64,000 nt of DNA. It comes from Chitinophaga sp. XS-30 (lineage in GTDB: Bacteria > Bacteroidota > Bacteroidia > Chitinophagales > Chitinophagaceae). A model generated the notes under the pieces. That model was not told the origin of the DNA. It made no database searches and saw nothing but the letters and a program-made list of their open reading frames with translations. The position numbers were made by a program, and so were the translations under genes. The stretch spans positions 310,001 to 374,000 of the forward strand of contig NZ_CP043006.1 of NCBI RefSeq assembly GCF_008086345.1, written 5' to 3'. This document shows, piece after piece, positions 1 through 64,000 of the stretch (position 1 is the stretch's first letter; the number at the start of each line of letters is the position of its first letter).

Positions 1-2
1 AC

Positions 3-467
3 CGCTTCTTTACCGTAGCGCCAACACTCTCTGAGGAGGGCATTTTGCATATTCCTCCGCAGGCACTGCCGCAGTTCAGGGGCATCTCCACACTGGAAGT
101 AAAAGTGATCGCCTCCCGCATTCATTTCGGGGAACGCCGGGTAACGGGCACGGAAACCGCGATGATCGAGCTGGATACCCGCGAAGCATTTGCAGGCGCA
201 GCGCTGAACGTGGATGTGCCCGGCAAGGGAACGCTGATCGTAACCCTGCAGGTAAGAGGCATGTGCAGCAGCAGGGCATCTTTTAACCGGAAATACCTCG
301 CCGCTGATATTATTGCTGTGCAGGAACCGCAGACAAAACAGGCCTTCCACAAACCCGGATACCAGCAAGAAGGGATATTGCCGCAGCGGTGGCCATCACT
401 GGCGGGCGCTGCGCATCAGCAACCCGCATACACCTCCCCAACCCCGCCAGTCATCCAGCGGGAATAG
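3..467 (+). CDS. C-terminal part of an uncharacterised protein (cut by window start)
   Basis: The reading frame is open from the first complete codon of the window, so the gene begins upstream. About 154 residues are visible. The first part (residues near 20-95) looks like an ordinary folded beta-rich domain, with alternating hydrophobic residues and a VPGKGTLIVTLQVRGM segment. The last 50 residues are rich in Pro, Gln and Ala and look like a disordered tail. I do not recognise the family and assign no function. The next gene lies on the opposite strand 256 bases away, so the two converge. Confidence 0.45.
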   Translation, partial: RFFTVAPTLSEEGILHIPPQALPQFRGISTLEVKVIASRIHFGERRVTGTETAMIELDTREAFAGAALNVDVPGKGTLIVTLQVRGMCSSRASFNRKYLAADIIAVQEPQTKQAFHKPGYQQEGILPQRWPSLAGAAHQQPAYTSPTPPVIQRE

Positions 468-723
468 GCCATTCCCCGCCTGAGGATACATTTTGTTAAG
501 TAACCCATCCATTGAACGTCAAGCCCCTCCCACACTATACTTCCAATCAAAATTCCGCAAGCGCCAGTCTTTGTGGAGGGCTTGCTAATGCCGACATATT
601 CCCTTCACCAGGATTTATCAACCCGCACTAACTTCAGACCATTTCCACATCAACTCCACGTGCCCAGGTGTGATCCCTCGGCTTTCCTTCGCTTTTCAGT
701 CAATATTCTGTTCTGCTTTATAT

Positions 724-1377
724 TCAACCCTTCCCTCCCTTCCTGATGACCAGGTGTGTTGCATTTTCTCCAGCCACTACCTGAACATCGTTATAGCCAA
801 GCGCTGCCATATCCATTCCTGAAAACAAGTGCTCTCCTGCGTCTAAGAAAACAGGGGCTACTGCCAGATGCAATTCATCTATATACCCCGCCTGTAAATA
901 CTGCCTTACAGTTGAAGCCCCGCCGCCGATACGGATATCCTTTCCGTTCGCCGCCTTCCGGGCTGCTTCCAATGCTGCTTCGATGCCATCGGTAACAAAA
1001 TAAAACGTAGTTCCTCCCTTCATCGTCACCGGTTTTCTTGCATGATGCGTTAAAACGAATACCGGAACATGATAAGGAGGATCTTCGCCCCACCAGCCCT
1101 TCCATTCGTCATCCGGCCATGCCCCGCGAACGGGCCCAAACATATTTCGCCCCATGATCCAGGCGCCAATATTATCCAAACCCTGCTCCACGAAGTCGTT
1201 ATCGGTGCCTTCAGTTCCCCCATCTTTACGTCCCATCATCTGAAACCTTTTCGTGGGTAAAATCCAGCTGTGGAGTTCCTCTCCTTTTACACCCAAAGGA
1301 TCAGTCATGTCTTGTTTGATGCCGGCACCAAATCCATCCAGGGAAATAGAGAATGTTGATACTTTAACCTTACTCAT
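724..1377 (-). CDS. Dihydrofolate reductase family protein (RibD C-terminal-like)
   Basis: The protein has about 217 residues and the fold of the DHFR/RibD C-terminal family: an N-terminal strand STFSISLDGFGAG, a MGRNMFGP segment, PVFVLTHHARKP, then DIRIGGGASTVRQYLQAGYIDELHLAVAPVFL near residues 150-185. Members are NADPH-dependent reductases whose substrate is usually unknown and are often not true folate enzymes. I chose the start at MSKVKVST, which begins the conserved strand; an in-frame ATG three codons upstream is possible. It stands alone between genes of other functions. The family call is secure; the substrate is not. Confidence 0.85.
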   Translation of the reverse strand: MSKVKVSTFSISLDGFGAGIKQDMTDPLGVKGEELHSWILPTKRFQMMGRKDGGTEGTDNDFVEQGLDNIGAWIMGRNMFGPVRGAWPDDEWKGWWGEDPPYHVPVFVLTHHARKPVTMKGGTTFYFVTDGIEAALEAARKAANGKDIRIGGGASTVRQYLQAGYIDELHLAVAPVFLDAGEHLFSGMDMAALGYNDVQVVAGENATHLVIRKGGKG

Positions 1378-1595
1378 ATTAAACATGTTTTTTGCGTCAA
1401 GCGATTATCTGATTTATGCTGCCTGCCTTTCACCATACGAATCTCACCCAAAAAAAGCACGTTTTGGCGGTGTATATGCGACTATCACAGTGGTAAAATG
1501 CGACAAGGAGAGAACCCGCAAAGACTTATGGCTGATCAATATGAGGTAACCTGCTGCTTTAATACCGTATGGCCCCGGGTATTCAAACTATCCCC

Positions 1596-2366
1596 CTATA
1601 TCCACCCCTGCCGGATGGCCTTACTTACCAGCTCGCTGGTATTCGCCAGCCCTTTTTTATGCAACATATTCTTCCGGTGCCGGTCAACCGTTTCTTTGCT
1701 GATGTTCAGTATAACAGCTATTTCTTTACTCAGCCTGCCTTCTGCCAGCAGTTTCAATACCTGGCGTTCCCTGTAAGTAATATTGTCCTTGTCGGTTACC
1801 AGGTTTCTATTTTCCAGCGGTACATTAATATAGGAAGGCATCCCGTTCATCCCGATAAAAGAAAGCGCGGGATGACCGTCTTCTTTTAAATAGCTGATAT
1901 CCGTATAAGTGCCGAAAGTCCTTAAAATACCGCCCCGGCCATCGTGGTCAATAATAATGGACTGATACAAGATCCGGCAATAACTTCCATCCTTTTTCCG
2001 ATACCGGATATCGTATCTCATCTTGAAATTCAAATACTTCTCCAGGGTCATTTTCGAGATGAAATTAAACAGGGTCTCTCCGATCATCAGAAAATAAGGC
2101 CGGTCTTCCGGATGAATAATTTGTATCGCAAACGGAATCGTGAACTCATCCGGTTCATAGCCAAGTACCGTTTTTATTTCCTTGCTGACAAATTCAAAAT
2201 CCATCTTATGATGGTTCATGGTAAAGTAAAAAGATTCCCCCGCAAGGAAAAAATCGGTCAGCTTTTTGTATGTATCGGCCTCAAATGAAAGTGTATCCGG
2301 CCGGGAAGAGTTATCAAACTTCCTCAACAGAAAGGCCATCTCACTTTTAAAGGAATGCAATTCCAT
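1596..2366 (-). CDS. PAS domain transcriptional regulator with LuxR-type HTH
   Basis: A 256-residue soluble protein. Residues about 50-165 form a PAS fold, with IHPEDRPYF and a strand ending GTYTDIS typical of a PAS/PAC end. Residues about 195-256 are a LuxR/GerE helix-turn-helix, starting at ITYRERQVLKLLAEG and containing SKEIAVILNISKETVDRHRKNML. This arrangement is common in Bacteroidota, where the PAS part is thought to sense a ligand or partner and the HTH binds DNA. It lacks a receiver domain, so it is not a classical NarL response regulator. No target is evident; neighbours are unrelated in strand or function. Confidence 0.85.
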   Translation of the reverse strand: MELHSFKSEMAFLLRKFDNSSRPDTLSFEADTYKKLTDFFLAGESFYFTMNHHKMDFEFVSKEIKTVLGYEPDEFTIPFAIQIIHPEDRPYFLMIGETLFNFISKMTLEKYLNFKMRYDIRYRKKDGSYCRILYQSIIIDHDGRGGILRTFGTYTDISYLKEDGHPALSFIGMNGMPSYINVPLENRNLVTDKDNITYRERQVLKLLAEGRLSKEIAVILNISKETVDRHRKNMLHKKGLANTSELVSKAIRQGWI

Positions 2367-2560
2367 AGCATCGGTTATTAAACAAATATAACAACATACA
2401 GAACAGCGAAGCCCCCAATTCTCTCATCTAAAATTAAGGTAATTGTCCGGAAGTACGATAGGTTCCAAAACTCATCCCCCCCGGGGCATAACCATAAATG
2501 GGTATATGCTGAAAAACGCAACGTCGCTAATTTTAGCTTTCGTCCAACCGAACACATGTC

Positions 2561-3784
2561 ATGAAACGATTTGTCGCGCTAATACTATTGGTTTTCCCCA
2601 TTTATGCACAATCACAGGCGCCATCGACCGCTATTCCAGGAGAACTGGCATCACTTATAGATGTGCCTGCGCTTGCCCCCGAACATGACCCTCCGGTGGA
2701 CGGCCACGCTGCCGGCGAAACACTGCGTTTCGACAAATTGGTGCTGATTACCGGCAGTAGCGAATCGGGGCTTGAGACACAAATATATCTATATATCAAT
2801 ACTACTACCGGAGATATCGCAACCTGTACAGGCAAAGCCGGCAATGCTGATGATGGCAGTTTCAATATTGATGACCCTGCGTTCAGGCTTACCTATTATA
2901 ACCCGCGCGGACGGACCTACAACTTTTACACCCGGAAGAAAAATGGCAACATCGTACGGTATATGAGCTCACTCAATACAGAAATAGTTCCCTTTTCCAA
3001 CGGCATCCCATTTCAAAGAACAACGGTATATAAAACCGGGAACACTGCCAATCCTTTGCCGCAAAGGTTTGATGCGATGACCTATAAAGCGTCCGGCAGC
3101 AATGCCCCCACATTGATCGTATGCGGCGACCCCAAACCCGGGCGCCTGCTGCTGAAACGGTTTATCGGATATAGCGGTATCGGGTATATGAAAACAGACC
3201 AGGGCATTTACATGGTCGTAAAAATAAAATCGGCGAGAGGAGGTTTTACCGCCACAAAATGGAAAAGTGAAAACTATAAGCTGAACCTCTCGGATTTCCA
3301 ACACATTGAAGCCGAAATGTACACCGATATGCTTGCCCGAAATGAGGCGAAAACAGAGAAAATACAGCAAAAAAGCTACACCGGCAATTGTGCTGATATC
3401 GCCAACCGGATAAAAGAAATAAAACTGGAACAGCAAAGAAAAGAACGGGAAAATATAACGCAGATGGGAAGAGGAAATCCCGTAACAGATGCCTCGGTGC
3501 GGGATGCAATGATGGGGTTGTACGGCAACCCTGCAAAACAATTACAACAGGCTTCGCTGGAGATTGACCTTAAACTGTGCAAGCTGGACAGCAAACGAAT
3601 GCCGACAGAGAGCGACGCGGAAAAAAGAAACTGCCTGATGGAAGACAAGCAGAAACTGGATGCAGCGATGCTGGAGCTGCAGGCTTTAAAAGAGCGCTAT
3701 TCCAACCCGAAAGACGCAGCTTTATTGGTTACAGAACAGCTTAAAGTGGTTGGGAAAGTGAGTACTGCATTAAAATGCAATTAG
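2561..3784 (+). CDS. Secreted protein of unknown function with C-terminal coiled coil
   Basis: 407 residues beginning with a clear signal peptide (MKRFVALILLVFPIYAQSQ), so export to the periplasm or beyond is expected. The middle (about 60-240) looks like a beta-rich globular domain. Residues about 260-390 are highly charged and helical, with EIKLEQQRKERENI and later DKQKLDAAMLELQALKERY, which suggests a coiled coil. A few cysteines (in NCADIANR, LKLCKLD, RNCLMED and the C-terminus) could form disulphides. It precedes the OmpA-domain gene by 50 bases on the same strand, so the two may be co-transcribed and act together in the envelope. I do not recognise a family. Confidence 0.75.
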   Translation: MKRFVALILLVFPIYAQSQAPSTAIPGELASLIDVPALAPEHDPPVDGHAAGETLRFDKLVLITGSSESGLETQIYLYINTTTGDIATCTGKAGNADDGSFNIDDPAFRLTYYNPRGRTYNFYTRKKNGNIVRYMSSLNTEIVPFSNGIPFQRTTVYKTGNTANPLPQRFDAMTYKASGSNAPTLIVCGDPKPGRLLLKRFIGYSGIGYMKTDQGIYMVVKIKSARGGFTATKWKSENYKLNLSDFQHIEAEMYTDMLARNEAKTEKIQQKSYTGNCADIANRIKEIKLEQQRKERENITQMGRGNPVTDASVRDAMMGLYGNPAKQLQQASLEIDLKLCKLDSKRMPTESDAEKRNCLMEDKQKLDAAMLELQALKERYSNPKDAALLVTEQLKVVGKVSTALKCN

Positions 3785-3834
3785 CCATACATCATCTCAA
3801 TGATACACCCACACAACCCTAAAAACATCAAATC

Positions 3835-5124
3835 ATGAATAAGATATTATTTGCCGTCCCCATCTTTCTTTTCTATCAGCTGCAAGCAGCAGCCCAGATC
3901 ATCGATCCTAAAAAGAAAGCTAAACAAGCTACTGAAAACCGCGCGAACAACCGGGTGGATCAGGGAATTGATAAAGGATTGGACAAAATTGAAGAAGGTA
4001 TTGGCGGGCTGTTCAAAAAGAAAAATAAAAAGAAAAAAAACGGAAGTGACGAAGAAAAGGGAGGCGTCAGCAATGCCAAATCGGCCGGAGGCACAGGTGC
4101 TGTTGGACAAAGCAAAGCTTTTTCTGATTTTATGCCCGGCAGCGGCGTGATCTTTGCCGACAACTTTGAACAGGATGCCTTGATGGACTTTCCGGCAAAA
4201 TGGAACAGTACCGGAAGCGGACGGGTGGTGGAGCTGGACGGCCTGCCCGGCCGGTGGCTGGAAATGGCGCATAACACCTATGTAAACCCTGTGTTGGACA
4301 AAACACTTCCTGAAAATTGCACCATTGAATTTGACCTGTTTCTAAATACTGAGGGCGACCAGCGCACTCCCATGATATTCTTCGGGCTTACAGCAGTGCG
4401 GGATATTGTAAGAGAGGATATTTATTACAAAGAAAAATTCTACACCAAAATAGACGGGTATAATGCCGTTAACAACAAAGCGGTTGAGTACGGCATAAAT
4501 TTCCCTCCATTGGGAAATAAAAATGATTTCCCGCTTACCAAATATAGCAATCGTGTGTTAAGGGTCAGTATGGCGGTCAATAAAACCAGGATGCGCGTAT
4601 ATCTCGACCAAACCAAGATCGTGGACCTCCCACGAATAGTAACGCCCAAAATGCGCAATAATATTTACTTCCAGAACGGGGAACTGGTTCCTGCTTCCCA
4701 GGTGGGCATGTATATTGGAAATATCCGTATCGCTTCAGGCGATGTGGATGCCCGGAGCCTTCTTGTAAAGCAACTGATGGAAGAAGGCAAGGCGGTTACC
4801 AACGATATTCTGTTTGATGTAAACAGTGATGTCATTAGATCGTCGTCGTTCAATACGCTTAAACAGATTGGCGATGCACTGGTAGCCAACCCTTCGCTAA
4901 AAATAAAGATCATAGGGCATACAGACAGCGATGGCAACAATGCCGACAACCTTACATTATCGCAACACCGGGCGGCGGCCGTAAAAATGTACCTCACGGA
5001 GAACTTTGCTGTGGCAGGTTCCAGGATACAAACTGACGGCAAAGGTGAAAACAATCCGGTAACGGGCAATAACACACCGGAAGGCAAAGCAAAAAACAGA
5101 AGGGTAGAGTTTGTCAAACTGTAA
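3835..5124 (+). CDS. OmpA family outer membrane / peptidoglycan-binding protein
   Basis: 429 residues. A signal peptide (MNKILFAVPIFLFYQLQAAAQ) is followed by a very lysine-rich stretch (about 25-75), then a beta-sandwich-like domain (about 95-310) holding FADNFEQDALMDFPAKWNSTG. The C-terminal 115 residues are an OmpA/MotB domain: ILFDVNSDVI, IIGHTDSDGNN and the final NRRVEFVKL are its hallmarks and form the diaminopimelate-binding site that anchors proteins to peptidoglycan. The central domain resembles those in other Bacteroidota OmpA proteins, where its role is unknown. The upstream secreted protein is a likely operon partner. Confidence 0.85.
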   Translation: MNKILFAVPIFLFYQLQAAAQIIDPKKKAKQATENRANNRVDQGIDKGLDKIEEGIGGLFKKKNKKKKNGSDEEKGGVSNAKSAGGTGAVGQSKAFSDFMPGSGVIFADNFEQDALMDFPAKWNSTGSGRVVELDGLPGRWLEMAHNTYVNPVLDKTLPENCTIEFDLFLNTEGDQRTPMIFFGLTAVRDIVREDIYYKEKFYTKIDGYNAVNNKAVEYGINFPPLGNKNDFPLTKYSNRVLRVSMAVNKTRMRVYLDQTKIVDLPRIVTPKMRNNIYFQNGELVPASQVGMYIGNIRIASGDVDARSLLVKQLMEEGKAVTNDILFDVNSDVIRSSSFNTLKQIGDALVANPSLKIKIIGHTDSDGNNADNLTLSQHRAAAVKMYLTENFAVAGSRIQTDGKGENNPVTGNNTPEGKAKNRRVEFVKL

Positions 5125-5168
5125 TTGTTCAGGCCCTGCCATCCGCCGGGCGAGATTGCAGCCCTGCA

Positions 5169-6071
5169 TCAGGCATTACCCCGTTCTGCCATATTCAGCT
5201 GCATATCCGTAAGTGTTTTACCGCCTTTGATGCCAAAATCCAGCGTTCTGATCGGGAACGGAATAGTGATATCTGCAGCATCATAAGCACGCTTGATCTT
5301 CATGATGGCCTCACTCCGGGCCGCTATGTAAGTCCGCTGATCAGTTGCGTTTACCCAGATATGAATAATGAAATTGATAGAACTGTCACCAAACTCTTCA
5401 TAAAAAAGTTCCGTCTCCATCGTATTATCCCTGGCCTGCAACGATGACACGGCATCAAGGGTTATATCCTTTACTTTCTGCAGGTCATCCCCGTAAGAAA
5501 CCCCTACTGCCAGATCAAGCCGCCGTCTTCCGGTGGAGGTAAAGTTCTCGATAGCATTCTGGAAGATCATTTTATTGGGAATGATCAGCCGCTGGCCCTG
5601 CAGGGTAATTATGGTCGTATCCCGGAGATTGATCGCTTCTATACGGCCCAGGCTATCATTGATTTTCACGAGGTCGTCCACATTAAAAGGACGGCGAAAT
5701 GACATGAATACGCCGGAGATAAAATTGGTCGCAATATCCTGGAAGGCGAAAGCCAGCGCCAATCCAATAATACCGGCACCCGCCAGGGCCGAGGTCACCG
5801 CCTTATCCAGGTCCAGAATATCCAGGGCTGTGAAGACAGCAATACCTGCACCAACAATATACACGAATGAGGCAAAAAGCCGGTTAACGGTCTCTAATTT
5901 TGAGAACCTCCGGACCATCTTCAGCGCGTATCTTTTCAGTATTCCGGATAAAAAGAAACCCAGTATCACAACAATGGCCGCAACTGCCAGATTGGGAAGC
6001 AGGCTTACCAGGTCATTTAACCACGAAGTCAGTTTTTCAACGATCAGGCCATAAGCTTTTTCAAGATTCAT
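5169..6071 (-). CDS. Small-conductance mechanosensitive channel, MscS family
   Basis: About 300 residues. There are three N-terminal membrane helices (about 18-40, 62-82 and 88-120 from the chosen start). The third carries the pore-lining Gly/Ala pattern GAGIIGLALAFAFQDIATNFISG, shown here as GIIGLALAFAFQDIA. It is followed by the beta domain with VKINDSLGRIEAINLRDT and a C-terminal alpha/beta domain with VSYGDDLQKV. These are the marks of MscS channels, which open under membrane tension to release solutes on osmotic downshock. I start it at MNLEKAYG, twelve codons inside the longest frame, because the extra residues look unrelated to the family. It converges with the OmpA gene. Confidence 0.9.
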   Translation of the reverse strand: MNLEKAYGLIVEKLTSWLNDLVSLLPNLAVAAIVVILGFFLSGILKRYALKMVRRFSKLETVNRLFASFVYIVGAGIAVFTALDILDLDKAVTSALAGAGIIGLALAFAFQDIATNFISGVFMSFRRPFNVDDLVKINDSLGRIEAINLRDTTIITLQGQRLIIPNKMIFQNAIENFTSTGRRRLDLAVGVSYGDDLQKVKDITLDAVSSLQARDNTMETELFYEEFGDSSINFIIHIWVNATDQRTYIAARSEAIMKIKRAYDAADITIPFPIRTLDFGIKGGKTLTDMQLNMAERGNA

Positions 6072-6247
6072 AAGCAACGAAGTTTTCTGTAGCAATACGG
6101 GTAGCAAAAAGCCCTACCGCGCGGTGATGCCTGTTGCAGCCCTGGAGTTCGCTGTCAATATACGGAAAGTTCCGGGTATCGGTGATATCTGCCCCTCCGG
6201 CAGGCAATTACACGCACCTCCCTGCTTGTCACGGTTTCCCTGAAGCA

Positions 6248-8992
6248 TCACGATCCCACCCGCGAAATGATCAACTCCCCGCTTTTATTAGTCGCCGGAA
6301 GACTAAGCCGGAACACGCCCTGCGGTAAACGTTCAATTGCAACCGGCTTTCCGGAAAACCGTGCCTCGTAATCAAACGCGGGGTTCATGCCTGCCAGCAT
6401 AGCACGTTGATGCGGAAGGGTGGCCTCATCAAAAGAAATATCCGCTTTATACGCGGTATGATCGTCGTTGAACGACTGCGCATTGATCCATATCTCAAAC
6501 CCCGGCGTTATCATACCTGTTTTATAATACGCAGCAAACCACGACAGTACCGGTGTAGATAACCCCGAGAACTGGTGCCAACCCGCTCCCCTGCCGGACG
6601 ACGCCAGAAAGTGTTCAAAGGTATAATACGAGGCATCCGTTTCTCTTTTGTACACATCCAGGCCTTTCAAAGCCACTTTACCCGCAAGGTCACTTCTGTT
6701 CATATCCAGCATGGTTTTCCAGACAAACCACTGATGGGGCATCCATACCGCTCCGTTCCAGTAGCCATCATGACGGTAGTAGGGGGCGGACTGGTCCACC
6801 ACCGTAATGCCGGCAGGGCTCCACATATGTTTGGGGGAGAATATCTTCTCCGTCAGTATCTCCTGCTGGCTGACCGTGCACATGCCGGAGATAAGCGGAT
6901 AAGCGCCATCGAGCCCCATATTGAAATTGACACCGGATGCAGGGTCTTTATAAAAGCCTGTGGCATGGCCTGCGCTGTCATGCATCACATAGGAATAATA
7001 GCCGCTCGCTGCGTCCCAGGCATGTTGCTGCAGGGCGGCGGAGAACAGGCTGATGTCCTTGTCATACATTTTGATATCGGAACGATGGCCGAGCGCCCTG
7101 GCGGCCATTCTCAGTATCTTCGCCACACGGATCACATGCGCGGTGGTAACTACCGGCGTCACCTGTTTTTCCAAACGCTGCCTGTGCACGCCTGCCTGCG
7201 GCGGATAGTCATCCCAGCCGCCGGAATTGTAGAAGTAGTCCCAGGTCTTCAGCAAGTGGGAAGACAATACATTGGTGGAAGAACTCCCATAGCGGCCTGC
7301 CAGAAATTCATAATATTGTTTCAGCCGGGGATAAAAATAATGGAGCAATTCCCTGGATTGCGTTTTGTTCCATACTTCAAGGAATGCGTAGATCTGAACG
7401 GGCAGCGGCGTTCCGTGATGAATGAAAGCCGACTGGCTTCCCGGCGGCGTTACGTAGGCATTGATGCAATCCACCGCAAGCGCCGGGTTTATCGTGGAAA
7501 GACCGAGTGCAATAAAGCCAAGGTCCCAGGTGTACAGGCTGTTCCACCATTTGCCGGGGGTAAAATGCCGGACGTACTGATTTTGCGTATAAACGGGATA
7601 TACGACGTTGGACAGCAAAGTGCTCTTCAGCATCTTGTAGCTGAACCGGTATTTTTCTCCTGCCGGCAAGATGTCGTTTTCTTCCGGCATCGTGTCCTGC
7701 AGCTGCGCGGCAAACAACGGGGTGCCTTTTTTCAACACCGCCAGCACGCCGTCATGCGTACCGCAACTCAGCAGCGCCGTACAGGATTGCGTGGAAAAAG
7801 GTTGCAGTTCCACAGGCCTGATAAAAACGTTGGCGTAATCCCCCTGCCGGTTCCCATTGAGCACTTTAGCCACATGGTTATGCGTTTCATTCCGGAAGAA
7901 AATATCCAGCTCATCATTCCGGATGCTGCGGATCTTGAATGGCTCCTTGTCCCAGGTGATGCCGTAATACATGGGTACATCCCGGTATTTCAGCAGCAGG
8001 CTGCGGGCCGGAAGGTCTTCCTCCGTTACGGGTGTTGTATGCATCGGCGCCGGTACGATCGTAAAAGGTTCGCGGGACGGCGATATGGTGATGACAAAGC
8101 CGTTTAACAGTATATCGCCGCCGCCAAGTGAAGTAAGGGTCAATTCCCTGCTGTTGCCGGCCGGCATATCAAACGGAACATCCAGTACGGCAAGCGTATC
8201 TGCCGGTTTGAAAACCACCTTCCGGTTGATTAGCCCCGAGAGCTGCACGGCGGATTCCCGCCCGCCTTTCATGCTATAAATAAAAAGTATCCTGGCCTTT
8301 TTTGTGGCCGGAGGCACATCTATATCGTACACGATCCTGTCCCCCGCGTGCCGGCCAAATTCCCTCCCGATACCGCGGCCGTTTATCAGCCGGGAATCGC
8401 GCACTTCTCCCCGCATCCATCCGTCATACACCAGATCGGCAGCAGGCTTTTTGACGGCATATGACATGGAACGATAGTCCATGGCATTATACCATGTTGT
8501 GCCCGCGCCATATTCCAGGGTGCGCGTTCCGTAATGCTCAGGGTAGGCTATAGATGCCACCAGGTTCAGGGAAAGGTTCTGCGGAAGCGGGGTATTGTTA
8601 ACGCAGTGCATGGATACCAATACGGAAGCGGTATCGATCAATGTATAGGTAACATCCGTGTACACCTGGTCTTTCCATTCCAGTTCATACCGGTAGGTAA
8701 TGGCGCTCCCGTCGTTCTTCACATTCCAGGGAAAATACTGCGATTCAAACCGCACGTTGGGCACCAGGAGCTTGTTGCGGTAATAACCGGGCAGCACGGA
8801 AAAATCGAACCGCATGCCGGACTTCACATCCGGGATATGGGAAATGCCTGCATAACGTTTGGAATAAGGGCCCCAGGCGGGCAACCGCAGGTCATGGTTC
8901 CCGTTCAGTTTTGCGGTATCAATATCCTGTGCAACACCAGCGGCGGCGAACAGGCACACCAGGCAGAAAGCAATCCCTGCTGTTAATTTCAT
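6248..8992 (-). CDS. Exported glycoside hydrolase with GH63/MGH1-like (alpha/alpha)6 barrel
   Basis: 914 residues with a signal peptide (MKLTAGIAFCLVCLFAAAGVAQ). Residues about 25-400 are beta-sandwich modules. From about 440 onward there is an (alpha/alpha)6 barrel with WWNSLYTWDLGFIALGL, TWDYFYNSGGWDDYPPQ, MWSPAGITVVDQ and YWNGAVWMPHQWFVW. The GWDDYP acid region and WNGAVW are shared by the GH63/GH37-like clan, whose members release alpha-linked glucose or mannosylglycerate-type units. The precise substrate cannot be told. It is the last gene of the first SusC/SusD locus, separated from susD by 59 bases that contain a hairpin, so it probably acts in the periplasm on imported glycans. Confidence 0.8.
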   Translation of the reverse strand: MKLTAGIAFCLVCLFAAAGVAQDIDTAKLNGNHDLRLPAWGPYSKRYAGISHIPDVKSGMRFDFSVLPGYYRNKLLVPNVRFESQYFPWNVKNDGSAITYRYELEWKDQVYTDVTYTLIDTASVLVSMHCVNNTPLPQNLSLNLVASIAYPEHYGTRTLEYGAGTTWYNAMDYRSMSYAVKKPAADLVYDGWMRGEVRDSRLINGRGIGREFGRHAGDRIVYDIDVPPATKKARILFIYSMKGGRESAVQLSGLINRKVVFKPADTLAVLDVPFDMPAGNSRELTLTSLGGGDILLNGFVITISPSREPFTIVPAPMHTTPVTEEDLPARSLLLKYRDVPMYYGITWDKEPFKIRSIRNDELDIFFRNETHNHVAKVLNGNRQGDYANVFIRPVELQPFSTQSCTALLSCGTHDGVLAVLKKGTPLFAAQLQDTMPEENDILPAGEKYRFSYKMLKSTLLSNVVYPVYTQNQYVRHFTPGKWWNSLYTWDLGFIALGLSTINPALAVDCINAYVTPPGSQSAFIHHGTPLPVQIYAFLEVWNKTQSRELLHYFYPRLKQYYEFLAGRYGSSSTNVLSSHLLKTWDYFYNSGGWDDYPPQAGVHRQRLEKQVTPVVTTAHVIRVAKILRMAARALGHRSDIKMYDKDISLFSAALQQHAWDAASGYYSYVMHDSAGHATGFYKDPASGVNFNMGLDGAYPLISGMCTVSQQEILTEKIFSPKHMWSPAGITVVDQSAPYYRHDGYWNGAVWMPHQWFVWKTMLDMNRSDLAGKVALKGLDVYKRETDASYYTFEHFLASSGRGAGWHQFSGLSTPVLSWFAAYYKTGMITPGFEIWINAQSFNDDHTAYKADISFDEATLPHQRAMLAGMNPAFDYEARFSGKPVAIERLPQGVFRLSLPATNKSGELIISRVGS

Positions 8993-9007
8993 GGCGGAAG
9001 TTTGTGA

Positions 9008-9046
9008 AAATGCCTGTCAGTTCCCGAAAAGGATTGACAGGCATTT
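9008..9046 (-). terminator. Intercistronic hairpin between susD and the glycosidase
   Basis: AAATGCCTGTCA (9008-9019) and TGACAGGCATTT (9035-9046) form a perfect 12-bp stem with a 15-base loop, lying between the susD stop and the downstream glycosidase start. On the minus strand no long T run follows. It may act as a partial terminator or RNA-stability element that makes the transporter pair more abundant than the enzyme. Confidence 0.5.
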
Positions 9047-9051
9047 ATTTA

Positions 9052-10515
9052 TCAGTTGGACCCTTCGTTCTGGGTGATCTTTGTTTTATTGATATCTATC
9101 TGGCTTTGCGGGATCGGGAAAACGAGGTTCTGCGGCGTAACCGGATTGACCAGGTTGATCTGGGCAGACTTTCCGTTGAGCACGGTGATGGCCCGGTCCG
9201 TCCTTACAAGATCATACCAGCGCAGGTTCTCAAAAGCAAATTCCACTCTCCTTTCATGCTCCATGGCCAGCCGGAATGCTTCCTGGCCCGGCACTTCCAC
9301 AGCGGTAAGCGTATCCACTCCCGCACGTTTCCGCACCTTGTTAAGATACATAAAAGCATCTCCGCCGGCAACATATCCTGCTTCATTCAAACATTCTGCG
9401 TACATCAGTATCACATCTGCATAACGGATGATGGGGATATTATTCCCGTTATCATTGTTGATGGCCGGAACATCATGGTATTTTTTTACGAAGTTGCCCG
9501 GAATGGTGACGCCGCCGGCATTCACATAGGATGTGGCAACGGTGGCATCTTTTCTTTCATCACCCGCCTCATATTCATCGATCAGGTCGTCCATCGGCAC
9601 ATTGTTCCCGCCGCCGCCAAACATGATCACAGCGTTCCCCGAATTTTGCGGCGCAAATGAGTTCGGCCAGGGATTCCCCTGTCCAACCCCGCCGGATTTG
9701 TATTGCACATCAAAGACAGTTTCTATATTGTTCTTGTTGCTCACTTTGAAGAAATCCGCATACACCGGTACGAGGTCGTATTGATTCAGGTCGATGACCG
9801 CTTTCAGCTGCACGGCAGCCGGCCCATGTTTCTTTTGCGTCAGCAATACACGGCCAAGGATAGCCCTGGCTGCGCCTTCCGTGGCCCTTCCGATATCGGC
9901 GCCGGTATAGAAGGGAGGCAGCGCATCTGCGGCTTCCGTCAGGTCTTTTTCTATTTGCGCGTACACCTCCGCGATAGGGTTACGGCCATATTCATACCCT
10001 TCATCCGCATTGGTGATCTCCTTTAGTACCAGCGGCACGTCCCCGAATGTGCGTACCAGGTTGAAATAAAAGAGGGCGCGGAGGAACTTCGCTTCTCCGA
10101 TGATCCGGTCTTTCAGCGCACTGTTCATGGCAATAGGATCGATGCGGCCGAGAATGGCGTTGCACCGGGCGATGGCCGTATAGCTGTTGCTCCAGCGGTT
10201 ATTGATATATGGATTGGTGGTGCGGATATAAAAGCGGTCGAATTCGTCCTGGTCCGTTACAGAACCGGATGCTACCGCCATGGAGTTATCAGACCGTATC
10301 TCTCCGAAAATGTAACTGTCAACGCCGTAAGTGCCGCCTGTCCGGAGCGCGTTATAAGCGCCGCTGATCGCGTTCCTGAAATCCTCTTCCGTCTGGTAAA
10401 AATTACTGCTTGTGATGGAAGATACCGGTTTCAGGTCTACAAAACCCTTGCCGCAGGAAGCCAGCAGAAAGGCGACTAAAGCTGTCTTGTATATAATGTG
10501 ATGAGTGAATTTCAT
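9052..10515 (-). CDS. SusD/RagB family surface glycan-binding lipoprotein
   Basis: 487 residues. A lipobox LLASCGKG places the lipidated cysteine at residue 21, so the mature protein is a surface lipoprotein. The N-terminal SusD segment follows (DLKPVSSITSSNFYQTEEDFRNAISGAYNALR), with TPR-like helices (AIARCNAILGRID; GEAKFLRALFYFNLVRTFGDVPLVL). The C-terminal SusD signature is present as RYADVILMYAECLNEAG, VRKRAGV and EHERRVEFAFENLRWYDLVR. SusD proteins cap the paired SusC channel and hand it oligosaccharides. The gene lies 31 bases after susC. The signatures are complete and the length is normal. Confidence 0.95.
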   Translation of the reverse strand: MKFTHHIIYKTALVAFLLASCGKGFVDLKPVSSITSSNFYQTEEDFRNAISGAYNALRTGGTYGVDSYIFGEIRSDNSMAVASGSVTDQDEFDRFYIRTTNPYINNRWSNSYTAIARCNAILGRIDPIAMNSALKDRIIGEAKFLRALFYFNLVRTFGDVPLVLKEITNADEGYEYGRNPIAEVYAQIEKDLTEAADALPPFYTGADIGRATEGAARAILGRVLLTQKKHGPAAVQLKAVIDLNQYDLVPVYADFFKVSNKNNIETVFDVQYKSGGVGQGNPWPNSFAPQNSGNAVIMFGGGGNNVPMDDLIDEYEAGDERKDATVATSYVNAGGVTIPGNFVKKYHDVPAINNDNGNNIPIIRYADVILMYAECLNEAGYVAGGDAFMYLNKVRKRAGVDTLTAVEVPGQEAFRLAMEHERRVEFAFENLRWYDLVRTDRAITVLNGKSAQINLVNPVTPQNLVFPIPQSQIDINKTKITQNEGSN

Positions 10516-10546
10516 GAGATGTCAATTTTGAAGTTTAACGGGAACA

Positions 10547-13500
10547 TTAGAAACCAACGTTGATACCAAAAGTCACCGTTCTTGCCAGCGGATAGCTGCC
10601 GTAGTCAACGCCGCCTGTAAGTGGTCCTTCATAGTTACTTACTTCCGGATTGAAATTCGTGTATTTGGTCCAGGTATAAAGGTTCTGCGCGGAGGCGTAT
10701 ATCCGTACCTGTTGCAGTTTAAGGCGATGTATAACAGCCTGCGGCAGCTTGTAGCCCAGGCTTACATTTTGTATGCGCAGGTATGAGCCGTCCTCAACCC
10801 AGCGTGAAGAAACAGCGTTATTGTTGCCGGTAGTGCGCGCATTCGCTCTTGGCACCTTGCCATTACCCGGGTTTTCCGGGGAACGCCAGCGGTCCAGCGC
10901 TATGGCCAGATTGTTGCCTCCGCCTTCCAGGTTATCAAAAAAGCGGCGGCTCAGGTTGAGTATCTGTCCACCCTGCATGCCCTGAACGGAAATGCTCAGG
11001 TCGATGTTCTTATAAGAGAAACTGTTGTTCATGCCGTAAATGAAATCAGGCTGGTTGTTGCCAATGATGGTCCTGTCGTTCGCATCAAGTTTTCCATCTT
11101 TATTTACATCTTCATACTTCACATCTCCCGGCCTTGTGGTATTGTCATGCGGATTGGTGTGCAGGTCGGCGTCGTCCCTGAATATCCCTATCTGGTTATA
11201 CCCGTAAAAGCTGCCGATAGGCTGGCCTATCATCGTAATATTTGTTTCGCCTACGCCGCTGCCGCTCCGGATCGGGTCACCGGTGGGGCCGAGCGCCAGC
11301 ACTTTATTCCTGTTCAGCGAAAGATTGGCGCTGGTATTCCAGGTAAAGTCCCCGGTAAGGTTATAGCTGTTCACGCCAAATTCGAAGCCTTTGTTGCTCA
11401 TCCTGCCGATATTCTTGACGGCTGAGCCAAACCCGGTCAGCGTGGGCACATTTACAGAAAGCAGCAGATCTTTGGTGATACGGTCATAATAATCAACGGT
11501 GACAGCTATCCTGTTTTTTAACAGGCCGATATCTACACCCAGGTCCAGCTGCTGGTTGCGTTCCCAGCTCAGGCCGGGGTTGCCGAGCGAACTGAGCGCA
11601 AGACCAGTGACGATGTTGTTGTTAAAGCTGTAGTTGGTGGTGCCGATGCTTCCCACGTAGGGATAGTAGCTATTGAACGCATTATTCCCGGAGAGGCCGT
11701 AACTCGCTCGCAGCTTCAGTTCCGATATCACCGGCAGGTTTTTCATGAAGGGTTCTTCCGTCACCCTCCATCCCACAGATGCCGCCGGGAAGGTACCAAA
11801 GCGGTTATCGGGACCAAAAATAGATGAGCCATCGCGGCGGACCGATACTTTCACCAGGTATTTGGACTTGTAGTTATAATCCACCCTGGCAAAGTAGGAT
11901 ACCGTAGCATTTTCAGTTATCTGGGAGCTTACGGATGCGGGTTGTCCCGCCGCATTCAGCGTTTGCACAATATCATTGGCAAAGGTGTTGCCCGCTGCGT
12001 CGGAGGATTGATATTGCAGCTTGGCGGATTCAGTACCGGCCAGTATTTCCAGGTTGTGCACGTCCTGGAAGGATACATTATAGGACAGTACCTGGTTAAC
12101 CAGCCAGCTGATCCCCTGTTCCGAGAATGCGCTGCCTGTTGCGGCCGTAGGCGGCAGTTGCTGGTTAAGCGGCATCCTGGAAGTGGTGTATGCATTCCTC
12201 CTGTTCTGGTAAATATTGGCATTACCGGAAACCCGGTATCTCAGATTGGGAAGGAACCGGTATTCCGCGTAGGCATTGGACAGCAGGTTGGTCTGATCGA
12301 ACTTGCTGTTGTATTCGGTGATATTGGCAACCGGATTGGTGATGCCCGGCAGGTTGTACGGAGCGGCCAGCGCCGTCATCGAGGAATAGCTGCCGTCCTC
12401 TTTGTAGATGGGGGCCATGGGCATGGTATTGAGCGCAGCATTGATGATGCCGTTGCTGGCCCAGTGCCCGTCCGACCTTACTTCCTGTGTTGTCCGGAAA
12501 GAGGGGTTGATGTTGACCCCTACGGTGAATTTCTCTGTGGCTTTGATGTCCACATTTGCGCGCAGGGTATAGCGGTCCATTGCTGATTTTTTGATGATGC
12601 CGTCCTGCGTCAGATAACCTGCGCTGATGGCGTACTGCACCTTTTCAGAGCCCCCTGCGGCGGAGAACTGGTAATTGCTGATCGGTGCTGTACGGAAGAT
12701 GAGGTCCTGGTAATTATGATCCGGTAGTGCAGCCACTTTTGCCGGATCATCATAATCCAGCCATTCAAACAGATCCCCGCGGGCGTAGCGGTAACGCAGG
12801 TAATTTGAAGGCCTTACGCTGTTGGGATCTGATATCTGGGCGCCGGGCACATTATCCAGATACGCATTGTTGGACGCCTCTTTGGCAAACTCCGCATATT
12901 CCTGTGAACTCAGAAGATCCAGCTTTTTGGTCACCTGTTGAAACCCGGTATATACATTCAGGTTCATCCGCGCTTTGCCCGAGCGGCCCCGTTTGGTGGT
13001 AACGAGAATCACGCCATTGGCGCCACGGGAGCCATAGATCGCGGCGGAAGAAGCATCTTTCAGCACGTCGATCTTTTCAATCTCTTCCGGATCGAACAAG
13101 CCGAAGACATCCGCCGAAACGATGTTGCCGTCCACGACGATCAGCGGGCCTGTGCCTGCCGAGATGGAGCCAAAACCCCTTACCTTGATGGCCGGTGTTC
13201 TGCCGGGGCTTCCGGAATTCTGCTGCACCACCACACCGGCAATTTTACCCTGCAGGGCGGAGGCTACATTCGATACCGGCATATCGCCGATCTCTTTCAT
13301 GGGCACAGAAGCAATGGCGCCGGTAACATCCTGTCTTTTTTGCGTACCGTATCCTACCACCACCAGTTCATTAAGGTTGCTGGAAGCGGCTACCAGCGTT
13401 ACATTGAGCGTTGTTCTGCCTGCCAGCGCCTGCTCCTGTGGGGCAAAGCCGATATAAGTAAACACCAAAGTATCATCAGGCGAGGGTACATTCAGTGAAA

Positions 13501-14002
13501 AACGCCCGCTCACATTGGTAGCGGTGCCAAGGGAGGTGCCTTTAACGTTGATGCTGACACCCGGCAGCGGCTCGTTCCTGTCATCCGTTACCATCCCGCT
13601 AACCGTGATCCGGGCCTGACTGGCCGCCTCATCACTTTTCCCCGATGAAATAACGATCAGGTTATTCCCCATATCCCGGTACCGCAGTCCCGAGTGCTCC
13701 AGCAGTTTATCGAGCGCATCGGAGACCTTTGCATTCTTCACGGAGAAATCCACTTTTTTGGTCAGCAGGCTGAGGTCGTAATTATAGATGAACCTGACCT
13801 TCGCTTTTTTCTCGATGGCGATCAGAATAGTACGCAGCTCAACCTTTTCAAAGCTGGCTGTAATGGTCTGGCTGAATACTTTCGCTGCGTGTATCTGGGA
13901 AGCGGTAAGTAAAATAATCAAGATGGAAAGCTTCATACATAGAAGGAATTTAAGCAGACGTGGCGTCATCACTCCCCGGACGGGAGGTGCGTTTTTTTTC
14001 AT
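10547..14002 (-). CDS. SusC/RagA family TonB-dependent outer membrane transporter with STN domain
   Basis: 1151 residues. After a signal region (MKLSILIILLTASQIHA) comes an STN/secretin-N domain (about 50-110, ITASFEKVELRTILIAIEKK). This N-terminal signalling domain touches the FecR anti-sigma factor across the periplasm. A carboxypeptidase-regulatory-like beta domain follows (about 130-205), then the TonB box and plug (ELVVVGYGTQKRQDVTGAI; VRGFGSISAGTGPLIVVDG; LKDASSAAIYGSRGANGVILVTTKRG), then a 22-strand-type barrel ending in an aromatic (INVGF). The STN domain and the sigma/FecR genes upstream show substrate-triggered trans-envelope control. The substrate is unknown; the adjacent glycosidase suggests alpha-linked glycans. 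Confidence 0.95.
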   Translation of the reverse strand: MKKNAPPVRGVMTPRLLKFLLCMKLSILIILLTASQIHAAKVFSQTITASFEKVELRTILIAIEKKAKVRFIYNYDLSLLTKKVDFSVKNAKVSDALDKLLEHSGLRYRDMGNNLIVISSGKSDEAASQARITVSGMVTDDRNEPLPGVSINVKGTSLGTATNVSGRFSLNVPSPDDTLVFTYIGFAPQEQALAGRTTLNVTLVAASSNLNELVVVGYGTQKRQDVTGAIASVPMKEIGDMPVSNVASALQGKIAGVVVQQNSGSPGRTPAIKVRGFGSISAGTGPLIVVDGNIVSADVFGLFDPEEIEKIDVLKDASSAAIYGSRGANGVILVTTKRGRSGKARMNLNVYTGFQQVTKKLDLLSSQEYAEFAKEASNNAYLDNVPGAQISDPNSVRPSNYLRYRYARGDLFEWLDYDDPAKVAALPDHNYQDLIFRTAPISNYQFSAAGGSEKVQYAISAGYLTQDGIIKKSAMDRYTLRANVDIKATEKFTVGVNINPSFRTTQEVRSDGHWASNGIINAALNTMPMAPIYKEDGSYSSMTALAAPYNLPGITNPVANITEYNSKFDQTNLLSNAYAEYRFLPNLRYRVSGNANIYQNRRNAYTTSRMPLNQQLPPTAATGSAFSEQGISWLVNQVLSYNVSFQDVHNLEILAGTESAKLQYQSSDAAGNTFANDIVQTLNAAGQPASVSSQITENATVSYFARVDYNYKSKYLVKVSVRRDGSSIFGPDNRFGTFPAASVGWRVTEEPFMKNLPVISELKLRASYGLSGNNAFNSYYPYVGSIGTTNYSFNNNIVTGLALSSLGNPGLSWERNQQLDLGVDIGLLKNRIAVTVDYYDRITKDLLLSVNVPTLTGFGSAVKNIGRMSNKGFEFGVNSYNLTGDFTWNTSANLSLNRNKVLALGPTGDPIRSGSGVGETNITMIGQPIGSFYGYNQIGIFRDDADLHTNPHDNTTRPGDVKYEDVNKDGKLDANDRTIIGNNQPDFIYGMNNSFSYKNIDLSISVQGMQGGQILNLSRRFFDNLEGGGNNLAIALDRWRSPENPGNGKVPRANARTTGNNNAVSSRWVEDGSYLRIQNVSLGYKLPQAVIHRLKLQQVRIYASAQNLYTWTKYTNFNPEVSNYEGPLTGGVDYGSYPLARTVTFGINVGF

Positions 14003-14014
14003 AACTTTGGATTT

Positions 14015-14111
14015 ACGGTTTAAGAAGATGGAAACCCGTTGATTTTGCCGATCGGAGGTTTCCGGACCATTAGACTTTTCGGGGAATGTTTCCGCATTTC
14101 CCGATTTTTTT
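14015..14111 (+). ncRNA. Candidate antisense small RNA over the first susC leader (DonS-like)
   Basis: On the plus strand, opposite susC, a perfect -7 box TAACTTTG lies at 14002-14009 and overlaps the complement of the susC start codon. A terminator follows: CGGGGAATG (14080-14088), a six-base loop, CATTTCCCG (14095-14103), then A and seven T (14105-14111). The stem is fully paired only in plus-strand RNA (one G-U pair; C-A in the minus-strand RNA), which points to transcription opposite to susC. An inner pair GGAAACC/GGTTTCC (14030-14036, 14057-14063) would give a second hairpin. The product, about 97 nt, would be fully complementary to the susC leader. No good -33 box was seen. DonS of Bacteroides fragilis is the known precedent; the RNA itself is inferred. 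Confidence 0.55.
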
Positions 14112-14115
14112 GCTG

Positions 14116-15210
14116 TTACCTGTAGATGTTTACTTCATTATTACTGATTTTAAATGTGAAAGGCAATGATACCCGCAGGGCAGACAGTACTTCCGTGATG
14201 CTTTCGTTCTCGAATCTTGCGTGAAACCTGTAGCCGGCGACCGCCGGATCATGAATGGATATTTTTACATTGTACCATCTTTCCATTTCGGTGGCGATCT
14301 CCCGGAAATCTTCCCCGTCAAAGACCAGCTTGTTGTACACCCAGGCGGTTTCTACCATAGCGGTATCCGTAATGCTTTCTTTGATATGTTTGACGGTCAT
14401 GTTATCCGGAACGGAGATGTCTGCATCTACGGAAGCGGGTTCAGGCCCCCTGTTTACCACCAATTTTTCATGCGGGCGCAGCAACAATGCTTCCTCCGGC
14501 CTGGCGCCGGTTTTGGATACCTGCACCAATCCGCTGATCAGGGTGGCCTCCGTTCTGTTGTCCTCCGGATAACATTTCACATTGAAAACGGTGCCCAGTA
14601 CTTTTACATGAATGTCGCGGGTATGCACGATAAACGGACGTTCGGCATCTTTAGCCACATCGAAGTAGGCTTCTCCTTCCAGTTCCACTTCCCGCAGGGA
14701 ATCCGTAAAACTGGCAGGATAGCTGATGCGGCTGCCTGAATTAAGCCATACCACGCTGCCATCCGGGAGCAATAATCTGGACTTGGCCCCTGGTTTGGCG
14801 ATGGTTTCTATGCGGGACAATTGCGCTTCGCCGGCCTGCCCCCGGAAATGGTTGACGTACAGCCAGGAAAAAAAGATCAGCCCGGCCACCACGGCGGCCG
14901 CAACGAGGATGTGGCGTACGTAATGCGAACGGATGCGATGTGCCGGTTCAGGAGCGGATTCAAAAACAGGCTCCGGCTCCTGCGCTTCGCCCGCGGCGGC
15001 ATCCAGGATATGGCGGAAACGCGCTTCGGGATCTTCGTCCTCATCCGCCATGGGGGAAACGGCCGGAGGCCAGTAGTCCGCCAGGACGGAAAAAAAATAA
15101 GCCTCATCCGGATGCTCCTGTAAAAGGCTGTCCAGTTCCTGTATTTCTTCGGGAGATGCTTCTCCGGATAATTTTCGGGCAATTAATTGTGGAATCCTTT
15201 CTTTATGCAT
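14116..15210 (-). CDS. FecR family anti-sigma factor
   Basis: 364 residues. An N-terminal cytoplasmic part (about 1-100) has the sigma-binding helices (LIARKLSGEASPEEIQELDSLL). One membrane helix sits at about 103-122 (ILVAAAVVAGLIFFSWLYV). The periplasmic FecR domain runs about 135-240 (TIAKPGAKSRLLLPDGSVVWLNSGSRISYP; REVELEGEAYFDVAKD), and a C-terminal DUF4974-like domain (about 290-360) has FDGEDFREIATEMERWYNVKI. FecR proteins hold an ECF sigma factor and are triggered by the STN domain of the partner SusC. It lies 60 bases downstream of the sigma gene and 113 bases upstream of susC, the classical order. Confidence 0.93.
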   Translation of the reverse strand: MHKERIPQLIARKLSGEASPEEIQELDSLLQEHPDEAYFFSVLADYWPPAVSPMADEDEDPEARFRHILDAAAGEAQEPEPVFESAPEPAHRIRSHYVRHILVAAAVVAGLIFFSWLYVNHFRGQAGEAQLSRIETIAKPGAKSRLLLPDGSVVWLNSGSRISYPASFTDSLREVELEGEAYFDVAKDAERPFIVHTRDIHVKVLGTVFNVKCYPEDNRTEATLISGLVQVSKTGARPEEALLLRPHEKLVVNRGPEPASVDADISVPDNMTVKHIKESITDTAMVETAWVYNKLVFDGEDFREIATEMERWYNVKISIHDPAVAGYRFHARFENESITEVLSALRVSLPFTFKISNNEVNIYR

Positions 15211-15270
15211 TGAACCTTCGTTAATGATAAAGACAGGAAAATGGGGCGATGACCTTAAAACACCGGCAAA

Positions 15271-15867
15271 TTATTTTCTGACCGCTTTTTTGGGGAAAGC
15301 GGTAAAATGCGCCTGCACCTTTTCAGAGATGCGTTTAACAGCAATCACCATCTGGGCGTCTACGGTATTTACGGTGAGGTTGAGTATCTCGGCCACATCC
15401 TTGTACCGGAGGCCGTCTTCCCGCACCAGCTTGAAGATCATCTTGCACCTGGGCGGCAAGGATTCCACTGCGGAGGCGATCCTTTGCTGCAGTTCGGCGC
15501 TGATCATTTTCTGGTCCGGCGCCATGTCGTGGCTCAGCGCTATGTCCACATGGTTGAAAGGTTCCGTGATCTGCCGGTTGGCCCTGGAAGAAAGGTAATT
15601 AAGCGCGCTGTTCTTTACGGCCACATAGAGGTACACGCGGATATTGGAGATGGAGGATACCTTTTCCCTTTGTTTCCATAACCTGATGAATACATCGTCC
15701 ACGATTTCAGCGGCCGCTTCTTTTATTTTAACGATGGACCAGGCAAACTGGTTGAGGCGGGGGCTATAATATTGAAACAACCGGCGGAACGCCCGTTCAT
15801 CACCATCAGCGATGTGCTGAAGCTCCACAGGCGGCTCCTCGCTTATATGATATGCATTGCTCCTCAT
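15271..15867 (-). CDS. ECF RNA polymerase sigma factor (FecI-like, Bacteroidetes family)
   Basis: 198 residues. Region 2 is seen as DERAFRRLFQYYSPRLNQFAWSIV and EIVDDVFIRLWKQREKV (about 25-80). Region 4 is seen as LPPRCKMIFKLVREDGLRYKDVAEILNLTVNTVDAQMVIAVKRI (quoted in part; about 135-180, a helix-turn-helix for the -35 region). It should drive the susC operon when FecR releases it. An 18-bp perfect palindrome lies 73 bases upstream of its start and may control it. Length and motifs are complete. Confidence 0.93.
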   Translation of the reverse strand: MRSNAYHISEEPPVELQHIADGDERAFRRLFQYYSPRLNQFAWSIVKIKEAAAEIVDDVFIRLWKQREKVSSISNIRVYLYVAVKNSALNYLSSRANRQITEPFNHVDIALSHDMAPDQKMISAELQQRIASAVESLPPRCKMIFKLVREDGLRYKDVAEILNLTVNTVDAQMVIAVKRISEKVQAHFTAFPKKAVRK

Positions 15868-15939
15868 GCAATCGATTGTTTTAATTTATGTTGATAGCCG
15901 TAAAGTCGTACCCTCCCCGAAACCGGAACGGTGTAATGG

Positions 15940-15957
15940 TCAGGTTAGCTAACCTGA
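15940..15957. promoter_or_regulatory. Perfect 18-bp palindrome upstream of the ECF sigma gene
   Basis: TCAGGTTAGCTAACCTGA is its own reverse complement with no spacer. It lies 73 bases upstream of the sigma-factor start and 76 bases downstream of the end of a remnant gene. A dimeric regulator site is the simplest reading; a very tight hairpin with almost no loop is less likely as a terminator. Confidence 0.45.
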
Positions 15958-16032
15958 TGATTTATTTAAAAATTAAAGTACGCTTTTTTTGTAAAATGGA
16001 GCGGTGGGGCGGGTATTATTTGGAAAATAGGA

Positions 16033-16464
16033 TTATCTGTTGCTCCTCAATTGCTGTTGAATAGTTTTACCTTTTGCAGTAAGACGGTATTTTTGCTTTA
16101 CACTTTTCGGCTTATCCGGTATGGTCATCTCAATGATTCCGGCGTTCAGAGCCGGGTGCGGATAATTTTCCCGGAAAGTAGGGGCATGCCTCAACCTCAG
16201 GGTGGTCATCATTTCGTCCCTGGAAAGTTCTTTTTCAAGTATCAATACCGATTTGCTGACATGGTCGGTAACATGGTCGATAACTCCCTGGCCTCCCTTT
16301 TGAACTTTGTCAGTATTTACCCGGTAAATGATAGCTTTGAAATCTTCCTCCTGCACAAAGTCGGGTTCTCTTAACCCGGCCTCCTTTGCCCGTGTCACCA
16401 TATCTGAAGTACCTGTTCCTAAACGTTCGATATATCCGGCGGGGTCACAATTACAGACCAAGGT
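16033..16464 (-). pseudogene. C-terminal remnant of an AlbA_2/RecG-like ATP-binding regulator
   Basis: Only the C-terminal third of a family known in full as an AlbA_2 N-terminal domain plus a GHKL-like ATP-binding part and a winged-helix end is visible. The segment GYIERLGTGTSDMVTRAKEAGLREPDF is the typical family junction, followed by a winged-helix region with LRHAPTFRENYPHPALNAGIIEMTIPDKP and KYRLTAKGK. Family resemblance stops at about NTLVCN (16464). Upstream sequence in the same frame (to 16590) is unrelated, and an IS1595-type transposase remnant on the other strand starts there. The gene is thus truncated and probably non-functional. Confidence 0.65.
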
Positions 16465-16514
16465 ATTAGCAATGTCAGAGCCAGAACGAGTGTCAGCCGA
16501 CCAGTGGAAAGGGA

Positions 16515-16891
16515 AATCCATGAAATGTAAATATTTTAAGATGGAAGTAATAGAGAATCTGAAAAGTGAAACTATCAATGAAGTGACCACCCGGCAGGTG
16601 GATACAGCCAGTAAGGTAACTACAGACGCTTACACCAATTTCAAAAGACTGCATGAGCAAGTGAGCAAGCACAGGCCTGTCAATGTACAAAAGTACCCGC
16701 TTCCAGGACCTTGCCCTGGGTGCATGTAGCCCTCAGCAATTCCAAAAGAACGCTGCTTTCTACCTACCACAGAATCAATAGAGAGTACCTGCAAAATTAC
16801 CTGAATGAATTTTGCCACCACCTCAACCGGAGATATATGAAAAGTGCCATTTGAACACCTGTTAGCCGCGATCATGACATGGTTTAACTAA
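16515..16891 (+). pseudogene. IS1595-type transposase C-terminal remnant, twice frameshifted
   Basis: Three frames read in turn give a recognisable IS1595/ISXO2-like transposase end. In frame two, FKMEVIENLKSETI and VTTDAYTNFKRLHEQVSKHRP run to about 16699. In frame one, LPWVHVALSNSKRTLLSTYH and YLQNYLNEFCHHLNRRYM run from 16711 to a stop at 16852. Back in frame two, FEHLLAAIMTWFN runs from 16850 to TAA at 16889-16891. Two frameshifts and the lack of an N-terminus show a dead element. I did not find matching terminal inverted repeats. It abuts the broken AlbA_2-like gene, so an insertion followed by decay is likely. Confidence 0.65.
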
Positions 16892-17352
16892 GCGACTAGT
16901 CATTTAAAAGAATAGGGGGCGGCGGTATCAAACGTTGTTCCTTTGATAGGCAGAGCTCCTCCTTTACGCTGCAGGTGCTGACCAAGAGCGTCGACAGTAC
17001 CCATCAAATGGGAGTTAACTGTTCCTGGGAATCAATTGAAAAAACTGCGAAATTTGGAAATAATAAAAAAAGTAGTATCTTAAATCTAAGATTGGATGAA
17101 AATGTGTTTGTTTTGCCCTAGTGATGTGAACCATTGAAGAAGTCCCAATATTCTGCACATACAAAGTATTTAAAGACCCATAATATGACGTTTGTTTTTT
17201 TTGTCGATAAGAGTCCCTGACGAAATTATCATTGATTTTGAACAGTCAAATTTTGACTCGTAACTCTTTTCGAACAACGGTTGTAGCTTCTTTCGAACCT
17301 TATTCTGCTGAAAATGACATTAATCCATTTTTCCAATATTTAAATCTGCTGT
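16892..17352. other. AT-rich non-coding stretch with a short gene-like remnant
   Basis: No intact gene is visible. On the minus strand, 17031 down to 16900 reads as 43 codons (with LMGTVDALGQHLQRKGGA and a stop) whose composition looks like real protein, but there is no start and I do not recognise it. The remainder (17035-17352) is AT-rich and probably holds the promoter of the small secreted-protein genes that follow. No box could be picked with confidence. Confidence 0.4.
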
Positions 17353-17727
17353 ATGAAATACCTATTATTATTCTTGCCTATGGCCGCAGGCTTATACCCT
17401 CTTGCCGCTAATGTGATGAAGGAATCCTATATGACGGTTATGGTAAACCCACCAACCAGCACTGTAGAACTTCTGATATATGGGAATCAGTGCATGGATC
17501 TCTCTCTCAAAAATCAAAATTTTCTAGGTGCAATAATGTCGGTGCCGGAGCCAAAGCCTTTCCAAGAAAATTGGGACGTTATACTTTTGCCTTTTGGAAG
17601 TGCCCAAAGATCTTACTGCGTGTTTGCCACGGTTCCGGTTCAATGGCATTTTTTGATCAGCACATATTCAGATGTGGCAAATGTAGGTATCAGACTTGAA
17701 TGGGATCCCTTCGTTGCTGCTTATTAA
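17353..17727 (+). CDS. Small secreted protein of unknown function
   Basis: 124 residues with a likely signal peptide (MKYLLLFLPMAAGLYPLAA). The mature part of about 105 residues has beta-strand character (MTVMVNPPTSTVELLIYG) and two cysteines. No family is recognised. Its AT content is clearly higher than that of the flanking metabolic genes. It starts a row of three co-oriented small exported-protein genes with gaps of 32 and 49 bases, likely one operon in a laterally acquired island. Confidence 0.6.
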   Translation: MKYLLLFLPMAAGLYPLAANVMKESYMTVMVNPPTSTVELLIYGNQCMDLSLKNQNFLGAIMSVPEPKPFQENWDVILLPFGSAQRSYCVFATVPVQWHFLISTYSDVANVGIRLEWDPFVAAY

Positions 17728-17759
17728 AATTAAATGTATAACGTTTAAAATCTAATTAG

Positions 17760-18203
17760 ATGAAAAATATAACAATAGTATCTGCAATCATAGTCGTAAT
17801 ATTCGCTTTTGTAAGCTGCAACAAAAATGAGACAAAAATAGCTCTCAGTATAGATTCAATTGCCTCTGCAAGCACTCATATCTCCCCGAGAAACTATATC
17901 GACAGCAATACTTTTTTAAGCGTTGACACACAAGACAAGGTAATTTCAGCTATGCAGGATACCGATGTTGCTAAATTGAAGGCTGCCGTTTACCGCTTTT
18001 ACAAACATGTGTCAGTACAAGATTCAAAGTACGTGACTTCGTTAAAAGGAGCAAATGAAATAAACTTGTCCAACGATCTGTATAATCTTCTTAAAGAAAA
18101 CATGGATCAAATGAATAAGGATATTGATAAGTTGAGAGAGAAAGGTAAAAAAGTTATGATTCAAGAGGTTACTCCTGAATACCTTAACTCCTTAATTGAT
18201 TAA
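17760..18203 (+). CDS. Small lipoprotein of unknown function
   Basis: 147 residues. The N-terminus MKNITIVSAIIVVIFAFVSCNKNE carries a lipobox (AFVSC) with the lipidated cysteine near residue 20. The mature part is helical and charged, with a C-terminal helix NLLKENMDQMNKDIDKLREK. A SPRNYIDSNTFLSVDTQDK-type segment precedes it. No family is recognised. It is AT-rich and sits between two other small exported proteins in the same orientation. Confidence 0.65.
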   Translation: MKNITIVSAIIVVIFAFVSCNKNETKIALSIDSIASASTHISPRNYIDSNTFLSVDTQDKVISAMQDTDVAKLKAAVYRFYKHVSVQDSKYVTSLKGANEINLSNDLYNLLKENMDQMNKDIDKLREKGKKVMIQEVTPEYLNSLID

Positions 18204-18252
18204 ATAGCGCGTAAAGAGAATAAAATCTACTCTACACTATAAAATTTACATT

Positions 18253-18885
18253 ATGAACAAAATTACATTCACTACTTACCTGATCCCGCTTATTGCAGTT
18301 ATCTGCTGTTCATTTAAAACAGATCAAATACAATCCAATAGGGATGCGAAAAAATATCATGAAACCCTTATTCCTCAAAATGAATTCAGCACTCTTAACA
18401 TCGGGTATTTCTCCAAAAAAGAACCGAACGCAGAAAATCAATTCAACAGACTTAAAAGCGCCGACTTAATTAAACCACATCAAACACAAACAATCACAAC
18501 AAGTGATACAGTAACAGCAACTGGAGTCCAGATAAGTTCAATGGAATACCATGGGACTACGAATGGTGAACGCGTATTTTTTTTTGAGGCTCTTGCATAT
18601 CAATCCTTACCATGCTACTTTACTATTAAAGTGAGTAACTATAATAATGGTGGTGGAACTGAAACAGTAACAGATTCAGAATTTGAATATCAGCTATATT
18701 CAATACCTGACGGTACCCTATACTACATGCAACTTAACGTTATAAGTTATACCGCGGGTGAACATAATGTTTATGGAGCCGTACAACAAGTAACTTTTGG
18801 TCCTCCTAGCTCCCACGTAACCTGGGAAGTGACTTTTAGATGCCAGAGTGGGGCCGCATCTATTACTTTAATTAGAGCAGACTAG
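18253..18885 (+). CDS. Secreted protein of unknown function, beta-rich
   Basis: 210 residues. The N-terminus (MNKITFTTYLIPLIAVICC) is a signal peptide; the two cysteines at its end could be a weak lipobox, but the residue before them is Ile, not Gly, Ala or Ser. The C-terminal 110 residues alternate in a beta-sandwich manner (VFFFEALAYQSLPCYFTIKV; YYMQLNVISYTAGEHNVYG). No known family is seen. It is the last of three co-oriented AT-rich genes and is followed directly by two hairpins. Confidence 0.6.
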   Translation: MNKITFTTYLIPLIAVICCSFKTDQIQSNRDAKKYHETLIPQNEFSTLNIGYFSKKEPNAENQFNRLKSADLIKPHQTQTITTSDTVTATGVQISSMEYHGTTNGERVFFFEALAYQSLPCYFTIKVSNYNNGGGTETVTDSEFEYQLYSIPDGTLYYMQLNVISYTAGEHNVYGAVQQVTFGPPSSHVTWEVTFRCQSGAASITLIRAD

Positions 18886-18892
18886 GTTGACG

Positions 18893-18915
18893 AATTGTTG
18901 ATCCTATCAACAATT
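18893..18915 (+). terminator. Hairpin after the small secreted-protein operon
   Basis: AATTGTTGA (18893-18901), loop TCCTA, TCAACAATT (18907-18915) make a perfect 9-bp stem eight bases after the last stop codon. It fits a terminator for the three-gene operon, although only a short T run follows. Confidence 0.5.
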
Positions 18916-18958
18916 TCCATGGTAAAAGCGTTGTCATACAAGGTTTTTACCATGGAAA
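18914..18958. repeat. 14-bp perfect inverted repeat
   Basis: TTTCCATGGTAAAA (18914-18927) and TTTTACCATGGAAA (18945-18958) are exact reverse complements 17 bases apart. The repeat shares two bases with the preceding terminator-like hairpin. It could be a second terminator, a recombination site or the trace of a mobile element. Confidence 0.5.
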
Positions 18959-19006
18959 CTAATCTAATGACTTCCGCATACAAAAATTATAACCACCAAC
19001 TGCACT

Positions 19007-19156
19007 TTACTGATCCCCGGAAGCACCTGTCAGTTTTTCCGCGAATGCACATAAAGCAGCATGATATTCCCTGAATATGCATGAGAATGCTTCCTTGTCG
19101 CCACGCGACAGCAGCTGCATTAACGCTGTTTCCTCACATGAATTGTTAATAGACAA
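19007..19156 (-). pseudogene. N-terminal fragment of an ECF sigma factor
   Basis: The minus strand reads EETALMQLLSRGDKEAFS and CIFREYHAALCAFAEKLTGA, then SGDQ and a stop at 19007-19009. This is the standard opening of Bacteroidota ECF sigma factors (region 2.1), which normally continues with an EDIV..TF.KLW motif that is absent here. No regions 2.4 or 4 follow downstream, so only about 45 codons of a once-complete gene remain. A FecR or SusC partner is not present nearby. Confidence 0.6.
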
Positions 19157-19440
19157 ATAAACTAGTTGGTTGATCCCCGGTTATAAGCGAATAAACATAC
19201 AATTTTACTACTTCATTTTTAAAATTCACAAACATTGGGATTTTTAGTAATTGGACGCCGGCCGGCGGCGCTTCCGCCCGCTTACCCCCTCCAACATTGC
19301 CATTTCCCATACATCGCAGGAAAACAATCAGCGCACAGCCACTTTTTTGTTAATTTACTTTGAAATACAAAGTACTTTTTCTTACCTTCATATAGATGAT
19401 TATCATTACAAACAATCTGCAAAACTAAAAACATATCCCC
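19157..19440. other. Non-coding stretch with a palindromic operator-like site
   Basis: No gene is visible. The notable element is TACTTTG AAATA CAAAGTA at 19356-19374, with perfect 7-bp arms 67 bases before the next start codon. Confidence 0.4.
19356..19374. promoter_or_regulatory. Palindromic operator candidate
   Basis: TACTTTG and CAAAGTA are perfect 7-bp arms around AAATA. The size and position upstream of the small membrane-protein gene fit a binding site for a dimeric repressor of the PadR/GntR type. The regulator is not identified. Confidence 0.45.
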
Positions 19441-19782
19441 ATGGCACACAAAAACAATACCTCCACCCAGCCGCCGCTTCATCCGGCGCCGCTAAGTACG
19501 CGGATGCTGCAGGGAGCGGGCATCGCTTTAATTGCGATCACTGTTTTTCTGGTTGGAGCAGGCGAAGGCGACCCCGCCTGGCCAACATTCTGGATGCTCC
19601 GGCCGCTCATTATCGTGCCTTTAGCCGGTGCTGCCGGCGGGGGATTTTATTATTTCATGGATCATCTCCGTTACCAGGGCGGCTGGAGAAAGGTTTTGGC
19701 TATTCTGCTAAGCCTCATCGTATATATCATCGGGCTGTGGCTGGGCACTGTTCTGGGGCTGGATGGCACCTGGTGGGACTGA
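19441..19782 (+). CDS. Small integral membrane protein
   Basis: 113 residues. After a polar N-terminus there are three hydrophobic segments: about 24-42 (GAGIALIAITVFLVGAG), 52-72 (LRPLIIVPLAGAAGGGFYYF) and 84-105 (VLAILLSLIVYIIGLWLGTVLG). Similar short proteins in this phylum are sometimes labelled as potassium transporter KefB, but at this length a transporter function is not credible. An operator-like palindrome lies upstream. It precedes the GH92 gene by 88 bases on the same strand. The role is unknown. Confidence 0.7.
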   Translation: MAHKNNTSTQPPLHPAPLSTRMLQGAGIALIAITVFLVGAGEGDPAWPTFWMLRPLIIVPLAGAAGGGFYYFMDHLRYQGGWRKVLAILLSLIVYIIGLWLGTVLGLDGTWWD

Positions 19783-19870
19783 CCACTGATCCAAAAACAC
19801 GTGGATTTTACACCCAAAAGCGCTACTTTACCGCCTTCATTATTAGTTAATCGATTTAGCCTCCTGTTAA

Positions 19871-22024
19871 ATGAACCACGCTAAACAGATATCCGGCCTT
19901 GCCTGTTTACTGCTGCTTGCAGTGGTATCAGCGAAAAGCCAGTCTTCCACGATCTATACCCGGCATGTCAATACCTTCATTGGTACGGCGCCGCTTACCG
20001 ACCCGAAAATACTGGGTTACGAACTGCCCCGGGGCTGGCGGTCCTGGGCGGGGCTCACTTTCCCCGGCAGCTCCCTTCCCAATGCCATGGTACAGCTCAG
20101 CCCCATGACGGAATACGGATCAGGAGCAGGATACGAGTATGAAGATACCGTGATCTACGGGTTCACGCATACCAACAAAGGACACTGGAACCTCTGCAAC
20201 ATCCCGGTGCTGCCGCTCTCCAACCCGGGGGAAAAATTCGGCTCACGGTTCTCACATCAAAGGGAAAGCGCCTCCCCGGGCTTCTACCAGGTGTACCTGG
20301 ATGATTACGGGGTAAACGTAAAGCTCACCTCCACCCTTCGCTGCGGATATCATCAATACGAATACCAGCGCAATACCGGCAGGCAGATACTGTTCGACCT
20401 CGCAAGGGCCAACAACCGCGTATCCAACTGGAACATAAAACAGGACGGCCGCTCTGCGGTGGAGGGATTCCAGCAGACCGGCGAACGCATTTACTTTTAC
20501 GCGATGCTGAATACGGAGATCGAACGGCTGGAGCAAAAGGCGGAAGGCCAGCGCAACGGCTTCGCCATTATTCACCTGGCAGACGCACAAACCGGGCCTG
20601 TCGAGCTCAAAATAGGCCTGTCCTTCGTCAGCATAGCAAACGCAAAAGAAAACCTCCTGCAGGAGATCGGTCAGCGGTCCTTCAACGCTGTCCGCCAGGA
20701 AGCGAACGAAAAATGGGAAACACTGCTGTCATCCATTCAGGTACGCGGCGGAACGCACAAACAAAGGGAGATGTTCTACTCCTGCCTCTACCGCTCATTC
20801 CTCTGGCCGGCATTACGCAGTGATGTGAATGGCGAGTTTACCGGGGCGGACCGTAAAGTGGCCAAAGCGGATTTTAATTATTATACCGAGCCTTCCCTCT
20901 GGGATACCTACCGGAACAAAGACGTGCTGCTCAGCCTGATATCCCCGGAGGTGACGCGGGACGTGATCAGGTCAATGAAAGATGTGGGAGACAAGAAAGG
21001 GTTCATTCCTACATTCTTTCATGGCGACCATGGCGCTTCGTCCATTGCCGGCGCCTATTTGCGGGGGATTGATGATTTTGATGTAAAAGGCACCTATGAG
21101 ATCCTGCTGAAAAACGCGAATGTAGAAGGCGGCGCCCGCCCGCATATCAGGGAATACATCGAAAAAGGATATATCTCCGATCCGGATATTCCCAACCCGC
21201 ACGTGGAAACCAAAGCCAAAGCAGGGGTGTCCAAAACGCTGGAATACGCTTATGACGACTATTCCCTCGCGCAGATGGCGAAAAAACTGGGGGATACGGC
21301 CAATTACCGCATCCTGATGGAACGGTCAAAGCATTACAAAAATGTGTTCGATCCCTCCACAAGGTTCATGCGCGGCAGGCTGGAGAATGGCGACTGGATA
21401 GATCCCTTCGATCCCCAGTACCCTTACTACGAATACATGTACCGGGAAGCCAATGCCTGGCAGGTTTCTTTCTTTGCGCCGCATGATATGCCGGGGCTGA
21501 TCGAACTGTATGGCGGGGCGAAGGGATTTGAATCAAAACTCGATTCCCTGTTCACCGTTCCCTGGAACCCGAAACATATTGCGCGGAACGTGGAAAGCAT
21601 GATCGGCCAGTATTGCCATGGCAACCAGCCGGACCATGAGGCGCCGTTCGCATACTATTTCATCGGCAAGCCGGAGAAGTCGCAGCAAATGATCGATACC
21701 ATCCTGAACAGCCTGTATGGCATCGGTGACGAAGGGCTGGCGCTCTGCGGGATGGATGACGCGGGGGAAATGTCTGCCTGGTACGTGCTCAGCGCACTGG
21801 GCCTGTACACCTTCTCCGCTACGGACCCGGAATACCTGGTGACCGTACCGCTTTTTGATGAAGTTACATGGCGGACCAGCAACGGTAAAACGCTTACATT
21901 GCTAAAAACAGGCGAAAGCAGGTCGTTGAAAAAGATCAAAGTGAACGGGAGGAAAAACAAAGGCTATTTTGTTCCGCATGACCTTTTCAGGAATGGCGGG
22001 AAGATCGTGATCCGTACGAAATAA
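19871..22024 (+). CDS. GH92 family exo-alpha-mannosidase
   Basis: 717 residues with a signal peptide (MNHAKQISGLACLLLLAVVSAKSQ). GH92 hallmarks are present in order: FIGTAPLTDPKI near the N-terminus, GYEYEDTVIYGFTHTNKGHW, the acid region YREANAWQVSFFAPHD, GNQPDHEAPFAYYF, and GMDDAGEMSAWYVLSALGLY near residue 627. The last carries the paired acidic residues that act as general base. GH92 enzymes are calcium-dependent inverting alpha-mannosidases that trim N-glycans or yeast mannan in the periplasm or at the cell surface. It stands alone, with no SusC/D next to it, and converges with the kinase gene 21 bases away. Confidence 0.93.
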   Translation: MNHAKQISGLACLLLLAVVSAKSQSSTIYTRHVNTFIGTAPLTDPKILGYELPRGWRSWAGLTFPGSSLPNAMVQLSPMTEYGSGAGYEYEDTVIYGFTHTNKGHWNLCNIPVLPLSNPGEKFGSRFSHQRESASPGFYQVYLDDYGVNVKLTSTLRCGYHQYEYQRNTGRQILFDLARANNRVSNWNIKQDGRSAVEGFQQTGERIYFYAMLNTEIERLEQKAEGQRNGFAIIHLADAQTGPVELKIGLSFVSIANAKENLLQEIGQRSFNAVRQEANEKWETLLSSIQVRGGTHKQREMFYSCLYRSFLWPALRSDVNGEFTGADRKVAKADFNYYTEPSLWDTYRNKDVLLSLISPEVTRDVIRSMKDVGDKKGFIPTFFHGDHGASSIAGAYLRGIDDFDVKGTYEILLKNANVEGGARPHIREYIEKGYISDPDIPNPHVETKAKAGVSKTLEYAYDDYSLAQMAKKLGDTANYRILMERSKHYKNVFDPSTRFMRGRLENGDWIDPFDPQYPYYEYMYREANAWQVSFFAPHDMPGLIELYGGAKGFESKLDSLFTVPWNPKHIARNVESMIGQYCHGNQPDHEAPFAYYFIGKPEKSQQMIDTILNSLYGIGDEGLALCGMDDAGEMSAWYVLSALGLYTFSATDPEYLVTVPLFDEVTWRTSNGKTLTLLKTGESRSLKKIKVNGRKNKGYFVPHDLFRNGGKIVIRTK

Positions 22025-22045
22025 ACAGATCGACAGACGGGAATG

Positions 22046-25000
22046 CTAATCGTTCTCCTGTTTCTCTTTAAAAAAAATGCTGAAGGTGCTCCCCTTGCCA
22101 TCTTCGCTTTCCACTTTGGTTTTACCACCGGAAGCGTCCACGATCTTTTTTACCAGGTATAAACCGATTCCAAGCCCTTCTACTTCGGGATGGAGCCGTT
22201 TGTACATATTGAATATGCTGTGGACTTTCCCGCTTTCCAGCCCGATGCCGTTGTCCCGCACATCAAGCAGCAGGAACCCATCCTCTTTCCGGGTATTGAT
22301 ATGAATTTCCAGCGGCCGTTCCGGAGATCTGAATTTGACGGCATTGCTGATGAGATTATACAGGATGCTGCGCAGGTTCTTCCGCGAGAAGTACAGTTTG
22401 GTGCCGTTCATGTTTTTAATAACCGAGGCATTGGCGGCAGCTATTTTACTCTGGATGCTGAAAAGCACTTCATCCAGCATTTCTTCCATATCTACCAGTT
22501 GCGGCTCTTTCAGCATTTCACTTTCTATCTTGCCGATCTCCGCCAGTTCCCTGAGATTCTCCTTGAATTTGGTGATCGAAGCCCGGATCATACCGGAATA
22601 CATGTTGATCTCCGGATTTGCCATATCCAGTTTTTCGGTCAGCAGGTTCATCAGGCCCTCAATGCTGGTCAACGGGCCAAGCAGATCATGTGAGGCCGAA
22701 TGCACAAAATTGTCCAGATCATCATTGATCCGCTTCAGGCTTTGATTGGTGCGACCCAGATCGTACTGTGCCTTCTTCAGTGCAGTGATGTCATTAAAGG
22801 AAACAATTGCGCCATCCTGCTGGTTATTGGCCTGGCGGATATAGGGCATGATCATCATCTGGTACCAATTGCCGTTCATCGCCTCCACTTCGCGGGACAG
22901 CGGGTTACCGCTGGCGATCACGTTACGGATATCGCGCTCCAGATCATTGTTCCGGATATTGATGGTAATATGCGAAATGGGCCGGCCAACATCGGACTCC
23001 CGGAGATTGATCAGCTTGATAGCGGCAGGTGAGAACTTTTTCAGCAACAATTCATTATCTACGAACAGCTGTCCGTTCAGATCACTCCGGAAGTAATTGT
23101 CCATATCATCGTTCAGCACCACCAGCTCCCTGATCTTCAGCTGGTAGTCCGTATTAATGGTCTGAAGCTCTTCATTGACAGATTGCATTTCTTCGTTGGC
23201 GCTCTGCATCTCTTCATTGGCGGACAGCAGCTCCTCGTTGAATGACAGCATATTTTCATTGGATGCGGCCAGTTTTTCCATGGATTCCTGCAGGCGGCCG
23301 CGGGTTTCCTTCAATTCTTCTTCCAGGTTCAGCATGCCCGCGCTGAGGTACTTTTCCTGGTCAAATACCGGGTTTTCCGATAAAGCAGCATCCTCCCGGA
23401 AGAGTACCAGCAACAACCTGTTGTCCGTATCACTGTCACCCAAGGGGCGTACGATCATAGTAACAGCCTTCGGATGCCCGGAAACGGAAACAGGGATACC
23501 GGAAACGATCACCCGTTCATTATTTTTCCGGGCTTCCCGCGAAGCGGACGCAAAAGCCAGCCCCAGCGGCTGGGGCAGCAGTTCCATCAGATCGAAGTTG
23601 AAGATCTTTTGCAGCAGGAACTCCTCTGCCTTGCCGAAAGATTTGACAACATAATTTTCCTTATCGATACAGACGCCTGCGTACCTGCCTTCTTCCAGCA
23701 GGATAAGGTTCACTTCTTCCATTAAACCGGATTTGTTGACAGCGGCTCCTGGCTTTTTAGCCTGTGCCAGCACTTCCGCCTGCAGTTCAGGCAGCAGGGA
23801 AGGCGTAAAAATGTCGAAGCGCACGGATTTAGGTGTATTCAGATTCCGGTAGATCTTCCATTTCCTGTCTATTTCAGTCAGGTAGGGCAATACCATCCCG
23901 CCGTTCTCACTGGACCCCAGGAACAGGAAACCATCCCGCGCCAGGCCGAAATGCAGCATGGAAAGCGCTTTTTTCTGCAGCGGAGGGTTCATGTAAATCA
24001 GCAGGTTCCGGCAGCTGATGAGGTCCATATTGCAATATGGCGGGTCCTTTACGACGTTATGCTGCGCAAAGATCAACGTCTTGCGGATGTGCGGCTTGAC
24101 CCGGTAACTCTCGTCTTCCCGGGTAAAGAACTGTGCCAGTCTTTCGGGTGAAATCTCCGCCTGGATGCTTTCCGGGTACACGCCTTTGCCTGCAAACTGC
24201 AGTGCAGCCTTGTCTATATCGGTAGCGAACACCTTCACATTGATCTCCCGACCGGCCTTCTCCAGTTGCTCATGCAGCAGGATAGCCAGGGTATAGGCCT
24301 CTTCTCCGGTAGCACAACCAACCACCCATACCTTGATTTCGTCATGATCGGATTTCTGTTTGACGATCTCCGGTAAAACATCATTGGCAATGATATCGAA
24401 TGCTTCTGTATTTCTGAAGAATGAGGATACGCTGATCATAAAACTCTTTGCCAGTGTTTCTACTTCCTCCGGATGCTGCAGCAGGAAATGATGATATTCT
24501 CCGGCCTCCCTGAAATTATGATAGGTCATCCGGCGCTTGATGCGGCGGAGAATGGTAGTAGGTTTGTAATCTGAAAAGTCCAGCGGCAAACGCTCCCTGA
24601 TCAGTTCTACAATCGCTGCTGCCGTTGTTTCCTCATCAGGGCTATGTGCAGGCAGGTTATTGTTGTTCAAGGATTTATTGACGTATTGCGCGATGATCCT
24701 GGGCATAGTGGCGGGAGCAACGATGTAATCCGCCACACCGGTAGCCACGGCATTGGCAGGCATACTGTCATATTGCGTGGTGGCAGGGTCCTGTACGATC
24801 ACCAGTCCTCCTGCCCGGCTGATATTAACGATACCCTCACTACCGTCATCACCCGTGCCGGATAGCACAACGGCAACCCTGTTGTAACCGGTTTCCCTGG
24901 CGAGGGAATTAAAAAAAGTATTGATGGTCTTGTGAGGCATGCCGGTTTTCTCCTTGTCCATGAGATGCAGGCGCCTGTTCCGGATGATCATGTACTGCTG

Positions 25001-25234
25001 GCTGGGTATCATATATACCCTGTCAGGCTCCACCTGCATATTATCCGCAGCCTCGCAAACCTTTAACTGGCTGTACCGGGATAAAATCTCGACCATCCGG
25101 CTTTTATAATCCGGCGAAAGATGTTGTATGATGACATAAGATACCCTGGCAGGCGGCGTATTGTCGAAAAAAGTGTGCAACTCCTCAATACCTCCGGCGG
25201 AGGCCCCGATGGCAACTAAAAACTGAGTATCCAT
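22046..25234 (-). CDS. CheB-CheR-PAS hybrid sensor histidine kinase
   Basis: 1062 residues, no membrane helix. Residues 1-185 are a CheB methylesterase domain with its catalytic triad pieces (IGASAGGIEEL, IQHLSPDYKSRM, LSGTGDDGSEG). Residues about 205-470 are a CheR methyltransferase (VWVVGCATGEEAYTLAILL; NLLIYMNPPLQKKAL). A coiled coil of NEEL/NEEM repeats lies at about 640-700. A PAS domain follows, then a HisKA domain with the phosphorylatable His in SASHDLLGPLTSIEGL and a HATPase_c domain (NLISNAVKFRS; DNGIGLESG; GLGIGLYLVKKIV). No receiver is attached. Such fused proteins link a methylation-type switch to phosphorelay, but their targets are unknown. The neighbours do not include chemoreceptors. 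Confidence 0.92.
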   Translation of the reverse strand: MDTQFLVAIGASAGGIEELHTFFDNTPPARVSYVIIQHLSPDYKSRMVEILSRYSQLKVCEAADNMQVEPDRVYMIPSQQYMIIRNRRLHLMDKEKTGMPHKTINTFFNSLARETGYNRVAVVLSGTGDDGSEGIVNISRAGGLVIVQDPATTQYDSMPANAVATGVADYIVAPATMPRIIAQYVNKSLNNNNLPAHSPDEETTAAAIVELIRERLPLDFSDYKPTTILRRIKRRMTYHNFREAGEYHHFLLQHPEEVETLAKSFMISVSSFFRNTEAFDIIANDVLPEIVKQKSDHDEIKVWVVGCATGEEAYTLAILLHEQLEKAGREINVKVFATDIDKAALQFAGKGVYPESIQAEISPERLAQFFTREDESYRVKPHIRKTLIFAQHNVVKDPPYCNMDLISCRNLLIYMNPPLQKKALSMLHFGLARDGFLFLGSSENGGMVLPYLTEIDRKWKIYRNLNTPKSVRFDIFTPSLLPELQAEVLAQAKKPGAAVNKSGLMEEVNLILLEEGRYAGVCIDKENYVVKSFGKAEEFLLQKIFNFDLMELLPQPLGLAFASASREARKNNERVIVSGIPVSVSGHPKAVTMIVRPLGDSDTDNRLLLVLFREDAALSENPVFDQEKYLSAGMLNLEEELKETRGRLQESMEKLAASNENMLSFNEELLSANEEMQSANEEMQSVNEELQTINTDYQLKIRELVVLNDDMDNYFRSDLNGQLFVDNELLLKKFSPAAIKLINLRESDVGRPISHITINIRNNDLERDIRNVIASGNPLSREVEAMNGNWYQMMIMPYIRQANNQQDGAIVSFNDITALKKAQYDLGRTNQSLKRINDDLDNFVHSASHDLLGPLTSIEGLMNLLTEKLDMANPEINMYSGMIRASITKFKENLRELAEIGKIESEMLKEPQLVDMEEMLDEVLFSIQSKIAAANASVIKNMNGTKLYFSRKNLRSILYNLISNAVKFRSPERPLEIHINTRKEDGFLLLDVRDNGIGLESGKVHSIFNMYKRLHPEVEGLGIGLYLVKKIVDASGGKTKVESEDGKGSTFSIFFKEKQEND

Positions 25235-25366
25235 AACATATAGAAATTAATGTGCGGCCCCAAACCGTACATGCCGTAAAGGTTATCCAAATTGGGAACA
25301 AAACAATCTTATCGCTAAAATTTCGTGCTTTGGAGTCAATGCTATTATTGGTCACTGAATAGTACT

Positions 25367-25648
25367 TCAACTGATATTGCTATATCCCCTGGGGATCAGT
25401 TCAAATCCGGAACAAACGGTCACATCCTCTGTCAGCAGACATTCATGCAGATCATTCCATATCGCACATACCTTGCGTGTCCGCGTTTCCGTACATACTT
25501 TCTCGTATGCTTCGGACTCAATACCAATCGTACTGTAATAGACCACATCTGCCGTTTTCACGAGAACAGAGATAACATTATCCTCGTCATCAACCAAGTA
25601 TTTTTTGTCTTTGCTCAGGTATAACACCTGTTCTTGTACTGCAGTCAT
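25367..25648 (-). CDS. Hypothetical small protein
   Basis: 93 residues, soluble, acidic, with four cysteines (in EKVCTE, RKVCAIW, HECLL and TVCSG). The sequence is regular protein-like (DKKYLVDDEDNVISVLVKTADVVYY suggests beta strands; quoted in part only). No family is recognised and no signal peptide is present. It lies 132 bases upstream of the CheB-CheR kinase on the same strand, so a shared transcript is possible but not shown. Confidence 0.5.
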   Translation of the reverse strand: MTAVQEQVLYLSKDKKYLVDDEDNVISVLVKTADVVYYSTIGIESEAYEKVCTETRTRKVCAIWNDLHECLLTEDVTVCSGFELIPRGYSNIS

Positions 25649-25785
25649 TGGATTCAGATTTATATTGGTAATTAACGGGGGATGAGGGCAAACAAAACCA
25701 AAACCGGAGAAATAGCCGTTGCTAGCGTGCTATTGAAGGTACGCAGATTAATCGGTAATTACTAAAAAGAATGCGGCAGGGCGTT

Positions 25786-26607
25786 TTAACCGCCCTCACC
25801 TGCCGGGGAAGGGGGGATCTGTTTTTTCAGCCCGGTTGCCTTCCTCCCGAACCGCTGCTCCTGCAGCCTGTCGTACTCCTTCACATAATCCGGGTGTTCC
25901 GTACCCATTACCCTGTCCCAAACCCTGAAATAAAGCCCGTAATTCCCCCTGAACCGGCTGTGATGGAGATTGTGATGCACCGATGTATTGATGATCTGGA
26001 ACAATACCGTATGCCGCAGCCACTTCGGTGCGATCTCGTACCCCAGATGACCATATACATTGATCAGGAAGGCCACCGTCGTAAACCACATCACCGCAAT
26101 ACCGTGTATGGGTATCACCATGGCGATGATCACCAGTACAAATCCTTCCGCCACAGCCTCCAGCAGGTGGAACGAATACGATGCCCAGGGTGAGGGATTG
26201 GTGGAGCGATGGTGCAGCAGGTGTGTCCGTTTGAAAAGCGCGGGATGATGCAGCGTACGGTGCATCCAGTAGAAATAAGTATCGTGGATCACCAGCGCCA
26301 GCACAACGCTTACCGGGATGTACCACAGCGGGAATGCGTTTATATCACGATACACCTGCGTATAGGACCGCAATGGCGTGAACAGCACGGCAAAACCGAT
26401 CAGGCTGAGCACAAGCGTGGTTTGCATGGAATGCCATATCTCCCGGATATAATCCTTCTTCCCCGCCAGCCGTTCCTGTATCTTGAAACGCGTGAGTTTC
26501 CGGAAAAAAAGGAGATAGCACAGCAGGAAGGGAATACCCGCCAGCAGAAAATACCGTATGGCGGATACGCCAAAGAGATGGGCGATGATGTCAGCAGCTT
26601 TTTCCAT
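25786..26607 (-). CDS. Sterol desaturase / fatty acid hydroxylase family membrane protein
   Basis: About 273 residues with four to five hydrophobic segments. The di-iron histidine clusters are present: HDTYFYWMHRTLHHP, KRTHLLHHRST and SVHHNLHHSRF. These are the marks of integral-membrane hydroxylases/desaturases that use oxygen to modify lipid chains or sterol-like molecules. In Bacteroidota the substrate is usually unknown. I chose the start at MEKAADII, after which the first membrane helix begins; the longer frame adds unrelated residues. It lies 49 bases downstream of the Crp/Fnr regulator gene and may be controlled by it. Confidence 0.9.
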   Translation of the reverse strand: MEKAADIIAHLFGVSAIRYFLLAGIPFLLCYLLFFRKLTRFKIQERLAGKKDYIREIWHSMQTTLVLSLIGFAVLFTPLRSYTQVYRDINAFPLWYIPVSVVLALVIHDTYFYWMHRTLHHPALFKRTHLLHHRSTNPSPWASYSFHLLEAVAEGFVLVIIAMVIPIHGIAVMWFTTVAFLINVYGHLGYEIAPKWLRHTVLFQIINTSVHHNLHHSRFRGNYGLYFRVWDRVMGTEHPDYVKEYDRLQEQRFGRKATGLKKQIPPSPAGEGG

Positions 26608-26656
26608 AAGGCAAATGTAAAAACTGCCGTTACCGGGACTGCTTAACAAAAGATAA

Positions 26657-27241
26657 TTAATGCCTGGCGCGGGAGACGATGCGTTTGCGGATGCGGCTCA
26701 GGGAAACAGGAGTGATGCCCAGCATGGAGGCAATGAATTTTCCCGGCACACGGCTGATGATGTCCGGTTTCTCCCTGACCAGCCGGCGATAGCGCTCTTC
26801 AGGGGAATACAGCACAAATGTTTCCACCAGTTCCAGGGACTCCGCCAGCATCTTCATCAGGAAGAACGTTCTTAATGGCTCAAAACGGGGCTCCTCCGCC
26901 ATGATCTTTTCAAGGTCCCCGTAATCCATTTCCAGTATGGAAACAGGTTCCAGCGTGCTGTAGGTAAAGCGGGAAGGCCGCTGCCGGATAATGGCATCAT
27001 GCGAGGCGACGAATTGCCCTTCCCAGCGCAGCAGCATGGTCACCTCATCGCCATTGTCCTTGACCGTGCTGGTGCGGATAATGCCTTTCTCGATGAATGC
27101 GAGTTTCCTGGATGTGGAGCCTTCCCGGATGTACACTTCACCGGCGGCCAGCTCCAGCCGGGCCGCTTTCGAGGAAAGGAACTGTACATCTCCGGCGTTT
27201 ACGCCCTGTACATTACGGATGGCATCCAGTAGTAGTTGCAT
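26657..27241 (-). CDS. Crp/Fnr family transcriptional regulator
   Basis: About 194 residues. The N-terminal two thirds is a cNMP-binding-like beta barrel (AAGEVYIREGSTSRKLAFIEKGIIR; MLLRWEGQFVASHDAIIRQ). The C-terminus is short, with ERYRRLVREKPDIISRVPGKFIASMLGITPVSLSRIRKR, that is, a helix-turn-helix (quoted in parts). It lacks the iron-sulphur cysteines of Fnr and the Arg/Ser pair of cAMP-binding Crp, like most Bacteroidota members. I start at MQLLLDAI because earlier ATGs sit on the T run of the upstream terminator without room for a ribosome site. It may regulate the hydroxylase gene downstream. Confidence 0.85.
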   Translation of the reverse strand: MQLLLDAIRNVQGVNAGDVQFLSSKAARLELAAGEVYIREGSTSRKLAFIEKGIIRTSTVKDNGDEVTMLLRWEGQFVASHDAIIRQRPSRFTYSTLEPVSILEMDYGDLEKIMAEEPRFEPLRTFFLMKMLAESLELVETFVLYSPEERYRRLVREKPDIISRVPGKFIASMLGITPVSLSRIRKRIVSRARH

Positions 27242-27260
27242 GTATGCAAATTGCATAAAA

Positions 27261-27291
27261 AAAGGGAACAACACCAGATGATGTGTTCCCG
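27261..27291 (-). terminator. Rho-independent terminator of the repeat-protein gene
   Basis: On the minus strand GGGAACA and TGTTCCC form a 7-bp stem (27284-27290 with 27264-27270), followed directly by a run of seven T. It sits 30 bases after the stop of the gene at 27321 and just before the Crp/Fnr start, separating the two transcripts. Confidence 0.75.
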
Positions 27292-27320
27292 TTGCGTATA
27301 TTAACAATCAACGTAGGTGT

Positions 27321-28682
27321 TTATTGTCTTCTGTCGCGTGTTGCTCTTGTTGGCGCCGCGCTTCTTCCCTGCGGGGCGCTCACCCTGGTGGAACTGCGGT
27401 TTACCTGGCGTTGCGGCGCATTCACAGTGGTTGACCTGCTATTGACCTGACGCTGCCGGCTATTGATATTCGTAGCACTCCGGTTCACCTGGCGTTGCGG
27501 GCCGGTTACCGTGGTATTCCGATGGTTAATATCCCGGCGCGGACCGTTCACGGTAGTGGAACTCCGGTTGATCTGGCGGCCTTGCGGGCCGGTGACCGTG
27601 GTGTTCCCACGATTGATCTCCCTGCGGGGACCATTTACGGTAGTGTTGCTGCGGTTGATCTGACCTCCCCGGGGACCGGTTACCGTAGTGTTTCCCCGGT
27701 TGATCTGTCTGCGGGGACCGTTCACGGTAGTGTTGCTACGGTTAATATCCCTGCGTGGGCCGTTGACCGTTGTGGAACTCCGGTTAATGTCCCTGCGTGG
27801 GCCGTTCACAGTGGAAGAACTGCGGTTGATCTCCCTTCCGGAGTTGCCGCGGGTTACGGAAGTGCGGTTAAATTCCCGGCTGGGCGTATTCACCGCTACC
27901 GTTCTCCGGTAGTTATTGACGGCGGTATAATGCCTGTTGCGTACGGAAACAGAACTCACGCGCATCGGACGGTAAATATGATGCGCCCTCACTACCCGGT
28001 GCGTATGCACCACTACATACCTCGGGCGGTAATGATAGCAGATGGGCTGGTACACATGCCATGCCAGCGGCCTCCAGGGGTTCCACCATACGGGATAGTG
28101 ATACCATCTCCAGGGAGAAACCCAGATAGTGTAATGCGGGGCAAATACAAACCGCACGGAAGGCCAGTACCATACGTTCACAATGATCCCCGAAGGCCCG
28201 AAGGCTGCGTTAGGCCCATGCGGCCTGTCCGTCACCGGAGCATCGTTAAATGCGGTCACATCCTCCTCCAACGGCTCCACGATACGCGATACGCCGTAGA
28301 TGTCCTCATCCCCAACGATCTGTATCATCGCCTCGGCATTCCCCGTCCGCTCCAGTTCAATCACGGCAACGTCCTGGCTCTCATTGGGAGAAACCAATGC
28401 CTGCAGCACGAAGAGCTGCACATTCTTGTCCTTTTTATTTACAATGCGGATATAGTCGATATCCCCGTCTCCGTTAAGATCAAGGTTGTTCACCCCGTTC
28501 TCCTTCGTATTCAGGAGTTTCTCGAACTCCTGTGGAGAACCGGCCTTTTTGAACATCTCCAGCGCCCCTTCGAGACTGAAGTTATCTCCCGGCAAACCTG
28601 TTGCCTCCGCTTCCTGTGCCTGTACACCGGTTGTCAGTAATATACTGATCAAAACAGCTGGCAATGAATATAATGTTTTCAT
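27321..28682 (-). CDS. Secreted protein with 14-residue tandem repeats (NGPRR-INRS-TTV)
   Basis: About 453 residues from MKTLYSLPAVLIS, the start of a good signal peptide; the longer frame adds 38 residues that do not look like protein. Residues about 20-135 form a domain seen in other Bacteroidota (NLDLNGDGDIDYIRIVNKK; a DE-rich segment). A segment rich in Trp, His and Tyr (about 155-235, with HVYQPICYHYRPRYVVVHTH) follows. The C-terminal 160 residues are about eleven copies of a basic, Asn/Thr-rich 14-residue unit. Function is unknown; the basic tail could bind nucleic acid, polysaccharide or the cell wall. It ends at a strong terminator. Confidence 0.8.
   Translation of the reverse strand: MKTLYSLPAVLISILLTTGVQAQEAEATGLPGDNFSLEGALEMFKKAGSPQEFEKLLNTKENGVNNLDLNGDGDIDYIRIVNKKDKNVQLFVLQALVSPNESQDVAVIELERTGNAEAMIQIVGDEDIYGVSRIVEPLEEDVTAFNDAPVTDRPHGPNAAFGPSGIIVNVWYWPSVRFVFAPHYTIWVSPWRWYHYPVWWNPWRPLAWHVYQPICYHYRPRYVVVHTHRVVRAHHIYRPMRVSSVSVRNRHYTAVNNYRRTVAVNTPSREFNRTSVTRGNSGREINRSSSTVNGPRRDINRSSTTVNGPRRDINRSNTTVNGPRRQINRGNTTVTGPRGGQINRSNTTVNGPRREINRGNTTVTGPQGRQINRSSTTVNGPRRDINHRNTTVTGPQRQVNRSATNINSRQRQVNSRSTTVNAPQRQVNRSSTRVSAPQGRSAAPTRATRDRRQ
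27370..27838 (-). repeat. Tandem 42-45-bp coding repeat
   Basis: About eleven in-frame units of 14 residues (two have 15), each a variant of RDINRSSTTVNGPR. The first units nearest the N-terminus are most alike; the last drift to RQVNRSSTRVSAPQ. Slippage or unequal exchange could vary the copy number. Confidence 0.75.
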
Positions 28683-28805
28683 ACGCTGTTGTTTTATATA
28701 AGACGATTGTGTATAAACAAAGTTTAATCCAAACTGCTGTAACGGTGTTGTAGAAATGTTAAAAAGGCCCTGAATTTTCCATATTTTCCGATTCAACCGG
28801 TTGCA

Positions 28806-30137
28806 TCAACTTTCCCGCCATACACCTGCCGGAAATATGACCGAAAAAGTAGTGCCTTCATCCGGAACAGAAGATACTTCCAGCCGGATACCATGATAAT
28901 TTGCGATAGCCTGTACAATAGAAAGCCCTAGTCCATAACCTTCCTGTTCCGTTCTCACCACTTTCTTGAAACGATTGAACACCGTTGCCTGCTCATGCGC
29001 CGGAATACCGATGCCTGTATCGGTTACATGCACGGTATATATCCCTTCGCCGCTCTTTTCTTCACTGATAACGATCTTTCCGCCGGGTTTGTTATACCGT
29101 ACAGCATTATTGACGAGGTTGTAAAAAAGCTGGAAGATCAGATCATGATTCAAACCCTGCACAACCAGGCCGCGGGAAATAAACATGGAAAAATGAAGCG
29201 CCCTGTCTTCCAGCCGGTGCCCAAGCTCTTCCATCACCTCCGTGAGCAGTGTATGGATAGCAAACGTATCGCGCCTTTCAAACTGGTCGTTCTCGATCCT
29301 GGAGATCAATAACAATGATTGTACGATCTTCTTCAGGCGGTTCAGCGTTTTCATCATACCGATGATCCGGTTCTCCATTTCCTCGCTCAACGCATTGTCC
29401 ACCATAAGATTTTCCATCTTGTGCTGCAGGATGCTGATCGGCGTCATCAACTCGTGCGATGCATTGGAGGTGAACTCCCGTTCCTTGTCAAATGCCGTTT
29501 TGATCCGGTCCATCAATTCCGTCAGTGAGCTGTCCAGATACTGAAAATCCACCGTGGATGTTTTAACGGGAGGAATATGTTCCTTGAACGGAAATTTCCT
29601 GTTCACCAGTTGCGTTTTGATGATCTGGCCCAGCGGCCGCAGGAGCAAACGGGTGAACACCAGGTCTATCAACACGGTCAACACCGTGAGCCCCACAAGC
29701 ACATACAACGCCACGGCCTGCAGGGGGCGGTTATACTGGCCGATCGTGGCCGTTGTTTTACCGACTTCCAGGATATACCGGTTATCATCATACGCAAAAA
29801 CATGCGTCAGCACCCGGTAGGTCAATGTATCATTCTCCACGATACGCCGCTGCGTGGCGATCGTGTCCGAAGGCTGTATCCTGCCTACCGGTTCCAGGGA
29901 AATGTACTCTTCTTTCAGCATGGTATAGCTCCCGTAGTTGTCTTCTCCCTGCAGATAAAAATCAATACCATTCTGCTGAATGATGCTGAGCACTTTCTTT
30001 TTCTGTTCGCCGAGATAGTAATCGTTATATGCAGATGCCACATTATCTACCAGCAACGGCAGCAGCAGCACGAACAATACCACGATCGCCGCTTTGGAGA
30101 GCGTAATGAAAAGCGTCAGTTTGGTAAATAGTTTCAC
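28806..30137 (-). CDS. Two-component sensor histidine kinase
   Basis: 443 residues. Two membrane helices (about 10-32 and 138-162) bracket a periplasmic sensor of about 105 residues. HisKA (about 225-290) has the phospho-His in FTSNASHELMTPISILQHK. HATPase_c follows (LFYNLVNNAVRYN; DTGIGIPAHEQATVFNRF; GLGLSIVQAIANYHG). The start codon is GTG, two bases after the stop of the response regulator gene, so the pair is translationally linked. The partner is the OmpR-type regulator just upstream. The signal sensed is unknown. Confidence 0.93.
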   Translation of the reverse strand: MKLFTKLTLFITLSKAAIVVLFVLLLPLLVDNVASAYNDYYLGEQKKKVLSIIQQNGIDFYLQGEDNYGSYTMLKEEYISLEPVGRIQPSDTIATQRRIVENDTLTYRVLTHVFAYDDNRYILEVGKTTATIGQYNRPLQAVALYVLVGLTVLTVLIDLVFTRLLLRPLGQIIKTQLVNRKFPFKEHIPPVKTSTVDFQYLDSSLTELMDRIKTAFDKEREFTSNASHELMTPISILQHKMENLMVDNALSEEMENRIIGMMKTLNRLKKIVQSLLLISRIENDQFERRDTFAIHTLLTEVMEELGHRLEDRALHFSMFISRGLVVQGLNHDLIFQLFYNLVNNAVRYNKPGGKIVISEEKSGEGIYTVHVTDTGIGIPAHEQATVFNRFKKVVRTEQEGYGLGLSIVQAIANYHGIRLEVSSVPDEGTTFSVIFPAGVWRES

Positions 30138-30139
30138 GC

Positions 30140-30814
30140 TCAGATCTTTATTTTATAGCCAACGCTGCGGATAGTCTGCAGCCATTCCACAGACGAAAAG
30201 GCGCCAAGTTTCTTGCGGATGTTCTTGATATGCACATCGATGTAATTCGAATCATAATCATCATCCGAAAAATTGCCCCAGATATGCTCACTCAGCTGCA
30301 AACGCGTAAGCGGCCGGTTCTTGTGCAACAGCATGTAACTGAGCAGATCGAACTCTTTGCGGGAGAGCGGTATTTCATCTTTCCCTAAAAACACTGTTCT
30401 TTTTTGCAGATCTACCGTAAAATCACCCAACGCGATCTGCGTATCGTTGATAGCGAACTTTCTTCGTGCAATGGCCTGCATGCGGGACTGCAGTTCCAGC
30501 AACGAAAACGGCTTGGGCAGATAGTCATCTGCCCCAAGATCCAGTCCCCTGATCCTGTCTTCCAGCTGCCCGCGGGCCGTGATCACGATGTAAGCCGCAT
30601 CCGGACAATTCTTCTTGGCTTCTGCCAGCACATGCAGCCCGTCTTTATCCGGCAGGCCAAGGTCCAGCAGAATGAAATCATACTGGTTCTCTTCCATCTT
30701 TTCGAGGCCCTGTTTTGCCGTGTAGGCCAGGTCGCATACATAAAAGGCCTTTTTCAGAAATGCGGACATTTCTGCAGCCATCGACCTTTCATCTTCTACG
30801 ATCAATACTTTCAT
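30140..30814 (-). CDS. OmpR/PhoB family response regulator
   Basis: About 224 residues starting at MKVLIVEDERS. The receiver carries the phospho-Asp in DFILLDLGLPDKDG, with the conserved Lys in YLPKPFSLLEL. The C-terminal winged helix has LSRKEFDLLSYMLLHKNRPLTRLQLSEHIW and SNYIDVHIKNIRKKLG (parts). It pairs with the kinase encoded two bases downstream. The gene is preceded by two copies of a 48-base leader sequence and an inverted repeat, possibly for autoregulation. An 11-bp-period direct repeat, as such regulators often bind, lies near 32770. Confidence 0.93.
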   Translation of the reverse strand: MKVLIVEDERSMAAEMSAFLKKAFYVCDLAYTAKQGLEKMEENQYDFILLDLGLPDKDGLHVLAEAKKNCPDAAYIVITARGQLEDRIRGLDLGADDYLPKPFSLLELQSRMQAIARRKFAINDTQIALGDFTVDLQKRTVFLGKDEIPLSRKEFDLLSYMLLHKNRPLTRLQLSEHIWGNFSDDDYDSNYIDVHIKNIRKKLGAFSSVEWLQTIRSVGYKIKI

Positions 30815-30859
30815 CTGTCCATGTTTAACTTTCAATTGCCAGACGGGACCTTAAATGAT
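30812..30859. repeat. Leader repeat, copy 1 (holds the response regulator start)
   Basis: This 48-base segment, from CATCTGTCCATGTTTAAC to GGGACCTTAAATGAT, is nearly identical to 30911-30958. On the coding strand it carries the sequence just before the regulator ATG. The ends CATCTG and CAGACG form an imperfect inverted repeat. Confidence 0.7.
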
Positions 30860-30902
30860 TAAAATGATCATTCCCCGTATGTCTAATGATAATTTTAATC
30901 AT
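30855..30902. repeat. 18-bp near-perfect inverted repeat
   Basis: ATGATTAAAATGATCATT (30855-30872) and AATGATAATTTTAATCAT (30885-30902) pair with a single mismatch around a 12-base loop. It lies between the two leader copies, so it could be an operator for the two-component operon or a terminator for the upstream outer-membrane gene. Confidence 0.5.
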
Positions 30903-30910
30903 GCCGGTTT

Positions 30911-30958
30911 CATCTGTTCATATTTAACTTTCAATTGTCAGATGGGACCTTAAATGAT
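30911..30958. repeat. Leader repeat, copy 2
   Basis: CATCTGTTCATATTTAAC through GGGACCTTAAATGAT matches copy 1, 99 bases away, with a few changes. On the coding strand it also ends in ATGAAA, but this reading frame stops after a few codons. The first 13 bases also occur in the leader of the FAD oxidoreductase gene at 35701. Confidence 0.7.
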
Positions 30959-30976
30959 CGGCTTCACTGGCGGTTT

Positions 30977-31828
30977 TCAGAACTGGTAGTAAAAGCTCAA
31001 ACTAAGAAAGGTGTTCAACTTCCCCGCTCCGGTCTCCGCCTTCTTTCCCGGCACGGAAAACTGACAGGCGGCTTCCACCAGGTAGTTCGCGCGATTGTAG
31101 GCCAGCGGCAGCTTCAGGTTCCAGGACAGCAGGCTGAAATTTGTGGACGTAGTGGTCGTTGTTTCTTCTGCATCGTCCTGCCCGCCCAATACCGGCGGTA
31201 TCGGTAAAATGCCCAGCAGGCTGTCCCGCAGCCGCTTTTCCGTCACATAAGTTTCATAGAAATGTTGTGTACCGCCCACCACTTCCAGCAGGGGCGTCAG
31301 TGAAACAAAGTCTTTCTGACTGAAGAGGTGACCGAGATTGATGAACTTTTCGGTGCCAAGCGTTACAAATACGTCCTGCTCTTTTCCGAAAGCATAGTCC
31401 ACATTCACGCCGGTGGTCATCCAGTATTCGTAATTCAGCGAAGCGCTGGCCATATCTGTATTTGCGGCATGCAGGAAAGGCGAGTTCGAGGGAAAGAAAG
31501 TATGGGTGTAACTCAGGTCCGCCACAAGTTTTTTACTGATGTTGAAGGATATGCCTGCGCTCGCAGCGGAAGCGGATACGATGTTGGCGGAATCATTCAG
31601 CAGCCTTAATCCTACCCCGGAAAAATAAATACCTGACGGCAGGCGTATGGAGGCGATGGCTGCAACGTATGGCAGGCTTTCTTCCGCACGTTGTCCATAA
31701 TAACTGGCATCGCTGGTGTACATGGCTCCTGCGGTGAAGGTGACCTTCTTCCCGCCGGTGCTGTCTTCCTGGGCATAGGCGCCCAGGCCCGATAACCACA
31801 GAACGGATAAAGCAATGATATGTTTCAT
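30977..31828 (-). CDS. Predicted outer membrane beta-barrel protein
   Basis: 283 residues with a signal peptide (MKHIIALSVLWLSGLGAYAQ). The mature protein has alternating polar and hydrophobic strands (FTAGAMYTSDASYYGQ; GISFNISKKLVADLSYTHTFF; LSLSFYYQF) and ends in Phe, the usual signal for barrel assembly. A threonine-rich loop (ETTTTTSTNF) lies near residue 230. No family is recognised. It lies 15 bases downstream of the small Lys/Pro-rich protein gene on the same strand, so the two may be co-transcribed. Confidence 0.7.
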   Translation of the reverse strand: MKHIIALSVLWLSGLGAYAQEDSTGGKKVTFTAGAMYTSDASYYGQRAEESLPYVAAIASIRLPSGIYFSGVGLRLLNDSANIVSASAASAGISFNISKKLVADLSYTHTFFPSNSPFLHAANTDMASASLNYEYWMTTGVNVDYAFGKEQDVFVTLGTEKFINLGHLFSQKDFVSLTPLLEVVGGTQHFYETYVTEKRLRDSLLGILPIPPVLGGQDDAEETTTTTSTNFSLLSWNLKLPLAYNRANYLVEAACQFSVPGKKAETGAGKLNTFLSLSFYYQF

Positions 31829-31843
31829 ACAGATGTGATGCCG

Positions 31844-32149
31844 TTACCGGATGATACCGGTAACCTTTTTAATGACTTTTGGTTTGATGACCTTGATCGG
31901 TTTGACAGGGATGGGCGCCGGAACAGGGATCGGTTTCATCTGCCGCCGTGTTTTTGGCACTTCCTTGATGATGTCAGGTTTTTTCTTCGCCGTTTCCTTT
32001 CCTTTCTCTTTTTTCTGCGGCGGTTTCCGGGTATCCGGCACCGTATCGGTCACCGCTTCCATTCCGATATTCCCGGCCATACTTTGCGCCGGTCTGGCCA
32101 TCAGCAGCAGGAAGAATATCCCTGCCTGGTATATCAACAACTTTCCCAT
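31844..32149 (-). CDS. Small exported Lys/Pro-rich protein
   Basis: 101 residues. An N-terminal hydrophobic segment (LLIYQAGIFFLLLMARPAQS) acts as a signal peptide. The rest is low-complexity, dominated by Lys, Pro, Val and Ile (KPIKVIKPKVIKKV; PIPVPAPIPVKP). It may be a basic periplasmic linker or wall-binding protein. The composition also allows for a non-protein frame, but the signal peptide, the strand shared with its neighbours and the 15-base spacing to the next gene favour a real gene. Confidence 0.55.
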   Translation of the reverse strand: MGKLLIYQAGIFFLLLMARPAQSMAGNIGMEAVTDTVPDTRKPPQKKEKGKETAKKKPDIIKEVPKTRRQMKPIPVPAPIPVKPIKVIKPKVIKKVTGIIR

Positions 32150-32161
32150 GTACTATAAAAT

Positions 32162-32200
32162 TAACAGGATTTTGCCATCTGCCGCGGCAAAATCCTGTTA
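32162..32200 (-). terminator. Strong hairpin terminator
   Basis: TAACAGGATTTTGCC (32162-32176) and GGCAAAATCCTGTTA (32186-32200) are a perfect 15-bp stem with a 9-base loop. On the minus strand it comes ten bases after the stop of the gene at 32211 and is followed by ATTTTAT. It ends that gene's transcript. Confidence 0.75.
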
Positions 32201-32210
32201 CTCACAATGG

Positions 32211-32714
32211 TTACCTGATTCGCAAGCCGACTGCACTGCTGAGACCGGTGTTTATTTTTACCGGTACGGCTTTCATCTGCGCCGCGGCGGAATGGTTCAC
32301 CATACTCTTGATGCCGGAGCTTTTGATCTGCCCGGTAGCAAACTGGTCTGCCGTAGCCGTAACGTTATGCCCCGTCTTCCCGATTACGCTGACCGCATGG
32401 TCTGTCGCGGTCGAAACCCGGTTCGCGATATCCCCTTTGACACTAACGGCATGATCCGCCGCCACCGAAATGCCATTTTCCACCTTCCCTTTGACCAGTT
32501 CCGAACGATCCACGGCGCCGGCCCTCACTTTTTGCAAATCGGCGGTGTTAACGGCAACACCGGAGGTTGCGGATACATCCGTATTGGCTTTTGCGCCGGA
32601 CTTGCCGGCCTCTGCCGCAATTTTCACGTCAGCATTTCCTTTTACTTTGGTTTCCTGAGCAAATACTGCGCCGGACAAGAAGAGTGCGGCGATCATCATG
32701 ACTTGTGCTTTCAT
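32211..32714 (-). CDS. Exported Ala/Val-rich protein of unknown function
   Basis: 167 residues with a signal peptide (MKAQVMMIAALFLSGAVFAQ). The mature part is low in aromatic residues and contains two similar stretches (AADHAVSVKGDIANRV and ATDHAVSVIGKTGHNV), suggesting a short internal repeat. A good ribosome site (GGAG) lies before the ATG, a perfect -7 box further up and a strong terminator after the stop, so it is a single-gene transcript. No family is recognised. Confidence 0.7.
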   Translation of the reverse strand: MKAQVMMIAALFLSGAVFAQETKVKGNADVKIAAEAGKSGAKANTDVSATSGVAVNTADLQKVRAGAVDRSELVKGKVENGISVAADHAVSVKGDIANRVSTATDHAVSVIGKTGHNVTATADQFATGQIKSSGIKSMVNHSAAAQMKAVPVKINTGLSSAVGLRIR

Positions 32715-32750
32715 AACTCCAGATTTTATGGTTTTTCAATGATTACACCA

Positions 32751-32758
32751 CAAAATTA
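32751..32758 (-). promoter_or_regulatory. Promoter -7 box of the gene at 32211-32714
   Basis: The minus strand carries TAATTTTG, a perfect match to the Bacteroidota -7 consensus TAnnTTTG, 36 bases before the start codon. No clear -33 TTTG is seen, which fits an activator-dependent promoter. Confidence 0.55.
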
Positions 32759-32763
32759 TTTCC

Positions 32764-32785
32764 CGAAGATGAAGCGAAGATGAAA
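32764..32785. promoter_or_regulatory. 11-bp-period direct repeat upstream of the -7 box
   Basis: CGAAGATGAAG and CGAAGATGAAA stand head to tail with an 11-bp period, just upstream of the promoter for the gene at 32211. OmpR-family regulators commonly bind direct repeats of this spacing, and one is encoded 2 kb away. Confidence 0.45.
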
Positions 32786-32798
32786 AACGTAAAAAAAG

Positions 32799-33734
32799 CT
32801 ATTCCGCAATAATGGCCTGCATACCAGCCGTCATAAAGAACTTTGGCCGGCCTTCTTCCTCATATACGAGGAATGCCTCCAGCTGCGGTTCCTTTTGCAG
32901 CAAAAGTTTTGCGCCTTCCAGCCCCAGCGCGAGCAGGGCAGTGGCATAGGCATCCGCTGAAGCCGCGTCAGCGGAGAGCACCGTAGCGCTCAGCAGGGCA
33001 TCGGGGGGAGAAATGCCGGTTTGGGGATGCATGATGTGATGGAGCAGTTGCCCATCCTGACGGTAAGCATTATAATAATTGCCGGAAGTGGCTGTGGCGC
33101 GGTTGGTAAGGGTTAGGGTGCGAAGGGTTTTCCCCGGATGGAATGGGTCCTCAATGGGTATGGATCTCTTTTTCCCGCGGCAACGCAGCTCGCCGCCAAC
33201 TTCCACGAGATAGTCCGTAATGCCCTGCTTTTCCAGGAAGCCGGCGATCACATCCACCGTATATCCCTGGGCAATGGCGTCAAAATCAAGCCGCACACCG
33301 CTCTTCGTTTTATGCACCGCAACGGAATCGAAAACGATGTATTGAAAGCCAACATATTGCAATAGTGAATCCACCCGGCCCGGCCAGGGTATGCCGCTTC
33401 TTTTGCCATTGCGGTAAGCTTCGGTGAGGGGCGCCACCGTAGGGTCGAATGCGCCGCCCGTGGCCTGGTAAATCTCGTATGAACGCTGCAGAACGGGATA
33501 AAAATAACCGGACTGATACCGGAAATCATCGAACTGGTTAAAGGTCGATACTTCGGAATCAGTCCGGTAAGTGGACAATGCCTTGTCGATATCCGACAGG
33601 ATGGAATCCACGGATATTTTAAAATTACGCTGCCCGGCATCCGCATAACGGATGTGATAAGTAGTGCCCTGGGCCGTACCGTCAAAGCTGACTTCCGGCA
33701 GCAGGAAACATAAAAAGGCAGCGGCGATCCACAT
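32799..33734 (-). CDS. apbE: FAD:protein FMN transferase, ApbE family
   Basis: 311 residues. A hydrophobic N-terminus (MWIAAAFLCFLLPEVSF) fits export or a membrane anchor. The ApbE landmarks follow in order: GTAQGTTYHIRY, FDPTVAPLTEAYR, VRLDFDAIAQGYTVDVI, YLVEVGGELRCRGK, HHIMHPQTG and ADAASADAYATALLALG with the Mg-binding Asp/Thr. ApbE transfers FMN from FAD onto Thr or Ser in a Dxx[S/T]GA[T/S] motif of exported redox proteins. Its start overlaps the stop of the FAD oxidoreductase gene by one base. The likely target is the 373-residue protein encoded further upstream, with its TGAT motif. Confidence 0.93.
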   Translation of the reverse strand: MWIAAAFLCFLLPEVSFDGTAQGTTYHIRYADAGQRNFKISVDSILSDIDKALSTYRTDSEVSTFNQFDDFRYQSGYFYPVLQRSYEIYQATGGAFDPTVAPLTEAYRNGKRSGIPWPGRVDSLLQYVGFQYIVFDSVAVHKTKSGVRLDFDAIAQGYTVDVIAGFLEKQGITDYLVEVGGELRCRGKKRSIPIEDPFHPGKTLRTLTLTNRATATSGNYYNAYRQDGQLLHHIMHPQTGISPPDALLSATVLSADAASADAYATALLALGLEGAKLLLQKEPQLEAFLVYEEEGRPKFFMTAGMQAIIAE

Positions 33735-35656
33735 CAGTCTATTTTATTTGTTACCTGTTGTGAAGGCACAGTTTCGTCTTTCAGGATAGCCACCAGTTCA
33801 GACAAATGATGCTGGTACACGCCTCTCGGTGTGGTATTATGTTTCTTCGCGATGCCGGCTGCAAAGCCTACTACCTCTCCCATCATGCCGCAGGTACGCA
33901 TAACGCGGGTGCTGCCGAAGGCAACGTGCGTGGTGCTGATGTTCCGGCCGGCCATGAACAGGTTGGAGATGTTGCGGGAATAGAGGCACCGGTAGGGAAT
34001 GGTGTACGGCGCTACGCGGATGTGTTTGGTGCTGGCGAAAAATTCCTGCCCTTCAAAATATTTGCTGTTCTTTTCCTGCGGGAAATGCAGGTCTATCGTC
34101 CAGGTAGCGGTTACTGCGCCATCAGGATAGAACTTGCCTTCCTGGATATCCATCTGCGTGAGCACATGATCCCCGATAATGCGGCGCGATTCCCGCTTGC
34201 CGCCGATGTAAGCCACCCAGGCCAGCTCGCGTTTCGCATATTTCTCCGGTTTGTTCTTCTTCAGGTAAGACCAGTTGCCGTATATCGCACGAAGGTTATG
34301 ATCGCGGATCTGCTCCGCTTCCGTGATGGTATTGAAATTCCCGAAACCCGTTTCCCATTCCCAGTCTGATTGCACCTGATCGATATGATATTCATCGGAG
34401 AACTGCAAAGCCCAGGGTGTTTCGGGGAAGGAAGACACGGTATCCCGCTCCAGGGATGCCCAGAGGTTGGAGGTGCCGAGGGTGAAATCATCCGGTTTTT
34501 CGGGCGCCAGCGGCTCACCCGTTTCGGCCCTGCTTTCCCGGCCCATACGGAAGTCCGCGCCGGACAGGAAACCAATTGTGCCATCGCCGGTGCAATCGGC
34601 AAAATAGGTAGCAGTGAAACGTACATCCTGGTTCGTGGAGATGTTCCTGCCGGTCACGGCTTTGATCTTATCCTTATCCATTTCTACTTTGTAGGCATGC
34701 GTATTGAGGAACAAGGTCAGGTTCTTTTCCGCTTTCACGATATCGATCTTGCGTTTGTCGCCATACTCTTTCGCATCAGGATTGCCGTTGCCGGGATCTC
34801 CGTTATCCATTTCCCGGACGATCCTGCCCAGTTTGGGATAGTGATTCTTGTCCACATCCCCCATCAGGTGTACCCTGATCTCCGAGCTGTTGTTGCCGCC
34901 AAGCACCGGCCTGTCCTGCACCAATGCCGTTTTCAGGCCCTGGCGCGCAGCGGAAATGGCCGCACAGGTACCGGCAATGCCGCCGCCGATCACTACGAGA
35001 TCGTAATGCCCGCCGTTATCCGGTTCGGCATGTGTATGCAGCAGCTTGTTACGGAAAGCGTTCAGTTCTTTCAATGTATTTGGCGGGGTGAACTTCGATG
35101 CGTCTGTGAACAGGATGGCATCGCAGCGGCCATTGAAGCCGGTCAGGTCATTCATGGTCAGCCGCACCTTTTCGTTTTTGATATCTACTGTTCCGCCATC
35201 ATACCATTTCCATGCATCGTTGCCGCTGGCGCCGAATACCGGGCCTGCCTGCTGTCCGTCGATGGACAGGGTGAACTTTCCCGGGCCTGTAGGGAACGGC
35301 GCCCAGTCTTTCGTGCGCACCCACATCCGGTATTTGCCCTTCGCGGGAAACTGTACGGTGGTGGATGCTTCTTTTACCGGCCGGCCCATGCCATGCGCCA
35401 TCAGGTAGGAAGAACCTATTACAACAAACGACTGCTGATCAATTACCCAGCCGCCTTTGTCTTCAAAAGATTCCGCTTCCACGTACACCTGCTTTTGGGC
35501 GAACAGGCCCGTGTGCAGCAGCAACAGGGCAAAGCCGGTCACCAGGGAGCTCTTTGCGGGTAACAATATCCGGAAAATGCCGGTGATGGGAAGACAGCTG
35601 TCCTTCAGGAACGACAGGGCTTTCATGATGCTTCGGCGGTGTGTTAATATTTTCAT
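33734..35656 (-). CDS. Exported FAD-dependent oxidoreductase (FAD_oxidored type)
   Basis: About 640 residues. A long N-terminal signal region ends LLLLHTGLFAQ. Residues about 55-190 look like a beta-sandwich module (VEAESFEDKGGW; YRMWVRTKDWAPFP). The FAD-binding fold begins near residue 220 (YDLVVIGGGIAGTCAAISAA; LGGNNSSEIRVHLMGD) and ends with NLFMAGRNISTTHVAFGSTRVMRT. This family includes exported enzymes that oxidise sugars and related compounds, mostly uncharacterised. I start at MKILTHRR, where the leader repeat sits; an ATG ten codons later also works. Neighbours: the TGAT protein upstream and ApbE downstream, one base overlapped. Confidence 0.85.
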   Translation of the reverse strand: MKILTHRRSIMKALSFLKDSCLPITGIFRILLPAKSSLVTGFALLLLHTGLFAQKQVYVEAESFEDKGGWVIDQQSFVVIGSSYLMAHGMGRPVKEASTTVQFPAKGKYRMWVRTKDWAPFPTGPGKFTLSIDGQQAGPVFGASGNDAWKWYDGGTVDIKNEKVRLTMNDLTGFNGRCDAILFTDASKFTPPNTLKELNAFRNKLLHTHAEPDNGGHYDLVVIGGGIAGTCAAISAARQGLKTALVQDRPVLGGNNSSEIRVHLMGDVDKNHYPKLGRIVREMDNGDPGNGNPDAKEYGDKRKIDIVKAEKNLTLFLNTHAYKVEMDKDKIKAVTGRNISTNQDVRFTATYFADCTGDGTIGFLSGADFRMGRESRAETGEPLAPEKPDDFTLGTSNLWASLERDTVSSFPETPWALQFSDEYHIDQVQSDWEWETGFGNFNTITEAEQIRDHNLRAIYGNWSYLKKNKPEKYAKRELAWVAYIGGKRESRRIIGDHVLTQMDIQEGKFYPDGAVTATWTIDLHFPQEKNSKYFEGQEFFASTKHIRVAPYTIPYRCLYSRNISNLFMAGRNISTTHVAFGSTRVMRTCGMMGEVVGFAAGIAKKHNTTPRGVYQHHLSELVAILKDETVPSQQVTNKID

Positions 35657-35755
35657 CTGTACATATTTTATGTTTTTACGGGGCAAATGAATTGTTATTT
35701 CATCTGTTCATATATTTTTTACGGGTCAGATGGAATGCTATTTCATCTTTTTTCG
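35647..35755. repeat. Tandem leader repeats before the FAD oxidoreductase gene
   Basis: Three copies of a motif opening with ATTTCATCT or TTTTCATCT stand about 47 bases apart (35649, 35695, 35740). The first two continue CATCTGTACATAT and CATCTGTTCATAT. Each of these two carries, on the coding strand, ATGTACAGATGAAA or ATGAACAGATGAAA, the actual start context of the gene and its copy. Confidence 0.6.
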
Positions 35756-35762
35756 AGTTTTA

Positions 35763-36884
35763 TTATTCCGATGCCGATGACGACGCAGCCTTTTCATAAC
35801 CTGACAGTTTTTTCCGCACTGTTTTATGTGTCGGTTTCAGGGACGATAACGCCTCATAGATCGCCTCTCCTGCGTCCGGATCTGTCAGCTGTTCCGCCAA
35901 CTCCAGTTGCGCTTTGTCCGAAAGCTTTTGCTGCGCGGCCAGCAGCGCCAGTTTTATTTTAAATTGTTCATGATTCCCGGCTCTAACGGCCTTTGCTATA
36001 CGAACAGCCAGTACTTCGCCAAGCGGGATGTCTTTCAATTTTTTCAGGATGGCCATCTGGAAAGGGTACACGGCCGAGTTATACACCTCCCACAGCCACA
36101 ATTGTCTTGATGGCGTATCAAAAAAATCCCTGTTCACCGTTTGCAGCGCATGCCGCGCGGTGAAAATATTCTTCCCGGCAATGATCTTTTCAATGTCTCC
36201 TTCATAAGACGCCTGCACATGCCCCTCTGCAGATATCACTTTCTCCATCGCGAAGTACTGGTAATGGTAGTTGTCACTGTTCAGGAAGCGGTGCAGCAAC
36301 CCGGGTGACAGGTACGTTTCCGTGATCTTCCTGATCTCTTCTTTCACCGGGCCATGCGCCAGATGCCAGAGGGTGTAGCAGGTGAATACCGCGCCTTCTA
36401 TCACATCATTTTTGATGGTCTTGAGCGTAGCGCCTGTTTTGATATTGGCCGAATCGGAGATATCCTCCGTACCTTTCACCACCAGGTCTTCCATCTTCAG
36501 CTCGGCGAGTATGGAGGTTTCCCGGGAGAGGATGTCCTGCAGCTTCGCGTAATCCTTCTCCTGAAATTCCCGGTGATCTGTTTTCGTGAGCACTTCATTA
36601 TCCGGCATATCAAAGCGGGTGTAATTGCCCCTCAGGTCCCAGTAAAAATTGATGTACACCGGTTTGCATTCGCCGGTATTGCATACAGGCGTATAGATGT
36701 TCCGGAAGAAGTACAACGGCTGCCCTGCCTTGTCCAGTACAAGGTTCAGGGTATAGCTGATGCTGTCGTTCTCCCTGACTTCATACCTCCGGATGCTGTC
36801 ATCTGCGCGCACCGGCATTGCCGATGCGCACAGGATGACCATTAAAAAAATCAGTTTACTTATATTCCAGTCTCGCTGTAGCAT
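35763..36884 (-). CDS. Exported protein with a TGAT motif, candidate FMN carrier
   Basis: 373 residues with a signal peptide (LIFLMVILCASAMPVRA). Residues 68-73 contain a cysteine pair region (VCNTGECKPV). Residues 147-153 read NIKTGAT, close to the ApbE target motif Dxx[S/T]GA[T/S] but with Asn for Asp, followed by EGAVFTCYTLWHLAHG. I believe related proteins in Bacteroidota keep the [S/T]GAT and TLWH parts. The C-terminal half (about 180-373) is helical. It overlaps the lipoprotein gene upstream by 29 bases, so they are translated together. With ApbE and a FAD oxidoreductase in the same operon, it is the best candidate to carry covalent FMN on Thr153. Confidence 0.7.
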   Translation of the reverse strand: MLQRDWNISKLIFLMVILCASAMPVRADDSIRRYEVRENDSISYTLNLVLDKAGQPLYFFRNIYTPVCNTGECKPVYINFYWDLRGNYTRFDMPDNEVLTKTDHREFQEKDYAKLQDILSRETSILAELKMEDLVVKGTEDISDSANIKTGATLKTIKNDVIEGAVFTCYTLWHLAHGPVKEEIRKITETYLSPGLLHRFLNSDNYHYQYFAMEKVISAEGHVQASYEGDIEKIIAGKNIFTARHALQTVNRDFFDTPSRQLWLWEVYNSAVYPFQMAILKKLKDIPLGEVLAVRIAKAVRAGNHEQFKIKLALLAAQQKLSDKAQLELAEQLTDPDAGEAIYEALSSLKPTHKTVRKKLSGYEKAASSSASE

Positions 36885-39312
36885 TACAATCCTTGTTGCT
36901 CACAAATCTGATCCACCGGGCCTGTACATCATCCGGGAAGCGGAAGGCGAACTGCTCGCCGGGCGCCACCGTCACTTCCTTGTATTTCATCCATACGCCG
37001 GTGCCAACAGGGTCCATTTCGATGGTGAAGGTTACGGGCTGTTGGGCTTCATGAGAGAGCTGCAGGCTGCGGCTGTCATAAAAACCGAACAGGTAGGGAT
37101 CGGATGGCGCATTCGCTGTCACGGGTGATTGTTTCCAGGGACCGCCCTGCCCTGCAGGTTTCCCCAGCTTCCACAGATCATCGATCACACCGGCCCATAC
37201 CGCGGCTTTGCCATCGGCCGAACGGATGATATGCTCACTTTCGCTTCCGGCATCGATACCTGTCAGTATCAGCAATCCGCGATAAGAAGCGTAGTCGTTG
37301 ATCCGGAAATGATGCGATGCTACCGGCCGGATCTTTGCATAGCCGTCCGCATTCTCGGCGGGGAGTTCGTAAAATGTACCGTGACAGTTGAACAGGTCCC
37401 GCTCTGTAGCTACCTCACGGCAGATGCGGAGGGCACTATGTTGCGTCAGCCCGGTAAATGCCTCATCTCCCAGCGGCAGGCGCCAGCGGCGGCCTTTATC
37501 GTCCACGACCAATACGGAAGCGGCGTCTATGGTCACGGCCTGTTCCGGGATGGCGAACTTTTTACGGATGAACGCGCTGGCCGCGGTATCTTCTTTCTTT
37601 TCCAGCTGCATTTGCGCATTCAACTCATAATATCCGGCTTCGGTGGCTGTTGCGCCGCTGTATTCCAGCGCCAGCATTCCCAGCGTACGCCGGTCTTTCC
37701 CCAGGCCATAGATCAGTCCGCCGCTTGTTTTATCCGCACCAGTTTCGCTCAGCCCTTTAAAGATACCATCCGTTGTGTTATTCCGCCGGTCTTTATCCGC
37801 ATAAGAAAAATGCAGCGTGGCGTTGGTGTTTACATTCGCTTTTGCCCGTATCCATTCCCCCGGCATATCCGCTGGGAATGCCACCGGTACGCTTCCTCCG
37901 GCCGGAACCGAAACAGTTTGCGCAGTGGCCCAGTTGCCGTCCCCGGCCTGGTCGGTTTCAAAGGTGAACTGAACGGACTGGCGGCCGTTGTTTTTGATCC
38001 AGGCGGAGCGCAGGGGCCATCCGGCAAAAAGGAAAGGCTCGGAGACCTCATTGGCCTGTATGCTTTCATTCAGCCACACAGCGCCTTCGGCCGTATTCGG
38101 CCCCAGTTGGTCCGGCTGCTCCAATGAAGTGAACCAGAGGTTGGAATTGGACTGTCCCGGCCCTTCTATATTGCCTTTGGCTTTTCGCTTGTTTAAGAAC
38201 TCCTTTTGTGCGGAATCATCGCATCCGAAAACCAGCTGATCGTTCCAGCGGGCAAAATCCCCGATCACTTTGAGGTAAGCGGAGCGCGGGCGGATACCGG
38301 CGGTTTGCCTGCTGCTGAACCCGCCGGGGAAACGCCAGAACATGCCGTGCATGGTCATCAGGTAATCCGGCTGCTGTGAAGTGCCGATATCGCGGATGCG
38401 CGGCCACTCTGTATTCCAGCCATGCGCGCCATCGTAGCTGTGGCTGGCTTTCGGCAGACGGTAAAAATGCCATTGCCCCTGATCGCGCACGGCCAGCAAA
38501 ACGGATTTATGGTCCCAGCCCGTAGCCCAAATGGGATCGGTATCCGGATTTTTATTGCCGTAAATGCCACCCGGACCGGTCACTTCCACAAACTGATTGC
38601 GGCGGACGGTCTTCCAGTTTTTCCCGTCCCATTCTGACAGGGAGCCGGATTCGATATCGAAATCGGTCAGGGACTTCGGGCCCGGCTCACCGTTGTTGGA
38701 ATAGACCATCACGCCCTGTCCGGAATACAATCCTTTGCCATGTGCGCCGGGCAGGAGATTGGGTACGGAATCCCTCGGGTTGCCATCAGGATACAGCATC
38801 ACCGGTTGCAGGGTGTTCACATCCACTTCATAGAACCCTTCTTCCATGGTGCCGTAATATATTTTGCCTGCGGGGTCTGTGAGATGGCGGGCGTTGCCGG
38901 TATGGCGACCTTGCATGGCGGTGTAGGGGATCACCCTTACTTTGCCGCTGCTGTCTATTGCATACGGCCCGATGAAAAGCTGGTGGCTTTCCGGATGGAT
39001 CATCCTGTTGGCCGGCGTTCCGCCGATGCTTTCGCTGCGCACGGTCTGTTGCAGGTCCGGTGATATCTCATACAGTTTGTCTGACGAGCCTTTCGGCAAA
39101 TGGGGACCATAGGTGATCACCCAGAGTTTGCCGGCCCAGGGCACTACCGCCCCGGTGCCGCATTCTCCTTCGTTGTTGTACATCGCCAGATGCGGGTACA
39201 CGCCGCTGAAGGAACGTTGCTTCGTTGTGTCTGCTGTCTGCCTGCAGGCGGCTGCATGCAGCAATGCTCCCGCCGCCAGCACCATCATGCTGCTTCTTAT
39301 CGTCATCATCAA
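36856..39312 (-). CDS. Large surface lipoprotein with a duplicated beta module
   Basis: 818 residues. A lipoprotein signal ends LLHAAACRQ, with the lipidated Cys at residue 23. Residues about 35-360 have beta-propeller-like blades (AGKLWVITYGPHLPKG; DKLYEISPDLQQTV; AGKIYYGTMEEGFYEVDV). A module at about 425-504 (FLFAGWPLRSAWI; FTFETDQAGDGNW; GEWIRAKANVNTNATL) recurs at about 738-818 (YLFGFYDSRSLQL; FTIEMDPVGTGVW; ARWIRFVSNKDCNATA). It overlaps the susD stop by four bases and the next gene by 29, so it belongs to the operon. It probably binds the locus substrate at the cell surface; an enzymatic role is possible. The family is not recognised. Confidence 0.75.
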   Translation of the reverse strand: MMMTIRSSMMVLAAGALLHAAACRQTADTTKQRSFSGVYPHLAMYNNEGECGTGAVVPWAGKLWVITYGPHLPKGSSDKLYEISPDLQQTVRSESIGGTPANRMIHPESHQLFIGPYAIDSSGKVRVIPYTAMQGRHTGNARHLTDPAGKIYYGTMEEGFYEVDVNTLQPVMLYPDGNPRDSVPNLLPGAHGKGLYSGQGVMVYSNNGEPGPKSLTDFDIESGSLSEWDGKNWKTVRRNQFVEVTGPGGIYGNKNPDTDPIWATGWDHKSVLLAVRDQGQWHFYRLPKASHSYDGAHGWNTEWPRIRDIGTSQQPDYLMTMHGMFWRFPGGFSSRQTAGIRPRSAYLKVIGDFARWNDQLVFGCDDSAQKEFLNKRKAKGNIEGPGQSNSNLWFTSLEQPDQLGPNTAEGAVWLNESIQANEVSEPFLFAGWPLRSAWIKNNGRQSVQFTFETDQAGDGNWATAQTVSVPAGGSVPVAFPADMPGEWIRAKANVNTNATLHFSYADKDRRNNTTDGIFKGLSETGADKTSGGLIYGLGKDRRTLGMLALEYSGATATEAGYYELNAQMQLEKKEDTAASAFIRKKFAIPEQAVTIDAASVLVVDDKGRRWRLPLGDEAFTGLTQHSALRICREVATERDLFNCHGTFYELPAENADGYAKIRPVASHHFRINDYASYRGLLILTGIDAGSESEHIIRSADGKAAVWAGVIDDLWKLGKPAGQGGPWKQSPVTANAPSDPYLFGFYDSRSLQLSHEAQQPVTFTIEMDPVGTGVWMKYKEVTVAPGEQFAFRFPDDVQARWIRFVSNKDCNATARLEYK

Positions 39313-40997
39313 TAGTTATCGTTTTGATCAAGACCGCTGGTCAACACCTCGGCGGAAGGAATAGGCCAGAGATACTGGCGGGTGACATCGAACTTGCGCA
39401 CGGCAACTGTTTTGATCAGCCCGGCGGTGGCCATGGCCGTGAAATCGGCTACACCGTCCTCATCTATCTCCGGTGTCTGCGGGAAGAACCACAGGCCCGG
39501 CTGCACCACTTTTGTACGGAGATCGGCCGGGTCCAGCATGCCGTAATTGATCTTGTTCAGCACTTTACCCGCCAGTTTCCAGCGGATGATATCCATATAA
39601 CGGATGCCCTCTTTCGCAAATTCCATTCTTCTTTCCACGCGCACGATCTTCCTCAGTTCGGCCTGATCAGTGGTGGTCACCGCCGGATAATCCGCAGTGG
39701 CGGTATATTCCACGCCATAAGCCCTTGCCCTTACCATATTGATGGCATCCAGCACCGTCTGATCGATCTGGTTCAGCTCCACTTTGGCTTCTGCATACAT
39801 GAGCAGCACATCCGCATAACGGATAATGATCTTGTCCGGCTCGGCCGTCCAGGAATTCAGCAGCCAGTCGCGGTCCACGCCTTTCTTCCAGATCAGCCCG
39901 TTGTAGGATGCGAAGATGGCGATGGCGCGGGTGTCTTTATTCTCCACATGTTTCATATCCGCTTCCTTCCATACGGTAAGTGTATCCGGATGCGGTTGGT
40001 AGGTATATCCGAGGAATGAGCTGCTGAAAGGCACGATGGTAGCCGCACAGCGGGGATCGCGATTTTCAAAGGGATTATGCGGGTCGAATAAAGGCGATTC
40101 ATCCACCGGCATTCCGTCTGTGCACAGAAAAGCGCAGAACAGGTCCCAGGAAGGATTTTTAGCGCCCCATCCCCCTGCATTGCGGGTCACGTAATTCTGA
40201 AGATCGCCCAGTGTTACCTTCAGCGCAACGGAGCGCGGAAGGCCGAACACCGTTTCCACGGAGTTCTTGGTTTTGGACAGGAAGAGGTTGCTGAAATCAG
40301 GATGGAGTCTGTACACCTCCTGGTCCATGCAGGCTTTGGCAGCGGCGGCAGCCGTAGCCCAGTCTTCCATCTGCAGCGCGATGCGGGCTTTCAGGGCCAG
40401 TGCAGCGCCGGAGGTGGCACGTTTCAGTTCATTGGCCGTATAGGTCGCAGGCAGATTATTGGCTGCGGAATCAAAGTCCGCATAGATCTTCGCCAGCACC
40501 ATCGCTTTGTCCATCTGCTTCAATTGCAGGGCCTGATCTATATCCAGCGCGGAATCCGTGTACACAATATTACCGTAATGGGAAAGCAGCCGCGAATATT
40601 GTGCGGCGCGCACAAAACGCGCTTCGGAGGAATAACGGCTGATCTGGGCGGGGGACAGCACATTCGCCGCACGGCCCACACTGTGTATAACGGTATTGGC
40701 ACGGGCGATGGCCTTGTAGGCATTCACCCACCATGTGCGTACAAAATCGGTTTCCCCATTGATGGTAGCGCCGGTGATGGGCGTTGTGGCATCGCGGTAA
40801 AGGAAATCATCCGTCCAGTCATCATTATCGGTTGGCCAGAACGCATCTTTATACAAACCGTTGAGGGACATTTCAATTTCCTCTGCGGTAGAGTTCCAGG
40901 TTTCGCTGGAGCCGTCGGACAGCGGGTTCAGGTCCAGTTTTGCACAGGCGGCCACCAGGAAGAGGCCGGCGCAGGTGATATATAATTTGAATTTCAT
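39309..40997 (-). CDS. SusD/RagB family surface lipoprotein (second locus)
   Basis: 562 residues. The lipobox LFLVAACAK gives a lipidated Cys at residue 18. The N-terminal SusD domain is seen in EEIEMSLNGLYKDAFW and AIARANTVIHSV, with ARFVRAAQYSRLLSHYGNIVY. The C-terminal signature is RYADVLLMYAEAKVELNQID, MVRARAYG and RVERRMEFAKEGIRYMDIIRW, and the end carries LWPIPSAEVL. It would cap the SusC transporter encoded 12 bases upstream. Its stop overlaps the lipoprotein start by four bases (ATGA). Confidence 0.95.
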   Translation of the reverse strand: MKFKLYITCAGLFLVAACAKLDLNPLSDGSSETWNSTAEEIEMSLNGLYKDAFWPTDNDDWTDDFLYRDATTPITGATINGETDFVRTWWVNAYKAIARANTVIHSVGRAANVLSPAQISRYSSEARFVRAAQYSRLLSHYGNIVYTDSALDIDQALQLKQMDKAMVLAKIYADFDSAANNLPATYTANELKRATSGAALALKARIALQMEDWATAAAAAKACMDQEVYRLHPDFSNLFLSKTKNSVETVFGLPRSVALKVTLGDLQNYVTRNAGGWGAKNPSWDLFCAFLCTDGMPVDESPLFDPHNPFENRDPRCAATIVPFSSSFLGYTYQPHPDTLTVWKEADMKHVENKDTRAIAIFASYNGLIWKKGVDRDWLLNSWTAEPDKIIIRYADVLLMYAEAKVELNQIDQTVLDAINMVRARAYGVEYTATADYPAVTTTDQAELRKIVRVERRMEFAKEGIRYMDIIRWKLAGKVLNKINYGMLDPADLRTKVVQPGLWFFPQTPEIDEDGVADFTAMATAGLIKTVAVRKFDVTRQYLWPIPSAEVLTSGLDQNDNY

Positions 40998-41009
40998 GTT
41001 CTTTCAGTT

Positions 41010-44000
41010 TTAAAACTTGACGGATACGCCGAAAACAAATGACACGGTGATGGGATAACCGAGGTAGTTCATCTCGGGGTCCCAGCCTTTCGGGAATTTA
41101 TGGATCGAGAATACGTCGGTAACAGTACCATATACCCGTACGTCCTGCACTTTAGCCTTCTGCACCAGGCTTCTCGGAACGGTATAGCTCAGGTTGATGT
41201 TCTTGAGCCGGAAGTAACCGCCGTTGATCAGCCAGTAGTCGGACAGTGCGTAGTTATTGCCTGCGGAGGTATTGGTATAACGCGGGTATCTTACGTTGAG
41301 GTTCTGTTCCGGTGTATTGTATTTGCTCCAGCTGTTGCCATCGAGTATGGCCGGGAAGTTGCCGTAGTTCTCCAGCAGCGGCCGCACGATATCGGTGGTG
41401 AGACGGGCGTTCTGTTTGCCAACGCCCTGCAGCACCACGCCCAGGTTCCAGTTCTTGTACCCGGCCTGCAAAGTGGCGCCGTACATGTAACGCGGAAGCG
41501 AACCGCCTAACAGCACACGGTCGTATTCCGGAGATATCTTTCCGTCCGGCACGCCATTCGGACCGCTGATGTCTTTGTATTTGACATCACCGGGTTTTAC
41601 ATTGGCATTCAGCACAGGCGATTTATCCACATCATCCTGTGTCTGAAAAAGGCCGTCAGACTGGTATCCGTACCATTCATTGAACTCGCTGCCGTATATC
41701 TTGATCTGATCGCCGATGAACTCTGTTCCGCCGAGGTCACCCATTTTTGAAATGAAGTCGGACATGTTGGCGGAAACGCCGTAGGAGAAATCACCCACTT
41801 TGTCGTTCCAACCGATCTGGAATTCCCAGCCGGTGGTGTACATCTTGCCGGTGTTCTGGGTGGGATTATCGAAACCGATGAAGTCGGGAATCTCCAGGTC
41901 CAGCAAAATATCCCGCGTGGTCTTCTTGTAATAGTCCCCGGTGAAACGCAGCCTGTTGCCGAGGAAATTCATATCCAGCCCGATGTCGTAGGACGCTGTC
42001 GTTTCCCAGGAGATGTCGCGGATAACATATTGCCATTGTGCGGCGGATTGAGCGGAAACGGCGGCATTGCCCCTGTAGAACAATGAATTGTTCTCGAAGC
42101 GGAGGAGCGCCTGATAAGGATAATTTCCCCCGATCCGCTCATTGCCAAGTGTTCCCCATGAGGCGCGTACTTTCAGGAACGACAACCAGTTGGAAGTGCC
42201 GCTCATGAACGGTTCCTGGGAAATGATCCATCCCGCGGAAACGGAAGGGAAGGAGCCCCAGCGGTAACCGGGTGCAAAACGGGAAGAAGCATCGTAACGG
42301 ATATTCGCCTGCAGCAGGTATTTTTCCTTGTAGTTGTACATCACGCGCCCGAACCAGGAACGGTAGGCATTTTCCGTAGCGTTGCCGCTATTGTCCCTGA
42401 ACTCCAGCGGGCCCAGGTTCAGATAAGGGTAATTGGTCAGCACATACTGCCCGCGGTATGCCATCAGGTCCTCATTAAACGCATAATAATATTCATATCC
42501 GCCTAACAGGTTGAGGTTATGGTCGCCCAGCTGTTTGGTGTAGTTCGCCAGGAACTGCATGGTGTAACGATGGTTATCGTTGCGGTTCTCTGTGAGCTTG
42601 GTCTCCGTGCCTCCTTCAATGTAGCCGGATACGGAATTAGGATTGCTCCAGGAGGTGTAAGGTATCTGTTTATTGAATGTTTTCAGCTTGTCGAAGCTGG
42701 CGAATGGCGATATCACGCCGGAGAATTTCAATCCTTCGATGGGTGTGAAATCCAGGCCTATCTTGCCGCCGATCTGGTTGTACCAGTCGTGATCGAAACC
42801 ACCGTGCTTCACCAGCGCATAGATATTGGCGCCATCCTTTCCCGCACCGATCCTGCCGTCTGACCACATGGCGGCATACAGGGGCGGCACGATACCCATT
42901 TTGTACATGGGATTGGTTACCGGCTGCTTGATGATGGTGCGGCGGAAGTTCAGGTCCACACTCGCGGAAAGATATTTATTGATGGTGATATCATTGTTGA
43001 CCCGCGCGGTCAGGCGTTCGTAGGTGCGGCCGTCATACAGGGCATCGGATTTGTCATATCCCAGCGATACCCGGGAGCGGATGCTTTTGCCGCCACCGGA
43101 AATGCTCATGATATGGCTTTGCCGCGGTGAGGAATTGTTCAGGATCATGCCCCGCCAGTCCGTATTCGGATACTCATCCGGGTTCTGGGCGTTGAGGTTG
43201 TAATAATCATCAATGGTCGCCTTAGGATAGGTTGGATGTTCATTGGCGTTATTGCCGTTGTCGTTCCATCTCAGTTCATTGGTCAATTCCATGAACCGGG
43301 TCACATCCACGTAATCCGGCAGGATGGTGGGTTTTTCAATACCGTATTCATAGGTATAATCCAGGCTCAGCTGGCCGTTCCTGGCGCGTTTGGTGGTGAT
43401 GAGGATAACTCCCGCGGCAGCCCTGGAGCCGTAGATGGATGCGGAAGCCGCATCCTTCAGCACGGAAATATTGTCCACATCATTCGGGTTGATGGAATTG
43501 ATATCGTCGATCGGTACGCCATCCAGGATAATGAGCGGATCAGCGCCTCCTTCCGTGAGGGTGGTGATACCGCGTACGCGTATGGTGGCCGTGGCGCCGG
43601 GTGCGTTATTGTTGCGGGTCACGGTAACGCCGGGCATGGAGCCCTGCAGGGCGGTGGAGATCTGGGTGGTCTTCCTCGCCGCGATGGCTTCACCTTCCAC
43701 AGCGGATACGGAGCCGGTAAGGTCGCTTTTCTTGATAGCGCCATAACCTACTACTACCACACTTTCCAGTGTGGTGTTATCCGCTTTGCCCATTTTGATA
43801 TCCAGTTTCTTCCTTCCGTTCAGCTCCAGCTCCGTTGTTGCGAAACCGATGTAGGATAATACCAGCACCGCTTTATCATCCACCCCGGAAAGTTTGAACT
43901 CTCCATTCTCGTCTGTCGTGGTACCGGTTCTTGTGCCTTTCACCATAACGGTAACACCGGGCAGCGGTTCCCCGGCATCATCCGTTACCTTTCCGGTGAT

Positions 44001-44462
44001 GGTCACCGGCGGCAGGATGAAGGGGGAAAGCACTTTCAGCGGCGGCGTTTTCTTGATGGTGATCGTTTTATCAATGATGGTATAACTCAGCCCCTGCCCC
44101 TGAAGAGAAGCGGAGAGAAAGGTTTCCAGGGGAGCATTGAGCAATGATACCGTCACCGGTTGCGCGCTTTTGATCAGGTTGTTATCATAAAAGACCACAT
44201 AACCTGTCTGTTTGTGAATGGCGGCGAAAATAGTTTTCAGCTTGATATTCTTACCTGAAAAACTTACGGTTTGCGAAACACCGGTAGCGCTTACGTTCAG
44301 GAATAAAACCGTCAGGAACAGGCATGTTAACTTCATAGCTAACAGAATTTTGGTAAGGTTTGGCAGACGGTGCATAAGATCTGCACCGCTGACTCCCGGA
44401 GATGCAGAAATTGGTGTAGCAACAGCCGTCCGCTTGCGGAAAGCGATAAATTTAAATTGCAT
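41010..44462 (-). CDS. SusC/RagA family TonB-dependent transporter with STN domain (second locus)
   Basis: 1150 residues. A signal region (MKLTCLFLTVLFLNVSATGVSQ) is preceded by a long N-terminal extension; an inner start at MHRLPNLTK is possible. An STN domain follows (about 70-125, KTIFAAIHKQTGYVVFYDNNLI), then a carboxypeptidase-like beta domain (GKVTDDAGEPLPGVTVMVKGT), the TonB box/plug (ESVVVVGYGAIKKSDLTGS; DPLIILDGVPIDDINSINPND; LKDAASASIYGSRAAAGVILIT) and the barrel ending VSVKF. The STN domain fits control by the FecR and sigma factor encoded upstream. The substrate is unknown, but downstream redox genes suggest a compound that is oxidised or reduced outside the cytoplasm. Confidence 0.95.
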   Translation of the reverse strand: MQFKFIAFRKRTAVATPISASPGVSGADLMHRLPNLTKILLAMKLTCLFLTVLFLNVSATGVSQTVSFSGKNIKLKTIFAAIHKQTGYVVFYDNNLIKSAQPVTVSLLNAPLETFLSASLQGQGLSYTIIDKTITIKKTPPLKVLSPFILPPVTITGKVTDDAGEPLPGVTVMVKGTRTGTTTDENGEFKLSGVDDKAVLVLSYIGFATTELELNGRKKLDIKMGKADNTTLESVVVVGYGAIKKSDLTGSVSAVEGEAIAARKTTQISTALQGSMPGVTVTRNNNAPGATATIRVRGITTLTEGGADPLIILDGVPIDDINSINPNDVDNISVLKDAASASIYGSRAAAGVILITTKRARNGQLSLDYTYEYGIEKPTILPDYVDVTRFMELTNELRWNDNGNNANEHPTYPKATIDDYYNLNAQNPDEYPNTDWRGMILNNSSPRQSHIMSISGGGKSIRSRVSLGYDKSDALYDGRTYERLTARVNNDITINKYLSASVDLNFRRTIIKQPVTNPMYKMGIVPPLYAAMWSDGRIGAGKDGANIYALVKHGGFDHDWYNQIGGKIGLDFTPIEGLKFSGVISPFASFDKLKTFNKQIPYTSWSNPNSVSGYIEGGTETKLTENRNDNHRYTMQFLANYTKQLGDHNLNLLGGYEYYYAFNEDLMAYRGQYVLTNYPYLNLGPLEFRDNSGNATENAYRSWFGRVMYNYKEKYLLQANIRYDASSRFAPGYRWGSFPSVSAGWIISQEPFMSGTSNWLSFLKVRASWGTLGNERIGGNYPYQALLRFENNSLFYRGNAAVSAQSAAQWQYVIRDISWETTASYDIGLDMNFLGNRLRFTGDYYKKTTRDILLDLEIPDFIGFDNPTQNTGKMYTTGWEFQIGWNDKVGDFSYGVSANMSDFISKMGDLGGTEFIGDQIKIYGSEFNEWYGYQSDGLFQTQDDVDKSPVLNANVKPGDVKYKDISGPNGVPDGKISPEYDRVLLGGSLPRYMYGATLQAGYKNWNLGVVLQGVGKQNARLTTDIVRPLLENYGNFPAILDGNSWSKYNTPEQNLNVRYPRYTNTSAGNNYALSDYWLINGGYFRLKNINLSYTVPRSLVQKAKVQDVRVYGTVTDVFSIHKFPKGWDPEMNYLGYPITVSFVFGVSVKF

Positions 44463-44474
44463 ACATTTGCATTG

Positions 44475-44569
44475 TTTGGTTGAATGAATAGGCAGTCTCA
44501 GCCGATTGTTCTGTTCAACGCAGACTAAACGCCCGCCAGAGATGTTCCAACCATTTCTGGCATTTTTTT
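44475..44569 (+). ncRNA. Candidate antisense small RNA over the second susC leader (DonS-like)
   Basis: A perfect -7 box TACATTTG at 44462-44469 starts on the last base of the complement of the susC start codon, exactly as at the first locus. A terminator follows: GCCAGAGATG (44535-44544), a 7-base loop, CATTTCTGGC (44552-44561), A, then seven T (44563-44569). The one non-Watson-Crick position is G-U in plus-strand RNA and C-A in minus-strand RNA, so the hairpin belongs to an RNA antisense to susC. GGTTGAA...TTCAAC could form a 5-prime hairpin. The distance from box to T run (107 bases) nearly equals the first locus (109). A clear -33 box was not found. Confidence 0.55.
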
Positions 44570-44633
44570 AGCCCACGTTATCTGGTGATCAGTTTTTGTT
44601 TGTCATTTCATCATCGTGGATATTTTTTTGTTA

Positions 44634-45803
44634 TTACTTCAATACAGTAATATTTTTCCCTTCTACGCGGAATTTTACATTATTTTCTTCAAGGATGGTC
44701 AATACTTTGGACAGGGGCAGTGACCGCTGGATACCGCCGCCGAAGCTTCTCCGTGGCACAAAGCCTTCTTCATAGCCTACGGTCACATCGTACCAGTTCT
44801 CCAGCTGCCGCATCACGGCGGGCATATCTGCATCCACGAACAGGAAGTACCCGTTCTTCCAGGCCATTACTTCATCAAGATCTACGTCATTCACCACCTG
44901 CATACCGCCGTTATTGCGTTGCAGGCGAGCCTGTTGACCTGGCTGCAACACATCTCCGCGGCCGCCGCCGGACACTTTTACCGCACCTTCCAGCAGCGTG
45001 GCTTTCACTACCGGCTCCGCCGCATAGGCATTGATATTGAAATGGGTGCCGAGCACTTCCACTTTCATTTTCCCGGCGTCTACCACAAAGGGTTTACCGG
45101 CGTCTTTCGCTACTTCAAAATATGCCTCGCCTGAGATCTGCACGCTTCGTACATCTCCGGTAAATGCGGTGGGATAGGTAATGGAAGAAGCGGCGTTGAG
45201 CCAGACGTTGGTGCCGTCCGGCAGGGTGAGGCGGTATTCTCCGCCCCTTGGCGTACGCATGGTATTATACATGACCATATCTTCTGCAGCGCCTTCAATT
45301 TCGTAGGACAGCTGCCCGTTGGCCTGCTTTATCACCCGGACTTTCCCCTGCTGCGTCACCACGCCATTGGCGGCGCTATCCAGCGCTATCACCGTACCAT
45401 CGCCGAGCGTCAGCAATGCTTTATTGCCGCCTGCGGGCACTTCGTTCCTGTATCGTTCGATCCGGGGCGCCTCCGCAAGCTTCTGCGGGGATTTGCGCGG
45501 CCATAGCAACGCGGCAGCAGCCACCAGCAGCAATATACCTGCGGCAGCCAGCCACCGGCGGACCGGGAGGGAACGCACACGCGGCTTCTCTTCTTCAAAA
45601 AGGGAAGCCTGGATCCGTGCGGAAACTTCGCCGGGCATCCTGTCCTCCGGCCGGAACCGTTCCCAGGTTTGCGCAACGACCTCCTTCAGGTCCTGATCGT
45701 CCTGTACTTCGCTGATCCATTCTGCCAGTTCGTGTTTTTCTGCAGCAGTACAGGTGCCATTAAAATACCTTTCCATGAGGTATTGCATACGTTCTCTCAA
45801 CAT
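44634..45803 (-). CDS. FecR family anti-sigma factor (second locus)
   Basis: 389 residues. The cytoplasmic N-terminus (about 1-80) has YLMERYFNGTCTAAEKHELAEW. The membrane helix is at about 84-102 (WLAAAGILLLVAAAALLW). The periplasmic FecR domain (about 180-270) has YNTMRTPRGGEYRLTLPDG, VWLNAASSITYPTAF and VQISGEAYFEVAKD. The C-terminal DUF4974 domain (about 310-389) has ADMPAVMRQLENWYDVTVGY. It relays the SusC signal to the ECF sigma factor. It lies 230 bases downstream of the sigma gene and 171 bases before susC. Confidence 0.93.
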   Translation of the reverse strand: MLRERMQYLMERYFNGTCTAAEKHELAEWISEVQDDQDLKEVVAQTWERFRPEDRMPGEVSARIQASLFEEEKPRVRSLPVRRWLAAAGILLLVAAAALLWPRKSPQKLAEAPRIERYRNEVPAGGNKALLTLGDGTVIALDSAANGVVTQQGKVRVIKQANGQLSYEIEGAAEDMVMYNTMRTPRGGEYRLTLPDGTNVWLNAASSITYPTAFTGDVRSVQISGEAYFEVAKDAGKPFVVDAGKMKVEVLGTHFNINAYAAEPVVKATLLEGAVKVSGGGRGDVLQPGQQARLQRNNGGMQVVNDVDLDEVMAWKNGYFLFVDADMPAVMRQLENWYDVTVGYEEGFVPRRSFGGGIQRSLPLSKVLTILEENNVKFRVEGKNITVLK

Positions 45804-46011
45804 GCTGAGTGGTTTACTCTTTAATTAGACAATCGGGAGAGAAAACATACCTAGTTGCGCATGGATTTTTTTTGAAAGACGGGAAATCAGGCGGATAGCC
45901 AGCCACCGTGCAATGGGGAAATATGCTGACCGGCCGCTTTTTTGACTTGCCTGCAGCATGGCGATCCCGTTCATGAAAATATGCTGCTCACCGGCTATCG
46001 CCAGCGTGCAG

Positions 46012-46032
46012 CGGGTTGCGTACAGCAACCCG
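46012..46032 (-). terminator. Possible terminator after the second sigma factor gene
   Basis: CGGGTTGC and GCAACCCG form a perfect 8-bp stem with the loop GTACA just beyond the sigma factor stop. No T run follows on the minus strand, so the termination strength is doubtful. Confidence 0.35.
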
Positions 46033-46033
46033 G

Positions 46034-46624
46034 TCAGGGCTGGAATGTCAGCAGGATCATTAACAAAGTAAATGCTTCCGGGGAGGCGCGCAATTGCTGC
46101 CGGATGAGGCGCAACGCTTCTATCAGATGATTATTGACGGTGGAAGGGGAGATATTCAGGTAACGGGCGATCTCGTCGTGTTTCAGGCCCCTTTCCCGGC
46201 TGAGGGTATATACTTCTTTCTGTTTGGGCGTGAGTTTGTTCAGTGCCTGGTGCAGGCTTTGGGTAACTTCCTGCAGGCTGAGCCGCGCTTCTGCGTCCAT
46301 TCCGGTCTGCGGCTGGGTTTTACCCAGTTCATTCAGAATAAGGGTTTCCTTTGCCATCCGTTTCAGCGAATTGATCACCTGGTGCTGCGCCATCCGGTAA
46401 ACATATCCGCCAAACTGTTCTATCTGCGAGAGGTTGGACCGGTCTTTCCACAGCTTCAGGAAAATATCCTGGATGATATCCTCCGTCATCTCCGGTGAAC
46501 CGGTTGCGCGCAACAGGAAACCGTACAACTTGTGTTGATATATCCGGAAAAGGCCGGCAAATGCGGCTGAATCGCCTTCTGCAGCAAGCCTTAAAAGATT
46601 TTTTTCATTGTTCGCGGACTCCAT
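46034..46624 (-). CDS. ECF RNA polymerase sigma factor (second locus)
   Basis: 196 residues. Region 2: DSAAFAGLFRIYQHKLYGF and TEDIIQDIFLKLWKDRSNL (about 15-75). Region 4: LTPKQKEVYTLSRERGLKHDEIARYLNISPSTVNNHLIEALRLI (quoted in part; about 132-175). It is the FecI-like partner of the FecR protein downstream and should activate the second SusC operon when the substrate docks. No palindrome like the one at the first sigma gene is seen upstream. Confidence 0.93.
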   Translation of the reverse strand: MESANNEKNLLRLAAEGDSAAFAGLFRIYQHKLYGFLLRATGSPEMTEDIIQDIFLKLWKDRSNLSQIEQFGGYVYRMAQHQVINSLKRMAKETLILNELGKTQPQTGMDAEARLSLQEVTQSLHQALNKLTPKQKEVYTLSRERGLKHDEIARYLNISPSTVNNHLIEALRLIRQQLRASPEAFTLLMILLTFQP

Positions 46625-46835
46625 GGCAGCGGAATAGAAGAATCGTGGAATGCTATTTCATAACGTCCTGGTAAAAATAGGAAATAATTTTCTTCGCGGG
46701 CGGTTTTTATGCCCCGGGCGGTTTTGTTTTGCATTGCAACCGTTCCCACAATTTTTTTCCCGGCCAAAAACTGCATCCGGAATATCAAAATGGATATTGG
46801 TTTTCCGGACTCCGGCGGATACTTTTGGGCAGACG

Positions 46836-47726
46836 TTATGAAAGCGCGTTATGAATCGTCTTCCGGTAAAGGTCCGGCGAAACGCCCGTCTTCACCTTGA
46901 AGATCTTTGAGAAATAAAAAGCGGATTCAAATCCCGTTTCGGCGGCAATGACCTTCACGGATATCGAAGGGTCCGCCAGCAGCATCTTCGCCTTTTCGAT
47001 CTTTAACTGCAGCAGGTACTGCCCGGGCGCAATGCCGGTATATTGCCGGAATGCCTTGCGCAGCCAGGAATAACTGACGCACAACTCCTCCGCCACATGC
47101 GCTATCGAAAGACGCTGGTCCGCCTTCGCCCGAATGATGGCCATAGCCTTATCCACAATATTCTCCGGCACATCTTCCTGCCGCAGCGCCGCCTGCCTGC
47201 CCCAGGCATGCAGGTAACCCAGCAGATGCTGTACAGCGCCGGAAACGAAGGGCTGGTAACCGGGTTTCTCCGTTCGTGTACAGTCAATAATGCCCGGCAG
47301 CAGTTGCAGGATGGTTTCCTGGAGGCCCGTCCGGAGCAGGGGTTTATCCGGACTGATGAACCCGTTTTGCAGAAGGCCCGTGGCGGCATCCCCTTTGAAA
47401 CCCACCCACCACTCGTCCCAGCCCGTATCCGGGTTGGGACGGAAACGGTGCCATTCACCGGGGAAAAGGAGCATGACCGTTCCTGCGGCCACATCCGTAA
47501 GCGGGCAATGTGCGGATTCAAAGCTGCCGGCCCCGCGGGAGATGTAGATCAGCTGGAATTCCTGCAGCACCCGCCCCTGCTCCCAGCGGAAATGGTGATG
47601 CGCGGGATGCCCGGGACGGGGATAGGCTTCCGCCCTGCCGATGCTGTTGCAGCCGGCATTCAGCACATACATTCCCCAGCGCTGGTCTTCCACGCTCACG
47701 GGCAGGTATTTGTAATAATTGATCAC
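46836..47726 (-). CDS. AraC family transcriptional regulator
   Basis: 296 residues. The N-terminal half is an AraC-type sugar-binding cupin (HHHFRWEQGRVLQEFQLIYISRG; GTVMLLFPGEWHRFRPNPDTGW). The C-terminal 100 residues hold two helix-turn-helix motifs (RLSIAHVAEELCVSYSWLRKAFRQYTG; SVKVIAAETGFESAFYFSKIFKVKTGVSP). It is transcribed away from the isomerase gene with only 18 bases between the two start codons, so it very probably controls that gene and binds a pentose or deoxyhexose. Confidence 0.93.
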   Translation of the reverse strand: MINYYKYLPVSVEDQRWGMYVLNAGCNSIGRAEAYPRPGHPAHHHFRWEQGRVLQEFQLIYISRGAGSFESAHCPLTDVAAGTVMLLFPGEWHRFRPNPDTGWDEWWVGFKGDAATGLLQNGFISPDKPLLRTGLQETILQLLPGIIDCTRTEKPGYQPFVSGAVQHLLGYLHAWGRQAALRQEDVPENIVDKAMAIIRAKADQRLSIAHVAEELCVSYSWLRKAFRQYTGIAPGQYLLQLKIEKAKMLLADPSISVKVIAAETGFESAFYFSKIFKVKTGVSPDLYRKTIHNALS

Positions 47727-47744
47727 GATTAAAAATAACTAAAA

Positions 47745-49175
47745 ATGAACAACGGACAACTCAGGATCGGTCTGTTCGGTATCGGTCTGGATACCTACTG
47801 GCCGCAGTTTGAAGGGCTGAAGGAGCGGCTCGAAGGCTATCTGCAAAAAGTGGAGGCGAAACTCTCCGCCATTCATCCGCACATTATCAATGCCGGGCTG
47901 GTGGATTCGACGGACAAGGCTTTTGCCGCCGGAAAGCGCTTCCGCCGCGAGGAAGCAGATGTTATTTTCCTATACGTCACCACCTATGCGCTCTCCTCCA
48001 CCGTGCTGCCCGTCGTGCAAAATGCAAAAGTGCCGGTGATCATCCTCAACCTATCTCCTGAAGCAGCGATCGATTATACCGCCTTCAATGCGATGACGGA
48101 CAGAACAAAAATGACTGGCGAATGGCTGGCTTACTGTTCCGCCTGCCCCGTTCCCGAGATCGCCAATGTATTCAGCCGCACCGGCATCCGCTTTCACCAG
48201 GTCACCGGCATGCTGAACGATGACCCCGATTGCTGGCAGGAGATACAGGAATGGGTCGAAGCCGCGCGTGTAGCCCATACCATGGCCAACAACCGCCTGG
48301 GCTGCATGGGCCATTACTACAGCGGCATGCTCGATATCTATACAGATCTCACGCAGCAGTATGCCTATTTCGGTGGACATATTGAACTGCTGGAAGTGGA
48401 GGAACTGGTGAGTTTCCGCAGGGAGGTGAGTGCCGCGGCCACAAAGGAACGCCTGCAGTTATTCCGGCAGGTATTCGACATTCAGGCGGATTGTTCCGCA
48501 GCAGAACTGGAAAAGGCCGCTGTCACCTCCGTGGCGCTCGACAAGCTGGTGGCGCAGCATCAACTCGGGTCCATGGCCTATTATTATAAAGGCAGCGGGA
48601 ATCCGGACAATGAGCAGGCCATTGCCTCCATCATCCTCGGCAATTCCCTGCTTACCGCCAACGGCGTACCGGTGGCCGGTGAATACGAAGTGAAGAACGC
48701 ACAGGCCATGAAGATCATGGATGCATTCGGGGCCGGCGGCTCTTTTTCGGAATATTACGCCGTTGATTTCAAAGACGATGTGGTGTTGATGGGGCATGAC
48801 GGGCCGGGGCATATCGCCATTGCGGAAGGCAAAACCAAAGTGCGGCCGCTGTACGTGTACCACGGCAAGGTGGGCAGTGGCCTGTCCGTAGAAATGTCCG
48901 TAAAGAACGGCCCGGTAACCCTGCTTTCCGTGGTGGAAAAGAAGGATGGCAGGCTGATATTGCTCACGGCCGAAGGGGAATCCGTTCCCGGCCCCATCCT
49001 GCAGATCGGGAATACCAACAGCCGCTACCGCTTTGCGGGAGGGGTAAGGCATTTCATCAACAGCTGGAACAGTCACGGTCCCGCGCACCATTGCGCCGTA
49101 GGCATCGGGCATATTGCCGCGAAGATCGAAAAACTGGGATTGCTGCTTGGGATGGACGTGGAAAAGGTCTGTTAG
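47745..49175 (+). CDS. L-arabinose/L-fucose isomerase family protein
   Basis: 476 residues. The fold of arabinose/fucose isomerases is seen: RIGLFGIGLDTYWPQFEG at the start, GHYYSGMLDIYTDLTQQYAYFGGHIE near 190, VPVAGEYEVKNAQAMKIM near 310, MGHDGPGHIAIAEG near 350 and SWNSHGPAHHCAVGIGHIAAKI near the end. The acidic and His residues in these blocks match the metal-binding positions of the family (two Glu, two His in AraA). It would interconvert an aldose and a ketose. Which sugar is not clear, as the family is broad. The divergent AraC gene supports sugar-induced control. Confidence 0.85.
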   Translation: MNNGQLRIGLFGIGLDTYWPQFEGLKERLEGYLQKVEAKLSAIHPHIINAGLVDSTDKAFAAGKRFRREEADVIFLYVTTYALSSTVLPVVQNAKVPVIILNLSPEAAIDYTAFNAMTDRTKMTGEWLAYCSACPVPEIANVFSRTGIRFHQVTGMLNDDPDCWQEIQEWVEAARVAHTMANNRLGCMGHYYSGMLDIYTDLTQQYAYFGGHIELLEVEELVSFRREVSAAATKERLQLFRQVFDIQADCSAAELEKAAVTSVALDKLVAQHQLGSMAYYYKGSGNPDNEQAIASIILGNSLLTANGVPVAGEYEVKNAQAMKIMDAFGAGGSFSEYYAVDFKDDVVLMGHDGPGHIAIAEGKTKVRPLYVYHGKVGSGLSVEMSVKNGPVTLLSVVEKKDGRLILLTAEGESVPGPILQIGNTNSRYRFAGGVRHFINSWNSHGPAHHCAVGIGHIAAKIEKLGLLLGMDVEKVC

Positions 49176-49182
49176 CGGGCGG

Positions 49183-49214
49183 TTTGTTGGATCGCCGCGC
49201 TTACAGTAACTTTA
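49183..49214 (+). promoter_or_regulatory. Promoter of the redox-signalling operon
   Basis: TTTG at 49183-49186 and TAACTTTA at 49207-49214, 20 bases apart, match the Bacteroidota -33/-7 pattern. They lie 20 bases before the kinase start. Just after comes AGCGGA-N7-TCCGCT, a small inverted repeat that could be an operator or a leader hairpin. Confidence 0.6.
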
Positions 49215-49233
49215 GCGGAACAAGTGTCCGCTC

Positions 49234-50622
49234 ATGCAAGAAGTTACCACCGCCTGGCTGCAATCCATAGAAGCCCTGAAAGATGTTCCGGCTGATCAGC
49301 TGCAATGGATGATCAGCCAGAGCCGCCATTACCTCCTTCAACCCGGAGATTTCCTGTTCAGGGCCGGAGAACCGATCACCGGCACGCATATCGTTATTTC
49401 CGGAAAACTCCGGATACACCAGCGGCAGGAGGAGATCATCCGGTTTGAGGCAAAGACCATCAGCGGGTACCTGCCTTTCTCCAGGGGGAAAGTGGCGCCG
49501 GTATTCGGCGAAGCCATGGAAGCATGCCAGATCATGACATTCCCCATAGAAAAGGCGCGGGAACTGATCAGCACACATTATGAGCTGACCCAGGCGCTGG
49601 TGCATTTCATGACCACCCGCGTGCGGGAATTTACCTCCCTGCAGCTGCAGAACGAGAAAATGCTGGCCCTGGGCAAACTGTCCGCCGGCCTCGCCCATGA
49701 GCTGAACAACCCCGCCGCCGCTGTTGTGCGCGGCGCTGTGACCCTGAAAAAACACCTCCAGATGGAACCGGAAACGTTCAAAAAGATCGTTTCCATCCGG
49801 ATGAATGAAGCGGACGTGGATATCGTCAGTAACAGGATGTTCGAAGTGCTGCGCCAGCCGGAAAAACCGAAACTCTCCCTGATGGAACGCTCCGCGAAAG
49901 AAGACGAACTGGTGGAGTGGCTGGATGAACATGCCGTGGAAAATGCTATGGAACTGGCCGAGAATTTCGTGGAATTCGGGTTCAACACCGGCGACCTCGA
50001 TGCGTTCAAAGCGCATATTCCCGCTCCCTACATCTCTCCCATTTTCAACTGGATCAATGCCAACCTCGTCACCGAAAAAATGGTGACGGACATCGAAGAA
50101 GCCTCCAACCGCATCGCTACCCTCGTCAAATCCGTGAAAACATTCACGCATATGGACCAGGGGCATGCCAAACAGCTGACCGACATTCACACCGGCATAG
50201 AGAACACGCTGGCCATGCTGCAGCACAAACTCCGCAAAGGCAATATCACCGTTACCCTGCATGCGGATCACAGCCTGCCGCAGATCAAAGCGCTGGTAGG
50301 CGAATTGAACCAGGTGTGGACCAACCTGATAGATAACGCTGTGGATGCCATGGAAGGCATGCCGCAGGGTGAGCTGGAGATCCGCACGGAACCGGATAAT
50401 ACCTGTGTAAAAGTGACGATCACGGACAATGGCCCGGGCATTCCCCCCGAGAACATCAACCGGGTATTCGAGCCTTTCTTCACCACCAAGGAGATCGGGA
50501 AAGGAACAGGACTGGGGCTGGATATCGTCAACCAGATCATCCGGCAGCATCACGGCAACGTTAAAGTACAATCACAACCGGGACGTACGCAGTTTTTTGT
50601 ATCACTCCCCATTAATGGTTAA
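49234..50622 (+). CDS. Soluble histidine kinase with N-terminal cNMP-binding domain
   Basis: 462 residues and no membrane helix. Residues about 10-130 are a cyclic-nucleotide-type beta barrel (YLLQPGDFLFRAGEPITGTHIVISGKL). The dimerisation domain holds the phospho-His at 155 in LSAGLAHELNNPAAAVVRG. The HATPase domain follows (WTNLIDNAVDAMEGMP; DNGPGIPPENINRVFEPFFTTKEIGKGTGLGLDIV, in parts). The receiver of the next gene, five bases downstream, is the natural phosphate acceptor. cNMP-type domains in this setting often sense small molecules or redox state; which one is unknown. Confidence 0.9.
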   Translation: MQEVTTAWLQSIEALKDVPADQLQWMISQSRHYLLQPGDFLFRAGEPITGTHIVISGKLRIHQRQEEIIRFEAKTISGYLPFSRGKVAPVFGEAMEACQIMTFPIEKARELISTHYELTQALVHFMTTRVREFTSLQLQNEKMLALGKLSAGLAHELNNPAAAVVRGAVTLKKHLQMEPETFKKIVSIRMNEADVDIVSNRMFEVLRQPEKPKLSLMERSAKEDELVEWLDEHAVENAMELAENFVEFGFNTGDLDAFKAHIPAPYISPIFNWINANLVTEKMVTDIEEASNRIATLVKSVKTFTHMDQGHAKQLTDIHTGIENTLAMLQHKLRKGNITVTLHADHSLPQIKALVGELNQVWTNLIDNAVDAMEGMPQGELEIRTEPDNTCVKVTITDNGPGIPPENINRVFEPFFTTKEIGKGTGLGLDIVNQIIRQHHGNVKVQSQPGRTQFFVSLPING

Positions 50623-50627
50623 TCAGC

Positions 50628-52292
50628 ATGAACCTACCGATCATATTATGTATCGACGATGACGCACAGGTGCTGCGTGCCATCGTCCGCGACCTGAAAA
50701 GCCGGTACCGGAACGAGTACCGGATCATCAGCACCACTGTTGTCAAAGAAGCGCTGGACAGCCTGCTGGAAATGAAGAACAAAGGCGAGACTATCGCCAT
50801 GTTCATTTCAGACCAGCGTATGCCGGACATGGAGGGCGTTGCCTTTCTCGAAAAAGCCCGGCAATTCTATCCGGAGGCGCGCCGGGTACTGCTCACCGCA
50901 TATTCGGATACGGACGCCGCCATCCGCGCCATCAACACCGTGCAGCTGGATTACTACCTCGTGAAGCCATGGGACCCGCCGGAAGAGAAACTCTACCCGA
51001 TCATCAACGAACTGCTGGACGACTGGCAAAACACCTATCATCCGGATTTCAAAGGCATCAAAGTGGTGGGCTACCAGTTCTCCCAGAAGTCCCACGCCAT
51101 CAAGGATTTCCTCGCCGGTAACCTCATTCCCTACCAATGGCTCGATATCCAGTCCACCGAAGAAAGCAAACGCCTGCTCTCGCTGAACAACCTGTCCATG
51201 CAGGACCTCCCCGTAGTGTTCCTGGAAGACGGCGGATACCTGGCAACACCAACAATCCTGGAGATCGCCCGGAAAGTAGGCCTGAACCCGCAGATCAAAC
51301 ATGATGTGTACGATGTGGTGATCATCGGCGCAGGGCCGGCGGGACTTGCCGCCGGGGTGTACGGCGCTTCCGAGGGATTGAAAACTTTACTGATAGAACG
51401 GCGTGCGCCGGGTGGACAGGCCGGCACCAGTTCCCGTATCGAGAACTACCTGGGCTTCCCCACCGGCCTCAGCGGCGCTGAGCTCACCCGCCGCGCCATC
51501 ACCCAGGCTACCCGCCTGGGAACGGAATTCATCACCCCGCAATCTGTGAAAGATATCCGCCAGAAAGACGGCTACAACAAGATCATCCTCGAAGATGGTA
51601 CCGAAGTCAATACCCGTAGCGTGATCATCACTACCGGGGTGGACTACCGGAAGCTGGACACACAGGGCATTGCGGATTTCACCGGCGCCGGCGTGTACTA
51701 CGGCGCAGCGATGACCGAGGCCGCAGCCTGCAGGGATAAAGAGGTATATATCGTCGGCGGCGGCAATTCAGCCGGCCAGGCGGCCATGTATCTCTCCAAA
51801 TTCGCCAAGAACGTGTACATCCTCATCCGCAAGGATGATCTCACCAGCACCATGTCCGCCTACCTGATAGAGCAGATCAAAGGCGCTCCCAACATTCATG
51901 TACGCCCCCGCACGGAGATCACCGCCGCTTACGGGCACGAAAAGCTGGAACGCCTTGTCATCAGCAACATCGATACCAAAGCAACATCCGAAGAAACCGC
52001 TGATGCGCTGTATGTATTCATCGGTGCAAAACCTTATACGGACTGGATTGCGCTGAATATCATCAAGGATGACAAAGGTTTCATTGAAACAGGCCGTGAA
52101 CTGCGGAACTATGATGCCTTCAATAAAATATGGAAACAGACCCGTGACCCATACCTGCTGGAAACCAGCTGTCCCGGCATCTTTGCAGCCGGTGATGTCC
52201 GCGCCCGTTCCATGAACCGCGTAGCCGCCGCCGTTGGGGAGGGTTCCATGGCTATCAGTTTTGTACATAAATATCTTGCTGAAGTAAAATAA
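50628..52292 (+). CDS. Fused response regulator / thioredoxin reductase-like flavoprotein
   Basis: 554 residues. Residues 1-125 are a receiver: acidic triad D10-D12, phospho-Asp 62 in FISDQRMPDMEG, T90 and K113. Residues about 143-222 form a thioredoxin/glutaredoxin-like module (KVVGYQFSQKSHAIKDFL; LPVVFLEDGGYLATPT) without cysteines. Residues 228-554 are a thioredoxin reductase fold with VVIIGAGPAGLAAG (FAD), YIVGGGNSAGQAAM (NADPH) and FAAGDVRARS. The redox pair CxxC that normally precedes the NADPH motif is replaced by VYYGAAMTEA. So phosphorylation may control a flavoprotein that does not reduce thioredoxin. Such fusions are known in databases, but their substrate is not. The operon includes the kinase and a UBP zinc finger. 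Confidence 0.92.
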   Translation: MNLPIILCIDDDAQVLRAIVRDLKSRYRNEYRIISTTVVKEALDSLLEMKNKGETIAMFISDQRMPDMEGVAFLEKARQFYPEARRVLLTAYSDTDAAIRAINTVQLDYYLVKPWDPPEEKLYPIINELLDDWQNTYHPDFKGIKVVGYQFSQKSHAIKDFLAGNLIPYQWLDIQSTEESKRLLSLNNLSMQDLPVVFLEDGGYLATPTILEIARKVGLNPQIKHDVYDVVIIGAGPAGLAAGVYGASEGLKTLLIERRAPGGQAGTSSRIENYLGFPTGLSGAELTRRAITQATRLGTEFITPQSVKDIRQKDGYNKIILEDGTEVNTRSVIITTGVDYRKLDTQGIADFTGAGVYYGAAMTEAAACRDKEVYIVGGGNSAGQAAMYLSKFAKNVYILIRKDDLTSTMSAYLIEQIKGAPNIHVRPRTEITAAYGHEKLERLVISNIDTKATSEETADALYVFIGAKPYTDWIALNIIKDDKGFIETGRELRNYDAFNKIWKQTRDPYLLETSCPGIFAAGDVRARSMNRVAAAVGEGSMAISFVHKYLAEVK

Positions 52293-52299
52293 CGATACT

Positions 52300-52560
52300 A
52301 TGCCTTGCCAGCACATACAGGATATCGACACCCTGAAAACAGCGAAGGAACGCGCCTGCGAAGAATGCCGGAAACACGGCGGGCACTGGCTGCACCTCCG
52401 TACCTGCCAGACCTGCGGCGCCACGCTCTGCTGTGATGATTCACCCAAAAAGCACATGACGCAGCACTTCCATGAAACCGGCCATCCGGTAATAATATCA
52501 GCGGAACCGGGCGAGCGGTGGATGTGGTGTTATGTAGACAGTGACTTTGCGGAATATTGA
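52300..52560 (+). CDS. Stand-alone UBP-type zinc finger protein
   Basis: 86 residues forming essentially one ZnF-UBP domain: CQHIQD at the start, ACEECRKHGGHWLHLRTCQTCGATLCCDD in the middle (quoted in part; Cys pairs), then KKHMTQHFHETGHPVII with the paired histidines, and a WMWCYVDSDF ending. In eukaryotes this finger grips the free C-terminal GG of ubiquitin. Bacteria of this group have no ubiquitin, so its partner is unknown. It lies seven bases after the receiver-thioredoxin reductase gene, and together with the kinase makes a compact three-gene module. Confidence 0.88.
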   Translation: MPCQHIQDIDTLKTAKERACEECRKHGGHWLHLRTCQTCGATLCCDDSPKKHMTQHFHETGHPVIISAEPGERWMWCYVDSDFAEY

Positions 52561-52625
52561 GCAGTATCCGTGATCAGTACCCCGAATACCATGGTTTGGT
52601 CCATGATCGGCCGGAGGGGCATGCC

Positions 52626-52633
52626 TAAATTTG
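52626..52633 (+). promoter_or_regulatory. Perfect -7 box next to the start of the second flavoprotein
   Basis: TAAATTTG matches TAnnTTTG exactly. It ends three bases before the ATG at 52637, so a transcript from here would start within the coding frame and could only use the ATG at 52721. A TTTG 27 bases upstream is too far for an ordinary -33. Confidence 0.45.
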
Positions 52634-52636
52634 CGG

Positions 52637-53605
52637 ATGAACAGGAAAACATTTATCCGCGCGGCGGGTACGCTCATGCTGCCGATACCGCTGTTCGGAA
52701 AAATTCATAAAGAAACTGCTATGTTTGATACTGCCATTATCGGCGGCGCCTCCGCAGGCCTCGCCGCCGCGCTCACACTAGGCCGCTCCGCCCGGAAAAC
52801 CGTTGTATTCGATACCGGCGCTCCCCGTAACAGGCCGGCCGCGCATGCCCATAACTTCTTTACGCGGGACGGTGCTCCGCCATCGGAGATTCTGGCTATC
52901 GGCAGGGAACAACTAAAACCCTACCCCTCCGTGCAGCTGATGCAGGAGGAAGTCATCTCCGCCGAAAAGAATGGTGCTCATTTTCAACTGAAAACCGCAT
53001 CCGGCAAACAGTTCAGCGCCCGCAGCATCATCCTGGCAACAGGCGTGAAAGATATCCTGCCGGATATTGAAGGCGTAGCAGCGCTCTGGGGCAACCGGGT
53101 CATTCACTGCCCGTACTGCCACGGCTGGGAAATGAAGGACCAGCCTGTAGCCATTATCGCCAACGGGGAAGATGCTGCTCACCTGGCGGCACTGGTGCGC
53201 AATCTGAACAGAGACGTGGTTATCCTCACCAATGGAAAAAGCACGATCGAAGAAAAAATGCCGGTGCCGGTGATAGAAAAGACCATCCAAAAAATGGAGG
53301 AAGATAATGATCGGATGAAGATCACCTTCTCCGACGGCAGTTCCATTTACAAAGGCGCGGCTTATCTGAAAGTGGCCCGCGTGGACTTCCGCAATGCCCT
53401 CGCTCAGCAGCTGGGCTGCGAACTGCAGGAAGGCGGGGCGGTAAAAGTAGATAACATGTTCAAGACCACCGTGCCGGGCGTGTTCGCGGCTGGAGACCTG
53501 TCCCAACCCGGCCTTCACCAGGTATCCATAGCCGCGGCCGGCGGGCACACAGCTGCAGCGGTCTGCAACAGGATGCTGAGTATGGAGGATTTTGCGAAGT
53601 TGTAA
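52637..53605 (+). CDS. Thioredoxin reductase-like NAD(P)/FAD oxidoreductase with CxxC
   Basis: About 322 residues. The FAD motif is TAIIGGASAGLAAALTLG; the redox pair is in VIHCPYCHGWEMKDQPVAII (near 158); the C-terminal FAD motif is VFAAGDLSQPGLHQVS. The family resembles thioredoxin reductases, but the NADPH motif after the CxxC is weak (IANGEDAAHL), as in a subset of Bacteroidota flavoproteins whose partner is not known. The first 28 residues (MNRKTFIRAAGTLMLPIPLF) resemble a Tat-type signal; a shorter start at MFDTAII (52721) matches the usual family start. It follows the UBP gene by 76 bases. Confidence 0.85.
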   Translation: MNRKTFIRAAGTLMLPIPLFGKIHKETAMFDTAIIGGASAGLAAALTLGRSARKTVVFDTGAPRNRPAAHAHNFFTRDGAPPSEILAIGREQLKPYPSVQLMQEEVISAEKNGAHFQLKTASGKQFSARSIILATGVKDILPDIEGVAALWGNRVIHCPYCHGWEMKDQPVAIIANGEDAAHLAALVRNLNRDVVILTNGKSTIEEKMPVPVIEKTIQKMEEDNDRMKITFSDGSSIYKGAAYLKVARVDFRNALAQQLGCELQEGGAVKVDNMFKTTVPGVFAAGDLSQPGLHQVSIAAAGGHTAAAVCNRMLSMEDFAKL

Positions 53606-53638
53606 AGACGGATGGCCATCAGGCAATAAAAGGAGGAG

Positions 53639-53731
53639 ATGAACCAAAAAAAAAGTGAAGGCGCCGGGAATCGCGTAAACGAAATTATCTCCATCAGCGA
53701 CCTGAATAAAAAGAGGTTGAGGATTGAATGA
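53639..53731 (+). CDS. Possible 30-residue small protein
   Basis: A very strong ribosome site (AAAGGAGG) lies right before an ATG at 53639, starting a 30-codon frame that reads MNQKKSEGAGNRVNEIIS and then ISDLNKKRLRIE. It is basic and has no hydrophobic segment. It lies 33 bases downstream of the flavoprotein gene, and a terminator follows 35 bases after its stop. The ribosome site and the terminator suggest a true gene; nothing is known of its role. Confidence 0.4.
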   Translation: MNQKKSEGAGNRVNEIISISDLNKKRLRIE

Positions 53732-53766
53732 ACGATGACAGGTCTCCATCAGGGCCCGAATTAATC

Positions 53767-53805
53767 AGGGCTGACCATTACTTTTTGGTCAGCCCTCCTT
53801 TTTGT
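53767..53805 (+). terminator. Terminator after the redox-signalling operon
   Basis: AGGGCTGACCA (53767-53777) and TGGTCAGCCCT (53786-53796) form an 11-bp perfect stem with an 8-base loop, followed by CCTTTTTG on the plus strand. It separates this operon from the convergent GH20 gene. Confidence 0.8.
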
Positions 53806-53814
53806 TTCATCCCC

Positions 53815-55386
53815 TTATTCCGCCGCCTCCGGCGTCAGCTTCGGGTCCAGCACATTGTAATAGTAAATGCCTTCTTTTCGCAGCAGCGGCAAAAAAGCTT
53901 CCAGCCGTTTTTCAAACTGCGCATAGTCCCGCTTCACCGGCTTCGTCCATGCCGCTTCCGCAAACGCCAGCAAGCGCGGGAAGGTCAGGTAATACATCCG
54001 CTGATCGCTCACGATCGTTTCAGACCAGAGGTTGGCCTGTACACCTTCCACCAGTTTGCTTTGCTGCACGGAAGCGGGCAAACCCTTCAGCGTAAAGTCA
54101 TACACATCTTTCAGAGGATTGTAGGCTCCGCCTCTCCAGCGGCGGCCTTTCAGGTTCGTGCTGTCCTGCACGAAATCGAAATAGAACGGCAGGCGCGGGC
54201 AAAGCACTACCCGGTAACCTTTTTCAACGGCGGAGGTCAGTTGCTCCGGCTTATCGTGGCGCCACCAGAAAACGATGGTCTTCTTCGAAGGCAGAGCGGA
54301 TTCGGTCACCTCATCCCATCCCAGCACATCATTGTTCAGCTTCAGGAGCGTATCGGCCATACGTTTCAGGAAATAATGCTCCACCTGCACCAGCGAGTTC
54401 AGCTGCTCCTTTTGCATAAGGCGTTGTACAGCGGCATCGCTATTCCAGGCCTGGCTGCCGAAGCTCACTTCATCTCCGCCGATGTGGATCATCTGCGAAG
54501 GGAACAGCGCATCCACTTCTTTCAGGATATTGGTCAGGTACTGATAGGTTTCTTCCTTGCCGGGGTTGAAGGTGAAATCAGGGTAACGGGGAGAACCGCC
54601 GCCGCTGAACTCCGGATAGGCCCGGTTGGCGGCCCTGGCATGACCGGGCATATCAATCTCGGGTATCACGGTGATATGGCGCGCTGCCGCATACGCCACG
54701 ATCTCTTCAACATCCTGCTGCGTATAATATTGCGCCGGAGCGGTGGAATCATGGAAACTGCCGATACCGCCCACCAGCGCCAGGCGGGGGTATTGCCGGA
54801 TCTCTATGCGCCAGCCCGGATCGTCCGTCAGATGCCAGTGAAAACGGTTGAGCTTGTAGAAAGCCATTTCATCAAGGATCTTTTTCACCTCCTGCTTTCC
54901 GAAGAACTGCCGGGATTCATCCAGCATGAAGCCACGCCACCTGTACAGCGGTGTGTCCCGGATATTCCAGCAGGGAATGCCCGCGGCTTCCTGTTTCGCC
55001 CTTACCAATTGCAGCAGCGAAACGGCACCGTAGAAAATGCCGGCATCACCGCCGGCGCTGATGGTTACCGTACGGCTGTTCATATGCAGCGTGTAGGCTT
55101 CGGGGTTATTGTTCTTTTCTCTTTTCAGGATGATGGCGTTTCCGCTGGCGGCGGGTTGTATGGAAACACGGATGCCCGCATACCGCAACAGCTGTTGCTG
55201 AAGCATATGCGCCGTTGCCTCAAGGGAGGGTTCTGCAGCCACAATGGCCGTTCCGTCATTCAGCAAAAAATGCCCGCCGGCCTTTTCATATTGGTCCGGC
55301 AGCGGGATCACGGGGCAGGACTGTTGCGCAAAGGACTGCAACCCAATGCCCATGCATGTCAGCAGGAGAAAGGATAATCTTATCAT
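53815..55386 (-). CDS. GH20 family beta-N-acetylhexosaminidase
   Basis: 523 residues with a signal peptide (MIRLSFLLLTCMGIGLQSFAQ). Residues about 25-140 are the GH20b domain. The TIM barrel follows with RWRGFMLDESRQFF, NRFHWHLTDDPGWRIEI, TVIPEIDMPGHARAA and the catalytic pair in MIHIGGDEVSFG (near residue 300; Asp-Glu), then LGWDEVTE and VFWWRHDKP. The enzymes cut terminal GlcNAc or GalNAc from chitin or host glycans using the substrate N-acetyl group. It is a single gene convergent with the redox operon. Length and motifs are complete. Confidence 0.95.
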   Translation of the reverse strand: MIRLSFLLLTCMGIGLQSFAQQSCPVIPLPDQYEKAGGHFLLNDGTAIVAAEPSLEATAHMLQQQLLRYAGIRVSIQPAASGNAIILKREKNNNPEAYTLHMNSRTVTISAGGDAGIFYGAVSLLQLVRAKQEAAGIPCWNIRDTPLYRWRGFMLDESRQFFGKQEVKKILDEMAFYKLNRFHWHLTDDPGWRIEIRQYPRLALVGGIGSFHDSTAPAQYYTQQDVEEIVAYAAARHITVIPEIDMPGHARAANRAYPEFSGGGSPRYPDFTFNPGKEETYQYLTNILKEVDALFPSQMIHIGGDEVSFGSQAWNSDAAVQRLMQKEQLNSLVQVEHYFLKRMADTLLKLNNDVLGWDEVTESALPSKKTIVFWWRHDKPEQLTSAVEKGYRVVLCPRLPFYFDFVQDSTNLKGRRWRGGAYNPLKDVYDFTLKGLPASVQQSKLVEGVQANLWSETIVSDQRMYYLTFPRLLAFAEAAWTKPVKRDYAQFEKRLEAFLPLLRKEGIYYYNVLDPKLTPEAAE

Positions 55387-55493
55387 ACTTGGTAGCTTGT
55401 TATTAGATGAGGATAAAAGTATAAAAACTTTTTAACGCTATTTAATTTGAGTGTTTGCAGGTAACCGACTATCTTTCCGCAAAACAGAAAGAC

Positions 55494-56444
55494 ATGGAAA
55501 AAAGATCATTGGGAAATACAGGGCTCGAGATCGCTCCGCTGATGTTTGGCGGCAATGTGTTCGGATGGACTGCGGATGAGGAAATGAGCTACCGGCTGCT
55601 GGACGAATTTACGGATGCGGGATTCAATGCTATTGATACCGCGGATACTTATACGGCCTGGGTACCCGGCAATACCGGAGGCGACTCCGAAAGGCTGATC
55701 GGGAAATGGCTGCAGCGCACCGGCAAGCGGGACCAGGTGGTGATCGCCACCAAAGTGGGCGGCAAATTCAGCGAAGAAAAAAAGGGATTGAAAAAAGAAT
55801 ATATCCTCAGTCAGGTGGAGGACTCCCTGCAACGACTGCAAACCGATTATATCGATCTGTACCAGTCCCACTACGATGACCCGGAAACGCCGATAGAAGA
55901 AACGCTGGAAGCCTTTACCATACTGGTAAAATCCGGGAAGGTGCGGGCCATCGGTGCATCGAACATTACGGTAGACCGGCTGGCGGATTCCATCATCACC
56001 AGCGAGGATAATGATTTTGCCACTTACCAGACGCTGCAACCGGAATACAATCTCTTTGACCGGGAACGATATGAGCAGGAATTTGAGCAGTTCGCGCTGA
56101 TCAACAAAATTGCCGTGATCCCTTATTTTTCGCTGGCCAGCGGCTTCCTCACAGGAAAATACCGCGCAAAGGCCGATATCGCCGGAAGCAGCCGGGAGAA
56201 ATATCTGGATAAATACTTTACCGAACGCGGCTTCAAAATACTCAATGCACTGGAGAACGTGGCCGCGCAATATGACAGCAAACCCGCTGTGGTTGCCCTC
56301 GCCTGGCTCCTTACCCGGCCGGGTATCGCAGCACCGATCGCCAGCGCCACCAATCCTGAGCAACTGAAAGATATGATGGCCTCGGTTTCCCTGAAACTGG
56401 ACAAAGGCGACCTGGATATCCTGAACAGCGCTTCCGCCTATTGA
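55494..56444 (+). CDS. Aldo/keto reductase
   Basis: 316 residues from MEKRSLGNTGLEI, the classic start of the family; the extra residues of a longer frame are not homologous. The catalytic tetrad is visible: Asp and Tyr in NAIDTADTYTAW, Lys in VIATKVGGKF and His in DLYQSHYDDPE. A NADPH-binding C-terminal part has VVALAWLLTRPGIAAPIASATNPEQL. It reduces or oxidises aldehydes, ketones or sugars in the cytoplasm; the substrate is not predictable. It stands alone and ends at a strong terminator. Confidence 0.93.
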   Translation: MEKRSLGNTGLEIAPLMFGGNVFGWTADEEMSYRLLDEFTDAGFNAIDTADTYTAWVPGNTGGDSERLIGKWLQRTGKRDQVVIATKVGGKFSEEKKGLKKEYILSQVEDSLQRLQTDYIDLYQSHYDDPETPIEETLEAFTILVKSGKVRAIGASNITVDRLADSIITSEDNDFATYQTLQPEYNLFDRERYEQEFEQFALINKIAVIPYFSLASGFLTGKYRAKADIAGSSREKYLDKYFTERGFKILNALENVAAQYDSKPAVVALAWLLTRPGIAAPIASATNPEQLKDMMASVSLKLDKGDLDILNSASAY

Positions 56445-56469
56445 GATCATGCAACCGGAATATTATCCG

Positions 56470-56502
56470 GGGGTGTTTTCTGCGGAAAACACCCCTTTTT
56501 TT
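56470..56502 (+). terminator. Terminator of the aldo/keto reductase gene
   Basis: GGGGTGTTTTC (56470-56480) and GAAAACACCCC (56485-56495) form an 11-bp stem with a 4-base loop, followed by a T run. Confidence 0.9.
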
Positions 56503-56558
56503 ATTCACTGGTACTTTGTTCCATAATAAATCATTATATTAACAGCAATAACCGTCTA

Positions 56559-56954
56559 ATGCTTCCCGCACCCTCCATACTTTTAGTTGATGATGATATC
56601 GACGACCAGGAAATTTTCACCTCCGCGCTCGCCTTTATCGATCCATCAATCATTTGCTCTATTGTTCCAAACGGCATGGAAGGCATCCGGCTGTTGAAGA
56701 ATGCCGTATCGATGCCGGACCTGGTTTTCCTTGATCTCAATATGCCGCTCATGAATGGCATTCAGTTCCTGAAAGAAGCCAAAGGCATCAGCGGCGTAAA
56801 AGATGTACCGGTGATCATCTACTCTACTGCATCCGATATCCGGACGATAGAAGAAGCCAAACAGGCGGGAGCACATCAGTTCATCACCAAACCTGAAAAA
56901 TTCTCCGAACTGGTAGGATTATTGCATGAGCTTCTATATCCGGCAACAAAATAG
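56559..56954 (+). CDS. Single-domain response regulator
   Basis: 131 residues, a lone receiver. The acidic patch is DDDIDDQEIF, the phospho-Asp is in PDLVFLDLNMPLMNG, and the switch residues are in IIYSTAS and FITKPEKF. No output domain is attached, so it works by protein contact or as a phosphate shuttle. It is followed 14 bases later by a PAS histidine kinase gene, which suggests the pair works together, as in the phytochrome-type kinase/Rcp regulators. Confidence 0.93.
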   Translation: MLPAPSILLVDDDIDDQEIFTSALAFIDPSIICSIVPNGMEGIRLLKNAVSMPDLVFLDLNMPLMNGIQFLKEAKGISGVKDVPVIIYSTASDIRTIEEAKQAGAHQFITKPEKFSELVGLLHELLYPATK

Positions 56955-56968
56955 CTGCCCTACCAACT

Positions 56969-58714
56969 TTGTTAGAAAACATCGGCCATACTGTCCATAC
57001 CGTTACCCATAAATTCCTCGAAGGCGGAGGTGAACTAGGAGCGATGATCCGGTCATTCGACTGGGCCTCAACCCCTGCAGGCCCTCCTGAGCAATGGCCC
57101 CAGAGCCTGCGTACAACAGTGAGCATCATATTGAACTCCCGCTTTCCCATGTTCCTCTGGTGGGGAAAAGAAATGATCCAGTTTTATAACGATGCGTACC
57201 GTCCCAGCCTGGGCATGAACGGCAAACACCCTGTGGCTGTCGGTCAGCGGGGAGAAGACTGCTGGCCGGAAACATGGCCGGTAATCAAACCGCTCATCAA
57301 AGAAGTATGGGAGGGCGGCTCCATCTGGAGGGAGGATCAGCTGATCCCCATTTACCGGGACGGAAGACTCGAAGATGTGTACTGGACCTTCAGCTATTCC
57401 CCCGTCAGGGATGATAACGGGGAAATCGGAGGGGTGCTCGTCATCTGCCACGAAACCACGGAAAAAGTAAAGGCGCGGCAAAAAATAGAAACCGCGGAAA
57501 AGAAATTCCGCAATATCGTAAAGCAGGCCCCTGTAGGTATTGCTATCCTGAAAGGTCCGGATTTTATTGTGGAAACGGTCAACGATAAATACCTGAAACT
57601 GATGCAGGTAACGGAACAACAGATCAGGAAAGAACCGCTGTTTGAGATACTGCCGGAGATCAAAACTGCTGTGGAACCATTACTCACCACGGTACTCAAA
57701 ACGGGTAAGCTATGCTACGGCCGGGAGTTTGAGACGAAAGAAGGTACTTTCAATTTTTTATATGAACCGCTGCGTGATGCGGAAGGGCAGATTGAAGGCG
57801 TGATCATGGTATCCAGTGAAGTAACGGAAGAAGTAAAAGCGCGCAGGAAAAGCGCGGAAGCGGAAAAGAAATATGCGGAACTGAAAGCGGTTGAAAAAAA
57901 TCTTCGTGAAACGGAACTGCAACTGGAGAAACATGTGGAAGAAAGAACGTCTGACCTGCGGCATGCGAACTATAACCTCAAACGTTCCAACAGCGACCTG
58001 GAACAATTTGCCTTCATCGCCAGCCATGATATGCAGGAACCTCTGCGGAAGATCCGCACATTCACCGCTTTGCTGGAGAACAAGCTGGATAATAACCTTG
58101 TTGACGAAGACTCCCGCAAATACCTCCATAAGATCGGTGATGCCGCGGGCAGAATGCGGAAGCTGATCAACGACATGCTCTACTACTCCCGGCTCTCCGC
58201 TGCCGGCAACACTTTCAAAACAATAGATCTCAACACGCTGATGCAAAACGTCATGAACGATTTTGAGCTGCTGATACAGGAAAAAAATGCCGTAGTACGC
58301 TGTGAAACCCTGCCGGATATTCAGGCCAATCCCCTGCAGATCACGCAGCTCTTTACCAATTTGCTCAGCAACTCCCTGAAATTCAATAACAGCCCGAGAC
58401 CCGAGATCATGATAACTGTACGTCCCCTGTCGGCGGCACAGGTGGCGAACTTCGAAGGGCTTAACCATCAACTCTCTTACCAGCGGCTGGAATTTTCCGA
58501 TAATGGCATAGGCTTCGATCAGCGTTATGCGGAACAGATCTTCACCATCTTCCAGCGCCTGCACACCAAAAACGAATACTCCGGAACAGGCATCGGGCTG
58601 GCCCTCTGCAAAAAGATCGCGCTGAACCACCAGGGAAACATCTTCGCTTACTCCGGCGCAGGGCAGGGCGCCACTTTCCACGTATTGCTGCCGGAAACAC
58701 AATCAGTGTTATAA
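56969..58714 (+). CDS. PAS domain sensor histidine kinase
   Basis: 581 residues, soluble. A PAS-like sensor region (about 16-165) has FLEGGGELGAMIRSFDWASTP and FPMFLWWGKEMIQFYNDAYRPSLG (quoted in parts), followed by a PAS domain (about 180-300) and a coiled coil. The HisKA domain has the phospho-His in FAFIASHDMQEPLRKIRTF. HATPase_c: NLLSNSLKFNN, DNGIGFDQRYAEQIFTIF and GTGIGLALCKKIA. I use a TTG start at 56969: the conserved FLEGGGE motif lies before the first ATG (57044), so that ATG would cut the family domain. Partner: the receiver 14 bases upstream. Confidence 0.88.
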   Translation: MLENIGHTVHTVTHKFLEGGGELGAMIRSFDWASTPAGPPEQWPQSLRTTVSIILNSRFPMFLWWGKEMIQFYNDAYRPSLGMNGKHPVAVGQRGEDCWPETWPVIKPLIKEVWEGGSIWREDQLIPIYRDGRLEDVYWTFSYSPVRDDNGEIGGVLVICHETTEKVKARQKIETAEKKFRNIVKQAPVGIAILKGPDFIVETVNDKYLKLMQVTEQQIRKEPLFEILPEIKTAVEPLLTTVLKTGKLCYGREFETKEGTFNFLYEPLRDAEGQIEGVIMVSSEVTEEVKARRKSAEAEKKYAELKAVEKNLRETELQLEKHVEERTSDLRHANYNLKRSNSDLEQFAFIASHDMQEPLRKIRTFTALLENKLDNNLVDEDSRKYLHKIGDAAGRMRKLINDMLYYSRLSAAGNTFKTIDLNTLMQNVMNDFELLIQEKNAVVRCETLPDIQANPLQITQLFTNLLSNSLKFNNSPRPEIMITVRPLSAAQVANFEGLNHQLSYQRLEFSDNGIGFDQRYAEQIFTIFQRLHTKNEYSGTGIGLALCKKIALNHQGNIFAYSGAGQGATFHVLLPETQSVL

Positions 58715-58791
58715 TCAACTTACATTATATTATACATAAACGGTATCTGAATTTTCTTCCTGACATGTTACCGGCGTATGTGAAGGATCAT

Positions 58792-58799
58792 TACATTTA
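58792..58799 (+). promoter_or_regulatory. Possible -7 box of the CHU_C protein gene
   Basis: TACATTTA differs from TAnnTTTG at one position and lies 86 bases before the start. No clear -33 element is seen, so the call is weak. Confidence 0.3.
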
Positions 58800-58885
58800 C
58801 ACAAGATCATCAACCTGACTGCATGCCCCGGAGCAACTAACCGACTGTCGTATTCGTATATCAGACAAAGGATTTAATCATCTGT

Positions 58886-61504
58886 ATGAAGCACTTCCTG
58901 CTGCTCATATTGCTGGGCGCTGCCCTGGCGGCAAAAGCCGATCACATTACCGGCGGGGAGATGTATTATACTTATACGGGCTCTTCCGGCGGCATGCACA
59001 ACTATCGTGTAACCCTGAAGCAATTCCGCAGCTGTGCTACAGCTAACCGCCAGTTCAGCAACCCTACGTACATCGGCATATTCAATCGTGTTACGGGAGA
59101 ACGCATCCGCGACATACAGGTACCGCTGCGCTATGAAGAGCAGATCAGCACCACCAGCAACGACCCCTGCATTACGCGCGCGCCTTTTGTATGCTACTAC
59201 GTGGGTTACTGGGATTTCGATATCTCGTTGCCGGATTCGCCGGATGGATATATCCTCACCTCCCAGGTAACTTTCCGCGTGGACGCGATCAATAACCTCG
59301 CAAATAATTACGACCGGATCGGGGCGACCTATACGGCGGAGATCCCCGGTACGCCGGCTGTGGACAATAACAGCGCCAGGTTCGTAGGTACGGACCTGGT
59401 GACCATCTGCGCGGAGAACAGCTTTACTTACAGCTTTGCGGCCCAGGATAATAACGGGGATGAGCTGCGTTACTATTTCTGTGATGCCTACCAGACCATC
59501 GGGTATGTGGCCAACAACCCCGGAGGCGGTGGCGGAGGAGGTGGTGGTGGCAATAACAGCGCGCCACCGGCGGCGCCACCGTATTATGGTGTGCCTTACG
59601 GCAGCGGATTCTCGGGAGACAGGCCATTGGGGGGACGGGTGAACATCGATCCCGCAACAGGCCTCATTTCCGGTATTGCGCCCGGTGTAGGCATTTACGT
59701 AGTGACGGTTTGCGTGCAGGAGATCAGGGACGGCGTGGCGATAGCTACCCAGCGCAAAGACCTGCAGATCAATATCACCGGCTGCACCATCGCCGCCGCA
59801 TCCCTGCAGCCGGAATACATGCTTTGCGGAAATTCGCAGCAGCTGGTGGTGGCCAATCAATCCAACAGCCCCCTGATCTCCACCTGGAACTGGGAGTTCA
59901 CCAACAGCGCAGGAGCCGTAGTATTCAATTCCGGCAACCCGGTGGCCGACCATACCTTCGCAGTGCCGGGCGTGTACGATATCAAGCTTACGACCAACCG
60001 CGGGTTGCAATGCCCGGATTCCACCACTGCCAAAGCCATCGTATTCCCGGGTTTTGAACCGGGCTTCTCCGTAGTGGGGGCCTGCATCAACAGACCGGTC
60101 ATTTTTACGGACCAGACCACCACGGCGCATGGCACGGTCAACTATTGGGACTGGGACTTCGGAGAGCCTTCTCTGCAAACGGACCGCTCTTCCGACCGAA
60201 ACCCCGCATTCAGCTACCCCACCATGGGCCGCAAACAGGTGCGCCTTATCACCGGCAACAGCGTGGGCTGCAGAGATACCATCGTCAACCCGCTGGATAT
60301 CCTGGATAAACCGCCGATTGGCCTGGCCTTCCGGGATACGCTCATCTGCCCGCCGGACCAGTTGCAGCTGCAAGCCACCGGCACCGGCACATTCACCTGG
60401 TCCCCTGCCGTGAACATCACCGGCGGCAATAGTGCCAGCCCCCTCGTTTCACCTGTCAGCGATACAAAATATTATGTGGACCTGGATCAGGACGGATGCC
60501 TGAACCGCGATTCCGTCATGATCCGTACAGTCGGTCACGTTACCCTGTCTGCCCCGGCGGACACGACTATCTGCCAGGGCGACCCTATCCGGCTGCGGCC
60601 GGTTTCGGACGGGCTGCTGTACACCTGGGGGCCGGCTGCCAGCCTGGATGATCCTTCCTCCCGCGAACCGCTGGCCACCACCGTCAATACCACCGTGTAC
60701 ACCGTTACCGCCACCATCAGCAACTGCTCGGCAACGGACCAGGTTACGGTACGCACGGTACCCTATCCGCTGGCTGCAGCCGGGCCGGATACCACCATCT
60801 GTTTTGGCACTCCGGCACAACTGCACGCCACTACCAACGGCAATGCCTATTCCTGGGATATTATCGATGCGGGACTGAACACCGTGGTATATCCAACGGA
60901 AACCACCACTTACATCTTTTCTGCATACGATAACCGCGGATGCCCCAAACCCACCAGAGACACTGCCGTGGTGACCGTGCTCCCGGAAATAGCAGCCTTT
61001 GCCGGACGAGATACCGCCGTGGTCATCGGGCAGCCGCTGCAACTGAACGCCAGCGGAGGCACACAATACACCTGGTCGCCCCCGCTCGGCCTGTCGGCCT
61101 TGACTATCCCGGACCCCATAGCAACATACTCGTCCCCCAACCGCGGCATCCGCTACAAAGTGCTGGTGCAAAACACAGCAGGATGCGCGGATTCCGCATT
61201 CCTCAACGTAAAGGTCTACAGCACACTTCCCACCGTATTTGTGCCAACAGCATGGACGCCTAACGGAGACGGCATCAACGACCAGCTCAGGCCCATCGCA
61301 GCAGGCATGCAGGAAATACAGTACTTCATGATATACAACCGCTGGGGGCAGCTGGTGTTCACCAGCCGGCAGAACGGCGTGGGCTGGGATGGCCGCATCA
61401 ACGGCGTGCCGCAGTCCAGCGGCGTGTACGTCTGGCAGGTAAAAGCAGTGGATTATCTCGGGCTGGATTTCTTCAGCACCGGTACCGCAACACTGATCCG
61501 CTGA
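58886..61504 (+). CDS. Secreted PKD/CHU_C-domain protein (type IX secretion cargo)
   Basis: 872 residues with a signal peptide (MKHFLLLILLGAALAAKA). Residues about 20-300 form a Bacteroidota-specific domain with a poly-Gly run (PGGGGGGGGGGNN) near residue 215. One or more PKD-type beta-sandwiches follow (WNWEFTNSAGAVVFNSGNPV; NYWDWDFGEPSL). The last 90 residues are the CHU_C domain: VFVPTAWTPNGDGINDQLRP, YFMIYNRWGQLVFTS, SSGVYVWQVKAVD. CHU_C is the recognised sorting signal for the type IX secretion system, so this is a cell-surface protein or adhesin. Its precise partner is unknown. Confidence 0.9.
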   Translation: MKHFLLLILLGAALAAKADHITGGEMYYTYTGSSGGMHNYRVTLKQFRSCATANRQFSNPTYIGIFNRVTGERIRDIQVPLRYEEQISTTSNDPCITRAPFVCYYVGYWDFDISLPDSPDGYILTSQVTFRVDAINNLANNYDRIGATYTAEIPGTPAVDNNSARFVGTDLVTICAENSFTYSFAAQDNNGDELRYYFCDAYQTIGYVANNPGGGGGGGGGGNNSAPPAAPPYYGVPYGSGFSGDRPLGGRVNIDPATGLISGIAPGVGIYVVTVCVQEIRDGVAIATQRKDLQINITGCTIAAASLQPEYMLCGNSQQLVVANQSNSPLISTWNWEFTNSAGAVVFNSGNPVADHTFAVPGVYDIKLTTNRGLQCPDSTTAKAIVFPGFEPGFSVVGACINRPVIFTDQTTTAHGTVNYWDWDFGEPSLQTDRSSDRNPAFSYPTMGRKQVRLITGNSVGCRDTIVNPLDILDKPPIGLAFRDTLICPPDQLQLQATGTGTFTWSPAVNITGGNSASPLVSPVSDTKYYVDLDQDGCLNRDSVMIRTVGHVTLSAPADTTICQGDPIRLRPVSDGLLYTWGPAASLDDPSSREPLATTVNTTVYTVTATISNCSATDQVTVRTVPYPLAAAGPDTTICFGTPAQLHATTNGNAYSWDIIDAGLNTVVYPTETTTYIFSAYDNRGCPKPTRDTAVVTVLPEIAAFAGRDTAVVIGQPLQLNASGGTQYTWSPPLGLSALTIPDPIATYSSPNRGIRYKVLVQNTAGCADSAFLNVKVYSTLPTVFVPTAWTPNGDGINDQLRPIAAGMQEIQYFMIYNRWGQLVFTSRQNGVGWDGRINGVPQSSGVYVWQVKAVDYLGLDFFSTGTATLIR

Positions 61505-61517
61505 CACGCTCCTCGCT

Positions 61518-61531
61518 GCAAACTAGTTTGC
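61518..61531. promoter_or_regulatory. 14-bp palindrome upstream of the hybrid kinase gene
   Basis: GCAAACTAGTTTGC is a perfect palindrome with no spacer, 12 bases upstream of a -33 box. It may be an operator. Confidence 0.35.
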
Positions 61532-61543
61532 TCTGTTAATGTT

Positions 61544-61574
61544 TTTGTGCGCATATGCGAATGCCTTACATTTA
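61544..61574 (+). promoter_or_regulatory. Promoter of the hybrid kinase gene
   Basis: TTTG (61544-61547), 19 bases, then TACATTTA (61567-61574) match the Bacteroidota -33/-7 pattern. The box ends 46 bases before the ATG. Confidence 0.55.
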
Positions 61575-61620
61575 CACCGTCACGAAGCCCCGAAAAAAAC
61601 GTTTGTGAAAGACTGTTAAC

Positions 61621-63384
61621 ATGAAACTACCGTCCCCAATTGCCCGTCTCGTACATGCAGGCACTGCGGGAAAAGATGACGACCAGCAGTTGCGGATCAT
61701 CATCATCAATTCCCTCGGCCTGACGATCGCCTCCCTTGCCATGATCATGGGACTGTTGTTCTATGCCCTCACCGCCAAACTGCAGATACTCATTCCCGCC
61801 ACCGTTGGCGCCGCGTGTTTCCTGCTCATTATCTGGCTGAACAAAAAAGGGAAACATGAATCCGCCAGTGTGTTCATGCTCGTGTACCAGGCGATATGGG
61901 CCAGCTACTATGCCATATTGCTGGGGCCGGGATCCGAGATCGTATCCGCCCTGATCTTCATGATCTGCGCGGCCTTCCTCCTGTATAAAAAACGATCATC
62001 CATTCTCATCTGCGCCATCACCACATCGGCCGCGCTCATATTCATCGAGGTCAGTTATTACAACGCATGGTTCACCCCCCTGGCACTGGAACATCACATC
62101 CTTTCCATTATCCGCTGGAACTGCATTCTCTTTATCCTGATCATGAATACGATGGCGATATTGCTGAACAAAAGGAAAAGCCGTTCACTCGTCAATGCAT
62201 TGAAAGAGCAATCGGAAAAACTGGAAAAAGCCAATCTCTCCAGGCGCAACTTCCTGCAGGAGACCAGCCATGAGATCCGCAATCCGCTGAACGCCATTTT
62301 CGGCATCGTGCAACTGATGAAAATGGAGGAAGATGACGGGGAAATACCCGCATCCCTGAAACCCTTGATCGATAACCTGTATGTAGCCAGCTTTAATGTA
62401 AAAGGCATCATCAATAATGTGCTGGAACTTTCCCGCATAGAAGCCGGGCAAACCGATGAGCTGCATCGCAAGGAAATGGCGATCCGGCAGCGCGTGCACA
62501 ATTTTACAGGCATCTATGAATATGTGGCCAATGCAAAGTCCGCGCATATAGCGCTGAGCTTCGATGAATCCCTGCCGGATTTTGCTTATACGGACGAGAT
62601 CAAGCTTTCACAGATCATCAGCAACCTGCTGACGAACGCCATTCATTTTACACGGCCTCACAGCCTGATCCGTGTGCACAGTGGCGTAAAGAACGACTAT
62701 TGGTACATCAGCGTAACGGACGAGGGAAGCGGCATAGAAAAAGAAAAGCTGCAGAACATCTTTCAGCCTTTTGTGCGGGAACGCAGCACCTTTTCGGAGG
62801 GCACGGGGCTTGGATTGTATATCTCCAAACACTTTGCGGAACTGATGAACGGCAACATCACGGTGGAATCAACGGAGGGTAAAGGCACTACGTTCACCGT
62901 ATGGCTCCCCATGTCAGACACCAGCGGCATCAGGGCGCAACCGCCGCACAAGAGTGAGGCGCCGGTGCATTTCTCCGGCAAAGCGGTATTACTGATCGAA
63001 GACGACAAGATGAGCCAGGTGATCCTGCGCAACTTCCTTAATAGCCTGGGCATTGCCGTGCGAACGGCGGACAATGGGGTAGAAGGGCTGGCGGCGGCGC
63101 GTTCGCAGCCGCCGGACCTCATTATTCTCGATTCCTACATGCCGCGGATGAACGGGAAGGAAACGCTCTTTCATATCCGGCAGGACCCTCAGCTGCAGCA
63201 TATTCCGGTGATCGTGGCATCAGGGGATGCCTTCACCGAAACAGCCAGCGGCTTCCTGCGGGAAGGCGCCGATGAATATGTTATCAAACCTGTTGAGTTC
63301 GGGGCCCTGCAGCATGTGCTGGAAAAATACCTCAATGGCGCGTCACAGCTTGCGGCTTCTCCGGCGCCACCCACTACCGGGTGA
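61621..63384 (+). CDS. Membrane hybrid histidine kinase with C-terminal receiver
   Basis: 587 residues. The first 190 residues carry about six hydrophobic helices (IIIINSLGLTIASLAMIMGLL; LILIPATVG; ILFILIMNTMAILL), so the sensor is the membrane domain itself. HisKA has the phospho-His in FLQETSHEIRNPLNAIFGIV. HATPase_c: NLLTNAIHFTRP, DEGSGIEKEKLQNIFQPF and GTGLGLYISKHFAEL. The receiver (about 460-580) has VLLIEDDKMSQ, the phospho-Asp in DLIILDSYMPRMNG and the Lys in YVIKPVEF. It is thus a hybrid that can pass phosphate internally before a further phosphotransfer partner, not found here. Confidence 0.93.
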   Translation: MKLPSPIARLVHAGTAGKDDDQQLRIIIINSLGLTIASLAMIMGLLFYALTAKLQILIPATVGAACFLLIIWLNKKGKHESASVFMLVYQAIWASYYAILLGPGSEIVSALIFMICAAFLLYKKRSSILICAITTSAALIFIEVSYYNAWFTPLALEHHILSIIRWNCILFILIMNTMAILLNKRKSRSLVNALKEQSEKLEKANLSRRNFLQETSHEIRNPLNAIFGIVQLMKMEEDDGEIPASLKPLIDNLYVASFNVKGIINNVLELSRIEAGQTDELHRKEMAIRQRVHNFTGIYEYVANAKSAHIALSFDESLPDFAYTDEIKLSQIISNLLTNAIHFTRPHSLIRVHSGVKNDYWYISVTDEGSGIEKEKLQNIFQPFVRERSTFSEGTGLGLYISKHFAELMNGNITVESTEGKGTTFTVWLPMSDTSGIRAQPPHKSEAPVHFSGKAVLLIEDDKMSQVILRNFLNSLGIAVRTADNGVEGLAAARSQPPDLIILDSYMPRMNGKETLFHIRQDPQLQHIPVIVASGDAFTETASGFLREGADEYVIKPVEFGALQHVLEKYLNGASQLAASPAPPTTG

Positions 63385-63430
63385 CGGTGTCTATTTAGCC
63401 GGCCGCACAGGATGTTCTATGGAAATATTT

Positions 63431-64000
63431 TCAGGGTGATAGATCATACTTCCTTACCAACCCCTCTAGTCCGCGTTGATCATCAAGTACAATCGTGTAT
63501 ATCCACCGATAATGATCCTGTTGCCAGAAACTAATTATCTGGTATGCCCTCAATTCTCCAAGAAGTTCCTTCAGCGCTTTATGCTCCAGGTAACAAATAA
63601 GAATATGAAAATAGGTATCCGTTTCGCCTCCGCTACCATCAGGAAAATTGATCTTAGGGTGCGGGTACATTGATTTTAATTGGCCAAGCACGTCCTCTTT
63701 CGATTGATGATCACTTACGAACCAATGGAGCTGTTCATGAATAAATGTCGACAATAACAGGTCGTCGTCTCTCAAATGGCGCGTGTTGAGCGTAAGAACA
63801 GGGTGACTATGCGGAATTACGCGATACCCGCTTTCTATTATTATCTTTCTTGTAAAAATCCACCTTTTAATATCATAGGATGATATCAGTTTCAACAATT
63901 GGTCTTTCGTTCGAATCTCAAGAGAATCCTGGTTTTTCAACTGAATCTCAAGTTGATCATTCTGAGCCAGGGAACTATTAATTGTCAGAATGACCAATAA
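63431..64000 (-). CDS. Partial exported zincin-like protein of unknown function (start beyond window)
   Basis: At least 189 residues. The coding frame runs to the end of the window without a good ATG, and the visible N-terminus (LLVILTINSSLAQND) reads as the end of a signal peptide, so the start lies beyond 64000. Residues near 85-92 hold LSTFIHEQLHWFVSD, an HExxH motif of zinc peptidases. Further down are KSMYPHPKINFPDGSGGE, which might hold the third ligand, and a helical C-terminus. No peptidase family is recognised with certainty, and the motif alone does not prove activity. The next genes are out of view. Confidence 0.6.
   Translation of the reverse strand, partial: LLVILTINSSLAQNDQLEIQLKNQDSLEIRTKDQLLKLISSYDIKRWIFTRKIIIESGYRVIPHSHPVLTLNTRHLRDDDLLLSTFIHEQLHWFVSDHQSKEDVLGQLKSMYPHPKINFPDGSGGETDTYFHILICYLEHKALKELLGELRAYQIISFWQQDHYRWIYTIVLDDQRGLEGLVRKYDLSP

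Follow-up and report, generated by a model that had tools for sequence, protein, structure and literature searches.

The window, the whole 64,000-nucleotide stretch of the Chitinophaga sp. XS-30 genome that was analysed, carries on its minus strand a susC gene (41010-44462) whose product contains STN, CarboxypepD_reg-like and Plug domains and has an N-terminal extension ahead of the signal peptide. On the same strand, the domain search identified susD (SusD_RagB, 39309-40997), an anti-sigma factor gene, fecR (FecR and FecR_C domains, 44634-45803), and a gene for an ECF-type sigma factor (46034-46624), giving the order ECF sigma, FecR, SusC, SusD, a susC/susD linkage of PUL type. A scan of 10 proteins at this locus revealed no glycan enzyme. 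The genes after susD (32799-39312) encode an FAD-dependent oxidoreductase, an ApbE flavin transferase and two large proteins that match no Pfam family (36856-39312 and 35763-36884), a content that is unusual for a glycan locus.

On the opposite (plus) strand, a candidate antisense -7 promoter box, TACATTTG, occupies 44462-44469, its first T being the complement of the A in the susC ATG. Transcription is expected to start 4-7 nt after such a box, and the predicted antisense RNA of about 95 nt would cover 44474-44569, with its 5′ end placed from the box and its 3′ end from a T-run. Three plus-strand helices were delineated. The arms of closing helix 1 lie at 44473-44479 (UGUUUGG) and 44525-44531, as folded from the alignment of orthologues; inner hairpin 2 spans 44493-44508 (arms 44493-44497 and 44504-44508; 81 of 89 cells paired in the orthologues); and helix 3, the terminator stem-loop GCCAGAGATG/CATTTCTGGC of 10 pairs at 44535-44561, was obtained from both the fold and the orthologues. 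A seven-T run follows at 44563-44569, ending 107 nt after 44462. Because the minus strand has no T-run after the stem, this terminator suits plus-strand transcription only, and its G-U pair at 44541/44555 on the plus strand would be an A-C mismatch on the other. A simple terminator scan of 43500-45500 returned 2 sites against 2.3 expected from shuffles and was by itself insufficient to reveal the element; no sigma-70 promoter was found in the scan of the same interval. By eye, no -33 element was seen at the expected spacing before the box of the window locus. Across 33 loci of this genome with 0-1 box mismatches the -33 signal was weak (TTTG in 2 and TTG in 8, at a spacing of 19-20 from the box), and a strong -33 box at the antisense loci was rejected, as none was found in that comparison. 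A conserved peptide inside the RNA was also rejected, since an ORF of at least 10 codons ending within the RNA occurred in 2 of 18 orthologues, in differing places.

The original prediction had regarded this as the second of two antisense RNA candidates in the window with the same geometry. At the first, the box TAACTTTG lies at 14002-14009 on the plus strand, at the same offset to the ATG of its susC (10547-14002), and the terminator T-run lies at 14105-14111, ending 109 nt from the ATG. The box therefore does start on the identical base relative to the susC ATG at both loci (44462 and 14002), and the geometry agrees to within 2 nt at the far end (107 versus 109 nt) rather than exactly. The 107-nt distance of the seven-T run and the plus-strand-only G-U pair, both claimed for the second locus, were found as described. 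That two of two loci carry the arrangement is true of fecR-linked susC genes in the window, which holds 2 of the 90 FecR domains of the genome.

The genome comprises 6.18 Mb in one contig, and 93 stretches around FecR/SusC matches were analysed. By a set rule, 82 of the 90 FecR domains gave a downstream open frame with an ATG, and 8 were dropped. The exact TAnnTTTG motif stood opposite the first ATG in 25 of these 82 frames, compared with 78 of 69,601 ATG triplets in tiles; moreover, 25 of the 39 matches within ±150 nt of the ATG (300 offsets) were located at that single offset. When the first ATGs of 1,021 ORFs of 200 aa or longer were compared, 14 had an exact box, 12 of them near fecR. An antisense terminator (fold energy ≤ -8 kcal/mol, stem end 70-135 nt from the ATG) was present in 40 of 64 fecR-susC gaps of 60-320 nt versus 1 of 269 other same-strand gaps, an exact box in 25 versus 1, and both together in 22 versus 0. 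The terminator-to-ATG distance in the 40 gaps was narrowly distributed (mean 102 nt, sd 9, range 84-125), and in 32 of the 40 the start codon carried a box with at most one mismatch; over all 82 loci, box and terminator were associated (Fisher p 2e-6). Sense-strand terminators behaved in the opposite manner, with 0 of 64 fecR-susC gaps against 47 of 269 control gaps. Neither box nor terminator was found in the 18 fecR-susC gaps outside 60-320 nt, and control starts showed no preference for CAAAnnT (1 exact box in 269). The arrangement thus occurs at fecR-susC starts far beyond chance. This is the outcome of the genome-wide scan proposed with the original prediction, run here on fecR-susC loci: box and terminator were strongly enriched over control starts and gaps, and not merely as frequent as chance would have them. 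The general rule that had been suggested describes a majority (40 of 64 gaps with a terminator) but is not universal, as 24 of the 64 suitable gaps had no antisense terminator by the criteria used.

As a separate observation, in SusC genes with an antisense terminator the methionine of the signal peptide is usually preceded by an N-terminal extension of some 20-25 codons; by a simple motif rule it was present in 31 of 40 with and in 8 of 42 without the terminator. The extension contains the upstream half of the antisense promoter.

The window locus was then aligned with 17 loci of the same genus whose FecR proteins are 54-80% identical to that of the window. A box of the form TACATTTG or TACTTTTG was present in 18 of 18 loci, and TGCATAC[AT]TTTGC followed by TGTTTGGTTGA was constant apart from 1-2 letters in between. 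Three RNAalifold helices were used: the closing helix, in which the 5′ end pairs with the bases preceding the terminator, the inner hairpin, and the terminator itself. A fourth, short helix that spans the box at columns 37-50 lies upstream of the RNA and was set aside. Together the three helices had 98.0% of 395 cells paired against 95.0 ± 0.6% in column shuffles and 28.8-48.5% for slid structures, with 100% in the closing helix, 100% in the terminator and 91% in the inner hairpin. Double changes affected 12 cells, compared with 3.4 in shuffles. Other covariation measures were less decisive: 44 of 500 shuffles had at least as many pairs with a double change (4), 269 of 500 reached the observed 18 pair types, and in all 2 of 5 measures were not clearly above shuffles. 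The distinction between strands was considerably sharper. Closing helix 1 had 126 of 126 cells paired when read as antisense and 85 of 126 when read as sense, and terminator helix 3 had 180 of 180 paired as antisense, with double changes in 2 of its 10 pairs. Over the three helices, 77 cells depended on G-U to pair on the antisense strand only and 0 on the sense strand only, where cells, being counted per sequence and not per event, are not independent. This 77-to-0 asymmetry in the aligned sequences is the strongest evidence for selection on a plus-strand RNA, and the comparison as a whole demonstrates a conserved predicted fold and strand-specific selection.

Folding of the paralogues pointed to the same strand. 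For 41 loci of this genome with an antisense terminator and a box mismatch of at most 3, the predicted whole RNA folded more stably than its complement at every one of the 41; the terminator by itself did so at 31 and the 5′ part at 39. The 5′ part carries more weight because the set was chosen by the antisense terminator and the 5′ part played no role in that choice; its mean z against dinucleotide shuffles was -2.77 antisense and -0.64 sense, and it was lower antisense in 38 of 41. The 5′ end closed onto the stretch before the terminator in 33 of the 41 folds, whereas 15.4 were expected from shuffles.

A covariance model made from the 18 orthologous loci only (R1) was searched over 1.86 Mb. 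It gave 34 matches at E ≤ 0.01, two of which were one place in overlapping tiles, leaving 33 distinct places including the window locus; all 33 were antisense at fecR-susC starts, and in 31 the box coincided exactly with an ATG among the first four in frame, while in the remaining two it was 5 and 13 nt off. At E ≤ 1 there were 46 matches, 4 of which lay off fecR-susC starts (L085, L023 at 855, a plus-strand match in L043, and L086, the last near the FecR at 5266283, one of the dropped loci). A second model, R2, was built from the 34 matches of R1 and searched over the whole genome, with 150 of 1,790 candidates scored. All 37 matches at E ≤ 0.1 among those scored lay on the antisense strand, no more than 1.2 kb downstream from a FecR domain, a result that shows specificity of place and not independent discovery, as R2 was trained on this genome. 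Both models match the region of the predicted RNA at 44458-44570, and the whole element of the first locus, 13998-14113, was matched with E 0.0029 by R1 and 3.6e-6 by R2. Among SusC genes, of which 56 of 209 candidates were scored, R2 matched 13 of the 30 preceded by a fecR and none of the 26 that lack one. The antisense element is therefore tied to fecR-linked susC genes and not to susC genes at large, which narrows the rule originally suggested for SusC loci. The earlier view that the shared arrangement was selected rather than copied also needs care, since the members share 5′ sequence and fold and, judged by these, look like one diverged family in this genome. The interpretation of the second locus as an antisense RNA is supported, and its plus-strand assignment is backed by the G-U choices and covariation of the orthologues, the fold energies of the 41 paralogues and the covariance-model matches.

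The search was extended to relatives, mostly with one FecR locus per genome, taking the best of the first four ATGs and suitable gaps only; eight short loci, L131, L146, L156, L157 and the own-genome L111, L147 and L158 were left out of the count. Antisense terminators were found in 19 of 27 loci of the genus, 14 of 24 of other genera of the family, 1 of 7 of other families of the order and 8 of 16 of other orders of the class; the corresponding numbers of exact boxes were 5 of 27, 5 of 24, 0 of 7 and 3 of 16. R2 was also run on 197 genomes of the class, the own genome included, and at least 15 had a match at E ≤ 0.01 while 182 had none under strict filters, a count that is a lower bound because the filters were stricter and at most 19 candidates were scored per genome. 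In 24 of 24 matches outside the own genome the box lay on an ATG, which is partly built in, as R2 models the CAT at the start; the long frames are not built in, and 22 of these ATGs opened a frame of more than 150 codons (one other was at a contig end and one was interrupted). A long ORF lay upstream of 23 of the 24.

In a scan of named genomes, at least 590 FecR stretches were confirmed and the best 80 of these were analysed. R2 gave 45 matches at E ≤ 0.01 in 44 of the best 80, all on the strand opposite fecR; at E ≤ 1, 57 of 58 matches in these 80 were on that strand. Among the 63 of the best 80 with a suitable gap, an exact box was found at one of the first four ATGs in 36, 34 of the 55 box matches within ±120 nt fell at the first ATG, and a terminator 60-135 nt away was antisense in 45 and sense in 2. 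When 36 loci of the best 80 were picked by the box alone, the region was more stable antisense in 35, with mean z of -3.6 antisense and -2.4 sense.

A third model, R3, was made from 81 matches at named, class and orthologous loci. In its alignment, which was fitted to the structure, 22 of 22 pairs had double changes and 92% of cells were paired, compared with 63% in shuffles. Within the window genus, 40 of 40 sampled genomes had predicted members, 4-42 each and 725 in total. The N-terminus of a SusC from an uncultured Chitinophaga (L302) resembles that of a SusC of the window genome (the one at FecR 3564968), and this likeness, together with the many large genomes rich in FecR in the genus, pointed to Chitinophaga or a near genus as the probable host. 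Ten named genomes were searched as well, four of which had supplied training sequences to R3 (L318, L340, L341 and L339); L318, one such source, is one of the two named Bacteroides genomes with matches. Matches were obtained in Bacteroides propionicigenes (2), Bacteroides sp. GM023 (5), Phocaeicola massiliensis (2), Parabacteroides sp. Marseille-P3160 (17), Flavobacterium johnsoniae CI04 (4), an uncultured Maribacter (7), Pedobacter steynii (22) and Sphingobacterium sp. GVS05A (10), and 0 in each of two Prevotellaceae-type genomes, Hallella multisaccharivorax and Prevotella sp. DNF00663. Inspection of 30 of the 69 named-genome matches showed the box on an ATG in 27 and an ATG 4 nt away in 3, with a long frame and a long upstream ORF in 30 of 30; 10 of these 30 upstream ORFs were scanned and all 10 were FecR. 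In a further group, drawn as the genus of genome G433, 28 of 41 genomes had a match, and since its genomes range from 1.7 to 7 Mb, probably wider than Bacteroides, this group supports no claim about that genus. By these sequence signs, named genomes of Bacteroides, Parabacteroides, Flavobacterium, Pedobacter and others carry the arrangement too, and it is spread widely across Bacteroidota. At three Pedobacter and Sphingobacterium loci (L363, L374 and L380) the start codon was located 4 nt from its usual place and reads MYK, with TACATTTG kept. In Flavivirga algicola (locus L305), two R2 matches lie 0.9 kb apart (2945-3043 and 3851-3949), and these are possibly two tandem antisense RNAs.

No Rfam 15 family reached its gathering score in the window or in 20 of the best 80 named loci; at E ≤ 1 there were three weak matches far below gathering scores, and identity with a known Rfam family was rejected. 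In Bacteroides fragilis, DonS is described as repressing its PUL, and further PUL antisense RNAs are described in Bacteroides (PMC7366714, PMC10994844, PMC11697453); the mechanism of repression by DonS is given as unknown in PMC11697453. The cis-antisense RNAs reported for Bacteroides PULs are 78-128 nt long, at 15 PULs in B. fragilis and with 32 RNAs in B. thetaiotaomicron (PMC7366714, PMC10994844, PMC11697453, PMC9723704). As in those descriptions, the element studied here would be a short RNA opposite the susC homologue of a PUL, divergent at its 5′ end, with a predicted length of about 95 nt from box to T-run that is within the reported range and with many loci per genome. What differs is the host, which belongs outside Bacteroidales and has some 40 predicted copies; comparison of loci here also brought out a fold of two stems and a promoter placed precisely on the start codon. 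By position and published description, the element thus resembles the DonS kind and would be expected to act in the same way. For Flavobacterium psychrophilum, antisense transcription in a member of the phylum outside Bacteroidales is described in PMC9723704, but the antisense section of that paper names no susC-linked flavobacterial family and presents its antisense list as a starting point for such studies. Within the open-licence literature searched, we found no report of the family outside Bacteroidales and did not find the shared fold and start-codon-anchored promoter in print.

We consider it likely that the window locus contains a gene for a cis-encoded antisense RNA, among about 40 such genes in the genome, and that this RNA most likely represses susC-susD while the ECF sigma factor is off. 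Antisense transcription, the exact RNA ends and the whole repression mechanism are what we infer from the sequence, as follows. A TAnnTTTG promoter of the Bacteroidota housekeeping-sigma type, the -7 element described for the phylum in PMC7366714, would sit on the susC start codon. From it, transcription would head away from susC into the fecR-susC gap and end about 100 nt on at the intrinsic terminator, yielding an RNA of about 95 nt with a 5′ stem closed by its own 5′ end and a terminator stem. This RNA would be complementary to the leader of the susC mRNA over the interval that begins roughly 13 nt and ends roughly 107 nt ahead of the ATG, including the A-rich stretch just before the start codon with the conserved ACCAAAC. 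Pairing with stray susC mRNA would block the translation start or expose the message to RNase. Once the ECF sigma factor is released, strong sense transcription would drive polymerases across the start codon and shut the antisense promoter, making a sharper switch. Such repression agrees with that of its PUL by DonS and with the anti-correlation of some, not all, sense/antisense pairs in B. thetaiotaomicron, for which both correlation and anti-correlation are described (PMC10994844).

The same features were weighed against other explanations. The hairpins could act solely in the susC mRNA, as an attenuator or stability element, with CAAAnnTATG as translation context and without any antisense RNA; the leader does bear the complementary hairpins, the start regions of this genome are A-rich, and the 36 box-picked loci among the best 80 of at least 590 named ones fold better than shuffles sense-wise too (mean z -2.4). 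We nevertheless hold this to be very improbable, because the T-run follows the stem on the antisense strand only, the antisense fold is the more stable one in all 41 paralogues and in 35 of the 36 box-picked loci, and the G-U choices stand 77 to 0 for antisense; on this strand-specific evidence the sense-leader-only reading was rejected, and plain translation context was rejected by the control starts, which lack a CAAAnnT preference (1 exact box in 269). Conservation of the box may still partly serve the mRNA, as it lies in the translation-start region.

Where an antisense RNA is accepted, what matters could be the act of antisense transcription, through promoter occlusion or polymerase collision, and the RNA a by-product. 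Since a box with 0-1 mismatch lies on the start codon in 32 of the 40 terminator-bearing gaps, sense and antisense polymerases must interfere, but interference alone needs no 5′ fold kept through covariation, and we regard this explanation as unlikely. It is also conceivable, though we give it very little credence, that the RNAs form a trans-acting family whose shared 5′ segment, GUUUGGUU, pairs with the ACCAAAC before many susC starts, allowing a single RNA to hold down several receptors. In its favour, TGTTTGGTTGA in the 5′ part is identical in 18 of 18 orthologues and similar segments occur in many paralogues; against it, 33 of 41 predicted folds engage the 5′ end in the closing helix, and the remainder of the RNA is locus-specific.

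The cis-acting antisense RNA thus remains the preferred reading. A broader proposal, which we offer tentatively and think rather doubtful in its full form, is that this is an ancient Bacteroidota RNA gene family seated on the start codons of fecR-controlled susC genes, in which the start codon would itself be the core of the opposing promoter, so that sense and antisense transcription would be exclusive and a two-state switch would result, with the RNA clearing stray message in the off state. The comparison yields a testable anatomy, consisting of a start-codon promoter, a fold closed by the 5′ end of the RNA, a terminator about 100 nt off and the link to fecR, together with a covariance model able to pick up candidates in many parts of the phylum. 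Should it be transcribed, the 4-42 copies predicted for each of the 40 sampled genomes of the window genus would make this regulatory RNA gene a very common one, and it would add a layer of nutrient-receptor control that has no Rfam 15 family.

Two minor observations were made in the orthologue alignment. Locus L230 retains both box and terminator, and its susC extension is one T shorter than that of L232 in a T run; the first in-frame ATG of its susC consequently lies downstream. In addition, several of the loci L224-L231 share, by eye, words resembling ACCACGT and ATTCCACTG in the interval from the fecR stop codon to the hairpin, and these words upstream of the hairpin are a possible candidate for the ECF sigma promoter of susC.
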